DNA of 44,882 nucleotides from Bacillota bacterium (GTDB lineage: Bacteria > Bacillota > Clostridia > Oscillospirales > Oscillospiraceae), in the NCBI GenBank assembly GCA_021768085.1, contig JAETOJ010000021.1, positions 1-44,882 on the forward strand. Reading direction: 5' to 3'. Below are positions 1 through 44,882 of the stretch, piece after piece. The translations under genes were made by a program, and so were the position numbers. The notes under the pieces are model-generated. The model was not told the origin of the DNA. It worked only from the letters and a program-made list of their open reading frames with translations, and did no database searches. Within the stretch, counting starts at the first letter, position 1. The number at the start of each line of letters is the position of its first letter.

Positions 1-668
1 TTGTAGCCCTCGTGGTTGAGCTCGCCGCCGTAGATGTCGGTGTTCTCCGCCTCAATGCCGAACACGTCCTTGGCGTCCTCCTCGTTGGAGATGCACACGT
101 CCACGTACTGGCACAGCTCGGTCATGGCCGCCCGGGCCTGCTCCCGGGTCCACAGCTTGCCCCGGTAATTGAGGTCGCAGGAGATCTTCACATTGTGGGC
201 CTTGGCGGCCTTGCAGGCCTCCTTGCAGATCTCCACCACATTGGGGCCCAGGGCCGGGGTGATGCCGGTGAAGTGGAACCAGTCCACGCCCTCGAAGATC
301 TTGTCCCAATCGAAGTCGGCGGTGCTGGCCTCCTGGATGGCGGAGTGGGCCCGGTCATAGATGCACACGCTGCCCCGCTGGGACGCGCCCTTCTCGTTGA
401 AGTAGATGCCCACCCGATCACCGCCCCGGACGATCTTGCTGGTGTCCACCCCGTACCGCCGCAGGGAGTTCACCGCCGCCTGGCCAATGGCGTGGGCGGG
501 CAGCTTGGTGACGTAGGCCGCGTCCAGGCCGTAGTTGGCCAGGGAGACGGCCACGTTGGCCTCGCCGCCGCCGAAGGAGAATTCCAGGTGATCCGCCTGG
601 ACAAAGCGCTCGTAATTGTAGGGCTGGAGCCGGATCATCAGCTCACCAAACGTCACTACCTTAGCCAT
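1..668 (-). CDS. kdgK: 2-keto-3-deoxygluconate kinase, PfkB family (3' end cut by window edge)
   Basis: 222 codons read from an ATG at 668 and remain open at the left edge, so the C-terminal third with the catalytic GAGD motif lies outside the window. The visible part has the PfkB/ribokinase N-terminus: a start of the VVTFGELMIRL type, then FGGGEANVAVSLANYGL near residues 32-48, which is the sugar-binding glycine-rich loop. The length so far and the FGELM/GGxxxNvA pattern fit KDG kinases, which phosphorylate 2-keto-3-deoxygluconate to KDPG in the cytoplasm. The start overlaps the stop of eda by 8 nt (ATGGCTAA), so the two are translationally coupled; Eda would cleave the product. PfkB kinases are hard to separate by sequence, so fructokinase activity is possible, but the eda partner favours KDG. 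Confidence 0.85.
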   Translation of the reverse strand, partial: MAKVVTFGELMIRLQPYNYERFVQADHLEFSFGGGEANVAVSLANYGLDAAYVTKLPAHAIGQAAVNSLRRYGVDTSKIVRGGDRVGIYFNEKGASQRGSVCIYDRAHSAIQEASTADFDWDKIFEGVDWFHFTGITPALGPNVVEICKEACKAAKAHNVKISCDLNYRGKLWTREQARAAMTELCQYVDVCISNEEDAKDVFGIEAENTDIYGGELNHEGY

Positions 669-1305
669 TGCCCCGGGCCTCCTTTACGATTTCCACAGAT
701 TTCTTGCACAGCTCGGTGATCTCGTCCCATTTGTTGTTGTCGATGAGGTCGGCGGTCACCATGTAGGAGCCGCCGCAGGCGCAGATCACCGGCGCTTTGA
801 TGTACTCCGCCAGATTCTTCAGAGAGATGCCGCCGGTGGGCATGACCTTGAACATGGGGAAGGGCGCACTCATGGCCTTGATTTTCGCCAGCCCGCCGGA
901 CTGCTCCGCCGGGAAGAACTTGAGCACCTCCAGCCCCAGCTTGTAGGCAGTGTGGTAGTCCGTGGGGGTGGTGCAGCCGGGGTAGATGGGCACGTTTTTG
1001 CTCTGGCAGTATTTCACGAGGTCGGGATCCAGGCCGGGAGTGACGATGAATTTCGCCCCGGCGGCCAGGGCCTCGTCCACCTGCTGGGTGGTGAGCACGG
1101 TACCCGCCCCCACCAGCATCTCCGGGCATGCCTCGGCCATCAGTCTGATGGCGGTGGCGGCTCCGGCGGCCCGAAAGGTGACCTCTGCCACCGGCACACC
1201 GCCGGCGCACAGGGCGTGGGCCAATGGGGCCGCGTCTCGCTCGGGGTGGTTGAGCTTGATGACGGGCACCACGCCAATACCGCTGATCGTTTCGTTGATG
1301 TTCAT
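661..1305 (-). CDS. eda: KDPG (2-dehydro-3-deoxyphosphogluconate) aldolase
   Basis: This 214-residue class I aldolase splits KDPG (or the 4-hydroxy analogue) into pyruvate and glyceraldehyde 3-phosphate. The KFFPAE motif with the Schiff-base lysine is at Lys129, and the upstream glutamate lies in AEVTFR near residue 41, matching E. coli Eda Lys133 and Glu45. GAGTV near residue 66-70 and the PG(L)xP loop near residue 90-93 complete the phosphate and substrate sites. Length is normal for the family. AGGAGG sits 9 nt before the ATG. It lies 207 nt after nagA and overlaps kdgK, so uronate-type acids likely enter glycolysis here. Confidence 0.93.
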   Translation of the reverse strand: MNINETISGIGVVPVIKLNHPERDAAPLAHALCAGGVPVAEVTFRAAGAATAIRLMAEACPEMLVGAGTVLTTQQVDEALAAGAKFIVTPGLDPDLVKYCQSKNVPIYPGCTTPTDYHTAYKLGLEVLKFFPAEQSGGLAKIKAMSAPFPMFKVMPTGGISLKNLAEYIKAPVICACGGSYMVTADLIDNNKWDEITELCKKSVEIVKEARGNG

Positions 1306-1392
1306 AAAAATTTTCCTCCTGTTATGCCTTCAAAACCCGTCAAAGCGGAGATCGCAGCAGCTGACTTTTTTCATCTGGGCGGGCCTTGGGCG

Positions 1393-1491
1393 TTAAATTA
1401 CCATGCGGAGCCCGGTTGAAGCCTCCTGGAGCTGGGCCTGTTGGTCAGCCCGCTGCTTCATATCCTGGAAGTCCAGCTTATCCGCCTGCAT
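1393..1491 (-). CDS. possible 32-codon ORF or remnant between nagA and eda
   Basis: In the 207-nt gap between nagA and eda, an ATG at 1491 opens 32 codons ending in TAA. The peptide is hydrophilic and glutamine-rich (it begins MQADKLDFQDMKQRADQQ), with a short amphipathic helix pattern. I do not recognise it. The ribosome binding site is weak (AGGCGG well upstream), so it may be a chance frame or the tail of a lost gene. Confidence 0.15.
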   Translation of the reverse strand: MQADKLDFQDMKQRADQQAQLQEASTGLRMVI

Positions 1492-1512
1492 GGCCTTGCC
1501 GGGGCGCCGCCT

Positions 1513-2664
1513 TCACCGCTCCAGCTGGCGGCCTCGGGTAAACACCAGATCCACCCGGTTCTCCGCATCCAGCACCACCAGATCCGCGTCCTTGCCGTCG
1601 GCGATGGAGCCCTTTCGGTCGAATACCCCAATGAGCCGGGCGGGGTTCTCCGTCAGGGCGGGCAGCAGCTCCTCCATGGGCCGTCCGGTGAAGGCCAGCA
1701 GGTTGCGCAGCGCTGCATCCTGGGTGAGGGTGCTGCCGGCCCGGGTGCCGTCGCTGGCCAGCTTGGCGTCCCCGTCCTCCACCACCACTTCGTTCACGCC
1801 CAGGTGGTACTTGCCATCGGGCAGCCCCGCCGCCATAATGGAATCGGTGATGGCCACCACCCGGTCCAACCCCTTGGTCTTGATCAGCAGCCGTACCGAG
1901 CCGGGGTGGAGGTGCCGCCCGTCGCAGATCATCTCGCAGTACACGTCCGACTCCAGCACCGCTCCCATAATGGCAGGCCTGTGCTGGTGGAACAGCCCCA
2001 TGGCGTTGAAGGTGTGAGTGGCGGCCTGGGCCCCGGCAGCGATGGCCGCCATAGAGGTCTCATAGTCCGCCCCGGAGTGGCCGATGGCGGGGACAATGCC
2101 CAGCTTTTTGGCCTCCGGGATCAGCTCCACCACGCCCTCCACCTCCGGCGACACCGTCAGATAGCGGATGCCGCCCTCGGCCTGCTCCTGGTAGGCGCGC
2201 AGCAGCGACCGGTCTCCTTTGCGCAGCAGGTGCTCCGGCATGGCCCCTTTGTACTGGGAGGCCAGGAAGGGCCCCTCCAAATGGATGCCCAGCAGCTCGG
2301 CGGTGGGCTGGCCCCCCTGCCGGTGGGTCTTAAACTGGTTGATGCACCACCGGGTCTGCTCCTCCGTGTCGGTGAGCACGGAGCACAGCCAGGCGGTGGT
2401 GCCGTTCCCGGCAAAAAAGCGGCTGAGCTTCTCCAGATCCTCCGCAGTGGCGCCGTTTACATCCACGCCCACCCCGCCGTGGGTGTGCACGTCGATAAAG
2501 CCGGGCACCACCCGCCTGCCGGCGACGTCGATGACCTCCCCCGACCGGGGAACGGGGGCGTCCTTGTCCAGCACCTGGATCTTCCCGCCGGACAGCTTCA
2601 GGGTCTTTTCCTCAAAGCGCCGGCCCAGATAGACCTGGCCGTTGATGAGATAGGTATCCTTCAT
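1513..2664 (-). CDS. nagA: N-acetylglucosamine-6-phosphate deacetylase
   Basis: This 383-residue amidohydrolase removes acetate from GlcNAc-6-phosphate to give glucosamine 6-phosphate. Visible family marks in order are the metal-binding HTH at 60-62 (GFIDVHTHGG), HLEGPF at 128-133 with the metal glutamate, His196 in IGHSGAD, His217 in THTFNAM, and the catalytic Asp274 in ITDSIMAAG. Length matches bacterial NagA. The ATG is preceded by GGAGGG. It starts 18 nt after nagB ends, and NagB uses its product, so the pair forms the standard amino-sugar entry into glycolysis. Confidence 0.95.
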   Translation of the reverse strand: MKDTYLINGQVYLGRRFEEKTLKLSGGKIQVLDKDAPVPRSGEVIDVAGRRVVPGFIDVHTHGGVGVDVNGATAEDLEKLSRFFAGNGTTAWLCSVLTDTEEQTRWCINQFKTHRQGGQPTAELLGIHLEGPFLASQYKGAMPEHLLRKGDRSLLRAYQEQAEGGIRYLTVSPEVEGVVELIPEAKKLGIVPAIGHSGADYETSMAAIAAGAQAATHTFNAMGLFHQHRPAIMGAVLESDVYCEMICDGRHLHPGSVRLLIKTKGLDRVVAITDSIMAAGLPDGKYHLGVNEVVVEDGDAKLASDGTRAGSTLTQDAALRNLLAFTGRPMEELLPALTENPARLIGVFDRKGSIADGKDADLVVLDAENRVDLVFTRGRQLER

Positions 2665-2681
2665 GTTCCCTCCGCCCGGGC

Positions 2682-3503
2682 TCAGTCCGGCAGGTTGGCC
2701 ACAAACTCGGTGGTGCGGATCAGCGCGTCCGGGTGGGTCTGCATCAGGGTGGCGGGGAAGTGGCCGGACACCTCGCCATAGGCCGTGTGGCGGAGCACCG
2801 CCCGGTGCCAGTCCCGGAACACGCCCAGTCGCACCTTGCGCGCGTTGTAGATCTCATTCATGCCGATGGTGACGCACCAGCGGGGCATATCGTCCACGGC
2901 GCCGTTCAGATCGCCGATGGCGTTAGCTGTCCGAGTCTCCCGGCTGATCTCCAGCACCCGGGTGTGGAGCTGCTTGAACTGCTCCCCAGTGAGCTCGTCC
3001 TGGGCCTCGTTGAAGGCCAGGTGGCCGTTGATGCCGATGCCGCCGAAGCAGATATCCACGCCCCCCAGCTTCTCGATGGTTCGGGCCATATTGTCCGGGT
3101 CGTTGGGATCGGGGAACACCCGCTGACTCTCGGGCATTACCAGCTCCGGCTTAATTTTGGTGTATACCGTCCGATCCATAAAGCCCCGGAAGCTGAGCTT
3201 ATCGCCCTTGTCGATCCACTGCTTGTCGTCGGTGAGATACTCGTCCATGTTGAGGAACCAGACGTTTTTCAGACTGATATTCTCCCCGTTGACGAGATCC
3301 ACGAAATAGGGGTACTGCCCCACAGGCCCCACGGGGCAGATAAACACGGTGGTTTTGCCCTGGGCGTTATGGCACTTGATCTCGTCCGCCATCTCCCGGG
3401 CAATGGCCTGAAACACCGCGGCGTTATCCGCCAGCACCTCAATGGGCACCTTGGGGGCAGCCAGCAGCTGCTCCCTGTCATAGTAATAATAGTCGTGGCG
3501 CAT
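2682..3503 (-). CDS. nagB: glucosamine-6-phosphate deaminase/isomerase
   Basis: This 273-residue NagB/6-phosphogluconolactonase-family protein would convert glucosamine 6-phosphate to fructose 6-phosphate plus ammonia. LNMDEYL with the catalytic Asp87 and GIGINGHLAFNE at 155-166 with His161 and Glu166 are intact. The N-terminus (MRHDYYYYDR) and the inserted stretch before GGVDICFGG differ from E. coli NagB, placing it in a divergent NagB-like branch. AGGAGG stands 6 nt before the ATG. It is packed between the DUF4838 gene (20-nt gap) and nagA (17-nt gap). A related amino-sugar phosphate could also be its substrate. Confidence 0.88.
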   Translation of the reverse strand: MRHDYYYYDREQLLAAPKVPIEVLADNAAVFQAIAREMADEIKCHNAQGKTTVFICPVGPVGQYPYFVDLVNGENISLKNVWFLNMDEYLTDDKQWIDKGDKLSFRGFMDRTVYTKIKPELVMPESQRVFPDPNDPDNMARTIEKLGGVDICFGGIGINGHLAFNEAQDELTGEQFKQLHTRVLEISRETRTANAIGDLNGAVDDMPRWCVTIGMNEIYNARKVRLGVFRDWHRAVLRHTAYGEVSGHFPATLMQTHPDALIRTTEFVANLPD

Positions 3504-3523
3504 TTTGCGTCCTCCTTTCAGCT

Positions 3524-5386
3524 TTACCGGGGCGGGAGCCCCGTGTACTTCTCCAAAACCTCCAGCACCCGGTACACATCCAGCCAGGGCTGGAAGTCCG
3601 GCTCCTTTTCACAGATGAACCGCCGGAAGGCAGCCCAATCCTCTGCCGCCTTCCCGTCCTCTCCCTGGGCCAGCCGCCGGCACGCCCGGGCCAGCTTGAG
3701 CACATAGTCCCGGTGGTAGTCCAACGCCTCCCAGAACGGGGTGGCCCAGCCACCCGCGCCCCGGTGGGCGTCCAGCGTGGGGGTAAAGCCCAGGCACAGC
3801 GCCCGGATATCCTCCATCCGGGCGGCCATCCCCTCGTCCCTGCGCCCGCCCTTGCCGTTGACGTAATCGGTGCTGCTCAGGCCGGACAGCTGGGACAGGT
3901 AGTCCGCCACGGCAGGCCAGTCCGTCCCGTAGGCCGCGGCGAAATATTCCCCCAGCAGCTGGTTCACGTCGGCGTCCGCGTCCATCAGCGTCCGGCCCAG
4001 CACGTAGTTGGGGAAGAAGTTGGGCAAGCCCGCCCGCAGCTCCTGGCAGCTGATATAGCCGTCCAGGCCCAGCCCCTTGAGCTGCTTCACGTCGCCGCTG
4101 ATCACCCGGGCCAGCTTCACGTACCCGAAGTCGCCGTAGTGGGCCCGGCCCAGGGGGTAGTCGTACACGAAGCTGTCCCCGTGGAACAGCGCCTGCCAGC
4201 CCCGGAGGAAGGCCAGGTTCTCCGAGAGATCCGTGGGCAGAGTGATCCGGTTACGCTCGTAGACCGGGATGGGGGGCAGCTCCCGCTCCACGGTGTAGGA
4301 TCGCTCAAAGGTGCGGCTGATGGGGGCGAACATGAGGACGAACCGATCCGGATTGGCCAGCCGGGCCTTCACCGGGGGCCACAGCAGCTCCTGGTACAGC
4401 AGGAACACGATCCGGGTGTCCAGCCCCAGCCCGGTCAGCCGCCCGTCGATCTCATTGAGCAGCTCCACATACTGGTCGGAGGGGGTGGTGCCCCGGCAGC
4501 CGTCGCACTCGCACACGTTGTTGTACTCGTCCGCCAGCCAGATATGGAGGTAGTCCGCCTCCGGGTTGGCCTGGGCGTACCGCGTCACCTGGGCGGCAAA
4601 GGCGTCCACGGCATCCCCGTTGTGGAAGCACAGGTTGGTGTTGGCGGGGACGCCCTTCCACAGCCCCCGCACCCCGTCCACCTGGGCGGCCAGGGGGCGC
4701 TTGTCCTCTGCCAGGGGAGCGGGGTCAGCGTCCCAGGAGACGGACTCATACCCCAGCGCCGCCCCCGTCCAGCCGTGGCCCACCTTGTGGAGCAGCAGCC
4801 CCCGGCGCTTCAGCTCTCCCTCCGCCTCCTCCATCCAGGACAGGGCGTCGTCAGGGGTGAAGGGCTCCGCCTCCCGGAGGGGGTTTCGCTGGTGCTGCCG
4901 CCACCGGGCGTAAAAGATCCAGGGCGTTTTGAATTGCAGGAAAAAGCTGTTATAGCCCACCTTGGGCAGCCAGTCGAGGAAAGCCAGCACATTCTCCCGG
5001 CTGTCCGCCCCCTCGATGCACACGCCCCGGTGGTAGAAGGACGCCCGGTGCTCATACCGCAGCTTCAGCGCCCGACGGGCGATGGGGGGCACCACCTCGC
5101 AGCCCTTGATGGGGGCAAGGAACCGGCAGCCTAAGCGCCGCAGGCAGTCGTAGGCCCCCAGCAGCACCGCCCGCCCGCTGTTTCCCGCGATGGAGCCCTC
5201 CGTCTCGTTCAGCTCCACGGCAAACCAGTCGGGCCGCCTGGGCTCCGGGTCGGGGCGCACCTTTAGGCGGATGGCGAGCTCCCCCTCCTCCCCCGCCAGC
5301 ATCCGGCCCAGATAGGCGGACAGCTGATCGGCGGCAAAGGCCACGGGGGCCGGGGCGTCGGGGGGGCAGGTCAGTTTGATGTTCAC
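3524..5386 (-). CDS. DUF4838-domain protein, probable intracellular glycoside-acting enzyme
   Basis: This is a 620-residue protein with no signal peptide. The N-terminal 110 residues resemble the small alpha/beta domain seen before GH20 and GH67 catalytic barrels (AVLLGAYDCLRRLGCRFLAP near 73-92). A TIM-barrel-like body follows, typical of DUF4838. It holds HIWLADEYNN at 281-290 with an Asp286-Glu287 pair, then a CECDGC cysteine cluster at 292-297, both family signatures. The DE pair recalls the catalytic pair of GH20 hexosaminidases; that is inference. Translation starts at GTG 5386 with GGAGGAG 7 nt before it. Its position between the importer and nagB/nagA suggests it trims an imported oligosaccharide in the cytoplasm. 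The exact reaction is unknown. Confidence 0.75.
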   Translation of the reverse strand: MNIKLTCPPDAPAPVAFAADQLSAYLGRMLAGEEGELAIRLKVRPDPEPRRPDWFAVELNETEGSIAGNSGRAVLLGAYDCLRRLGCRFLAPIKGCEVVPPIARRALKLRYEHRASFYHRGVCIEGADSRENVLAFLDWLPKVGYNSFFLQFKTPWIFYARWRQHQRNPLREAEPFTPDDALSWMEEAEGELKRRGLLLHKVGHGWTGAALGYESVSWDADPAPLAEDKRPLAAQVDGVRGLWKGVPANTNLCFHNGDAVDAFAAQVTRYAQANPEADYLHIWLADEYNNVCECDGCRGTTPSDQYVELLNEIDGRLTGLGLDTRIVFLLYQELLWPPVKARLANPDRFVLMFAPISRTFERSYTVERELPPIPVYERNRITLPTDLSENLAFLRGWQALFHGDSFVYDYPLGRAHYGDFGYVKLARVISGDVKQLKGLGLDGYISCQELRAGLPNFFPNYVLGRTLMDADADVNQLLGEYFAAAYGTDWPAVADYLSQLSGLSSTDYVNGKGGRRDEGMAARMEDIRALCLGFTPTLDAHRGAGGWATPFWEALDYHRDYVLKLARACRRLAQGEDGKAAEDWAAFRRFICEKEPDFQPWLDVYRVLEVLEKYTGLPPR

Positions 5387-5415
5387 AAAGCACTCCTCCG
5401 TCCGGTGGATCTGGG

Positions 5416-5478
5416 CAGAACGAGGCCCTATAGGCGGACTTCAGCTCCGTCCCATAGGGCCCGTTCCTATGCGTTCTG
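5416..5478 (-). repeat. large intergenic hairpin between transporter gene and DUF4838 gene
   Basis: Nested inverted repeats occur here: outer arms CAGAACG/CGTTCTG, then GGCCCTAT/ATAGGGCC, with an inner CGGA/TCCG. There is no T-tract on either strand, so it is not a standard terminator. It follows the stop of the binding-protein gene by about 20 nt and probably stabilises or trims the mRNA, allowing more binding protein than downstream enzymes. Confidence 0.6.
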
Positions 5479-5499
5479 GTATTTGATTGGCTCAGAGGC

Positions 5500-6567
5500 T
5501 TACTTCAGGGCTTCCTCCATCACGTCGAACAGGACGAAATCGCCCACGTCCTCCTTGGCCTGGCCCTCCTCAATGTTGCCGCCCTGTACCATGTCGTTCT
5601 GCATTCCCTCATAGTACTTCTTGACGGTGCCGTCCTTGAGACCGGAGGTCAGATCGGCGATATTGAACCAGTGGGCGTCGCCCACCTGGAGCTGGTTGGC
5701 CTCCAGGCTGGTCTTGGTGCGGTCGGCGCAGTACTGGGCCACGGTGTCGTAGTTCTCCTCCTTGGAGCCCCAGTCCATGCCCTTGTAAAGAGCGCGGCTG
5801 AAGCGCACCAGGATGTCGCGGTTCTCCTGGGCGTACTTGGGCAGGCAGATCCAGCTGGAGATGTTGGTGGAGCCGTCGGCGAACTCGATCTCGTAGGAGC
5901 CGGCCACCTGCTGGAGGATCTGGCCGGAGTAGGGGTTCCAGCACACGGCGGCGTCGATGTCGTCGGACACGGCGGCAGGCACCATGTAGTCAATGCCCAT
6001 GTCGTAGGGATCCACATCCTCACGGGTCAGGCCGCCCACCTTCAGGGCGTTGTCAAAGGTGGTCTCGGAGGAGGAGCCGGAGTTGAAGGCGATGGTCTTG
6101 CCCTTCAGATCCTCCACGGTCTTGATGCCGCTGTCGGGCATACAAACCACCTTATCCACGGTGTGGACGGAGCTGGGGGCAAAGATAATGGCATTGCCCA
6201 GGATGCACAGGCGGTGGGCGCCCTTGCCGATGTAGGCCAGATCGATCTCGCCGCTCTCCATAGCCGCCACCTCAGAGGGGCCGTCGGGGAACTCCACCAG
6301 ATTGATGGTGATGCCCTCCTCGGCGAAGAAGCCCTGCTTGTCAGCGGACAGCACGCCCCAGAGGGAGGCGTAGTTGGGCATATAGGCGATGTTCAGGGTG
6401 ATGGGGTCGGGCTTGGCGGGCTCGGGCTCCTTGCTCTCCTCGGGGGGCTGGGTCTGGGCCACGTCCTTGGTGGGATCGGGGGCCTTGGTGGGGTCGGGGG
6501 TGCCGGCGCAGGCCGCCAGACCCAGTACCATAACCAGGGCCAGCAGCAGGGCGGTGAGTTTCTTCAT
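5500..6567 (-). CDS. ABC transporter substrate-binding lipoprotein (SsuA/TauA/NMT1-like)
   Basis: This 355-residue lipoprotein has a signal peptide ending in LAAC, with the lipidated Cys20, then a Pro/Glu-rich linker (residues 22-55). The binding domain has the NMT1/THI5-like pattern: LNIAYMPNYASLWGVL, KQGFFAEEGI, ESGEIDLAYIG, and VEDLKGKTIAFNSGSSSE. It would capture the substrate outside the membrane for the permease and ATPase encoded just upstream in the operon. Solutes of this family include sulfonates, nitrate and pyrimidine precursors; sugars are unusual, so the ligand is unclear. The start at 6567 gives a proper signal peptide and has AAGGAGG upstream. Confidence 0.88.
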   Translation of the reverse strand: MKKLTALLLALVMVLGLAACAGTPDPTKAPDPTKDVAQTQPPEESKEPEPAKPDPITLNIAYMPNYASLWGVLSADKQGFFAEEGITINLVEFPDGPSEVAAMESGEIDLAYIGKGAHRLCILGNAIIFAPSSVHTVDKVVCMPDSGIKTVEDLKGKTIAFNSGSSSETTFDNALKVGGLTREDVDPYDMGIDYMVPAAVSDDIDAAVCWNPYSGQILQQVAGSYEIEFADGSTNISSWICLPKYAQENRDILVRFSRALYKGMDWGSKEENYDTVAQYCADRTKTSLEANQLQVGDAHWFNIADLTSGLKDGTVKKYYEGMQNDMVQGGNIEEGQAKEDVGDFVLFDVMEEALK

Positions 6568-6637
6568 TTCATTTTTCCTCCTTGAATTTGTTTGGGACTG
6601 CCTGTATGTCAACCGTGAGCCACGGTCAGGCACAAAC

Positions 6638-7432
6638 TTACTTTCGGACTTCCAGGTACTCCTGGTAGACCTCATTCCAGATCTCGGCCTTTAGCTCCAT
6701 GAACCGGGGATCGCTCTTGGTACCCTGATCCCGGGGATAGGGGATGTCGATGTCCACCACCCGCTTGATGCGGCCCGGACGGGCGGACATGATGACAACC
6801 CGCTGGGCCAGCAGCACCGCCTCGTCCACGTCGTGGGTGATGAAGAAGCAGGTTTTTTGCTCCTCCTCCCAGGTCTTGAGCAGCTCGGTCTGGAGCTGGG
6901 CCCGGGTCTGGGCGTCCAGGGCACCGAAGGGCTCGTCCATGAGCAGCACCTCGGGGTTGTTGGCGTAGGCTCGGGCGATGGCCACCCGCTGCTTCATGCC
7001 GCCGGACAGCTCCTTGGGGAAGGAGTTCTCAAAGTCCTCCAGACCCACCATCTTGATGTACTTGCGGGCGATGGCCTCGCACTCCGCCTTGGGCATACGC
7101 TTCATCTGGGGGCCGAACATGACGTTCTGAAGGACGGTCTGCCAGGGGAACAGGGCGTACTGCTGGAATACCACGCCCCGCTTCACGTCGGTGCCGTGGA
7201 TGATCTCGCCGTCCAGGTAGCACTCGCCGGAGCTGGCCTCATGCAGCCCCGCCAGGATGTTCAGCAGGGTGGACTTGCCGCAGCCGGAGGGGCCGACGAC
7301 GCAGACGAACTCGTTCTCCATGATGTCCAGGTTGACACCGTTGAGGGCTACGGTGGTGCCGTGGTCGCCGTGGTACTCCTTTTTGACGTCCTTAATCTGG
7401 ATCTTTACGCCTCTTCCCGCTTCTCCTGCCAT
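6638..7432 (-). CDS. ABC transporter ATP-binding protein (SsuB/TauB-like)
   Basis: This is a complete 264-residue ATPase. Walker A GPSGCGKST is at 47-55, the Q-loop glutamine near 90, signature LSGGM at 142-146, Walker B LLMDEP at 163-168, and the switch histidine in FFITHDVDEA. The C-terminal stretch with MSARPGRI is typical of the nitrate/sulfonate/taurine subfamily. The ATG at 7432 has AGGAGG upstream and lies inside the permease 3' end (28-nt overlap), indicating coupling. It powers the importer formed with the products at 7405-8235 and 5500-6567. Confidence 0.95.
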   Translation of the reverse strand: MAGEAGRGVKIQIKDVKKEYHGDHGTTVALNGVNLDIMENEFVCVVGPSGCGKSTLLNILAGLHEASSGECYLDGEIIHGTDVKRGVVFQQYALFPWQTVLQNVMFGPQMKRMPKAECEAIARKYIKMVGLEDFENSFPKELSGGMKQRVAIARAYANNPEVLLMDEPFGALDAQTRAQLQTELLKTWEEEQKTCFFITHDVDEAVLLAQRVVIMSARPGRIKRVVDIDIPYPRDQGTKSDPRFMELKAEIWNEVYQEYLEVRK

Positions 7433-8235
7433 GAGGTCAGCCTCCTTTCGATGAAGTCCACAAGGATATTCAGCAGCGTGCCGATGATGCCGATGATGAT
7501 GATATAGCCCAGCATGGCGTTGGTCTCAAAGGTGCTCTGGAGGGTGCGGATACGCATACCCAGGCCGGCCCGGGCGCCGGTGGACTCCGCCGCCAGCAGG
7601 GTGGTCAGCGCCGCGCTCAGGCCCAACCGCACGGCGGTGAGGATGAAGGGCACCGTGGCGGGCAGGGTGATGCGGAAGAAGATGTCCACGTCGTTGGCCC
7701 CCAGCACCTTGGCGGCCTTCACCAGGGTATTGTCAATGTTGCGGATGCCGTGGAAGATGGTGATGCACATGGTCATAAAGGTGCAGATCCAGATCAGCAC
7801 CACGGACGGTGTGCGGCCCACGCCCAGCATGAGCACCACCAGGGGCGCGTAGGCCAGGGCGGGGATATTTCGGATGAAGTTGATCCAGGGCTCGATGATC
7901 TTACGCACCGGGGTGTACCAGGCCATCAGGAAGGCCACCGGCAGAGCGGTGACGAAGCCCAGGCCGAAGCCCATGGCCACCGAGATCATACTGCTGGCAA
8001 AGTCGTTCCACAGCGCGTCGCGGTCAATCATGGTTCGGAGACCCTGGATGACCGAGTCTCTCCCCTGAATGGAGAACAGGAACGGGAAGCTGCGCCCCGT
8101 CTTTTCCCCGATGGACAGCAGGAACCACACGATCAGAGCTACCACCAGGGACAGCAGCAGCCACAGCCGGTTAATGGTCTTGTTCCGCTTTTCCGCCTGG
8201 GTCAGGGGTCTTTTGGCTTGCTTTGTTTTGCTCAT
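7405..8235 (-). CDS. ABC transporter permease (SsuC/TauC-like)
   Basis: This 276-residue membrane protein has a positively charged N-terminus and about six hydrophobic segments (first near residues 23-41, then near 78-100, 108-128, 130-150, 190-210 and 240-260). The cytoplasmic coupling loop of the EAA type is visible as FFRITLPATVPFILTAVRLG followed by A-L-rich residues. It belongs to the BPD_transp_1 family for nitrate, sulfonate or taurine-like ligands. AGGAAGG precedes the ATG. The gene follows the larA-like gene by 65 nt and overlaps the ATPase gene. Confidence 0.93.
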   Translation of the reverse strand: MSKTKQAKRPLTQAEKRNKTINRLWLLLSLVVALIVWFLLSIGEKTGRSFPFLFSIQGRDSVIQGLRTMIDRDALWNDFASSMISVAMGFGLGFVTALPVAFLMAWYTPVRKIIEPWINFIRNIPALAYAPLVVLMLGVGRTPSVVLIWICTFMTMCITIFHGIRNIDNTLVKAAKVLGANDVDIFFRITLPATVPFILTAVRLGLSAALTTLLAAESTGARAGLGMRIRTLQSTFETNAMLGYIIIIGIIGTLLNILVDFIERRLTSWQEKREEA

Positions 8236-8300
8236 ACGACACCTTCCTTTACTCTTTTCTCATGTTCAGCCTGCCGGCTGTCATAGACGTTTCACCGCGC

Positions 8301-9785
8301 TCAGCAGCCGCACCCACCGCAGCCGTTGGTGCCGTCGTAGGGCTCCCCCTTCATGCACAGGTGGACGGCGCCCACCTTGAAGGTCTTGGGCAGAGCCAGG
8401 ATATTGGGGTTCGGCCCCACGAACTTTTTCTTCGCGTCCTCCAGCGCCTCCTCAAAGGTGGCCCGGGTCTTGAGCCCCATCCCCCGGGCGATACCCGGCT
8501 CCTGGGCGCCCACGATGTAGATGGCGCTGGTGTTCATCTCGGCGATGTGGCCGCAGCTCATCATGGAGAACCCGTGGAAGGGGTGGAAGGCGTTGCAGAA
8601 GCGGTACTTCCGGATGTACTCCTGGTTGGTGGCGAAGTACTCGCCGTACCGGTTCATGTCGGGCAGGATGTTCATGTAATCGTGCTGGAACAGCTCGTAC
8701 AGCTCCCGCAGGTAGGGCCAGCGCTCGTCGTGGAAGTAGCCGTTGCACAGGGACGAGCAGATGATCACGCAGTTGTCCTTCATCACCCGCTTGTGGCGGA
8801 TCACCTGGGCGGACAGGGCCTGCATCATCTGGATGGGGTTAGTGCCCATGCCGTCGCCGTAGTGGAAGGCCTGGGGCATCCCGAACACCATCACGTCGTA
8901 CTTCTTTTCCGCCCAGGGCACATAGGTGCGCTTGTCGGCAATTTCCCAGGAAACCGGCATCATCTCTTTGGCGTAGCCGGAGAAAATGGCGATCTGCCGG
9001 GAATAGGTATCCAGCACCGCGTCGCAGCAGAAGAAGGGGTGGCCCATCTTCTCCTCCATCCACATCCCGATCTCGTCAAACTTGGTACGCATCAGGTTTT
9101 TGCCGGACACAGGGGTGAAGTCGGGCCGGTGCATCACGTCAGGCACGTGGTGGCTGGCGATGCTCCGCCAGTGGGTGATGCCGGTGGCGCAGTGCTTGTA
9201 GCCCCCGGAGTAGCCCCCGTAGGGGTTGCCCTGGGTGTGGCCGATGAGGATAGGGAGGTCGCAGTCAAAAACGTACTTGTTCATCAGCACCGGGTCGCCC
9301 CGCCGGGTCTTGCCCAGGTCCACCATGTGATCGTAGTCCTCGCTGTCGTGGGAGGTGATCTGGTTGGTCCAGTAAAACTCGTTGAACAGCTCCTCGCCCA
9401 AAATCTGCTTCATCTCGGACACGGTGGCCCGGGGGTGCAGGCCGTTGGAGAACAGCAGCAGGATGTCCTTCTTGTCCACCCCGGCGGCATATAGTTCGTC
9501 GAGACAGGCCCGGATGGACACCTTCCGGTGGGCGGTGGGCTGGCAGCCACCCTTTACGATGTCCGGGATGACGAACACCACTGTCTTGCCCGGGCCCGCC
9601 AGCTCCTTCAGCGGAGGCATCCCGATGGGGTGGCGGAGGGACTTTAGGGTGGCGTTATACAGGCTGTCCCAGTCCTGGGGCAGGCAGGGGGGATCGGGGA
9701 CGGTCTCCCCGGGGATAAACACGTCGGTATTGTCGGGCAGGTTGGCGGCCATCAGGCCGTGGCCGTATTCAAACTCTAATTTCAT
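8301..9785 (-). CDS. LarA-family nickel-pincer racemase/epimerase homologue (DUF2088)
   Basis: This 494-residue protein is related to lactate racemase LarA, whose relatives racemise or epimerise 2-hydroxyacids using the nickel pincer nucleotide. SNGLHPRA at 113-120 holds the histidine matching LarA His108, and SGGYK at 193-197 holds the lysine that carries the cofactor (LarA Lys184). The position matching LarA His174 appears to be Asn187 (GNPYGGYSGGYK), so the second catalytic histidine may be missing or displaced. A cysteine/glycine tail (GCGGCGC) ends the protein. No larB, larC or larE is in view. ATG 9785 is preferred because GGGAGG lies just upstream; a GTG at 9791 is possible. In this operon a sugar-acid epimerase role is plausible. 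Confidence 0.8.
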   Translation of the reverse strand: MKLEFEYGHGLMAANLPDNTDVFIPGETVPDPPCLPQDWDSLYNATLKSLRHPIGMPPLKELAGPGKTVVFVIPDIVKGGCQPTAHRKVSIRACLDELYAAGVDKKDILLLFSNGLHPRATVSEMKQILGEELFNEFYWTNQITSHDSEDYDHMVDLGKTRRGDPVLMNKYVFDCDLPILIGHTQGNPYGGYSGGYKHCATGITHWRSIASHHVPDVMHRPDFTPVSGKNLMRTKFDEIGMWMEEKMGHPFFCCDAVLDTYSRQIAIFSGYAKEMMPVSWEIADKRTYVPWAEKKYDVMVFGMPQAFHYGDGMGTNPIQMMQALSAQVIRHKRVMKDNCVIICSSLCNGYFHDERWPYLRELYELFQHDYMNILPDMNRYGEYFATNQEYIRKYRFCNAFHPFHGFSMMSCGHIAEMNTSAIYIVGAQEPGIARGMGLKTRATFEEALEDAKKKFVGPNPNILALPKTFKVGAVHLCMKGEPYDGTNGCGGCGC

Positions 9786-9797
9786 GGGCACCCTCCC

Positions 9798-10634
9798 TTA
9801 TTCTCCTAAGTACAAGCGAATGATTTCCAGATACTCCTGGGGGTAGAAGCCGATCTCCCCCTGAAACCGGGTGAGGGCGATAAGCCCGCCGTCGATCTCG
9901 TCGATGGAGGCCAGCATGGCAGCGTTGTCCGCCTTCAGGCCGCCTCCGTACACCACGTCCATCCCCCCGGTGCGCTCCTTGACGAAGCGGGCGATCTTGG
10001 TGATGTAGTCCTTGTCCGCCGGGGTCTTGCCCGGGCCGATGGACCAGACGGGTTCGTAGCCGATGACGACCCTGCTCTTGTCCACGCCATCCAGCCCCGC
10101 GTCCAGCTGCTGGCCCAGTACGTCCTCCCACTGGGGCTGCTCCTCGCTGGTTTCGCCGATGCAGTACAGCACCGTCAGCCCCGCGTCCTGGGCGCACTTG
10201 ATCTCCTGGTTCAGCAGGCGGTTGACGGCGCTCATGTCCGTGACCCCCGCCTCCGCCAGGATACCCTTCTTGTCGTTGCGCTCCTCGCAGTGGCCGATGA
10301 GGGTGGACGTACACCCCATGGCCTTGACGATAGAGGCGGGCCGGTTGGTGGTAAAGGCCCCGAAGTTGCCCCCCACCGCCGTGTTCATGCGGTACACGCC
10401 CTGGCTACCGATCTGCACGGGGCTGTTTTCCGCCAGCGCACCCACCGCGCCCAGCAGATGGGCCTCCGGCAGGTATTGCACAAACTCAACCTGGGCAGGA
10501 TCGTACCTGCGCAGCGCCTCCTGGGTACCGTTCACCACCGCCGCGCCCCAGTCCTTCACCGGGGCCAGCCGGTTCACGCCGCCCAGCTCCACGGGCACGT
10601 CGAACCGCTTCAAATTCAAATAGATATGTTTCAT
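9798..10634 (-). CDS. triosephosphate isomerase-family protein (divergent)
   Basis: This 278-residue TIM-barrel isomerase is somewhat longer than usual TpiA (about 250). The catalytic residues are in place: Asn7 and Lys9 (LNLKR), His115 in IGHCEERN, Glu194 in YEPVWSIGPG, and the phosphate loop YGGGL at 229-233. It should interconvert dihydroxyacetone phosphate and glyceraldehyde 3-phosphate, consuming what FBA makes. The N-terminal region and the insert around ENSPVQIGSQGVYRMN are unlike housekeeping TpiA and recall TIM-like isomerases of four-carbon sugar phosphates, so a tetrulose phosphate is an alternative substrate. The start lies 6 nt after the pfk stop. Confidence 0.82.
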   Translation of the reverse strand: MKHIYLNLKRFDVPVELGGVNRLAPVKDWGAAVVNGTQEALRRYDPAQVEFVQYLPEAHLLGAVGALAENSPVQIGSQGVYRMNTAVGGNFGAFTTNRPASIVKAMGCTSTLIGHCEERNDKKGILAEAGVTDMSAVNRLLNQEIKCAQDAGLTVLYCIGETSEEQPQWEDVLGQQLDAGLDGVDKSRVVIGYEPVWSIGPGKTPADKDYITKIARFVKERTGGMDVVYGGGLKADNAAMLASIDEIDGGLIALTRFQGEIGFYPQEYLEIIRLYLGE

Positions 10635-10640
10635 ATTCCG

Positions 10641-11801
10641 TTACCTCAGCAAAGCGTATTCCGGGAACGCGTCCCCCATCAGTGGCATCGCGTAGTCAAA
10701 GAAAGCGTCGGCGATCTGGTTGCCGTCCACGATCCACTCCAGCGGGAACTTCTTCTCCACGTTGGCCACCTTGGCCAGCGGCACCAGGGACAGGCTGCTG
10801 GAATAGGCCGGCGTCCGCACCGCGTCGATGGCCACCATAGAGCCGCTCTCCCCCTTCAGGGCCGCCTCCACCGCGTACTTGCCCACGGCGTAGGCCTCCT
10901 CCCGGTCGGTGGAAGACTGGTAGGGGATGCTGGCCCGCCCCAGGAGCCCCGGCTTCTCCGCCCGGGACTTGAGGCCCAGCTTCCGAATGATCTGATCCGT
11001 GATGTGCTGGGCGGTGCCTCCAGGCACCTTGTGGCCGAAACCGTCCACAATTCCTGTATCCGCCAGGGGTTTGCCGTCCAGGCCGCAGATGCCCTCGCTG
11101 ACGGTCACCAGCAGGCCGCGGCCCTGTGCATAGGCTTTTTCAATGTCGGCCAGCATCTTGTCCTCGTCCACCAAGACCTCCGGCAGATAGGTGAGCACCT
11201 GGCAGTCGGTGAGCCGCGCCGCCATGGCGCTGGCGGCGGTGACCCAGCCCGCGTTGCGGCCCATCAGCTCCAGCACCACCACGTGGATGGGCAGGCCGGA
11301 GGCGTCCAGGGCCAGTTCGGCGGCGCTGAGGGCGGCGTACCGGGCGGCGGAGCCGAAGCCGGGACAGTGATCCGTGAGATCCAGGTCATTGTCCATGGTC
11401 TTGGGGATGCCGATGACCCGCACGTCCAGCCGCTGGGCCTTTGCCAGCTCGTTGACCTTGTTGCAGGTGTCCATGGAGTCGTTGCCGCCATTGTAGAAGA
11501 AATATCCGATGTCAAATTTTTTCAGCGTGTCCATCACCGTGGGATAGTCCGCGTCGGTGAGCTTCCGCCGGCAGGAGCCGATGGCGGAGGCTGGGGTGTG
11601 CCCCAGCTTGGCAATGGTGGCGGCGGGCACGTCGGTGAGGTCGATGAGATCCCCGGCCAGGATGCCCTCCGCCCCGAACCGGGCGGCGTAGATCTTCCCG
11701 TCGAAACCGGCGCTCCGGGCGGACTCCACCACCCCCTGGAGGGAGCCGTTGATGACAGCGGTAGGGCCGCCGCCGTGGGCCACTAAAATATTTTTACCCA
11801 T
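10641..11801 (-). CDS. pyrophosphate-dependent 6-phosphofructokinase
   Basis: This 386-residue PfkA-family enzyme phosphorylates fructose 6-phosphate to the 1,6-bisphosphate. GGGPTAVING at 10-19 is the nucleotide/PPi loop. GGNDS at 105-109 replaces the GGDGS of ATP enzymes, and PKTMDND at 133-139 carries the lysine that marks PPi-dependent members. RNAGWVTA and PGGTAQHITD further down contact the sugar phosphate. It is preceded by GGAGAA 7 nt before the ATG. It connects NagB (fructose 6-phosphate) to FBA in the same operon and saves ATP. The phosphoryl donor is inferred from motifs. Confidence 0.9.
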   Translation of the reverse strand: MGKNILVAHGGGPTAVINGSLQGVVESARSAGFDGKIYAARFGAEGILAGDLIDLTDVPAATIAKLGHTPASAIGSCRRKLTDADYPTVMDTLKKFDIGYFFYNGGNDSMDTCNKVNELAKAQRLDVRVIGIPKTMDNDLDLTDHCPGFGSAARYAALSAAELALDASGLPIHVVVLELMGRNAGWVTAASAMAARLTDCQVLTYLPEVLVDEDKMLADIEKAYAQGRGLLVTVSEGICGLDGKPLADTGIVDGFGHKVPGGTAQHITDQIIRKLGLKSRAEKPGLLGRASIPYQSSTDREEAYAVGKYAVEAALKGESGSMVAIDAVRTPAYSSSLSLVPLAKVANVEKKFPLEWIVDGNQIADAFFDYAMPLMGDAFPEYALLR

Positions 11802-11890
11802 AGTCAGTTCTCCATTTTGTAAATGTGCCGTTACCGGGCGGAAACTTGAAGGACTTGCCTGCGCCCGTCAGCGAATTAAAGTTCTTTTTC

Positions 11891-11920
11891 GGTTCCTTTT
11901 TCTTTCAAGAAAAAGGAACC
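11891..11920. repeat. perfect hairpin between fba and pfk
   Basis: A 14-bp perfect inverted repeat (GGTTCCTTTTTCTT and its complement) with a 2-nt loop starts right after the fba stop codon. On the minus strand it is followed by an A-rich, not T-rich, run, so full termination is unlikely. It may act as an mRNA end protector or partial terminator inside the operon. Next to it, 11836-11874 holds CGGGCG/CGCCCG arms; the whole 11830-11920 block looks like an intergenic repeat, but no second copy is in the window. Confidence 0.6.
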
Positions 11921-11922
11921 AC

Positions 11923-13080
11923 TTAAATGCCCTTCTTCCGATACCGCTCCGCCATCTCGTCCAGGGAGACGTTCTCAATGAGGGGGGCCTTGCCCACGGA
12001 GTCGAACTCCACGATCAGGGTGCCCACGACCTCTTTCACGCCCCGCTCGATGCAGTCCACAATGCGGGCCACGTCCTCGTCGGGCACGATGCCGTACATG
12101 ACGGTATCCATGATGGGCGGGAAGAACACCCGGGGGTCAAAGGCGGAGGGATTGTCCACCAGCAGCTTGTAAATCCCGCCGATGGAGGCGCTGTCCCGCA
12201 AAGCAGCGTTGTCCCGGAACAGCTCCCGCAGGTTGCGGGTCACCGCCAGGCGGATGTCGGTGTCCACGTTGATCTTGCGGATGCCCAGCTTGGACACCTC
12301 TTTGAGCTGCTCCTTCTTGATACCATAGGCGTCATGGATATCGCCGCCCAGGGCGTTGATCTCGCTGACGATGTACTGGGGCACGGTGGACGAGCCGTGG
12401 CTCACCAGGGTGCCCTCGATGCCCTCGTGGAGCATGCACTCCTTGGTGGCAATGGCGATCTCCTTGCGGATAACGGTGTCCTTGCCCTTGTTGGCCCCGT
12501 GCTTGGTGCCGTAGCTGATGGCCAGGGCGTCCACCCCGGTCTGGCGGAAGAACTTCACCGCGTCCATGGGGTTGGTGTAGGTGGAATTGGCGGCAAACAC
12601 GTGGTCCTCCACACCGGCCAGCACGCCCAGCTCGCCCTCCACGGTGACGCCCCGCTCATGGGCGTACTTCACCACCTCCCGGGTGAGCTCCACGTTCTCG
12701 TCGAAGGGAAGGGAGGAGCCGTCGATCATCACCGACGTATAGCCGCCCGCGATGGCAGCCACGCAGGAGTCCATGTTCTTGCCGTGATCCAGGTGGAGCG
12801 CCACCGGGACGGGGCTGTGCTCGGCGTACTTCTTCACCGCATTGGCGATGTTCAGCGCACCCTTCTTCTTGTCCTCCAGGGTGCCCTGGGCAAAATCGGT
12901 CCGGCCGCCCATAAAGGCGTTGGCCAAATCCGCCCCCTGGAGGATGGCGGCGGAGCGGAACATCTCGTGAACCTCGATCACGGCCTTGGCTTGACACACA
13001 GCGTTGACATTGAATGCGCCCTGGGCGTAGTTGTACTTTTCGGTGGCGTCTAAAATGGCCTTCATTGGTACCAGCGGCAT
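11923..13080 (-). CDS. fba: class II fructose-bisphosphate aldolase (long form)
   Basis: This 385-residue zinc-dependent aldolase would cleave fructose 1,6-bisphosphate to DHAP and GAP. HLDHG at 96-100 gives the catalytic Asp98 and zinc His99. GELG at 149-152, His194 (YGTKHG), His228 (VSHGSS) and the NVDTD loop at 271-275 complete zinc, potassium and phosphate sites. It is about 100 residues longer than the E. coli GatY/KbaY type because of inserts and a C-terminal extension. ATG 13080 is chosen because AAGGAAGGG lies 5-6 nt upstream; an in-frame GTG at 13104 lies on the far side of that site. It is the first gene of the operon, after a structured leader. Confidence 0.92.
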   Translation of the reverse strand: MPLVPMKAILDATEKYNYAQGAFNVNAVCQAKAVIEVHEMFRSAAILQGADLANAFMGGRTDFAQGTLEDKKKGALNIANAVKKYAEHSPVPVALHLDHGKNMDSCVAAIAGGYTSVMIDGSSLPFDENVELTREVVKYAHERGVTVEGELGVLAGVEDHVFAANSTYTNPMDAVKFFRQTGVDALAISYGTKHGANKGKDTVIRKEIAIATKECMLHEGIEGTLVSHGSSTVPQYIVSEINALGGDIHDAYGIKKEQLKEVSKLGIRKINVDTDIRLAVTRNLRELFRDNAALRDSASIGGIYKLLVDNPSAFDPRVFFPPIMDTVMYGIVPDEDVARIVDCIERGVKEVVGTLIVEFDSVGKAPLIENVSLDEMAERYRKKGI

Positions 13081-13119
13081 ATTGACCCTTCCTTTCTTGT
13101 CCACGGAACAGCTCGGTTA

Positions 13120-13219
13120 CAATAAAAAGAGGCTGTCTGCCGCTTACAGCGGCAGACGGGGGACTCCCTCTGTCTTGCGCTGCCCTGTGGGAAAACAGGG
13201 CTTCGCGTCTCCGTGCATA
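13120..13219 (-). promoter_or_regulatory. structured leader with candidate attenuator before fba
   Basis: On the minus strand a first hairpin (arms CCCTGT/ACAGGG, 13183-13200) is followed by a perfect 10-bp hairpin (arms GTCTGCCGCT/AGCGGCAGAC, 3-nt loop, 13135-13157). A T-rich run (CTCTTTTTATT) comes after it, about 45 nt before the fba ATG. The segment between the hairpins (CAGCGCAAGAC, about 13171-13182) can pair 9 of 11 bases with the 5' arm of the terminator, giving a possible antiterminator. I do not recognise a known riboswitch class. Confidence 0.5.
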
Positions 13220-13225
13220 TCACTA

Positions 13226-13254
13226 ATATTAACACATTTACAGGTCTGTGTCCA
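13226..13254 (-). promoter_or_regulatory. sigma-A promoter for the fba-kdgK operon
   Basis: The -35 TGGACA (13249-13254) and -10 TAATAT (13226-13231) are separated by exactly 17 nt on the minus strand. They lie in an AT-rich island about 140 nt upstream of the fba start. No other convincing promoter was seen down to the left edge, so this likely drives the whole operon. Confidence 0.65.
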
Positions 13255-13330
13255 TTCTTTTTTTGTAGAAGATTACCGTAACCCATGCGGTAGCCCCGCC
13301 TTTCCACCTCCCTCCACAAGAGGAGAGGAC

Positions 13331-13640
13331 CCCCTCCGTTTTCTTCAAGCCTATTTTTTGGCCCCCTGATATTTCTTGCAAACAGGGCTGGATGGTAGAG
13401 CCTTCCTGATCACCAAGTCGGGGGGCAGATATGCAAATACTTCGGTATCTCCAAGCACAACCCTATGCAGCTACATTGAGGAAACCAGAAATTCCGCAAA
13501 ATCAAGGCAAACGCTGGCCGTCAAAATCCGGTCCCGGTTTTTGTGGAGATTTCGCAAAAGTTTGCCTATCAAACAAAAAGCCCGGAAATAACAGCGCCGC
13601 CGGACCTTCCCGCCCACAGGCGAGATGATCCGGCGCGCCG
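13331..13640 (+). pseudogene. deleted remnant of the YheO-type regulator locus
   Basis: Three blocks match the functional locus in the same order and direction: 13331-13397 matches 39718-39786 (ssnA/regulator intergenic DNA up to the -10), 13399-13500 matches 40363-40464 (last 34 codons of the regulator), and 13502-13640 matches 42098-42245 (the repeat downstream of ridA). About 576 nt and about 1.63 kb are missing between the blocks. The coding block has lost one G in the run after TKSGG, so its frame shifts, and the promoter -10 is gone. No function is expected. Confidence 0.8.
13517..13640. repeat. structured intergenic repeat, copy 1
   Basis: This copy is about 85% identical by eye to 42120-42245. 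It has three potential stems: AAAATCCGG/CCGGTTTTT, GTTTG/CAAAC around a 5-nt loop (13560-13574), and a GC-rich stem starting GCGCCGCCGGA (13594) and closing with TCCGGCG near 13635. The GTTTG/CAAAC arms are kept while the loop differs between copies. On the minus strand it follows the DUF5107 gene by about 130 nt. The 13641-13766 stretch up to that gene shows nothing I can name. Confidence 0.7.
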
Positions 13641-13766
13641 CCCTTTTTACTTTTTCATTCCGTCTTATGGATCATATAAAGGAGACGGTGTGGGTGGAAA
13701 AGCGCAGTGGTGCGCCCATTCGCCGACACCTTCAGGTTGCCCCGGTGATCTCCCGCCGCCTGGGCC

Positions 13767-16700
13767 TTATACGCACATCTTCCGATAGCGGATGGCATTT
13801 TGATGGGTTTGCTCCAGTCGAACCGTCTCGTCAAAAGCCTCTGCCGCCTCATCGGGCTGACCCAGTCCCAGCCGGGCCAGGCCAATGAGATAATGGCAAT
13901 GGGCCTGGTTCTTTTTGTCCAGGTCGTCGTCAAAAATCAGAAAGTCCGGCAGAGATACCGCAAAATAACTCACCCGCATATGGTCGAACATATGCCGCTC
14001 ACCATAGTCCAACAGCTTATTGAACCGGGCCTTGGCCTCCACCGGCCTGCCCAACTTCTCCAGCGCCAGGCCCTGGTAATAGATCATGTCGGCGGGCTGG
14101 TCGTTGTAGTACATCATCCCAGCGGGTTCATCGGTGCCCACGCAGGCCAGCTCGAAACACACCTGGGCCCCCGACCGATCGCCCAGCTGCTCCTTCACCA
14201 CCCCCAGATAGTAATTCACATGGTTGTCCTTGGTGCCCTCCAGCTTACCCTCGCCCAGGTTCTCCGGGTAGGACGCCGTGCGCAGCAGATAGTCCTCCGC
14301 CTGTTCCCAGCGGCCCTCGGCCATGGCCTCCCGGGCCAGCTCCACCAGGGCGGTGGTGTACTGGCCGGTCACCTTGCCCTCGCCGCCCTCCCAGGGATGG
14401 AAGCGGTGGGCCATGATGAACTCATAGGCCTCCCCATAACGTCCCAGCAGGTTGAGCAGGGTGGCATACTCGATTTTCAGATCGTCCCGCCTCAGAAATA
14501 CCTCCCGATTTGCCTCATACCGGGCCAGCCGCTCCTCCACGGGCATTTTTAGCCTCTTGTGCAACTGGTCCAGCTCCAGGAACACCCGGGCATCCTGCGG
14601 GGCCAGTGCCCAGGCCCGCTCCATGGCCTCCTGGGCCGCCTGACTGTCATGGCGCTTGTTGTAGTAGGCCAGGGACAGGTTCCGCCAGACGGTGGGGAAT
14701 TGCGGATCCAGTTGGGCGGATCGCGCCCAATTTTCCATGGCAGCGTCATATTGCAGCTTGTCATACAGCAGGCAGCCCAGATAGTAACAGGCCTTGGCGG
14801 GCTTTTCGGTATGCTCTTTGGCATACTCCAGCACAACCAGATCCTCCAGCTTGTTGGGGAAGCAGTAGTCGGCGGGGCAGCCCTCTGCCTGAGCCAACGC
14901 CGGTCTGCTGTCCGCCCCCAGCCTTTCCTGGTAGTACGCCTTGTAATAGGACAGCATGGGCCAGGGCTTTTTGCACAGCTCCAGGGCGTCAACCGCTTCG
15001 GCGTAAGCGCCGAACTGAGCGTAATCCCGGGCGATACGCAGCCAGGTCTCGTGGAAGTCCCGGGCCAGCGCCCTGACCGCCTCCCCCCCTTCGCCCCCCA
15101 GCCGGGACAGCTCCAGCCGGGACAGGTAGTCGAAGGGATCAATGGTAAGGCTCTCCTCGATCCACGCCCGGGCCTGCTCCTCCCGGCCCAGCTTCCGCAG
15201 GAGATAGGCCTTCAGCCCTCGGGCCTTGACGTTGTGCCAATTCTTTACCAGCCCCTTGTCCACCAGCGCCAGGGCGCTGGCAAAACTGTTTCGCTCTGCC
15301 TCAATGCAGCTCAGATAGTAGAAGCTCATCTCCTGCTGCTCGCTGGACCAGGTGGCCTTGTAGAAGGCGTCGAAGGCCTCGTCCAACTTTTCCTGGTAGA
15401 ATAGCGCCAGCCCCAGGTTGTAATAGGGCTCGGAGTCGTAGGGGTTGGGGTTCCTCCAGGTACACCGCTTCAGCGCCCTACGGAAATATGTCTCCGCCTG
15501 GGCAAACTGCCCCCGGCGCAGCAGCAGCGAGCCATAGGCGTTATTGAGCCGGATGTCCCCCGGGTCCCGCTTCAGCCCCTCCAGGTAGTAGGGATCCGGG
15601 CGGTAGGTAGCATGGCGGTACTGCTCAATGTGCAGGCCGGTGAGGTAGAGCTCCTCGCAGGTCATGATCTCCTCCGGATCCTTGGCCGCCTGGGCAGGCT
15701 CAGGGAGCTTGGGGATCTCCCGCTTCAGTGGGGTGTAGGCCACCAGCTCCCTTGTCCCGTCCAGCACCTTCAGGGTCAGCCCGGTCTCGTCCTCTACTGC
15801 GCAGGGCACCGTCTTTTGATAGGTCTGTACGGGGGACAGCGCCGTCTCCTCGTCCAGTAGCACCTTGTCGCCATAAATGAGCTGAATCCGGGCATGGGGA
15901 TGCTCCCCGCTGGTGTAGGCCGTCACCGTCACGCCCTCCAGGCTGGTCTCCAAGTTCACCGCCGCGTCGATGGTGGCGTTTTTCACCGCCCCCACCGCCT
16001 TGTAGGGCAAGAAATACTGGGTAAAGGTTTTTTCCTCAAAGGGCTTGAGCCAGGTGAAATCGGGCTGGTTGTCGGTGTATACCCCGGTCATCAGCTCCAC
16101 ATAGGGGCCGTCCTCGTCGGTGAGGTTCCGATCCCAGGCCCTCCCGAAATCGCCACAGCCCCAGGTCCACTGCTTTTTGCCCGGGGAGATGTGGTGATCT
16201 GCCACGTGGAGGATACCCGCCTGCCTGCCGTAATCGTAGCCACCCACAAAATCAAAGTCACTTTTCTCCGCCATGTAGGAGGTGGGCACGGGGATATTCC
16301 TATACCGGGAGATGTCCACCCCCGCGCTGTAATCGTGCTTATAGTACTCCCCTGTGGCAATGGGGAACCGGGACACGTCCCGCTTGCCGTGATCCATCAC
16401 CGCGTGGACATCAGGGGGAAAGATGGACTGGGTGTTCTCGTTCACCGGGACGGCGGGATTGGCCCACCACAGGAAGGTCTGAGGCAGGGGTGTGGGGTTG
16501 TAAAGCTGGCCCTTGATCTCAATGTACGCCTTGCCGGGGTACAAGGTAAAGCTGGCCTCCCCCCGGGTGCCATACATCTGGTCTACATCGGATACCCGGC
16601 AGGTCTTGGAACCGTCCGGGTTTTCAATGAGCAGATAATCCACCGGAGAATAGGTGGTGGGGCGGTGATGCTGGGGCCAGTTGAACTCGATGCCGCCGCT

Positions 16701-17033
16701 GATCCAGGGCCCGCACAGCCCCACCAGCGCGGGCTTGATGACATGGTTGTAGTACACGAAGTCGTAGTCATTGGTCTTGTCATAGGCCCGCTGGATGCGT
16801 CCGCCCAGCTCGGGCAGGATCATCACCTTCAAATACTCGTTCTCCAACCACACCGCCTGATACTCCTTGTCCGTCTTTACGTCGGACACCGACTCAATGG
16901 TGGGATAGGGGTACACCTTCCCGGAGCTGCCCTGGTATACTCGGCCCTCCAGAAACATGGGGTTTTTGTCCGCCTCACCGATCTCATAGGTGGGAAGCAC
17001 GATGCGCTCCTCCCAGATCTTCACGTTGTTCAT
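13767..17033 (-). CDS. DUF5107 protein with C-terminal TPR repeats
   Basis: This cytoplasmic protein has 1088 residues and no signal peptide. Residues 1 to about 420 form a DUF5107 domain, a beta-sandwich related to galactose mutarotase-like carbohydrate domains, with LKVMILPELGGRI, ISGGIEFNWPQHH and QFLWWANPAVPVNE-type aromatic motifs. From about residue 500 on are many tetratricopeptide-like repeats (for example NPYDSEPYYNLGLALFYQEK and PQFPTVWRNLSLAYYNK). The function is unknown; related proteins sit in sugar-use loci. The start at 17033 is favoured over an upstream in-frame ATG at 17102 because AAGGAGG lies 8 nt before it and a promoter overlaps the upstream codons. It is divergent from an AraC regulator, which probably controls it. 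Confidence 0.85.
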   Translation of the reverse strand: MNNVKIWEERIVLPTYEIGEADKNPMFLEGRVYQGSSGKVYPYPTIESVSDVKTDKEYQAVWLENEYLKVMILPELGGRIQRAYDKTNDYDFVYYNHVIKPALVGLCGPWISGGIEFNWPQHHRPTTYSPVDYLLIENPDGSKTCRVSDVDQMYGTRGEASFTLYPGKAYIEIKGQLYNPTPLPQTFLWWANPAVPVNENTQSIFPPDVHAVMDHGKRDVSRFPIATGEYYKHDYSAGVDISRYRNIPVPTSYMAEKSDFDFVGGYDYGRQAGILHVADHHISPGKKQWTWGCGDFGRAWDRNLTDEDGPYVELMTGVYTDNQPDFTWLKPFEEKTFTQYFLPYKAVGAVKNATIDAAVNLETSLEGVTVTAYTSGEHPHARIQLIYGDKVLLDEETALSPVQTYQKTVPCAVEDETGLTLKVLDGTRELVAYTPLKREIPKLPEPAQAAKDPEEIMTCEELYLTGLHIEQYRHATYRPDPYYLEGLKRDPGDIRLNNAYGSLLLRRGQFAQAETYFRRALKRCTWRNPNPYDSEPYYNLGLALFYQEKLDEAFDAFYKATWSSEQQEMSFYYLSCIEAERNSFASALALVDKGLVKNWHNVKARGLKAYLLRKLGREEQARAWIEESLTIDPFDYLSRLELSRLGGEGGEAVRALARDFHETWLRIARDYAQFGAYAEAVDALELCKKPWPMLSYYKAYYQERLGADSRPALAQAEGCPADYCFPNKLEDLVVLEYAKEHTEKPAKACYYLGCLLYDKLQYDAAMENWARSAQLDPQFPTVWRNLSLAYYNKRHDSQAAQEAMERAWALAPQDARVFLELDQLHKRLKMPVEERLARYEANREVFLRRDDLKIEYATLLNLLGRYGEAYEFIMAHRFHPWEGGEGKVTGQYTTALVELAREAMAEGRWEQAEDYLLRTASYPENLGEGKLEGTKDNHVNYYLGVVKEQLGDRSGAQVCFELACVGTDEPAGMMYYNDQPADMIYYQGLALEKLGRPVEAKARFNKLLDYGERHMFDHMRVSYFAVSLPDFLIFDDDLDKKNQAHCHYLIGLARLGLGQPDEAAEAFDETVRLEQTHQNAIRYRKMCV

Positions 17034-17073
17034 CCCTAACGCCTCCTTGATTTTGCGGTTCCGCATTGATAAG

Positions 17074-17102
17074 AGCATAGCCTGTTTCATTTGATTTTTC
17101 AA
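17074..17102 (-). promoter_or_regulatory. promoter for the DUF5107 gene
   Basis: TTGAAA (17097-17102) and TATGCT (17074-17079) are spaced 17 nt on the minus strand, 41 nt before the start codon. The direct repeats at 17110-17145 lie just upstream of the -35, a position suited to AraC-type activation. Confidence 0.65.
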
Positions 17103-17109
17103 TTTCTAC

Positions 17110-17145
17110 AGTTGCCATGTCATTTTGAAAAGTTGCTCTCATTTT
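17110..17145. promoter_or_regulatory. 21-bp-spaced direct repeats, candidate AraC operator
   Basis: AGTTGC occurs at 17110-17115 and again at 17131-17136, each followed by TCATTTT (17120-17126 and 17139-17145). The 21-bp period places both on the same helix face, as in AraC-family operators. They sit between the divergent promoters. Confidence 0.6.
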
Positions 17146-17146
17146 C

Positions 17147-17175
17147 TTGACGAAAGGCGGCCTTCTCTATATAAT
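17147..17175 (+). promoter_or_regulatory. promoter for the AraC-type regulator
   Basis: TTGACG (17147-17152), a 17-nt spacer, and a perfect TATAAT (17170-17175). The start codon is 34 nt further on, with a GGAGG site between. Confidence 0.75.
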
Positions 17176-17208
17176 AAAATTTGCTATAAGCAAACGGAGG
17201 GTGTCCAT

Positions 17209-18060
17209 ATGCTGTCCACAGAAGCCCTTGTTTCCCCGGGTTCTGATTACTACATCTATACGCCCAGCGCCCAGGCTCAGGATCTGTTCCTCTGCCCACT
17301 TATTGTGGGCCATTTTCAATACTTGCCCGGCTATTGCCTGCGCAGATCCTCCCTGGACAGCTTTCTCGTCATGCACGTCATCCGGGGCTGCTGCGAGGTG
17401 GACTGGGGTGGGCGGCAATTCCGCGCCCGGGAGGGACAGGTGGCGGTGCTGGACTGCTACGCCCCCCACGCCTACCACACCGCCGACGGTTGGGATGCGG
17501 AGTGGCTCCACTTTGACGGACCCTGTGCCCGGGGCTATTTTGACGCCATCACAGGCGGGGACAGCCCGGTGATCACGCTGAAGAACAGCTACCGTTTTGA
17601 GAAGAACCTGCACCAAATCTACGCCCAGTTCCGGGACGCCGCCCCCGTCCGGGAGGCCGTGCTCAACAACTACATCGTGAACCTTCTCACTGAGCTGCTG
17701 GTGAGCCGTGAGGGGGCCAACCCCAGCAGCCAGTCCGCCGGCATCGTTGAGGACAGCATCGCCTACATCAACGACCACCTGGCCCAGGCGCTCCCGCTGG
17801 AGGAACTGGCCGCCCGGGCGGCGCTGAGCCCCTTTTATTTCAGCCGCCTGTTCAAAAACGAGACCGGCTTCTCTCCCCACCGATATATCCTCGCCACCCG
17901 GATCAGCAACGCGAAATTCCTGCTCCAGAGTACCGGCGATTCTGTGAAAAGCATTTGTTTCGCCGTGGGCTTTTCCAGTGAGAGCAGCTTCTGCACCGCC
18001 TTTAAAAAGGAGACGGGGGTGACTCCCACGGAGTACCGGGCGCGGGCGCTGGAACCATAA
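17209..18060 (+). CDS. AraC-family transcriptional regulator
   Basis: This is a 283-residue regulator. The N-terminal cupin-like sensor domain (about 1-150) contains the usual RxFxAREGQVAVLDCYAPHAY-like turn and a WLHFDG strand, typical for sugar-sensing members. The C-terminal AraC DNA-binding domain (about 180-280) has both helix-turn-helix units: LEELAARAALSPFYFSRLFK and VKSICFAVGFSSESSFCTAF. The ATG at 17209 follows CGGAGGGTG by 7 nt; earlier in-frame codons would overlap the -10. It is divergent from the DUF5107 gene and likely activates it in response to a carbohydrate. Confidence 0.93.
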   Translation: MLSTEALVSPGSDYYIYTPSAQAQDLFLCPLIVGHFQYLPGYCLRRSSLDSFLVMHVIRGCCEVDWGGRQFRAREGQVAVLDCYAPHAYHTADGWDAEWLHFDGPCARGYFDAITGGDSPVITLKNSYRFEKNLHQIYAQFRDAAPVREAVLNNYIVNLLTELLVSREGANPSSQSAGIVEDSIAYINDHLAQALPLEELAARAALSPFYFSRLFKNETGFSPHRYILATRISNAKFLLQSTGDSVKSICFAVGFSSESSFCTAFKKETGVTPTEYRARALEP

Positions 18061-18096
18061 AAGGCAACCTCCACTTGTTTTAGCTCAAAGCTGCCG

Positions 18097-18149
18097 AAAA
18101 AGCGATCACCACAAGAGAGCACAATTTCTCTTGTGGTGATCGCTTTTTT
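18097..18149. terminator. bidirectional terminator between araC-type gene and VOC gene
   Basis: A 22-nt near-perfect inverted repeat, starting AAAAAGCGATCACCACAAG and closing with its complement into CGCTTTTTT, has an 8-nt loop and A/T tracts on both sides. It ends both the plus-strand regulator and the minus-strand dhaL-VOC operon. Confidence 0.9.
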
Positions 18150-18194
18150 GTGCGCCAACTGGTTTGCTCAGTGTCCCAGCGCAGATCAGAACTG

Positions 18195-18518
18195 TTATGC
18201 CTCCTGGTACAACTCCAGAATCGCGCCGTCCTTCCAAACAAAAGCCAGCCGGTCACCCATTTCGTTGGCTTCCATGGGACCGCAGATCACACTGTCTGCA
18301 TCAGCGATGTACTTCTCCAGATCATCCACCTTGTAGGCCACATGGGGGTGACGGTGGATCTCCTCGGGGAAGGGGGTACCCTCCTCAAATTTCAAGTATT
18401 CGATCTTGTAGTCATAGTCATCCACCTGGCTCACCCAGAACTTGGCCCCCTCGTTATAGACCATGTTAGGCTTGCGGTTGGTGATGGGAATTCCAATGTG
18501 CATATACTCGGCTGACAC
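18195..18518 (-). CDS. small VOC (glyoxalase/bleomycin-resistance-like) protein
   Basis: This 107-residue single-domain protein has the vicinal oxygen chelate pattern: MHIGIPITN with an N-terminal metal-type histidine, the HPHVAYKVDDLEKYI strand-helix unit, and FVWKDGAILELYQ with the C-terminal glutamate. It starts at GTG 18518; the AAGGAGG site overlaps the stop of the LsrF-like gene (12 nt apart). Small VOC proteins act as isomerases, epimerases or lyases on sugar-like or keto compounds. In this operon it may act on an intermediate between the DhaKL kinase and the thiolase. The reaction is not predictable from sequence. Confidence 0.75.
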   Translation of the reverse strand: MSAEYMHIGIPITNRKPNMVYNEGAKFWVSQVDDYDYKIEYLKFEEGTPFPEEIHRHPHVAYKVDDLEKYIADADSVICGPMEANEMGDRLAFVWKDGAILELYQEA

Positions 18519-18530
18519 AGCGACCCCTCC

Positions 18531-19415
18531 TTATTTCTGATGCTTGATCTCCTGATAGACTTCGTAGGCCTGAGCGGGAGTATATCCCTCGTGCACCACC
18601 TTGCCGATAGCCTGGGCCATGCCGGTGGGGGAATCGGATTGGAAGATATTTCGCCCCATGTCCACCCCGTGGGCCCCTTCTTGGATGGCCCGGTAGGCCA
18701 TCTCCAGGGCCTCCAACTCCGGTAGCTTCTTGCCGCCCGCGATGACAATAGGGACGGGACAAGCGGCGGCCACCCGCTCAAACCCCTCGCAATAGTAACT
18801 CTTAACGATATTAGCCCCATTCTCCGCCAGAACCCGAGTGGCCAGCAGAAAGAACTTCTCGGTGCGCTCCATCTCCTTGCCCACGGCCACCACCCCCAGG
18901 GTGGGGATGCCGTACCGGCTGCCCGCGTCGGCGGTTCGGGCCAGCAGCTCCAAGGAACGGCTTTCGCCGGAGGCGCCGAGGAAGGTCTGCACCGCCATGC
19001 AGTCCGCATTCATCTCAATGGCGCTGTTGATATCGCAGGCGATGCCACCGCCGTTGGACATATCGTCGTAGAGTACCGTGGAATCGTAGGTCACCCGGAC
19101 GCATTTTGCCGCCGAAACGGCAGGAGAGATGCAGGAGCGGATGACTCCCCGGGTACCCATGAGCACGTCCACATCGGGAACCAAGGGCGGTATGACTAAA
19201 TCAATGCGCTCCAGCCCGGCGGTGGGTCCCATGATATAGCCGTGGTCAAAGGCCAGCATCACCGTGTTGCCCGACTCCGGGCGGAACATCCGAGCCAGCC
19301 GGTTCTTCATGCCCCAGCCGCAATGGGCATTCCCTTTGACGTAAAACCCCTCTTGAGCGGCGGGCACGTCCAGATGGTAATCGTGGGCCGCCTTGTTGCC
19401 AATGTTGTCAGCCAT
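18531..19415 (-). CDS. LsrF-like 3-hydroxy-2,4-pentadione-5-phosphate thiolase / class I aldolase
   Basis: This 294-residue DeoC/FbaB/LsrF-family barrel is the size of E. coli LsrF. AFDHGYIMGP at 55-64 and the Schiff-base-type Lys205 in IVKSYY match LsrF (Lys203), and IAGGKK near 225-230 plus GAHGVDMGRNIFQ form the phosphate site. LsrF uses phosphorylated autoinducer-2 product and CoA to give DHAP and acetyl-CoA. It starts 4 nt after dhaK ends. The nearby SorC/LsrR-like regulator fits, but the kinase is DhaKL rather than LsrK and no Lsr transporter is present, so the substrate may be another ketose phosphate. Confidence 0.82.
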   Translation of the reverse strand: MADNIGNKAAHDYHLDVPAAQEGFYVKGNAHCGWGMKNRLARMFRPESGNTVMLAFDHGYIMGPTAGLERIDLVIPPLVPDVDVLMGTRGVIRSCISPAVSAAKCVRVTYDSTVLYDDMSNGGGIACDINSAIEMNADCMAVQTFLGASGESRSLELLARTADAGSRYGIPTLGVVAVGKEMERTEKFFLLATRVLAENGANIVKSYYCEGFERVAAACPVPIVIAGGKKLPELEALEMAYRAIQEGAHGVDMGRNIFQSDSPTGMAQAIGKVVHEGYTPAQAYEVYQEIKHQK

Positions 19416-19418
19416 AGC

Positions 19419-20417
19419 TCACTCCTTGCTGTAAGCAGGGGTGTGACAGGGGGTGTTCCACAGGCGGAGGAACTCCTCGTCCCACTTGGCGATATTCATC
19501 TGGAAGCCGCCAGCCTCCTGCACGGTGAGGATCTCGCCCACCATGCTGGCCACCACCTCCACGTTCTTAGCCTTCAGGAACTCCACCGTGTCCTTGAACA
19601 GCACCAGCAGCTCCATCATGGTGGTGGCACCGCAGCCGTTGATCATCACAAACGCCTTGTCCCCGGCCGTCAGCTCCAGCTTTTTGCTCAAGGCGTCCGC
19701 CACTGTGGCCACAGTGTCTTTGGCGGACATCATGGGCACACGGACGCCGCCGCCCTCGCCGTGCTGACCCGCGCCGATCTCCATCAGGTCGGTCTCGCCC
19801 AGATCGCCGAAGGACATCCCGTTCTGGGGATGGGTGGCGTCGGTGGACTTAACGGTGACGGAGGCCATGCTGTCGGCATAGCGCTGGGCAATGGCGGCCA
19901 CCTCGTCCAGGCTCTTGCCCTCCCGGGCCGCGGCCGCCGCGATGTGGTACAAGGCCACCGCCCCGGCCAGGCCCCGCTTGTTGTCCTCGCCGTTGGGGTC
20001 ATACTGGATCTCCTCGCCGGTCACCACCTGGCGGACGTTCAGTCCGGCTTTCTGGGCCAGCTTCATGGCCTGCTTGCCCGCCAGCTGGTCGCCGGCATAG
20101 TTCAGGGTGAGCAGCAGCACACCGTGGCCCTTGTCCGCCAGCTTCATGGCGTCAAACACCAGCTGGCCGTTGGGGGCGGCGAAGATATCGCCCACCGCCT
20201 GAATATCCAGCATTCCCTTGCCCACAAACCCGGCCTGGGCGGGCTCATGGCCGGAGCCGCCGTAAGTGACGATGGTAACCCGGTCAGCACTGGCCAAGTC
20301 CTTGCTGATCACCAGGTGGCCGTCCACATCCAAAATGTCGGGGTAGGCCAGCCCCAGGCCGGTGAGCTCCTCGTCAGTGATGCTCTCGGGGGCGTTGATA
20401 AACTTCTTCATTTTCAT
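19419..20417 (-). CDS. dhaK: dihydroxyacetone kinase subunit DhaK
   Basis: This 332-residue substrate-binding subunit has YGGSGHEP near 52-59 and NYAGD near 106-110. His219 in GQHGEGG is the residue that forms a covalent hemiaminal with the ketone substrate. It phosphorylates dihydroxyacetone or a related ketose with DhaL. ATG 20417 has AAGGAGAGG about 10 nt upstream; a second ATG at 20411 is possible. No DhaM phosphotransferase subunit is in view, so the phosphoryl donor (PTS or ATP) is open. It is operonic with dhaL (25-nt gap) and the LsrF-like gene. Confidence 0.93.
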   Translation of the reverse strand: MKMKKFINAPESITDEELTGLGLAYPDILDVDGHLVISKDLASADRVTIVTYGGSGHEPAQAGFVGKGMLDIQAVGDIFAAPNGQLVFDAMKLADKGHGVLLLTLNYAGDQLAGKQAMKLAQKAGLNVRQVVTGEEIQYDPNGEDNKRGLAGAVALYHIAAAAAREGKSLDEVAAIAQRYADSMASVTVKSTDATHPQNGMSFGDLGETDLMEIGAGQHGEGGGVRVPMMSAKDTVATVADALSKKLELTAGDKAFVMINGCGATTMMELLVLFKDTVEFLKAKNVEVVASMVGEILTVQEAGGFQMNIAKWDEEFLRLWNTPCHTPAYSKE

Positions 20418-20442
20418 GCCGGAATACCTCTCCTTCAAAATT

Positions 20443-21051
20443 TTAAGCCTGCGCCAGGCCTTGGAAGAAATAGGACATAGACACCGCTCCGGCATCTGGA
20501 GTGCCGATGGTCTGGGCACCGTAGCTTTTGGCCCGGCCAAACTTAGACACAAATTGTTTGCTATCTTCTGCCCCCTGGACGGCGGCCCGGGCGGCGGCAG
20601 CAAACAGCGCCCCCTCATCGTCCCCCTGATACGCGGCGATAGCCTCACTGGCGGGGATCAGCGCGTCCATCATGGTCTTGTCCCCCACCTTGGCGCCGGA
20701 CATATCGTCCAGCTCCTCCAGCGCCCTGGCGAAAACGGCTTTCAGCCCCGCCACGTCAATTTCGTCCCCCTCCGGGGCGCCCTCCTGCATCCCGTCCAGC
20801 CAGGTGTTCCACAGGGGAACCGCACTGCCACCGTTCAGCGTCATGACGGCCATGGCTGCATTGTCCAGCATGGAGCGGATGCCCCCTTCCGACTGGTCAA
20901 CCGCACGGTCAATGGCCCCGGCAATCTTGGCCATAGTCAAACCGTGATCCGCATCGCCGAACCGGGAATCAATTTCCGTCAGCTCAGCTTCCACCGACCG
21001 CACCGACGCACAGGCGTGTTTCAACCGCGCTGCAAGTTCGGCTTTTGTCAT
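20443..21051 (-). CDS. dhaL: dihydroxyacetone kinase subunit DhaL
   Basis: This 202-residue nucleotide-binding subunit has FGDADHGLTM at 31-40, the Mg-binding aspartate motif of DhaL. DKTMMDALIPA near 118-128 and the SKFGRAKSYGAQTIGTPDAGA stretch near the end are also typical. Start 21051 has GGGAGGTGA 7 nt upstream and lies 45 nt after the -10. It is the first gene of the four-gene operon and follows a SorC-type regulator and terminator. Confidence 0.92.
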   Translation of the reverse strand: MTKAELAARLKHACASVRSVEAELTEIDSRFGDADHGLTMAKIAGAIDRAVDQSEGGIRSMLDNAAMAVMTLNGGSAVPLWNTWLDGMQEGAPEGDEIDVAGLKAVFARALEELDDMSGAKVGDKTMMDALIPASEAIAAYQGDDEGALFAAAARAAVQGAEDSKQFVSKFGRAKSYGAQTIGTPDAGAVSMSYFFQGLAQA

Positions 21052-21074
21052 ACTTATCTCACCTCCCAAACTCA

Positions 21075-21125
21075 ATTTTGTTACATTTGTGCAATAATGA
21101 TAGCACGCCATGTGGCATAAGTCAA
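21075..21125 (-). promoter_or_regulatory. dhaL operon promoter with SorC-type operator
   Basis: TTGACT (21120-21125), a 17-nt spacer, and TATCAT (21097-21102) read on the minus strand. Just downstream, GCACAAATGTAACAAAATT (21074-21092) matches ACATATGTAACACATTTTG in front of the regulator gene at 22193-22211. A repressor bound here would block transcription start. Confidence 0.7.
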
Positions 21126-21185
21126 TATCAAGAAGCGTTTTCCCTGTTTTATACAGTTTTTGCGCAATCAAACTATACGAAATTT

Positions 21186-21229
21186 ACAAAAAACAAACTC
21201 CCCAAATCGTCTGCCCGATTCGGGGAGTT
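21186..21229 (-). terminator. terminator after the SorC-type regulator
   Basis: On the minus strand AACTCCCC and GGGGAGTT arms (21196-21229) enclose an inner AATCG/CGATT pairing, followed by TTTGTTTTTTG. It lies 7 nt after the regulator stop codon. Confidence 0.88.
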
Positions 21230-21236
21230 ACAAATG

Positions 21237-22172
21237 CTACTTTCCTTCCATCAATACTCTCACCAGATCTTCCCGCGCCACCAAATGGGTGAACAGTCCG
21301 GTTTTTAATGCACCCTCCAATGCCTTTACACTGGTGTTGGCGGAACACACCCCAATGATGTTGGGGCAGCGCCGCAGGGTTCCAATGGGGATCTGGATCG
21401 CAAAGTCTTGCTCCGACTGGATCACTGTCCCCGCCTCGTTGAAATAGTAGATCAGCATCCGCCCACAGGCTCGCTGACGCTGGAGCAAGCTGCCGTATCG
21501 GACCAAGGAGGCAAAATCGGGGCTGGAGGGGTAGTCCCCAATATTGACTAACGCCGTGTCCAACTGCTCCCATTGCTGGTAGATCTGACGGTAAACTTCC
21601 GTGGAGCACAGCACCTGTTTTTCCTCCAGGCTCTCCGGCAGAGCCGGGAGGTAGAGAAAATGGGGAACGGCGCCCAACTGCTGGGCTATCAGTCGGACGT
21701 TCTCGTTGGACTGATAATTGCGGGCGGGAATGCTGGCATTGCCCACCAGGGGGCAGATGTCGGTGACGGCACTGTCCAACTGGGGGTTCTCTTCCAACCA
21801 GGTCACCAGCTGGCCAATCAGATACCCCCAACCCACCCCCAGCCGCCGGGTGCCCAATTGCCCCAACAGCTCTACCGCCCCTTGAGAGAGCAGCCGATTG
21901 GTGGTGTCATTGTCCTCACCGTCCTCCACCAGCACGCCGCCATGGACAGATCCGGACAACCGTAATCGATCCATAAGCCTGGCAGATCGGGCCCCTGGCT
22001 CATGGATCGTAATCTCCACAATGCCCAATTCTCGGGCCTCAGATAGCATCCGGCTGATCAGCGGGCGGGATACCCCCAACTCCTGGGCGATATCACTTTG
22101 CTTTTGATCTTCCAAATAATATCGTCTGGCTACATAAGCCAGCTTTTTTTGTTTCTCCAAATTCAGTCCCAC
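21237..22172 (-). CDS. SorC/LsrR-family sugar-binding transcriptional regulator
   Basis: This is a 311-residue regulator. The N-terminal helix-turn-helix (about 20-50: QKQSDIAQELGVSRPLISRMLSEA) is followed by a sugar-phosphate-binding domain of the SorC type, with LGVGWGYLIGQLV near 105-117, PLVGNASIPA and GDYPSSPDF. The GTG at 22172 is preferred because AGGAG lies 7 nt before it; upstream TTG and GTG codons fall inside that site. LsrR belongs to this family and senses phosphorylated AI-2. This one probably senses a phosphorylated product of the DhaKL kinase and controls both itself and dhaL through the shared operator. Confidence 0.9.
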   Translation of the reverse strand: MGLNLEKQKKLAYVARRYYLEDQKQSDIAQELGVSRPLISRMLSEARELGIVEITIHEPGARSARLMDRLRLSGSVHGGVLVEDGEDNDTTNRLLSQGAVELLGQLGTRRLGVGWGYLIGQLVTWLEENPQLDSAVTDICPLVGNASIPARNYQSNENVRLIAQQLGAVPHFLYLPALPESLEEKQVLCSTEVYRQIYQQWEQLDTALVNIGDYPSSPDFASLVRYGSLLQRQRACGRMLIYYFNEAGTVIQSEQDFAIQIPIGTLRRCPNIIGVCSANTSVKALEGALKTGLFTHLVAREDLVRVLMEGK

Positions 22173-22190
22173 AAGGTTACTCCTCACACT

Positions 22191-22248
22191 CAAAATGTGT
22201 TACATATGTTCTGAACTTATTTATAGCATAAAAAACAAACCAATGCAA
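22191..22248 (-). promoter_or_regulatory. promoter and operator of the SorC-type regulator
   Basis: TTGCAT (22243-22248), a 17-nt spacer, and TATAAA (22220-22225) lie on the minus strand. Downstream, GAACATATGTAACACATTTT (22192-22211) shares ATGTAACA and flanking bases with the dhaL operator, which suggests autoregulation. Confidence 0.65.
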
Positions 22249-22262
22249 GTGCAGCGGACACG

Positions 22263-22547
22263 CTATTCGCAAACCACAAATTGCACCACCGCCCCCAAGG
22301 AAAAGGCGCCCATGGCTTTGAGCGCATGCAACTGGTTCAAATCCTCCCGCAACGCCTTAATATGCCGCAGCCACTTCTCCTCCAACTTTGTCGCCTTCAG
22401 CAACTCGGTGGTAAAATCCCACTGGGCGGTGGCACGCTCCACCCAAGCGTTGAATTCCTCAAGGACGCGGGGCAGATCGCAAAGCCACTGTAACACGTTC
22501 TTCTGAAGTCCAGCTTTATCCCCATCTGGGAGCTGAGCCGGGTACAC
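22263..22547 (-). CDS. unrecognised 94-codon ORF downstream of mocA
   Basis: A GTG at 22547 opens 94 codons. The product is helical and tryptophan-rich (VLQWLCDLPRVLEEF, then WDFTTELLKATKLEEKWLRHI) with a coiled-coil-like middle and a hydrophobic end. I do not recognise the family. It is in the same frame as mocA, directly after the mocA TGA stop and the terminator hairpin, and ends just before the promoter of the SorC gene. AAGGA lies 8-9 nt before the GTG. It may be a small gene, a remnant of a longer one, or a chance frame. Confidence 0.3.
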   Translation of the reverse strand: MYPAQLPDGDKAGLQKNVLQWLCDLPRVLEEFNAWVERATAQWDFTTELLKATKLEEKWLRHIKALREDLNQLHALKAMGAFSLGAVVQFVVCE

Positions 22548-22552
22548 AAAGA

Positions 22553-22584
22553 AAATCCTTGAAATCAGATGATTTCAAGGATTT
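22553..22584 (-). terminator. terminator of the dpaL-mocA operon
   Basis: A perfect 15-bp inverted repeat (AAATCCTTGAAATCA and its complement) has a 2-nt loop and is followed by TTTTCTTTG on the minus strand. The mocA TGA lies inside the first arm. Confidence 0.75.
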
Positions 22585-23147
22585 CCTCCGAGGCAGCTGC
22601 CCGCCTCATCTACATCCCGTAGCTCCAGCCCTCCGCTCGCCTCCACCAGACGCAGGCGGGCGACGTGGGCCCGGATCACCCCGCCTCCGCCCCGATCCCC
22701 GGTGAGGGCCAGCAGCTCCGGGAACAGCTCCCGGGGGAACATCGTCGGGGAGCCCCGCTCCCCCCGCCAGCTCAGCGCGCAGATGCAGTCCGGGTGGGCG
22801 GCAAAGTCCGCCAGCAGCCGCTCTACGCTGTCCCGCCGCAGCCAGGGCTGGTCGCACACGCAGAACAGTACGCCGTCCATGTCGGTCAAAGCCGCCAGCC
22901 CCAGCCGGACGGAGGCGGACTGTCCCTGGGCCGCATCCGGGTTGGGAACGGGGACGTACCCCCGCTCCCCTGCCAGGGCCAAGAGCTCCGGGTAACAGCT
23001 CACCACACAGGCCCTGTTCAGCAGCTCCGCAGGAACGGCGGCCATGGCCCGCTCTATCATGGGCACGCCGTCCACCGGATGGAGCAGCTTGTTCCCTCCG
23101 AATCGCCGCCCCGCCCCGGAGGCCATCAGCACCGCACCCAGCCTCAT
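22575..23147 (-). CDS. MocA/YgfJ-type molybdopterin nucleotidyltransferase
   Basis: This 190-residue MobA-like NTP transferase has MASGAGRRFGGNKLL at 8-22, the variant of the LAAGxSxRxGxxK nucleotide loop used by cytidylyl/nucleotidyl transferases. VCDQPWLRRDS near 96-106 gives the metal-binding aspartate, and GSPTMFPRELFPEL near 131-144 the substrate site. MocA adds CMP to the Mo cofactor for xanthine-dehydrogenase-type enzymes; E. coli YgfJ sits in the comparable purine island. The ATG overlaps the hyuA stop (ATGA, 4 nt). It probably matures the cofactor of the Mo hydroxylase encoded at 32687-35275. Confidence 0.85.
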   Translation of the reverse strand: MRLGAVLMASGAGRRFGGNKLLHPVDGVPMIERAMAAVPAELLNRACVVSCYPELLALAGERGYVPVPNPDAAQGQSASVRLGLAALTDMDGVLFCVCDQPWLRRDSVERLLADFAAHPDCICALSWRGERGSPTMFPRELFPELLALTGDRGGGGVIRAHVARLRLVEASGGLELRDVDEAGSCLGGNP

Positions 23148-24526
23148 CGCCAGAACAGGGACGGGCCCCGGCGGACAAACCGACCTCGCCCGGTCTTGAC
23201 AACCCGGCCGTCCTCCACCGCCGTCTCCCCGGACAACAGGACGGTTTCTACCCGGCCCCTGGTCTCCATGCCCTCATAGGGGGTATAGTCCACCGTCTGG
23301 TGTTGATCAGCGGCGGTAATGTGGCCCGTATACTCTGTGTCCAGTATTACAATGTCGGCGTCGCTGCCCACGGCCAGCGACCCCTTCCGGGGGTACATCC
23401 CAAAGAGCTTGGCGGGCTGCTCTGACAGCAGCTTCATCATCTGGTGGGCAGATATCCGCCCCGCCGCCACTCCGGCAGTATACATGAGAATGGGCCGATG
23501 CTCCACCCCCGGGATACCGTTGGGGATTTTGGAAAAATCCTCCCGACCCAACTCCTTCCCCCCTTTGAAGTGGAAGGAGCAGTGATCGGTGCCGATGGTG
23601 TCCAGCTCCCCGGCCCGCAGCCCCGCCCACAGGGCGTCCACATCCTCCCGGCCACGCAGGGGCGGGGAAAGGACAAACTTCGCCCCCTCAAAGCCGGGCA
23701 GGCCATACTTGCCGTCGTCCAGCAGCAGGTACTGGGGGCAAGTCTCCACATACGCCGCCTGCCCCCGCCCCCGGGCCATGCGCACCAACTCCAGCCCCCG
23801 GTGTGTGGACAGGTGGACAATGTTCACCGGATACCCCGCCAGCTCTCCAATGGCCAGCCAGCGGCCCACCGCCTCCGCCTCCACCAACCCCGGGCGGGAC
23901 AGGGGATGGGCGGAGGGCCCCAGGTTCCCGGCGGCCCTTTGGGCGGCAATGCCCGCCGCCACCAGATCGCCGTTCTCGCAGTGGCAGCCCACAATGCCGC
24001 CCCGCTCCCCCACGGCCCGAACCACCTCCAGCGCCGTGCCGTCGGACACCCGCAGGTTGTCATAGGCAAAATAGATCTTGTAGGAGGTGATCCCCGCCCG
24101 CTCCATGTCTGCCAGCTCCGCCCGGAGGCTGGGATCCCAGTCCTTAATGGTCATGTGGAAGCCGTAGTGGCAGGAGGCGACGCCATCGGCCCGGCTGTGC
24201 CAGGCGTCCAAGGCGGAGGCAAGGGAGGCTCCCCGCTCCGGCTCCGCGAAGTCCAGCACGGTGGTGGTGCCCCCGGCCAGGGCGGCCAGGGTGCCGGAGG
24301 CCCAGCCGTCCGCCGTCTCGTTGGGCTTTCCCTTGTTCATCTCCAGGTGAGTGTGGGTGTCGATGAAGCCGGGGAACACCAGCTTGCCGGAGGCATCGAT
24401 CACCTGACAGCTCCCAGCGGAGAGGCCGGGGCCGATCTGGGCAATTTTGTCCCCCTCCACCCGGAGGTCGGCCCGGACGGGCCCCTCGGGGCAGATCAGG
24501 GTGCCGTTTTGGATCAGGATAGACAT
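23144..24526 (-). CDS. hyuA: dihydropyrimidinase/hydantoinase-family amidohydrolase
   Basis: This 460-residue cyclic amidase has all metal ligands: HTH at 58-60, the carboxylated Lys150 in SYKIYFAY, His182 (CHCEN), His238 (VHLS) and Asp314 (GTDHCSF). It opens cyclic ureides such as hydantoins or dihydropyrimidines. E. coli YgeZ, in the equivalent island, is the closest contextual match, and such enzymes are implicated in opening the ring of reduced urate-derived intermediates. AGGAGG lies 8 nt before the ATG. It follows carbamate kinase after a 76-nt gap with a hairpin and is coupled to mocA. Confidence 0.9.
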   Translation of the reverse strand: MSILIQNGTLICPEGPVRADLRVEGDKIAQIGPGLSAGSCQVIDASGKLVFPGFIDTHTHLEMNKGKPNETADGWASGTLAALAGGTTTVLDFAEPERGASLASALDAWHSRADGVASCHYGFHMTIKDWDPSLRAELADMERAGITSYKIYFAYDNLRVSDGTALEVVRAVGERGGIVGCHCENGDLVAAGIAAQRAAGNLGPSAHPLSRPGLVEAEAVGRWLAIGELAGYPVNIVHLSTHRGLELVRMARGRGQAAYVETCPQYLLLDDGKYGLPGFEGAKFVLSPPLRGREDVDALWAGLRAGELDTIGTDHCSFHFKGGKELGREDFSKIPNGIPGVEHRPILMYTAGVAAGRISAHQMMKLLSEQPAKLFGMYPRKGSLAVGSDADIVILDTEYTGHITAADQHQTVDYTPYEGMETRGRVETVLLSGETAVEDGRVVKTGRGRFVRRGPSLFWR

Positions 24527-24566
24527 AAAAGCACCTCCTAAGCGTTGTTGTAAAAAACCGCAATGA

Positions 24567-24594
24567 CCCTGCGGGGCAAGGATGCCCCGCAGGG
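24567..24594. repeat. GC-rich intergenic hairpin between arcC and hyuA
   Basis: Perfect 11-bp arms (CCCTGCGGGGC and complement) surround a 6-nt loop. There is no long T-tract next to it on the minus strand, so readthrough to hyuA is expected. Confidence 0.65.
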
Positions 24595-24602
24595 TGCGCT
24601 GC

Positions 24603-25544
24603 TTACTGCCGGATGACCGTACCTGTCTTGCCCGCCACGCCGTCCCGGGCCTTTTCCAGCAGGGTGATCAGGGCGGATCGGCCGGGGGCGGATCGGGCAA
24701 ACTCCACCGCCGCCTGCACCTTGGGCAGCATGGAGCCGGGGGCGAAGTGGCCCTCCGCCATGTACCCCTCCGCCTCCTCCGGCGTGAGGGCGTCCAGCCA
24801 CTTCTGGTTGGGCTTGCCAAAGTTCACCGCCGCCTTCTCCACGGCGGTGAGGATGATAAGGGTGTCGGCGTTGAGCTGCTGAGCCAGCACACAGGAGGCG
24901 AAGTCCTTGTCAATGACCGCCGCCGCGCCCTTGAGATGGTGTCCCTCGGTCTTGAACACGGGGATGCCGCCGCCCCCGCAGGCCACCACCACCAGCCCGC
25001 TGTCCACCATGCCCCGGATGGAGTCGATCTCCACGATGCCCTGGGGCCGGGGAGAGGCCACCACCTGCCGCCAGCCGCGGCCCGCGTCCTCCGCCACCTG
25101 GCAGCCCTGCTTGGCGGCGAGCTGCTCTGCCTCCTCCCGGGTCATAAAGGCCCCGATGGGCTTGGTGGGGTTGGCAAAGGCCGGATCGGCGGGATCCACC
25201 TCCACCTGGGTCAGAACGGTGGCCACCCCCTTCTCAATGCCCCGATCCAGCAGCTCCTCCCGAAGGGCGTTCTGCAGGTCGTAGCCGATGTAGCCCTGGC
25301 TCATGGCCACGCACACCGACAGGGGGCAGGGCACGTATTTCTCCGGATCGGAGCGGGTGAGCATGGCCATGGCGTTCTGGATCATGCCCACCTGGGGGCC
25401 GTTGCCGTGGGACAGGATCACCTGGTGTCCGTCCTCAATCAGATCGGCGATGGCCCGGGCCGTCTGCTTGACGGCCATCATCTGCTCCGGCAGATTCTTG
25501 CCCAGGGCGTTGCCGCCCAGGGCGATGACAATGCGCTTTCCCAT
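24603..25544 (-). CDS. arcC: carbamate kinase
   Basis: This 313-residue amino-acid-kinase-fold enzyme has ALGGNALGK at 8-16 for phosphate binding, SHGNGPQVG near 45-53, a VACGGGGIPV loop near 207-216, and DKDFASCVLA with the adenine-site aspartates near 228-237. It makes ATP from carbamoyl phosphate and ADP. In this operon the carbamoyl phosphate should come from YgeW phosphorolysis, making this the energy-conserving step of purine degradation. E. coli YqeA is the contextual equivalent. GGAGG lies 10 nt before the ATG. Confidence 0.95.
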   Translation of the reverse strand: MGKRIVIALGGNALGKNLPEQMMAVKQTARAIADLIEDGHQVILSHGNGPQVGMIQNAMAMLTRSDPEKYVPCPLSVCVAMSQGYIGYDLQNALREELLDRGIEKGVATVLTQVEVDPADPAFANPTKPIGAFMTREEAEQLAAKQGCQVAEDAGRGWRQVVASPRPQGIVEIDSIRGMVDSGLVVVACGGGGIPVFKTEGHHLKGAAAVIDKDFASCVLAQQLNADTLIILTAVEKAAVNFGKPNQKWLDALTPEEAEGYMAEGHFAPGSMLPKVQAAVEFARSAPGRSALITLLEKARDGVAGKTGTVIRQ

Positions 25545-25576
25545 TTATCTTACCTCCAAATAATCCAAAATACAAG

Positions 25577-25604
25577 ACAGGCCCGCCCGGAAGGGCGGGC
25601 CTGT
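25577..25604. repeat. GC-rich intergenic hairpin between ygeW and arcC
   Basis: Perfect 12-bp arms (ACAGGCCCGCCC and complement) surround a GGAA tetraloop, starting 12 nt after the ygeW stop on the minus strand. No T-tract follows. Confidence 0.65.
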
Positions 25605-25615
25605 GAAAACGCGGC

Positions 25616-26815
25616 TTATTTCTGGAACCAGCGGGCCGCGCCCCGCTCCTCCAGGGCCTTCAGGGTGGCCTGGGGATCCTTCACCTTGGCCAGGAAGATC
25701 ATGGCGGCGATGATGTAGGGCTTGAAGCTGGCCTCCTTATACAGGGGGGTGCGATAGCGGTCGAACACGCTGGCCTCCACCTCGCCGTCCACACAGGACA
25801 CGTCGTTGATGTCGGCGGGCAGGCAGTGCAGGTACAGGGCCTTGCCGTCCCGGGTGGTCTTCATCAGCTCCTCGGTGCAGCACCAGTCCTTGTGCTGGGC
25901 GTTCTGGGCCAGCAGCTCCTTCTCCAGGGCCTTGATGCCGTCGCTGTCGCCCTTGGCGTACAGGTCGGTGCGCTTCTCCATGGCGGCGAAGGGGGCCCAG
26001 CTCTTGGGGTAGACGATGTCGGCGTCTTTAAACGCCTCGGCCATGGAGTGGGTCTTGGTGAAGGTGCCGCCGGTGGCTGCGGCGTTCTTCTTGGCCACCT
26101 CCTCCACCTCGGGCATAACCTCGTAGCCCTCGGGGTGGGCCAGCACCACGTCCATGCCGAACCGGGTCATGAGGCCGATGACGCCCTGAGGGACGGACAG
26201 GGGCTTGCCGTAGCTGGGGGAGTATGCCCAGGTCATGGCGATCTTCTTGCCCTTGAGATTCTCCACGCCGCCGAACTCGTGGATGATGTGGAGCATATCC
26301 GCCATGCACTGGGTGGGGTGGTCAATGTCGCACTGGAGGTTTACCAGGGTGGGCTTCTGCTCCAGCACGCCGTCCTTGTGGCCCTGGGTGACGGCCTCCA
26401 CCACTTCCTTCTGGTAGGTGTGGCCCTTGCCGATATACATATCGTCCCGGATGCCGATGACGTCCGCCATGAAAGAGATCATGTTGGCGGTCTCCCGGAC
26501 GGTCTCGCCGTGGGCAATCTGACTCTTGCCCTCGTCCAGATCCTGCACCTCCAGCCCCAGCAGGTTGCAGGCGGAGGCGAAGGAGAACCGGGTGCGGGTG
26601 GAGTTGTCCCGGAACAGGGAGATACCCAGGCCGGACTCGAAGATCTTGGTGGAGATGTTGTGCTCCCGCATATAGCGCAGGGCGTCAGCCACGGTGAACA
26701 CAGCCTCGATCTCGTCGTCGGTCTTGTCCCAGGTGAGGAAGAAGTCGCCCTCGTACATCTCCTTGAAGTTGAGGGAGTTCAGTTTGTCGATGTAGCTTTG
26801 CAGTTTAGCGTCCAT
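25616..26815 (-). CDS. ygeW: YgeW-type knotted carbamoyltransferase
   Basis: This 399-residue aspartate/ornithine-carbamoyltransferase relative has the STRTR carbamoyl-phosphate motif at 72-76, CDIDHPTQ at 162-169 (HPTQ loop) and HCLPAD at 330-335. These are hallmarks of the knotted branch that includes E. coli YgeW. Working in reverse it would phosphorolyse a ureido compound to carbamoyl phosphate for the carbamate kinase encoded next. Start 26815 is favoured because AAGGAG lies 8 nt upstream; the longer frame runs into the ygeY 3' end. The physiological ureido substrate is inferred, not shown. Confidence 0.93.
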   Translation of the reverse strand: MDAKLQSYIDKLNSLNFKEMYEGDFFLTWDKTDDEIEAVFTVADALRYMREHNISTKIFESGLGISLFRDNSTRTRFSFASACNLLGLEVQDLDEGKSQIAHGETVRETANMISFMADVIGIRDDMYIGKGHTYQKEVVEAVTQGHKDGVLEQKPTLVNLQCDIDHPTQCMADMLHIIHEFGGVENLKGKKIAMTWAYSPSYGKPLSVPQGVIGLMTRFGMDVVLAHPEGYEVMPEVEEVAKKNAAATGGTFTKTHSMAEAFKDADIVYPKSWAPFAAMEKRTDLYAKGDSDGIKALEKELLAQNAQHKDWCCTEELMKTTRDGKALYLHCLPADINDVSCVDGEVEASVFDRYRTPLYKEASFKPYIIAAMIFLAKVKDPQATLKALEERGAARWFQK

Positions 26816-26852
26816 ATTGATATTCTCCTTTTCAAATTGATGTATGTAGGGC

Positions 26853-28262
26853 TTACTGGATGTCATTATCGGTCTTGCCCGCCCGGAACTGGGTCACGTC
26901 GGCGGTCTTGTTCTCCTCCTTGTAGAGGCCAGGGACGGCGGCGTACAGCGCGGCGCAGCGCACCAGGTCGTCCTTCCAGGTGATCTCGTTGGGGGCATGA
27001 GCCTGGCTCTCTGCGCCGGGGCCAAAGCCCACGCAGGGGATGCCATACCGACCTTGGATGGCCACACCGTTGGTGGAGAAGGTCCACTTGTCCGTCAGCG
27101 GGCGCTGGCGCAAGTGCATGGCGTCCCGGGCGGGGTCGGCGTCGCTGTGGCCCAGGCGCTCGGCCCCGAACAGGGCGTGGTGGGCGTCCACCAGGGCCTG
27201 GACGTGGGCGGCGGACTCCTTGTTGATCCAGGTGGGGAAGTATGCCTCGGTCTCGTAGACGGTGCCCGTCCAGGCGGGCCGGTCGTACATATACATGGAC
27301 ACCTTCACGTCGTCGCCGTACTTCTTCACGGCGGGCAGATCCCGGATCTCCTGGAGGCAGGAATCCCAGGTCTCCCCGGCGGTCATGCGGCGGTCGATGG
27401 AGATGGAGCAGGAGTCGGCCACGGCACAGCGGCTGGGGGAGGTGTAGAAGATCTGGCTGGTGGTGCAGGTACCCCGGCCCAGGAACCGGGCGTCCTCGTA
27501 GTGCTCGGGGTTGAACTTGGGATCCAGCATCTTCACCAGACCCTTGACGGCCACGGTATCGTCGGCGGGGTTCTCGTTCAGCGCCCGCACGTCCTGGAGG
27601 ATGTCCGCCATCTTGTAAATGGCGTTGTCCCCCCGCTCGGGGGCGGAGCCGTGGCAGCTGACTCCCTTTACGTCCACCCGGATCTCCATGCGGCCCCGGT
27701 GGCCCCGGTAGATGCCGCCGTCGGTGGGCTCGGTGGAGATGACGAATTCCACCTGCTCCTTTTTCATGCCCTTTTCCGGGAAGAACTTGTTGACGATGTA
27801 CTGCCAGCACATGCCGTCGCAGTCCTCCTCCTGGACGGAGCCCACCACCATGATCCTGTACCCGGCGGGGATGAGGCCCAGATCCTTCATGATCTTGGCG
27901 CCGTACACGGCGGAGGCCATGCCGCCCTCCTGGTCGGAGCCGCCCCGGCCGTAGATGATGGCGTCGTCCTCCCAGCCTTCATAGGGGTCGGCCGTCCAGT
28001 TGTCCCGGTTGCCGACGCCCACGGTGTCGATGTGGGAATCGATGGCGATGATCTTGTCGCCCTGGCCCATCCAGCCGATGACGTTGCCCAGGCCGTCCAC
28101 TTCCACCTCGTCGAAGTTCAGCTTCTCCATCTCGGCCTTGATGCAGGCGACAACCTCTTTTTCCTCGCAGCTCTCGCTGGGGTGGGAGATCATGGCGCGC
28201 AGAAAGGCGCTCAAGTCCTTGCGGTAGCCCTCGGCGGCAGACAGAATCTTTTCCTTATCCAT
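26853..28262 (-). CDS. ygeY: YgeY-family M20 metallohydrolase
   Basis: This 469-residue M20-type zinc hydrolase has DSHIDTVG with His77 and catalytic Asp79, [10 protein letters not shown] with Asp110, QEED with the catalytic Glu145 and metal Glu146, and STEPTD with Glu178. The central dimerisation lid carries [14 protein letters not shown]. Relatives remove acyl or carbamoyl groups from amino acids (deacetylases, carbamoylases). In this island it likely hydrolyses a ureido/amide intermediate to 2,3-diaminopropionate. GGAGG lies 8 nt before the ATG. It follows dpaL after a 108-nt gap with a hairpin. Confidence 0.92.
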
Positions 28263-28338
28263 GACGTTGTTCCTCCATATAGTATTGATAATATTGTATC
28301 AAACGGTGGGACACGCCCCACCCCAGATTGCCTTCTCT

Positions 28339-28365
28339 GTTTCCCCGCCCGTAGGGCGGGGAAAC
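28339..28365. repeat. GC-rich intergenic hairpin between dpaL and ygeY
   Basis: Perfect 12-bp arms (GTTTCCCCGCCC and complement) with a 3-nt loop sit 5 nt downstream of the dpaL stop on the minus strand. The next gene is in the same operon and no promoter is obvious, so this likely tunes rather than ends transcription. Confidence 0.65.
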
Positions 28366-28370
28366 TGGTT

Positions 28371-29573
28371 CTATACGGTGGGATAGGCCCCGCCCCAGAC
28401 GATCTCCCGGTATTTGTCCGGGTCGGTGTCCCCCTCGGTGGAGAACATGAGCACCTGGCTGTTTTGATCCAGCTCCAGGGCCTCCCGCAGCTCCCTGTAG
28501 GCGTCGTCCTCCATCAGGGTGGAGATGACCCCCATGCCCACTGCCCCGGACTCGCCGGAGCACACCGCCGGGTCGCCCTTGACGGGGGCGGCCAGCATCC
28601 GCATCCCCTTGGCGCTCACCCAGTCGGGGCAGGACAGGAAGGCGGTGACATGGTTGCGCAGGATGTCCCAGGAGATGGTGTTGGGCTCGCCGCAGGCCAG
28701 CCCCGCCATGATGGTCTGAAGGTCGCCGCCCACAATCCTGGGCTTACCATCCCCGGCCACGGCCCCCTGGTAGAGGCAGTCGGCGATCTGGGCCTCCATG
28801 ACGATGAATTTAGGCGGGTTGTCAGGATAGCGGTTGGCGAAGTAGCCCACCACCGCCCCCGCCAGGGAACCCACCCCGGCCTGGACGAACACGTGGGTGG
28901 GCCGCTGGCCCAGCTGCTCTGCCGCCTCTCCGGCCATGGTGCCGTAGCCCTGCATGATCCAGGCGGGGATCTCCTCGTAGCCCTCCCAGGCGGTGTCCTG
29001 CACCACCACGCCGTGTTCGGTCTGGGCGGCCTCGGCGGCGGCCATGCGCACGCAGTCGTCGTAGTTGACCTCCTCGATGGTGACCTGGGCGCCCTCTTTG
29101 GCGATGTTGTCAAAGCGGGACTTGGCGCTGCCCTTGGGCATATGGACGACGGCTTTCTGGCCCAGCTTGTTGGCCGCCCAGGCTACCCCCCGGCCGTGGT
29201 TGCCGTCGGTGGCGGTGAAGAAGGTGGCCTGGCCGAACTCCTCCTTCAGCTTGCCGCCGGTGAGGTACTGGTAATCCACCTGGGACACGTCTCGGCCCAG
29301 CTCCTGGGCGATGTACCGGCCCATGGCGAAGGAGCCGCCCAGCACCTTGAAGGCGTTGAGGCCGAAGCGGTAGCTCTCGTCCTTCACATACAGTCCGCCC
29401 AGCCCCAGGCGGTCTGCCATCCCGTCCAGGCGGGCCAGGGGGGTCTGGTCGTACTGGGGAAAGGAGCGGTGGAACGCCTGGGCCTTGGCCACGTTCTGGG
29501 TGGACATTACCTCCAAATACCGGTCGCCGCTGCCGGGCATCCGGTTCAGAGTCCATTGGATAGGCGGGTTCAT
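28371..29573 (-). CDS. dpaL: 2,3-diaminopropionate ammonia-lyase
   Basis: This 400-residue PLP enzyme of the fold type II family carries the PLP lysine at Lys76 in GLNAFKVLGG, the TATDGNHGRGVAWAA phosphate/substrate loop, and ESGAVGMGV near the end. E. coli DpaL (YgeX) has the same lysine at 77. It turns D- or L-2,3-diaminopropionate into pyruvate and two ammonia via an aminoacrylate. ATG 29573 is chosen because AGGAGG lies 9 nt upstream; a TTG 9 nt earlier is in frame. It is the first gene of the dpaL-mocA operon. Confidence 0.95.
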   Translation of the reverse strand: MNPPIQWTLNRMPGSGDRYLEVMSTQNVAKAQAFHRSFPQYDQTPLARLDGMADRLGLGGLYVKDESYRFGLNAFKVLGGSFAMGRYIAQELGRDVSQVDYQYLTGGKLKEEFGQATFFTATDGNHGRGVAWAANKLGQKAVVHMPKGSAKSRFDNIAKEGAQVTIEEVNYDDCVRMAAAEAAQTEHGVVVQDTAWEGYEEIPAWIMQGYGTMAGEAAEQLGQRPTHVFVQAGVGSLAGAVVGYFANRYPDNPPKFIVMEAQIADCLYQGAVAGDGKPRIVGGDLQTIMAGLACGEPNTISWDILRNHVTAFLSCPDWVSAKGMRMLAAPVKGDPAVCSGESGAVGMGVISTLMEDDAYRELREALELDQNSQVLMFSTEGDTDPDKYREIVWGGAYPTV

Positions 29574-29586
29574 GGCTGACAACCTC

Positions 29587-29601
29587 CTAAATAATATTTA
29601 G
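29587..29601. promoter_or_regulatory. palindrome overlapping the dpaL ribosome binding site
   Basis: CTAAAT/ATTTAG arms with a 3-nt centre end at the AGGAGG of dpaL. It resembles the palindrome at 29664-29678 upstream of the same promoter. It could be an operator or an RNA stem that covers the ribosome binding site. Confidence 0.45.
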
Positions 29602-29628
29602 TGTAACTAACTTTTTATTTGTATCTCC

Positions 29629-29656
29629 ATCATACCACGCCCGCCCCAATTGTCAA
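29629..29656 (-). promoter_or_regulatory. promoter of the dpaL operon
   Basis: A consensus TTGACA (29651-29656), a 16-nt spacer, and TATGAT (29629-29634) lie on the minus strand, 56 nt before the dpaL ATG. Confidence 0.8.
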
Positions 29657-29663
29657 GAGAAAT

Positions 29664-29678
29664 CTAAAAATTTTTTAG
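29664..29678. promoter_or_regulatory. 15-bp perfect palindrome just upstream of the dpaL promoter
   Basis: CTAAAAA and TTTTTAG arms around a single base lie 8 bp upstream of the -35. Position and symmetry suit an activator or repressor site. Confidence 0.45.
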
Positions 29679-29742
29679 CCCATCTGCAAAAACGTCATAT
29701 CCCACAAATTGGCCCCACGATTTTTGCCAAACAGTACAAAAG

Positions 29743-29772
29743 CCGCCCCACGGAAATTCTGCCGTGGGGCGG
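29743..29772 (-). terminator. terminator of the ssnA-xdhD-ABC operon
   Basis: Perfect 11-bp arms (CCGCCCCACGG and complement) with an 8-nt loop are followed by CTTTTGTACTGTTT on the minus strand. It lies 4 nt after the ATPase stop. Confidence 0.82.
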
Positions 29773-29775
29773 TCT

Positions 29776-30570
29776 TTATCCGGTTCCATGATCCGCAGGG
29801 CTCCAGCCCAGCACCAGCGCACCGTCCAGGGTATCCACCCGGAGGGCGGGGCCGTAGAGGGTGCGCAGAGCCTGCCTCAGCGTCTCCTCAAAGCCCGCCC
29901 CGTCCCGGGCCGCGTCCATCAGGATCCGACGGTCGTGGAGGATCAGCACGCGGTCGGCGTAGGCATAGGCCAGCTCGGGGGCGTGGATGGTGAGCAGGCA
30001 GTCCGCCCGCCGCTGGTGGACATATTCCCGCAGGCTGCCCAGAAAGCCATGCTGCCTGGAAAGGTCAAGGGAGGAAACCGGCTCGTCCAGCAGCAGGCAG
30101 CCGGCGTCCTGTAGCATGGCCCGGGCCAGATAGGCCATCCGCTGCTCCCCGCCGCTGAGCTTATCCATGGGCCGCCCGATGAGGTGGCCGCAGTCCAGCT
30201 CGCGCAGCAGCTCCTCCGCCCGGCGCAGCGCCCCCTTTCCCGGCTGGGAGAAGGCGCCCAGATAGGCGGTGGCCCCCATGGACACAAAATCCTCCGCCGT
30301 ATAGCGGAACCCCCCATCGTACCGCTGGGGGACGTAGGCCAGCTTTTTGGCCCGTTCCGCCGGGGACAGCTTATCCAGGGGCTGGCCGTCCCCCGTCAGC
30401 GTCCCGCCCTGCCGGGGAAGGAAGCCTAAGATGGCCTTCAGCAGGGTGGTCTTGCCCGCCCCGTTGAGGCCCAGCACCGCCGTCACCTGGCCGGGGGCCA
30501 GGGCGAAGGACACCCCGTCCAGCACCAGCCGCCCGCCCCGGTACACCGTCAGGTTTTCCACGCTCAGCAC
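29776..30570 (-). CDS. FepC/BtuD-type ABC transporter ATP-binding protein
   Basis: This 264-residue ATPase has Walker A GLNGAGKTT at 34-42, signature LSGGEQ at 138-143 and Walker B LLLDEP at 159-164. The order and spacing are those of siderophore, haem, cobalamin and molybdate importers. The likely start is GTG 30570, which overlaps the permease stop by 7 nt (GTGCTGA) and has a G-rich ribosome site; the longer frame would run deep into the permease gene. It forms an importer with the two preceding products and ends the operon. Confidence 0.92.
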   Translation of the reverse strand: MLSVENLTVYRGGRLVLDGVSFALAPGQVTAVLGLNGAGKTTLLKAILGFLPRQGGTLTGDGQPLDKLSPAERAKKLAYVPQRYDGGFRYTAEDFVSMGATAYLGAFSQPGKGALRRAEELLRELDCGHLIGRPMDKLSGGEQRMAYLARAMLQDAGCLLLDEPVSSLDLSRQHGFLGSLREYVHQRRADCLLTIHAPELAYAYADRVLILHDRRILMDAARDGAGFEETLRQALRTLYGPALRVDTLDGALVLGWSPADHGTG

Positions 30571-31556
30571 GGGCGCTCCCCCCCTTTCCGGTGGATCAGG
30601 AACGCCGCCAGGAACGCCGCCCCGATGAGGGAAGTGAGGATACTGATGGGAATCTCGGAAGGCAACAGGCTCCGGGCCAGGGTGTCCGCCAGCAGCAGCA
30701 GCGCCGCCCCGCACAGGATGGACTGGAAGAAGTTGGCCTCAAAGTCGTCCCCCGCCACCGTCCGCACCAGATGGGGCACAATCAGCCCCACCCAGGACAC
30801 GATGCCGCTCACCGACACGCTGGCCGCCGTCAGCACCGTGGCGCAGGCCACACAGGCCAACCGCGCCGGCCCCACCGCCACCCCCAGGGACGCCGCCTCC
30901 TCGTCCCCCAGGGTGAGCACCTTCAGGCGGTAACGCAGGAGAACCAGCACCGCCCCGGCGATGAGGATCAGCGGCGCGGCGCTCCGGAACTTTTCCCAGC
31001 TGGCCAGGTGGAAGCTGCCCATGAGCCAGTAGTCGATGACCGCCAGCTCCTGGGTGGGATCCGCCATGTATTTCAGCGCCATGATGGCGGCGTTGGCCAG
31101 CGCCCCTAAAATGATGCCCGAGATGATCAGGTTGAAATAGCGGTTCCCGCCGATGGCCCGGGCCAGCAGCAGGGACAGGGCCACCGTCAGCAGCCCGCCC
31201 GCAAAGGAAAAGAGCTGGAGCGCCCCCAGGGACTCGCCCCAAAACAGGATGGCGCAGATGGCCCCCACGGAGGCCCCGCCGCTCACCCCCAGAAGGTCGG
31301 GGGACACCAGAGGGTTGCGGAACAGGCCCTGGTACACAAATCCCGCCAGGGACAGCGCCGCCCCGCACAGCGCCGTGAGGCAGGTGCGGGCCACCCGGAT
31401 GTTCCAAAATACGGTCTCTTTCATGGTTCCCACCGCCTGGCCGGACAGGATCTCCCACAGGTCGGCGGGGCCCAGCGCGTACCGCCCGCTCAGGCAGGAA
31501 AAAAGAAAGGAGGCCGCCAGCAGGAACAGCAGTCCGAACCACGCGCGCTTTTTCAC
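30564..31556 (-). CDS. FecCD/BtuC-type ABC transporter permease
   Basis: This 330-residue membrane protein has about nine or ten transmembrane segments. It shows FecCD family marks: RVARTCLTALCGAALSLAG near the first loop, GLFRNPLVSPDLLGVSGGAS near 76-95, GxxxxxGALANA, VSGIVSWVGLIVPHLVR near 256-272, and a final SEIPISILTSLIGAAFLAAFL helix. It starts at GTG 31556 with AAAGGGGG 9 nt upstream, 27 nt after the binding-protein gene. The ligand could be iron chelate, haem, cobalamin or an oxyanion such as molybdate; context favours molybdate/tungstate. Confidence 0.92.
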   Translation of the reverse strand: MKKRAWFGLLFLLAASFLFSCLSGRYALGPADLWEILSGQAVGTMKETVFWNIRVARTCLTALCGAALSLAGFVYQGLFRNPLVSPDLLGVSGGASVGAICAILFWGESLGALQLFSFAGGLLTVALSLLLARAIGGNRYFNLIISGIILGALANAAIMALKYMADPTQELAVIDYWLMGSFHLASWEKFRSAAPLILIAGAVLVLLRYRLKVLTLGDEEAASLGVAVGPARLACVACATVLTAASVSVSGIVSWVGLIVPHLVRTVAGDDFEANFFQSILCGAALLLLADTLARSLLPSEIPISILTSLIGAAFLAAFLIHRKGGERPC

Positions 31557-31583
31557 TGCTGGCGACCCCCTTTACTCTGTGTG

Positions 31584-32681
31584 TCAGGCCACGCCGATCT
31601 GCTCCCGGGTGACCTGGATGCCAAAATAGGTCTGATAGAACTGCTGGGCCTCCTTCACATAGTCCTCCTCCGTCACCAACTCGGGGTGGAGGATGTGGGC
31701 CATCCACAGCAGGCCCAGGATGGAGGAGGGCTGGGGATAGTCCCAGGCCTCGATCTCCGACGGGACGGTGTAAAGTCTGCCGGCTGTCACGGCCTCCAGG
31801 CCGGACAGGGCGGCGTCGTTCCGGATATCGTCCAGGCTGTACTCCGCGTAGGACACGGAGAAAATCACCTCCGGGTTCCAGGCGGCCAGCTGTTCGGCAG
31901 AGATATCCGCCCACTTGGTCCCCTCCAGCTCCGCAGAGACGCAGGTGCCACCCGCCATCTCAATGAGCTCCCGCTGGTACATCCCGCCCGCGCAGGCACG
32001 CAGCCAGGACGCCTCGCCGCACAGGTAGACGGAGGGCTTTGACCCGTCCGCCGTCAGCGCGGTGACCCGCTGCACCACACCGTCATAGTAGGCGGTGAGC
32101 GCCGCCGCTTTGTCCTCGCAGCCGCACAGCACGCCCAGTAGCTCCACCAGGCCGTTGAACGCCTCATAGGTCTCCGGTTCCACCACCGCCGTGGGGATAC
32201 CCAGACCCGCCAGGGTCTCCGCCGCCTCCAGCTGCTTCTTGGGCAGCAGCACCAGATCGGGCTCCAGGGCGGCGATGGCCTCGATGTTGGTCTCCTTGCC
32301 GGAGCCCACCCCGGGCAGCTCCAGAAACTCCGGGGCAGCCAGCTTGTATAGCTCCCGGCTGTTGGCCTTCATCTCAATGCCCACGATCTTGTCCTTTTGG
32401 CCCAGGGTGAGCAGGGAAGCGGTCACCAGATAGTAGCAGGACACGATCGTCGAAGCCGGCTTCTCCAGGGTGACCTCCCGGCCCGCCTGGTCGGTGACGG
32501 TGACGGGCCCGGACTGGGCGGGTTGGCTCTCAGCGGGCTCGGGCGCGACCGTCTCAGTGACGGCAGGGGCGGAGGGTTCCGCGGAGGGCGGGGCGCTCTC
32601 CTGCACCCCGGCGGCGCAGCCGGACAGCAGCTGGAGCAGCAGGGCGGAGAGGACGGCAAGGCTGAACAGACGTTTTTTCAT
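31584..32681 (-). CDS. FepB/BtuF-type ABC substrate-binding lipoprotein
   Basis: This 365-residue lipoprotein has a signal peptide with lipobox LLSGC (lipidated Cys22) and then a Ser/Pro/Glu linker to about 60. The domain pair joined by a long helix is that of PF01497: VTVTDQAGREVTLEKPASTIV, ETNIEAIAALEPDLVLLP near 130-147, and VSYAEYSLDDIRND near the end. ATG 32681 lies 5 nt after the xdhD stop. An ATG at 32690 that overlaps it as ATGA is also possible; either way translation is coupled to xdhD. Coupling to a Mo enzyme suggests cofactor-metal uptake; the ligand is not proven. Confidence 0.9.
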   Translation of the reverse strand: MKKRLFSLAVLSALLLQLLSGCAAGVQESAPPSAEPSAPAVTETVAPEPAESQPAQSGPVTVTDQAGREVTLEKPASTIVSCYYLVTASLLTLGQKDKIVGIEMKANSRELYKLAAPEFLELPGVGSGKETNIEAIAALEPDLVLLPKKQLEAAETLAGLGIPTAVVEPETYEAFNGLVELLGVLCGCEDKAAALTAYYDGVVQRVTALTADGSKPSVYLCGEASWLRACAGGMYQRELIEMAGGTCVSAELEGTKWADISAEQLAAWNPEVIFSVSYAEYSLDDIRNDAALSGLEAVTAGRLYTVPSEIEAWDYPQPSSILGLLWMAHILHPELVTEEDYVKEAQQFYQTYFGIQVTREQIGVA

Positions 32682-32686
32682 GGGTA

Positions 32687-35275
32687 TCATCCCTTCTTTG
32701 GTCTCCGGTAATAGGTATTTTCCATGGGCAGGCTGGTGCGCAGCACGTGATCCATGGCGTAATAGGCCCCTTGGACGGCGGGGGCCGTGGGGATGGTGGC
32801 GATCTCGCCGATGCCCTTGGCGCCGTAGGCGAAGGGCAGCAGCTCCTCCTTCTCCACGTAGACGGCGTGGATGTCCGGGATCTGATCCGCCCGCATCAGG
32901 CCCAGAGTGCCGAACTTGGCCGTGGGCACGCAGTCCTTCAAGGGGAAATCCTCGGTGAGGGCGTAGCCCAGGCCCATGAGCACCCCACCCTCGATCTGGC
33001 CCTGGATGGAGGTGGGGTTCACCACCTTGCCGGAGTCGTGGGCGGCCCACACCTCCTTGACCTTTCCGTCGTCGTCCAGCACCACTACGTGGGTGGCGAA
33101 GCCGTAGGCCACATGGCTCTTGGGGTTGGGCTTGTCGGCCCCCAGCTTGTCGGTGGGGTCGAAGAACTCGGCGAAGAACTCCCGGCCCTTTAGGGCGGTC
33201 AGATTCCCACCCGCCTCGTCCAGGGCGGCCTTCAGTTCCGCCGCTGCCATCCGCACCGCCTCGCCGGTGATGAGGGTCTGGCGGGAACCGGAGGTGGTGC
33301 CGGAGTCGGGGGCCAGCTCGGAATTGCTGCCCATGTTCCGCAGCTTCTTGAGGGGCAACCCCGTGGTCTGGGACAGGATTTGGAGAAACACGGTGGCGCA
33401 GCCCTGGCCAATATCCGACGCGGCAGAATAGAGCTTGACTACCCCGTCCTCCACCATTAGCTTGCACCGGCCCTTGTCGGGTAGGCCCACCCCCACCCCG
33501 GCGTTCTTCATGGCGCAGGCGATGCCCGCCCGGCCGGGATTGGACTCGAAGGCGTCCTTGACCGCCAGCAGCGTCTCCTTCAGGGCGGTGGAGCAGTCGG
33601 CGATCTGGCCGTTGGGCAGCACCTTTCCCGGCTCGATGGCGTTGCGCCAGCGGATCTCCCAGGGGGAGATACCCACTTTCTCCGCCAGCAGGTTGATGGT
33701 GGACTCCAGGGCAAACTCGCTCTGGCACACGCCGAAGCCCCGGAAGGCCCCGGCGGGGGGATTGTTGGTATAGTAGCCGTACCCCCGTATGTCGGTATTC
33801 TGGTAGCAGTAGGGCCCCACGGAGTGGGTGCAGGCCCGCTCCAGCACCGGCCCGCACAGGGAGGCGTAGGCCCCGGTGTCAAAGTAGATATCGCAGTCCA
33901 GGGCGGTGAAGATGCCGTTCTCATCACAGCCCAGGGTGAAGGTGCCCTCCATGGCGTGGCGCTTGGGGTGGAAGCGGATGGACTCCTGCCGGGTGAGCTT
34001 CACCTTCACCGGGCGGTTCACCTTCAAGGCTGCCAGCGCCGCCAGATGCTGCACCGACACGTCCTCCTTGCCGCCGAAGCCGCCCCCCACCAGCTTGTTC
34101 TCCACCACGATGCGCTCCGGTTCCCAGCCCAGCATGATGGAGATCTCCTTCCGGGTATCGTACACGCCCTGATCGGTGGAGTACACCTTCACTCCGTTTT
34201 TGTAGGGGAAGGCCACGGCGCACTCCGGCTCCAAAAAGGCGTGCTCGGTGAAGGGGGTCTTGTAGCTCTGGGTAACCACATATTTAGAGTTGGCCAGGGC
34301 GGTTTTCGCGTCCCCCCGGGTGACGTGGCGGGACTGGCACAGGTTCCCCTTGGAATGGACGAGGGGCGCGCCGTCGGCCATGGCCTCGTGGAGATCCCGG
34401 ACGGGCTCCAGGGGCTCGTACTGGATTTTGACGGACGCCTTGGCCTGCTTCAGAATGTACTCGCTCTCGGCCACCACCAGGCAGACGGCGTCCCCCACGC
34501 AGCGGGTCATGTCCCCCTTGGCGATCATCACATCCCAGTCCTGCTGGATGTGGCCCACCTTGTTGTGGGGCACGTCCTGGGCGGTGAGCACCGCCAGCAC
34601 CCCCGGCAGGGCCAGGGCGGGGGCGGTGTCAATGTCCAAAATTCTTGCCCGGGGATACTCCGAGCGGACGGCGGAGGCGTACACCATACCGTCCAGATAT
34701 ACGTCGTCCGGGTACTCCCCATAGCCCAACACCTTGGAGCGCACGTCGGTGCGGAAGGCCCGGTGGCCCACGCCGAACACGTCCCCCTTTTCCAGCTCGG
34801 GCTCGATTTGGGCCTCTCCCCGGAGGATGGCCCCGGCCAGGGAAATGCCCTCGATGATCTTCTTGTAGCCGGTGCACCGGCACACGTTGCCCCGGATGGC
34901 CTTCTTGATGTCCGCCTCGGAGGGGTTGGGGTTGGCGTCCAGCAGGGCCTTGCCCGACATCACCATACCGGGGATGCAGAAGCCGCACTGCACCGCCCCC
35001 ACCTTGCCGAAGGCGTAGACGAAGGCCTCCTTCTCCGCCACGGACAGCCCCTCCACGGTGAGGATGTTCTTGCCCGCCGCCTTTTGGGTGGTGAGGATAC
35101 AGGCCCGCATGGCCCGCCCGTCCACCACGATGGTGCAGGTGCCGCAGGCCCCCTCGCTGCACCCGTCCTTGCAGGAGGTCAGGCGCAGATCGTCCCGGAG
35201 GTAGCGCAGCAGGGGCTTATCCTCTGCCGTCTCCCGGATCACGCCGTTCACGGTAAAGCTGTAGCATTCGCCCAT
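32687..35275 (-). CDS. xdhD: XdhD-type molybdenum hydroxylase (2Fe-2S plus Mo domains fused)
   Basis: This 862-residue fusion belongs to the xanthine dehydrogenase family. Residues 1-75 are a plant-type 2Fe-2S domain (Cys39, 44, 47, 59), and 75-150 a second 2Fe-2S domain (Cys97, 100, 132, 134). The Mo domains follow, with GGGFGGKEDVSVQ, PAGAFRGFGVCQSEFALE, DIGQGCA and the catalytic Glu824 in GAKGIGEIATIP. There is no FAD domain. This layout matches E. coli XdhD and the enzymes annotated as selenium-dependent xanthine dehydrogenase. Urate, xanthine or another purine is the expected substrate. Its electrons may go to YgfK, encoded just before it. AGGAGG lies 7 nt before the ATG. Confidence 0.93.
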   Translation of the reverse strand: MGECYSFTVNGVIRETAEDKPLLRYLRDDLRLTSCKDGCSEGACGTCTIVVDGRAMRACILTTQKAAGKNILTVEGLSVAEKEAFVYAFGKVGAVQCGFCIPGMVMSGKALLDANPNPSEADIKKAIRGNVCRCTGYKKIIEGISLAGAILRGEAQIEPELEKGDVFGVGHRAFRTDVRSKVLGYGEYPDDVYLDGMVYASAVRSEYPRARILDIDTAPALALPGVLAVLTAQDVPHNKVGHIQQDWDVMIAKGDMTRCVGDAVCLVVAESEYILKQAKASVKIQYEPLEPVRDLHEAMADGAPLVHSKGNLCQSRHVTRGDAKTALANSKYVVTQSYKTPFTEHAFLEPECAVAFPYKNGVKVYSTDQGVYDTRKEISIMLGWEPERIVVENKLVGGGFGGKEDVSVQHLAALAALKVNRPVKVKLTRQESIRFHPKRHAMEGTFTLGCDENGIFTALDCDIYFDTGAYASLCGPVLERACTHSVGPYCYQNTDIRGYGYYTNNPPAGAFRGFGVCQSEFALESTINLLAEKVGISPWEIRWRNAIEPGKVLPNGQIADCSTALKETLLAVKDAFESNPGRAGIACAMKNAGVGVGLPDKGRCKLMVEDGVVKLYSAASDIGQGCATVFLQILSQTTGLPLKKLRNMGSNSELAPDSGTTSGSRQTLITGEAVRMAAAELKAALDEAGGNLTALKGREFFAEFFDPTDKLGADKPNPKSHVAYGFATHVVVLDDDGKVKEVWAAHDSGKVVNPTSIQGQIEGGVLMGLGYALTEDFPLKDCVPTAKFGTLGLMRADQIPDIHAVYVEKEELLPFAYGAKGIGEIATIPTAPAVQGAYYAMDHVLRTSLPMENTYYRRPKKG

Positions 35276-35305
35276 GGGTTTGCCTCCTTTTTATCATGGC
35301 GCTCC

Positions 35306-35339
35306 GCCCGCCCTCCGGCGCACAGACTGGAGGGCGGGC
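35306..35339. repeat. GC-rich intergenic hairpin between ygfK and xdhD
   Basis: Perfect 11-bp arms (GCCCGCCCTCC and complement) with a 12-nt loop lie 10 nt after the ygfK stop on the minus strand and before the xdhD ribosome site. No T-tract. Confidence 0.65.
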
Positions 35340-35349
35340 CAGCGGTCGG

Positions 35350-38340
35350 TCAGCCCAGCAGATAGTTGTAATTCTCATACACGGCACAGATCAGGCGGCG
35401 CAGGCCGTCCTCCAGCCCGCAGCCGGGGTCGGACACGTCATACTCCTTCACCCCGCCGGCAAGCCGCACCAGGGTCTTGTACCCGTCCAGGCGCAGGAAG
35501 CCCTGGTTCTCGCTGTGGTCGAAGTCCTCCCTGAGCCAGAACAGGGTGAACTTGTCCTTGTAGGGGGCGCTGTCGTAGGGACAGAACACCGCGCAGTTGC
35601 CGCACTCGTTGCACATGCCGTCCACGTGGACGATCTGCCGCTGGCGCATCCCCTCCACCCGGATAGCCACGTTGGCCCGGTTGGGGCACACCTCAGTGCA
35701 GGTCTCGCATACGGTGGCGCAGCCCAGGCAGCGGATCTCCCCACAGGCGGCACAGTCGGCGCACACGTTCCCCCGCTTGGCCAGGGGGACGGCGTAGTCG
35801 GGATTGATATTCCGCTCCACAAAGGCGTCCGCGTCGAAATCCTGGATGGCCCGGGCGGCCTTCATGGCCCCGGCGATGGCCTCCACCACCGTGGCGGGGC
35901 CGGTCTGGCCGTCGCCCACCACGTAAATTCCCTCCACGCTGGACTCCATCGTCTCCCAGTTTACCACAGCCCTGCCCCGGTTGTCTACTGCCAGCCCGTT
36001 GGCGGTATACAGGGCAGTGTCCACCTTCTCGCCCACGGCGGTGATGACGGTGTCGGCGGGCAGCTCCACCGTTTTCCCGGTGTCCACCGGGGAGCGGCGG
36101 CCGCTGGCGTCGGGGGCGCCCAGCTCCATCACCCGGCAGGTGAGCACGCCGTCCTTCGCCCCCACGGGAGCCAGCAGCTCCCGGAACTCCACGCCGTCGG
36201 CCAGAGCCAGCTCCAGCTCCTCCTGGTCGGCGGGCATATACCGTTTCGTGCGGCGGTATACCAGGGACACCCGCTTCACACCGGGGAGGCGCTTGGCCGC
36301 CCGGGCGGCGTCCATGGCGGTGTTGCCGCCGCCGATGACGGCAACGTTTTCCCCCAGCTCCAAGGTCTCGGGCGACTTCTTGGCCGCCTCCAGGAAGGCC
36401 AGCACGTTGAACTCCTGGCCGTACTCCATTCCGGCGGAGCCCCGCTTCCAGGCGCCCGCTGCCACGATCACATGGGTGAACTCGTTTCGCAGGGCCCGGA
36501 GATCGCCGACCCGGGTGTTCAGCTTTACCTTCACCCCCATGGCCTCCATCAGCTTCACGTCGTTGTCGATGGCCTCGCTGCTAATGCGGAACTCCGGGAT
36601 CACGTGGCGGACGATGCCGCCCAGGGCGTCTTTGGCCTCAAAGAGGGTCACGTCCACCCCGGCCCGGCCCAGGAAGAAGGCCGCCGCCATGCCCGCGGGG
36701 CCGCCGCCTACGATGGCCGCCCGCTTGCCCACCGGAGCCCCTGGCTTCAGCCTGGGCAGGAGGGAGGCAAAGCCACCCTGGGCCGCCTTCAGCTTCTGAG
36801 CGCGGATGTAGACGCTGTCGTCATAGGCGTTCCTCATGCACTTGTCCTGACAGCGGTGGGAGCAGATGGTGCCGGTGATGAAGGGCAGAGGGTTGCGCCG
36901 GGTGATGATGTCCAGGGCCTGCTCGTATTTGCCGGCATTCACCGCCATCAGGTAGGCGGGGATGTCCTGCCCGATGGGGCAGCCCGACCGGCAGGGAGCC
37001 TGGAAGCAGTCCAGCAGTGGCACCTGTTTGTCCGTCTTGCGGCTGGGGATGGGCTTGACGGGCTTGCGCCAGTGGGGATCAGCGGGGATGGTGTCCACCA
37101 GAGCAGACACCTTCGCGCTGTCCACGCCCTGCCATGCTTCATAGCGGATATCCGTCAGCAGGCCGGCGATCTGGCTGAACCGCTGATAGCCGCCGGGCTT
37201 GAGCACGGTGGTGGCCATGGTGACGGGCCAGATGCCCGCGTCGAACAGGCCCCGGATGGAGGCGGCGTCCGCCCCGCCGGAGTAGGAGATGCGCAGCTTG
37301 CCATCAAACTCCTTGGCCAGCATCCCCGCCAGCGACAGGGACAGGGGGTACAGGGAGCGCCCGGACATATACATCTCGCTGGAGGGCAGCTCCCCCGCCG
37401 CCACATCCACCGGGAAGGTGTTGGTGAGCTTCACGCCGAACTCCAGCCCTCGCTCGGCGCACAGGGCCTGGAGCCGGTGGAACATGGGCACCGCGTCCGC
37501 CCATTGCAGATCCTCTACAAAGTGGTGATCGTCGAACACGATGTAGTCGTAGCCCAGGCCGTCCAGGGTCTTGCGGGCGAAGTCGTAGCCCAGCAGGGTG
37601 GGGTTGCACTTCACGTAGGTGTTCAGGCCCTTTTCCGTGATGAGGTAGGTGGCGATGCGCTCGATCTCGTCAGGGGGACAGCCGTGGAGGGTGGACTCGG
37701 TGATGGAGGCGGACACCCGGGGGGAGACGGACTTCACATAGCCCGCGTCCACCTGCTCGAAACGCCCCAGGTTGGCCAGGGACCAGTCCAGGCACTCCCT
37801 CCAGGCCTGGCTATTAGAGGCGTCCTTCATGCCCTCGATGTATTTGTCGATCTTTTCGCTCTGGATCCCCGCCAGATCGTAGCCCACCGACATATTGAAC
37901 ACAAAGCCGTCGGGATCGCCCAGGCCCAGCTCCTTGGCCAGCAACTTGCAGGCCCACCAGGCCTTGACGTATTCCCCATACGCCTGGGGCACGGTGAGCT
38001 CGGTGGACCACTCACAGTTGTAGCACTCGTCCCCGGCGGTGATGCAGGGCTTGTTGACGCACTTGGACAGCTCCTCGCCGTCCATAATCTGGACGGTTTT
38101 CAGCTCGAAGAAGCGGGCTCCGGCGGCGTAGGCCGCGACGATGTTCTGGGCCAGCTGGGTGTGGGGGCCGGCGGCGGGGCCAAAGGGGGTTTCGATTTTC
38201 TCCTTGAAGATGGGCAGGGCCTTGTCCCCGGTGCACTTCACCAGCTTGGATACGCCGAAGATGCTGCCTTGATTCTTATGTTCGGTGAGCACCCAGTCCA
38301 TCAGCTGGGCAAAGGACATGGGCCGCATGATGTCGCTCAT
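35350..38340 (-). CDS. ygfK: YgfK multidomain flavin/iron-sulfur oxidoreductase
   Basis: This is a 996-residue protein. The first 400 residues form a dihydroorotate-dehydrogenase-like barrel. A GltD-type segment follows, with CFQAPCRSGCPIGQDIP, the FAD loop GKRAAIVGGGPAGMAAA, the NAD(P)H loop ENVAVIGGGNTAMDAA, and VEGIYVVGDGQTGPATVVEA. The C-terminal 150 residues carry ferredoxin-like cysteine runs (CADCAACGEIRCLGCATVC and CNECGNCAVFCPYD). It is often labelled a putative selenate reductase subunit, but comparative work ties YgfK to anaerobic purine catabolism. It could exchange electrons between NADPH and XdhD or reduce a purine-derived ring. It starts 31 nt after ssnA ends, with AGGAGG. Confidence 0.93.
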   Translation of the reverse strand: MSDIMRPMSFAQLMDWVLTEHKNQGSIFGVSKLVKCTGDKALPIFKEKIETPFGPAAGPHTQLAQNIVAAYAAGARFFELKTVQIMDGEELSKCVNKPCITAGDECYNCEWSTELTVPQAYGEYVKAWWACKLLAKELGLGDPDGFVFNMSVGYDLAGIQSEKIDKYIEGMKDASNSQAWRECLDWSLANLGRFEQVDAGYVKSVSPRVSASITESTLHGCPPDEIERIATYLITEKGLNTYVKCNPTLLGYDFARKTLDGLGYDYIVFDDHHFVEDLQWADAVPMFHRLQALCAERGLEFGVKLTNTFPVDVAAGELPSSEMYMSGRSLYPLSLSLAGMLAKEFDGKLRISYSGGADAASIRGLFDAGIWPVTMATTVLKPGGYQRFSQIAGLLTDIRYEAWQGVDSAKVSALVDTIPADPHWRKPVKPIPSRKTDKQVPLLDCFQAPCRSGCPIGQDIPAYLMAVNAGKYEQALDIITRRNPLPFITGTICSHRCQDKCMRNAYDDSVYIRAQKLKAAQGGFASLLPRLKPGAPVGKRAAIVGGGPAGMAAAFFLGRAGVDVTLFEAKDALGGIVRHVIPEFRISSEAIDNDVKLMEAMGVKVKLNTRVGDLRALRNEFTHVIVAAGAWKRGSAGMEYGQEFNVLAFLEAAKKSPETLELGENVAVIGGGNTAMDAARAAKRLPGVKRVSLVYRRTKRYMPADQEELELALADGVEFRELLAPVGAKDGVLTCRVMELGAPDASGRRSPVDTGKTVELPADTVITAVGEKVDTALYTANGLAVDNRGRAVVNWETMESSVEGIYVVGDGQTGPATVVEAIAGAMKAARAIQDFDADAFVERNINPDYAVPLAKRGNVCADCAACGEIRCLGCATVCETCTEVCPNRANVAIRVEGMRQRQIVHVDGMCNECGNCAVFCPYDSAPYKDKFTLFWLREDFDHSENQGFLRLDGYKTLVRLAGGVKEYDVSDPGCGLEDGLRRLICAVYENYNYLLG

Positions 38341-38371
38341 GATGTTTTCCTCCTCGTCATTTATGTCCGCG

Positions 38372-39712
38372 TTAATACGTTCTGTGGTTTAATTCGCCCC
38401 ACAATTTCTTCGCCTGCTCCAGCGTCCAGGCGTTGATCTTGTCCTCGTCGATGCCTACGAACTCCCGGTCTTGATACAGCACCTTGCCATTGATGACGGT
38501 GGTGCGGCAGTTCTTGCCCATCATGCCGAACAGCATATGGCCGTCGATGTTGTCCGCCCCGAAGGGGGTGAAGGGCTTATAGTCCATGACGATCACGTCC
38601 GCCGCCGCTCCGGGCTCCAGCACCCCCAAGGGCTTTTTGAAGTACCGGGCGCAGATAGCCGGGTTGTTGTGGAACAGCATCCCCATGGCCTCGCCCCAGC
38701 CCACATTGGGATCGCAGGCGTTGTGGCGCTGCATGGGCAGCAGAACCTTCAGGCTCTCCAGCATATCGTGGGTGTAGGCGTCGGTACCCAGGCCGATCAA
38801 AATGCCCTTTTCATACAGCTTCAGCACCGGGGAGCAGCCCACCGCATTGCCCATGTTGGATTCTGGGTTGTGGCACACCATGGTGCCCGTCTCCCTGATG
38901 ATGTCCATCTCCGCCGGGGAGATGTGGATACAGTGGCCCAGCATAGTTTTCTCCCCCAGGAGGCCGTTGTAGAGCAGGCGATTCACCGGGCGACAGCCGT
39001 AATTGTTCAGGGAGTCGTACACGTCGTTCATGCCCTCGGCCACATGGATGTGAAAGCCGGTCATGCCGTCGTTGGCCTTCACCATCTCCTCGAAGGTCTT
39101 GTCGGAGATGGTAAATAGGGCGTGGCCGCCGAACATGGCCTTGATCATATCGTTGTTCTCGTGTTTGGCCCAACGGGCAAAGTCGGCGTTCTCCCGGATG
39201 GATTGGGCGCACTTTTCTGCACCGTCCCGCTCGGACACCTCGTAGCACAGGCAGGCCCGCATCCCCAGCTCCTGGCACACGTCCTTGATGGCAAACAGGG
39301 AGCCGGGGATCTCCCCAAAGCTGGCATGGTGGTCAAAGATGGTGGTCACCCCGTCCCGGATGCAGTCCAGCACGGTGGCGTAGGCGCAGGCCCGGGTGCC
39401 ATCCAGGGTGAGGTGTCGGTCGATGTTCCACCACTGGCCGTCCAGCACCTCCAGGAAGCTGGTGGGGGCAAAGCCGTCAATGGCCAGGCCCCGGGCCAGG
39501 CCGCTGTAAATGTGGGTGTGGACGTTGATGAGGCCCGGCATGATGACCCCGCCCTGGGCGTCCACAAACTCTGCGCCCGGGTATTGGGCCCGCATGGCCT
39601 TTCGGGTTCCAGTCTCCTTGACGGTATCGCCGTCCAGCACCACCGCACCGTCCTCCAGATAGGGGTTGGTGCTGCTCCGGGTGATGAGTCTTCCGTTGCC
39701 GATGATCAGCAT
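38372..39712 (-). CDS. ssnA: SsnA-type amidohydrolase (guanine deaminase/atrazine hydrolase superfamily)
   Basis: This 446-residue metal-dependent hydrolase has the HTH metal pair at 65-67 (INVHTHIYSGLARG), FDHHAS near 144-149, GFHIHVAEG with a metal histidine near 232-240, LGHCIHIS near 269-276 and the metal aspartate in GLGTDAY near 320. The substrate of SsnA is not firmly known; linkage to ygfK and xdhD in many anaerobes points to deamination or ring opening of a purine product. Start 39712 has GGAGGG 6 nt upstream; the longer frame would enter the regulator promoter. It heads the ssnA-ABC operon and is divergent from the regulator. Confidence 0.92.
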   Translation of the reverse strand: MLIIGNGRLITRSSTNPYLEDGAVVLDGDTVKETGTRKAMRAQYPGAEFVDAQGGVIMPGLINVHTHIYSGLARGLAIDGFAPTSFLEVLDGQWWNIDRHLTLDGTRACAYATVLDCIRDGVTTIFDHHASFGEIPGSLFAIKDVCQELGMRACLCYEVSERDGAEKCAQSIRENADFARWAKHENNDMIKAMFGGHALFTISDKTFEEMVKANDGMTGFHIHVAEGMNDVYDSLNNYGCRPVNRLLYNGLLGEKTMLGHCIHISPAEMDIIRETGTMVCHNPESNMGNAVGCSPVLKLYEKGILIGLGTDAYTHDMLESLKVLLPMQRHNACDPNVGWGEAMGMLFHNNPAICARYFKKPLGVLEPGAAADVIVMDYKPFTPFGADNIDGHMLFGMMGKNCRTTVINGKVLYQDREFVGIDEDKINAWTLEQAKKLWGELNHRTY

Positions 39713-39763
39713 GGGTCTCCCTCCGTTTTTCTTCAAACTTATTTTTTGGCCCCCTGATAATTC

Positions 39764-39792
39764 TTGCAAACGGGGCGGGATGGTGGTATACT
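39764..39792 (+). promoter_or_regulatory. promoter of the YheO-type regulator
   Basis: TTGCAA (39764-39769), a 17-nt spacer and TATACT (39787-39792) lie 35 nt before the start codon. The opposite-strand promoter of ssnA must lie within the same 114-nt gap but is not clear. Confidence 0.75.
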
Positions 39793-39826
39793 AACCTCAC
39801 ATTTTGAACCAGACGAGGTGGTTTTC

Positions 39827-40468
39827 ATGGATGCGTCCATGCTTGAATTCCTGTTCCGCTTAGCAAAGGCCCTGGCCGCCCAGTTCGGGCCCAGCTGCGA
39901 GATCGTCATACACGACCTGAAATCCAACGACCCGGACAGCTCCATTGTCGCCATCGAGAACGGCCACGTCTCCGGGCGTAAGGTGGGGGATGGACCCTCC
40001 CATGTGGTGCTGGAGGCGCTGAACAGCGGCGGCACAGCGGAGGATCGGCTGAGTTACCTGGCAAAAACCGCCGACGGCAAAACGCTGAAATCCACCACTG
40101 TCTATATCCGGGATCAGGATCAGGAGCCCATCGGGATCTTCTCCATCAACTATGATATCACTCTGATGCTGGCCATGGAGGAGAGCCTGCGGCAATTCAC
40201 CGCCCCCAAGCAGCCGGAGGAGGCCCCGGAGCCCATCGCCCAGAACGTGTCCGACCTGCTGGACGAGCTGATCGAGCAGAGCGTGCGCCGGGTGGGCAAG
40301 CCCGCCACCCTTATGACCAAGGAGGAGAAGGTGAAGGCCATCGGATTCCTCAATGACACGGGGGCCTTCTTGATCACCAAGTCGGGGGGGCGGGTGTGCA
40401 AATACTTCGGCATCTCCAAGTATACCCTATACAGCTACATTGAGGAAGCCAAAAATTCCGCGAAATAA
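39827..40468 (+). CDS. YheO-type PAS/helix-turn-helix regulator
   Basis: This is a 213-residue regulator. The N-terminal PAS-like YheO domain (about 5-115) shows FGPSCEIVIHDL and GIFSINYDIT. The C-terminal helix-turn-helix domain (about 150-212) shows KVKAIGFLNDTGAFLITKSG and YFGISKYTLYSYIEEAK. GAGGTGG lies 6 nt before the ATG, and the start falls right after a good promoter. Being divergent from ssnA and inside the purine island, it is the best candidate controller of the island. A truncated relic copy is at 13331-13640. Its stop codon abuts a MITE-like element. Confidence 0.9.
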   Translation: MDASMLEFLFRLAKALAAQFGPSCEIVIHDLKSNDPDSSIVAIENGHVSGRKVGDGPSHVVLEALNSGGTAEDRLSYLAKTADGKTLKSTTVYIRDQDQEPIGIFSINYDITLMLAMEESLRQFTAPKQPEEAPEPIAQNVSDLLDELIEQSVRRVGKPATLMTKEEKVKAIGFLNDTGAFLITKSGGRVCKYFGISKYTLYSYIEEAKNSAK

Positions 40469-40629
40469 GAACCTGTATTCACAGCCGAGGATGCCAGCTG
40501 GGCGATGGATTTTGCCGCCAGACAAGGCGGATTTTCGCCGGAATACTTTGTATATTTCAAGAAAATCCAACGCAGTATGGCGGCAAAAGCTCCGTCCAGA
40601 CGGCGTTTGAGGTTGTAAATACAGGTTCT
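40468..40629. mobile_element. 162-bp MITE-like inverted-repeat element
   Basis: Both ends carry AGAACCTGTATT in inverted orientation. The inverted similarity continues inward for about 50 bp per arm to a TTTTGCCGCCA/TGGCGGCAAAA pair, so the whole element can fold into one long stem. It codes for nothing. It starts at the last base of the regulator stop codon. The homologous relic at 13500 lacks it, which fits insertion after the two copies arose. Confidence 0.6.
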
Positions 40630-40675
40630 AAGGGCGGACGCCGGGCCGGTGAAACCATCGGCCCGGCTTTTCCGT

Positions 40676-42019
40676 CTACGATTTGGACTTGGCGGCCCCG
40701 TCCTTGGGCAGCAGCAGGTTCAGCAGGATTGCCACGATAGCGGTGACTACGATGGGGGAGGCGCCGAACACAGTATGTACCCAGGCGGGGAAGCCAGGGC
40801 CTTGGAGGGAGCCGGCCACCTGGGTGATTCCCACGCCCAGGGCCACCGACAGCCCCACCACCGCGCTGGAGCGCATGGTGAAGTGCTCGGCAGTGATCAT
40901 GCGGATACCGGTCATGGTGATGGTGGCGAATACGGAGATGTTGGCTCCGCCGATGACCGCCTGGGGAATGGTGGTGAGAATGGCAGACAGCTTAGGCACC
41001 AGCCCCGCCACCAGCAGCACCAGGGAGGCAAAGGCAAACACCGCCTTGTTGATCACCTTGTTCACGGTGACAATGCCCACATTCTGGCTGTAGGTGGCGG
41101 CGGGCAGGCCGCCGAACAGGGCTCCCACAATGGACACCAACCCTTGGGCCACAATGCCGCCGGACAGCTCCCGGTCGGTGGGCATACGATCCATGCCGCC
41201 CATGGTGGTGGAGGACAGATCACCGATGGTCTGCACCGCATTGATGATGTAAACCACCGCCAGGGAAATGCAGGCGCTGGCCTCAAATTTCACGCCGAAG
41301 TGGAGGGGGGCTGCCAGCTGGAACCAGCCTGCCGGGGCCACGGCGGAGAAGTCCACCATCCCCAGACACAGGGCCATGATATAGCCCACGATCATGCCCC
41401 AAAGGATGGCTCCCAGCTTCAGCACGCCCTTGCCGAAGTTCTGGAGGAGTACCACCACCGCCAGGGTCACCAGGGCCACCGCCCAGTTCTTCAGGCCGCC
41501 GAACTCGGCGCTGCCCGCGCCGCCGGCCATGTACCGCACCGCCGTGGGATACAGGGACAGGCCGATGGTGAAGATGACGGTGCCGGTGATGAGGGGCGGG
41601 AACAGCTTCCTGATCTGCTTGACGAAAATGCCGAACAGAATGGCCACGCAACCGCCCACGATCTCCGCACCCAAAATGGTGGGCAGGTCGAACTGGCCGC
41701 CGATGGCCAGCAGGGTGGGCACGTAGGCAAAGCTGATGCCCATCACCACAGGCAGGCCGGAGCCGATGCGGTGCTTGATGGTATAGAGCTGGAGCAGGGT
41801 GGCCAGGGCGGTGACAATGAGAGAGACCTGAATCAGCAGGGTGCGGTCGGCGTCGGGCAAGGCGCAGGTGTTGGACACCATGATCGCCGGGGTGATGATA
41901 CCCACGATGGCGGCAACCACGTGCTGAAGGCCCAGCGGGATAAGCTGGCCAGGCGCGGGAACACCGTCCAGGGAGAAGACGGAGGCCGGGGTCTTGGAGT
42001 CCGGTTTGGACTGCTGCAT
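40676..42019 (-). CDS. xanthine/uracil permease family (NCS2) transporter
   Basis: This 447-residue membrane protein has about 12-14 transmembrane segments. The LGLQHVVAAIVG motif with Gln32-His33 corresponds to the QH motif of XanQ/UraA, and YSQNVGIVTVNKV later is the NCS2 signature near the substrate site. VMGISFAYVPTLLAIGG and FPPLITGTVIFTIGLSL are typical too. It should import xanthine, urate or a related purine by proton symport. AGGAGG lies 8 nt before the ATG. It follows ridA after a 246-nt gap holding the structured repeat. Confidence 0.92.
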   Translation of the reverse strand: MQQSKPDSKTPASVFSLDGVPAPGQLIPLGLQHVVAAIVGIITPAIMVSNTCALPDADRTLLIQVSLIVTALATLLQLYTIKHRIGSGLPVVMGISFAYVPTLLAIGGQFDLPTILGAEIVGGCVAILFGIFVKQIRKLFPPLITGTVIFTIGLSLYPTAVRYMAGGAGSAEFGGLKNWAVALVTLAVVVLLQNFGKGVLKLGAILWGMIVGYIMALCLGMVDFSAVAPAGWFQLAAPLHFGVKFEASACISLAVVYIINAVQTIGDLSSTTMGGMDRMPTDRELSGGIVAQGLVSIVGALFGGLPAATYSQNVGIVTVNKVINKAVFAFASLVLLVAGLVPKLSAILTTIPQAVIGGANISVFATITMTGIRMITAEHFTMRSSAVVGLSVALGVGITQVAGSLQGPGFPAWVHTVFGASPIVVTAIVAILLNLLLPKDGAAKSKS

Positions 42020-42119
42020 GCGGGATTCCTCCTTACTTTTTTTAAGCTAAAAAAAATTTATTTCATGTTCTGAGTATAGCCCATTTTTTCCGGGATTTCA
42101 AGGAAGAAAACCGCGCCGG

Positions 42120-42245
42120 GCCGCCAAAATCCGGCCCCGGTTTTTGTGGAGATTTCACAAAAAGTTTGTCCATCAAACAAAAAGTCAGGGAACAACAGCG
42201 CCGCCGGACCACCCCACCCACAGGCGGGATGATCCGGCGGTGTCG
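42120..42245. repeat. structured intergenic repeat, copy 2
   Basis: This second copy of the element at 13517-13640 lies between ridA and the permease gene. The GTTTG/CAAAC stem (42164-42178) and the GC-rich stem opening with GCGCCGCCGGA are kept, with different loop bases. The rest of the gap (42020-42119) is AT-rich leader DNA in front of the permease. Confidence 0.7.
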
Positions 42246-42265
42246 CAATACCGTTGGGATAGGGT

Positions 42266-42640
42266 TTATTTGACGGCTATGGCCTCGATCTCAAACAGCG
42301 CCCCCTTGGGCAGGGCGGCCACCTGCACACAGGAGCGGGCCGGCGCCTCACCAGGGAAGTATTTGGCATAGATGGCGTTAATGGCGGCAAAATCCCCCAT
42401 GTCCGCCAGAAACACCGTGGTTTTCACCACGTCCCCGCAGGTCATCCCTGCGGCGGCCAGCACAGCGGACAGGTTGTCCAGGGCCTGGGTGGCCTGGGCC
42501 TCCACCCCTTGGGGCAGTTCACCGGTGGCGGGGATCAGGCCCAGCTGACCCGAGGTATACAGGGTGTTCCCTGCCAGCTTGGCATGGCAGTATGGCCCCA
42601 CAGCGGCAGGGGCGTTGGACGCGGTAATAGTCTGGTTCAT
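42266..42640 (-). CDS. ridA: RidA-family enamine/imine deaminase
   Basis: This 124-residue YjgF/YER057c/UK114 protein carries Arg102 in APARSCVQVAALPKG and Glu117 in LFEIEA, matching Arg105 and Glu120 of E. coli RidA, and GPYCHAKLAGNTLYTSGQLG near 15-34. It hydrolyses 2-aminoacrylate and other imines released by PLP enzymes; here the obvious source is DpaL. AGGAGG lies 8 nt before the ATG. It is the first gene before the purine permease. Confidence 0.93.
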   Translation of the reverse strand: MNQTITASNAPAAVGPYCHAKLAGNTLYTSGQLGLIPATGELPQGVEAQATQALDNLSAVLAAAGMTCGDVVKTTVFLADMGDFAAINAIYAKYFPGEAPARSCVQVAALPKGALFEIEAIAVK

Positions 42641-42672
42641 GGGAAGTCCTCCTTCACAAGATAGATGTGTCT

Positions 42673-42700
42673 ATTATAACGCAAAAACCTAAAGAATCAA
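42673..42700 (-). promoter_or_regulatory. promoter of ridA (and probably the permease)
   Basis: TTGATT (42695-42700), a 16-nt spacer and a perfect TATAAT (42673-42678) lie on the minus strand, 33 nt before the ridA start. Confidence 0.75.
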
Positions 42701-42792
42701 TAGACTGCCTAAATTATTTTTTGCCTCTGTGTTATCATCTCCAGACGCGGAAGAAAAATTTTTAGATCGCCAAACATTTTTTGTTTTTCCTC

Positions 42793-42821
42793 TTGCAATT
42801 GGCACTGCTTCGTGTTACGAT
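42793..42821 (+). promoter_or_regulatory. promoter of the YitT/YczE-like gene
   Basis: TTGCAA (42793-42798), a 17-nt spacer and TACGAT (42816-42821). The start codon is about 115 nt further on. Confidence 0.6.
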
Positions 42822-42936
42822 AACGCTGTCAAGACAGTTTCCGGACAATTCAAAGCTGAAACGGAGTGCTTCGCGCACGGGCTGGTGTTCCTCTTTCAGA
42901 TGGACACCATTTTTATTTTATCAGGAGGTGTGGCCG

Positions 42937-43569
42937 ATGGACAGAACGGAGACTTTCCGGCGCTGTGCAGTCTTTGCCGCGGGTGCGCTGGTCTGCGCCG
43001 TGGGCATTGCTTTTGTCACCCGGGCCGGTCTGGGCACCTCCCCCATCTCCAGTATTCCCTTTGTCCTCAGCCTGATCACCCCCATCTCCATGGGGGTGTA
43101 TACCTTGGCATTCAACTTGTTTTTCCTGTTCTGCGAAAGCCTGCTCATCGGACGGTTCGGCCCGGCCCAGGCTCTCCAGATTCCGGTCACCCTCCTGTTT
43201 AGCCTGTGCGTGGACGGCGCGCTGGCCCTGATCCCCTCCCAGTACGGCGGCCCCTGGGCGGCCTCGGCAGTTTATCTGGCAATCGGGTGTGTCGTGATGT
43301 CTCTGGGTATTTACCTGGAGGTCGCCGCGGATATCATCATGCTCCCCGGCGAGGCCTTCGTGCGGGTACTGTCCCGGCGGATCGGCAGGGAGTTCGGCAG
43401 CGTAAAGGTCTGCTTTGACAGCTGCCTCACGGCCACCGCAGCGGTGATGGCTCTGTGTGCCTTCGGGCGACTAAATGGCGTGGGGATCGGCACCCTCCTC
43501 TGCGCCCTGGCGGTGGGGCAGCTGGTGAAGGGCTGGGGTCGGTTGCGCCGGCGCGCCCAGGGCACTTGA
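42937..43569 (+). CDS. YitT/YczE-like integral membrane protein (DUF6198-type)
   Basis: This 210-residue protein has about five transmembrane segments (near 10-30, 45-70, 80-100, 108-130, 165-195). The family pattern is GIAFVTRAGLGTSPISSIPF near the first loop and SLGIYLEVAADIIMLPGEAFV in the middle. Such proteins (YczE, YyaS, YitT) are of unknown or poorly defined transport function. AGGAGGT lies 7 nt before the ATG at 42937; earlier codons overlap the leader. It is convergent with, and overlaps, the zinc-ribbon gene on the other strand. Confidence 0.85.
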   Translation: MDRTETFRRCAVFAAGALVCAVGIAFVTRAGLGTSPISSIPFVLSLITPISMGVYTLAFNLFFLFCESLLIGRFGPAQALQIPVTLLFSLCVDGALALIPSQYGGPWAASAVYLAIGCVVMSLGIYLEVAADIIMLPGEAFVRVLSRRIGREFGSVKVCFDSCLTATAAVMALCAFGRLNGVGIGTLLCALAVGQLVKGWGRLRRRAQGT

Positions 43570-43845
43570 TAAATTCAGCTCGGCGCGCCCCGGACAGCAG
43601 TAAATGATTTTCGCGTTTCGGTAGCTTCGCCAGCCCAACCGCTGGCCGCAGCGATCACAGAAGGAGGCAAACTCACGCTCCATGGTGAGTCCGCACCGAG
43701 GGCAGACGTAGTAGGAGGGCTGTCCAAAGCAGTCACAAAGTACCTTCAGCTCGGTCACCGGTATTGGAACGCGCCAGCTGGCCAGGGCGAGGGTAGTTCC
43801 CAAGAGCAGCGCCGCGGGATACATTAAGATCAGTTTTTCCTTCAT
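43471..43845 (-). CDS. small membrane-anchored zinc-ribbon protein (hypothetical)
   Basis: A 124-codon frame. One N-terminal hydrophobic segment (about 5-23) is followed by two zinc-ribbon-like cysteine pairs (CPRCG near 48-52 and CDRCG near 63-67), plus further cysteines (CDC, YCC). I do not recognise a named family. AAGGAG lies 11 nt before the ATG. The last 33 codons overlap the 3' end of the membrane protein gene on the plus strand and are Pro/Ala/His-rich, so the real end may be earlier or the tail may be tolerated overlap. Confidence 0.5.
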   Translation of the reverse strand: MKEKLILMYPAALLLGTTLALASWRVPIPVTELKVLCDCFGQPSYYVCPRCGLTMEREFASFCDRCGQRLGWRSYRNAKIIYCCPGRAELNLSSALGAPAQPTPALHQLPHRQGAEEGADPHAI

Positions 43846-43917
43846 GTCAGACCATGCTCCTTGTTAAAACGTCCATCAGAGCCATCACCAGAAACTGGAA
43901 ACCGCACAAACCAAAAA

Positions 43918-43948
43918 TAAGGGGCGCCTTTCTACGCAAGGCACCCCC
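43918..43948 (-). terminator. terminator in gene-poor region (minus strand)
   Basis: GGGGTGCCTT and AAGGCGCCCC arms (43921-43947) around a 7-nt loop are followed by TTATTTTT on the minus strand. It would end the broken gene at 44033-44260. Confidence 0.75.
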
Positions 43949-44032
43949 TATCATCAACTCATCTTCTGGCTTTACCCAGACCCAGCAGAGTTGTTGCCAG
44001 CGGCTGCACCGGCTGCCGCTGTAGCGGTCAAA

Positions 44033-44260
44033 TCAGCATACCTGTAAAAACGGAGTGCTGCTGAACGACACGCCATTACTTGTGCCGGTTATAATGAGCG
44101 TATAGGTCTGACCTTTGGCACCCTGACAAGTGCCCTCAAGAGTCACATAGCCTCTGCCGTCGCCAGACCATCAGCCCACGCTTGTGCTCCCGTTCTAAAG
44201 CGTTATCGTTACGTTCAGAGCCTTAGCACCGTTTAAACCAAAACGCCTCCGCTCTTTCAT
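44033..44260 (-). pseudogene. broken small secreted-protein gene
   Basis: One minus-strand frame reads through two in-frame stops (TAG and TGA) yet keeps sensible sequence throughout: LNVTITL, stop, NGSTSVG, stop, WSGDGRGYVTLEGTCQGAKG, then QTYTLIITGTSNGVSFSSTP and a final TGA at 44033. It resembles the C-terminal part of the short beta-rich secreted proteins common in Clostridia (WSGSGRGYVTL-like). The signal peptide is missing. A terminator lies 85 nt downstream. Confidence 0.55.
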
Positions 44261-44296
44261 GTGTAATACTAACACGAAAGAGGGAGGCGTTTTTGG
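44238..44296. terminator. strong bidirectional hairpin terminator
   Basis: Arms opening with CCAAAACGCCTCC and CTCTTTC pair with GAAAGAG and GGAGGCGTTTTTGG around a loop of about 17 nt. T/A tracts lie on both sides. Between here and the sugar transferase, 44297-44630 contains only short open frames (the longest 61 codons, 44293-44478, plus strand) that I cannot support as genes. Confidence 0.75.
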
Positions 44297-44630
44297 TTCA
44301 GTTTTTCAAAAAAACTTCTAAGCTGTATACTATCAAAATGCAAGAATCAAGCGCAACAATATTGTTTTCCTTACCCCCTTCTGGAATCATCGAGCTGCTC
44401 AAACCTATATTGATTCTGGGGATCAGCGATTTCTTGAAGATAAATCAGCATGGTTTCTCCCCCATCGTACGCAACTGAACACAGTATCCCGCATTATTCC
44501 CACCTGCCGTTCTGATTGTTTTACATGTTTTCCAGCCCTGGACGCGGCCCGTCCTGAACGGTTCCTTCCTCCGGCATTTTCCCAAAGCCGACCCGCTCCA
44601 GCAGTTCCAGCCTGTGGAGCCTCTCCCCCC

Positions 44631-44882
44631 TCAGTCCAGCGCCTCGCTGTTCACAAACTTCCCACGGAACACCGTGATCAGCAGGATCTCAAGGTCAAAC
44701 AGCAGGCTCCAGTGCTCAATGTAGTACACGTCATGCTCCACCCGCGCCTTGATGGATGTGTCTCCCCGCAGCCCATTCACCTGGGCCCAGCCCGTGATCC
44801 CAGGCCGCACCTGGTGCTTCACCATATACAGCGGCACGTCCTCCTTGAACTTCTCCACATAGTACGGGATCTCCGGCCGGGG
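44631..44882 (-). CDS. exopolysaccharide sugar transferase, C-terminal end (5' part outside window)
   Basis: 84 codons remain open to the right edge. They carry the conserved end of bacterial polyprenyl-phosphate sugar transferases (WcaJ/RfbP/CapM type): [44 protein letters not shown] and a last membrane-associated helix ([15 protein letters not shown]). These enzymes move the first sugar phosphate to undecaprenyl phosphate at the inner face of the membrane to start capsule or exopolysaccharide units. Nothing downstream in the window belongs to it, so it probably ends a polysaccharide operon lying to the right. Confidence 0.93.

Follow-up and report, generated by a model that had tools for sequence, protein, structure and literature searches.

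The window, meaning the whole 44,882-nucleotide stretch of DNA that was analysed, carries between an aldolase gene and a TPR-protein gene a short relic whose intact counterpart lies in a purine gene cluster further along the same stretch. When positions 13100-13900 were used as a blastn query against the whole window (E ≤ 0.01), exactly three plus-strand matches in consistent order were obtained besides the self-match. The relic, at 13332-13635, consists of three collinear plus-strand blocks with 88-91% identity to the copy in the intact cluster. Specifically, block 1 (13332-13396) aligns with 39719-39784 (60/66 positions, 91%, E = 4e-20), block 2 (13400-13502) with 40364-40466 (91/104, 88%, E = 6e-30), and block 3 (13516-13635) with 42119-42239 (107/121, 88%, E = 4e-39). 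No further copy of the relic region was found at E ≤ 0.01 in the window's own assembly (2,937,561 bases in 110 contigs). This genome is called G000 below, and G010 denotes the nearest relative found (MAG S26_Bin1, JAETQF010000008.1, locus L001).

The features at and around the relic are:

11923..13104, minus strand: fba, class II fructose-bisphosphate aldolase family (Pfam PF01116), the left flank; collinear in G010
13332..13396, plus strand: relic block 1, ssnA/regulator intergenic sequence with a remnant of the regulator promoter; aligns with the intact promoter region of the G010 site copy
13400..13502, plus strand: relic block 2, the last ~103 nt of a regulator pseudogene; 88% to 40364-40466
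13503..13521, plus strand: junction of the putative permease deletion, common to the G010 copy; AATCAAGGCAAACGCTGGCCGTC versus AATAAGGGCGGACGCCGGGCCGTC in G010
13516..13635, plus strand: relic block 3, from between permease and RidA on the 3′ side of RidA, with a long minus-strand hairpin; 88% to 42119-42239
13636..13750, no strand: spacer at the place where G010 has RidA and its promoter
13767..17102, minus strand: gene for a DUF5107 + TPR protein (Pfam), the right flank; collinear in G010

Those of the intact purine cluster are:

35350..38340, minus strand: ygfK gene (an antisense open reading frame spans 35296-38436)
38372..39712, minus strand: SsnA gene
39719..39784, plus strand: intact counterpart of block 1, with TTGCAA at 39764-39769, then 17 nt, and TATACT at 39787-39792 just beyond
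39827..40468, plus strand: intact YheO-like regulator with PAS_6 and HTH_22 domains (Pfam), 213 aa from ATG 39827
40639..40648, plus strand: left copy of CGCCGGGCCG, a 10-bp repeat marking the junction of the permease deletion
40676..42019, minus strand: NCS2 nucleobase permease, PbuX-like (NCBIfam: below the pbuX cut-off, above that of ncs2), probably deleted from the copy
42114..42123, plus strand: right copy of the same repeat
42119..42239, plus strand: intact counterpart of block 3 (blastn)
42266..42640, minus strand: intact RidA family gene (Pfam), gone from the relic

No similarity to the spacer at 13636-13750 was found in the window or in the loci compared with it.

The relic carries several lesions. 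Block 2 has no start, its stop codon is lost and its reading frame is destroyed; where the original prediction saw a one-base frameshift, there is a compensating pair of indels, one base lost in the G run at 13420-13425 and one gained near 13457-13459. The lost -10 box of that prediction is real: the first deletion begins after 13396, so TATACT has no counterpart in the relic, and the -35-like TTGCAA is retained at 13376-13381. Three blocks in the same order and direction had also been claimed, and the similarities (E from 4e-20 to 4e-39) are indeed far above chance, but the claimed start of the third match at 42098 had to be moved to about 42114-42119 once the G010 copy at the second junction was used as a guide. 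The relic sequence that precedes block 3, AATCAAGGCAAACGCTGGCCGTC, begins at the stop codon of the regulator, carries on into what lies downstream of that gene, and is followed by block 3 at the 42114 repeat, which sets this start. The first deletion is 579 bp long (39785-40363) when measured from the ends of the blastn matches, and the second is 1475 bp when measured from the start of one CGCCGGGCCG repeat to the start of the other.

To the left of ssnA in the intact cluster lie genes of the YgfK, selenium-dependent XDH, YgeX, YgeY, YgeW, amino-acid kinase and hydantoinase types. Matches above the NCBIfam cut-off were obtained for the Se_dep_XDH, Se_ygfK, Se_ssnA, D-hydantoinase, ygeW, YgeY and diaminopropionate ammonia-lyase models, and genes of the XdhD, YgfK, SsnA, HyuA, YgeW, YgeY and YgeX types occur together in this cluster. 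The listed open reading frame of the regulator starts at TTG 39764; the start at ATG 39827 was read from the sequence. Its gene position, and only that, points to a probable role of the PAS_6/HTH_22 protein in regulating purine use.

Gene order was surveyed in the 46 best regulator loci (L001-L046, from 80 retained out of 99, mostly Oscillospiraceae-type records), a gene being counted as present only when its match covered at least half of it. SsnA stands beside the regulator in 41 of these 46 loci, with a gap of up to ~650 bp. As for the others, in L015 and L017 the regulator is within 540 bases of the contig start, L010 has the permease and lacks ssnA within 6.6 kb, and in L001 and L005 the regulator is at another place. 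The permease starts less than 200 bp downstream of the regulator in 34 of the 46, which is the state of the window's relatives that lack an inserted element, and 1.5 kb from it in L016; in 11 of the 46, L001 and L005 included, no permease of the cluster's kind was found adjoining the regulator. Because ssnA is so often beside the regulator and the permease so often close downstream, the ssnA-regulator-permease order of the window is the common one and probably old.

Just past the regulator stop codon, positions 40466-40632 form a MITE-like stretch of 167 bp with inverted ends (AGAACCTGTATT...), apparently flanked by TA. Two more near-full copies and one pair of fragments are present in the same genome, and there are 14 matches in G038. 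The stretch is absent at the corresponding place from the relic and from both G010 copies, so its insertion was probably a later event. On the far side of RidA, a candidate cis-regulatory RNA is found at 42846-42893 on the plus strand, matching the Rfam ssnA RNA (RF03031; 46.7 bits, E = 9e-10). It is followed by a hairpin with a T-run (~42883-42919, located by eye) and by a DUF6198 open reading frame (ATG 42937), not by ssnA; the stretch is kept in the cluster of G010, which matches 42769-43011.

The window and G010 are collinear to either side of the relic, over 3358-13396 (94%) to the left and 13751-18056 (90%) to the right, the two genomes differing at ~12% of fourfold-degenerate sites. By alignment, the fba-TPR site of G010 holds an intact copy of what the relic once was, at 102996-104358 of a 116711-base contig. 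A regulator region matching 39723-40469 (95%) is followed by six bases and then by block 3, RidA and its promoter (matching 42114-42723, 89%). The encoded regulator is 98% identical over the 217 residues searched and the RidA protein 97% identical, both without stops, and the permease is absent from this site. The purine cluster of G010, on another contig, is collinear with the window and retains an intact permease. There, 25 bases separate the ssnA side (to 39753) from the permease side (from 40630), about the last 28 nt of the regulator remaining (GAGGAAGCCAA...; ~3562-3588 in a contig of 21354 bases), and RidA is cut to 45 nt matching 42416-42460, ~1.9 kb from the contig end. The scars in the two genomes are reciprocal: each genome has a single regulator of working length and a single RidA, the places being opposite in the two, plus the debris of the other copy.

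The right-flank DUF5107/TPR gene may be broken in G010, where it is represented by two match pieces (L001 11377-14166 and G010:C16:107049-107729), one of them with an in-frame TGA.

The relic and the G010 copy share both site and junction. The same derived site, fba-[copy]-TPR, is occupied in G000 and G010; among the 7 genomes of the genus that carry the TPR gene (E ≤ 1e-100), fba adjoins it in these two only, and no empty fba-TPR junction was found. Likewise, a genome with both copies intact was found nowhere among the 42 of the genus. In both copies the end of the regulator leads into its downstream sequence and then into block 3 at CGCCGGGCCG. This repeat has two hits in window positions 39000-43000 (40639 and 42114) and one in the G010 copy; in the relic's version one base is lost and others are changed. 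Just after the junction, relic and G010 copy read GGCCGTC, and the five other aligned sequences, from the intact locus of the window and the clusters of G010, G038, G023 and G039, read GGCCGCC, a shared C-to-T change. Two further features in which the relic departs from the intact blocks and agrees with G010, GATATTTC in block 1 and CTTCCTGAT in block 2, were not counted, as they look ancestral.

We consider it very probable that the relic is a non-functional remnant of a second copy of one end of a uric-acid (purine) utilisation cluster, that with regulator, permease and RidA, left by a duplication of ~3 kb, loss of the permease from the copy, and opposite losses in two sister lineages. In the ancestor shared by G000 and G010, probably after the split from G038, the segment from 39718 to ~42723 would have been copied into the gap that separates fba from the DUF5107/TPR gene. 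The permease would then have been lost from the copy by deletion between the 10-bp direct repeats CGCCGGGCCG, leaving regulator, block 3 and RidA. From that state, in which both copies would have coexisted, G010 would have dropped the old regulator and RidA in favour of the new pair. In the window's lineage the old pair would have survived while the new copy decayed, its regulator losing 579 bp, its RidA disappearing, and small indels and substitutions accumulating.

This history supports the segmental duplication of the regulator-permease-block 3 region that had been predicted, and extends it, on the evidence of G010, to RidA. The suggestion that the purine island was once larger or had moved is not supported, since only the regulator/RidA end was copied (and, in G010, in effect relocated) and the intact arrangement is in place and probably old. 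Of the full second copy to be sought in relatives, part was found, G010 having an intact regulator and RidA at the site and no permease. The "repeat" said to belong to the duplicated region exists at 40466-40632; it is the MITE-like stretch missing from the relic and both G010 copies.

On its left, the copied segment has no sharp boundary. No direct repeat of at least 10 nt was found in 13280-13800, and no transposase among the window proteins searched. Near its ends, the G010 copy carries imperfect direct repeats of 17 nt, the donor version being TTATTTTTTG at 39739 and 42714. A transposition or circle mechanism using these ends was set aside, as homology extends ~20 nt past the left repeat, and the match at an AT-rich promoter edge is ordinary; the G038 contig with permease and RidA also stops matching at 42723. 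A permease-free ancestral state, under which the relic would have had no second deletion, was rejected, both because ssnA-regulator-permease is the common gene order in relatives and because the junction falls at the 10-bp repeat that flanks the permease on either side.

The same relic and the same G010 scars would be expected if regulator and RidA had moved to the fba site already in the ancestor, as in G010, and the window's lineage had regained the cluster copy by recombination from a donor strain with the ancestral arrangement, its site copy decaying afterwards. The copies have diverged as much as the species have, so that long coexistence of the two is not demonstrated, which suits such a regain. 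Yet regulator, RidA and permease of the window are all closest to those of G010 among the sequences compared, and the ssnA-side flank at 39714-39753 is identical to the G010 cluster over 40 nt, with no sign of a foreign donor. A regain also costs one extra event, and we judge it improbable.

Still less credit is due to the idea that the site received the segment twice, independently, the window's relic coming from one duplication and the intact G010 copy from the other. Over blocks 2 and 3 the relic is 79% identical to the G010 copy and 88% identical to the intact locus, so a single duplication needs independent fast drift on both site branches, and the 10-bp repeats could let the same permease deletion recur. 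Block 3 of the G010 copy shows such drift (109/144 identical to the intact sequence), as expected with the permease that it formerly served gone from the site. Against a repeated insertion stand the identical fba-TPR position, the shared junction and the shared C-to-T change; the other moved regulator-RidA pair, in G039, differs in place, junction and cluster scar. It is equally hard to credit an artefact, of assembly or of binning, in either genome. Both are drafts, each the one genome of its species in the comparison (G000 in 110 contigs and 90.58% complete; G010, a MAG, 82% complete), but the relic has its own substitutions and indels and hence is not a copied read, and the site copy and regulator scar of G010 lie inside the 116711- and 21354-base contigs at the positions given above.

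A single duplication followed by opposite losses can be placed in time with the surviving genes. In FastTree trees, G000 groups with the G010 site copy for the regulator (11 sequences, support 1.00) and for RidA (10 sequences, 0.993), and with the G010 cluster for the permease (12 sequences, 0.999). The RidA of G038, the gene adjoining its permease, falls outside the G000/G010 site pair (0.966), and the duplication was therefore probably later than the G038 split. The regulator was not found in the G038 assembly, so this dating comes from RidA. The regulator may have been lost in G038, but the contigs of this genome break inside ssnA and beside the permease, so the region may simply be unassembled. 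In the regulator and RidA copies that survive, 23 of 177 fourfold-degenerate sites differ (regulator from ATG 39827: 11 of 102), compared with 472 of 3954 in 16 non-duplicated genes (p = 0.64). Such similar rates indicate that the copies separated at about the time of the species' split. The duplication would then be not measurably older than the split of G000 and G010, or the copies may have been kept alike until then.

Changes private to one sequence are unevenly distributed between the relic and the intact locus, with 8 versus 2 in block 1 (66 columns, three sequences), 8 versus 2 in block 2 (99 columns, four sequences) and 4 versus 1 in the front of block 3 (78 columns). This excess in the relic reflects relaxed constraint. 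A functional remnant is nevertheless conceivable, in which the hairpin of block 3 survived through a new role in ending the DUF5107/TPR transcripts. The relic hairpin lies ~130 nt past the end of the TPR gene, on that gene's strand (formerly RidA's), and still folds, with a minus-strand z of -3.99 versus -4.78 for the intact one. Of its 17 pairs with letters on both sides 16 hold, the odd one being unpaired in 4 of 5 sequences, and unlike in blocks 1 and 2 the relic is no richer here in private changes than the intact sequence (2 and 2 in 42 columns). However, 2 relic-only changes in 42 columns are not significantly fewer than 12 in 177 for block 2 and the front of block 3 (p = 1.0), and covariation is no better than in shuffles, 113 of 500 of which reach it. 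Moreover, the T-run begins ~14 nt after the stem, and a terminator scan that allows up to 2 nt from stem to T-run did not report this hairpin. Neither rates nor pair counts give significant support for selection on the hairpin as a terminator, and we think a retained function of this kind unlikely. The relic looks neutral, with no good evidence of any activity.

Divergent resolution, or reciprocal loss, of gene duplicates is an established concept; in the portions of the literature consulted, most of its documented cases come from whole-genome duplications of yeasts, Paramecium, plants and fish. The present case is alike in that one duplication is followed by loss of opposite copies in two lineages, and a gene changes its address without a transposition event in either descendant. 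It is unlike the known cases in that the segment is bacterial and small (~3 kb) and both scars are still readable. A limited literature search, covering its sources in part, found no close bacterial precedent for such reciprocal loss or relocation, which is not proof of absence. Bacterial pseudogenes can arise by deletions at short direct repeats, and the relic resembles them in its large deletions, lost start and stop, indels and raised substitution rate; it differs in that the nearest relative found still has a working orthologue at exactly this site. The relic itself and the process are ordinary; what is clean is the record.

Liu et al. and Kasahara et al. are cited in the account of the reductive uric acid cluster. 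That account describes a gene cluster for reductive uric acid degradation in anaerobic bacteria (PMC12507026). The intact donor resembles it in standing at the end of genes of the XdhD, YgfK, SsnA, HyuA, YgeW, YgeY and YgeX types, and differs in having the YheO-like regulator and RidA as accessories; a term search of the main text of PMC12507026 returned 0 occurrences of "RidA" and "regulator". The case is one of a bacterial regulator that changes its chromosomal address with no mobile element recognised, through copying, trimming at a repeat and opposite losses. It also cautions that regulators taken as "orthologous" between sister gut bacteria may, by position, be paralogues. In a uric-acid cluster, regulator and RidA can part from the catabolic genes, which bears on predictions of how urate use is regulated in the gut.

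In the genus, a full-length regulator without stops is encoded in 10 of 42 genomes (E ≤ 1e-30). Among the nine of these other than G015 (regulator identity 57%), it lies between ssnA and the permease in seven, the window's included. In G010 and G039 it is together with RidA, away from the ssnA-permease place. The regulator/RidA end of the cluster may be repeatedly copied and pruned, which is the boldest reading that we would retain. On this view, regulator and RidA might form a portable control module of the genus's uric-acid clusters that has left the ssnA-permease end at least twice, free of the permease; we hold this to be possible and rather doubtful. If true, the pathway is common to sister species that carry regulator and RidA in different places, possibly under different control, and the relic is one footprint of module traffic. 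A family-wide search for relics, in 250 genomes sampled from a larger family with only the best 2 candidates per genome scored, revealed no second relic; outside the window's own genome the matches were to block 2 only (query 68-159).

In G039 (contig C8, loci L110/L111), the regulator-RidA pair is found ~7.6 kb past the opposite end of the purine cluster, and the permease has stayed beside ssnA. The G039 move, independent of the one seen in G000 and G010, has its own place, its own terminator-like hairpin and its own cluster scar. Reading it as the same event as that in G010 was rejected, as neighbours, junction and cluster scar all differ. Another relic is present in G021 (L232, G021:C42, positions 5779-5931), on a different contig from the purine cluster of that genome; it joins a piece of the permease (41803-41881, 89%) to a piece of the RidA promoter (42652-42725, 81%). 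In G013, RidA is found without the neighbouring genes of the purine cluster. Finally, the pfk-fba intergenic sequence at 11876-11919 recurs elsewhere in relatives, for example with 44/44 identical positions at L110 17065-17108.
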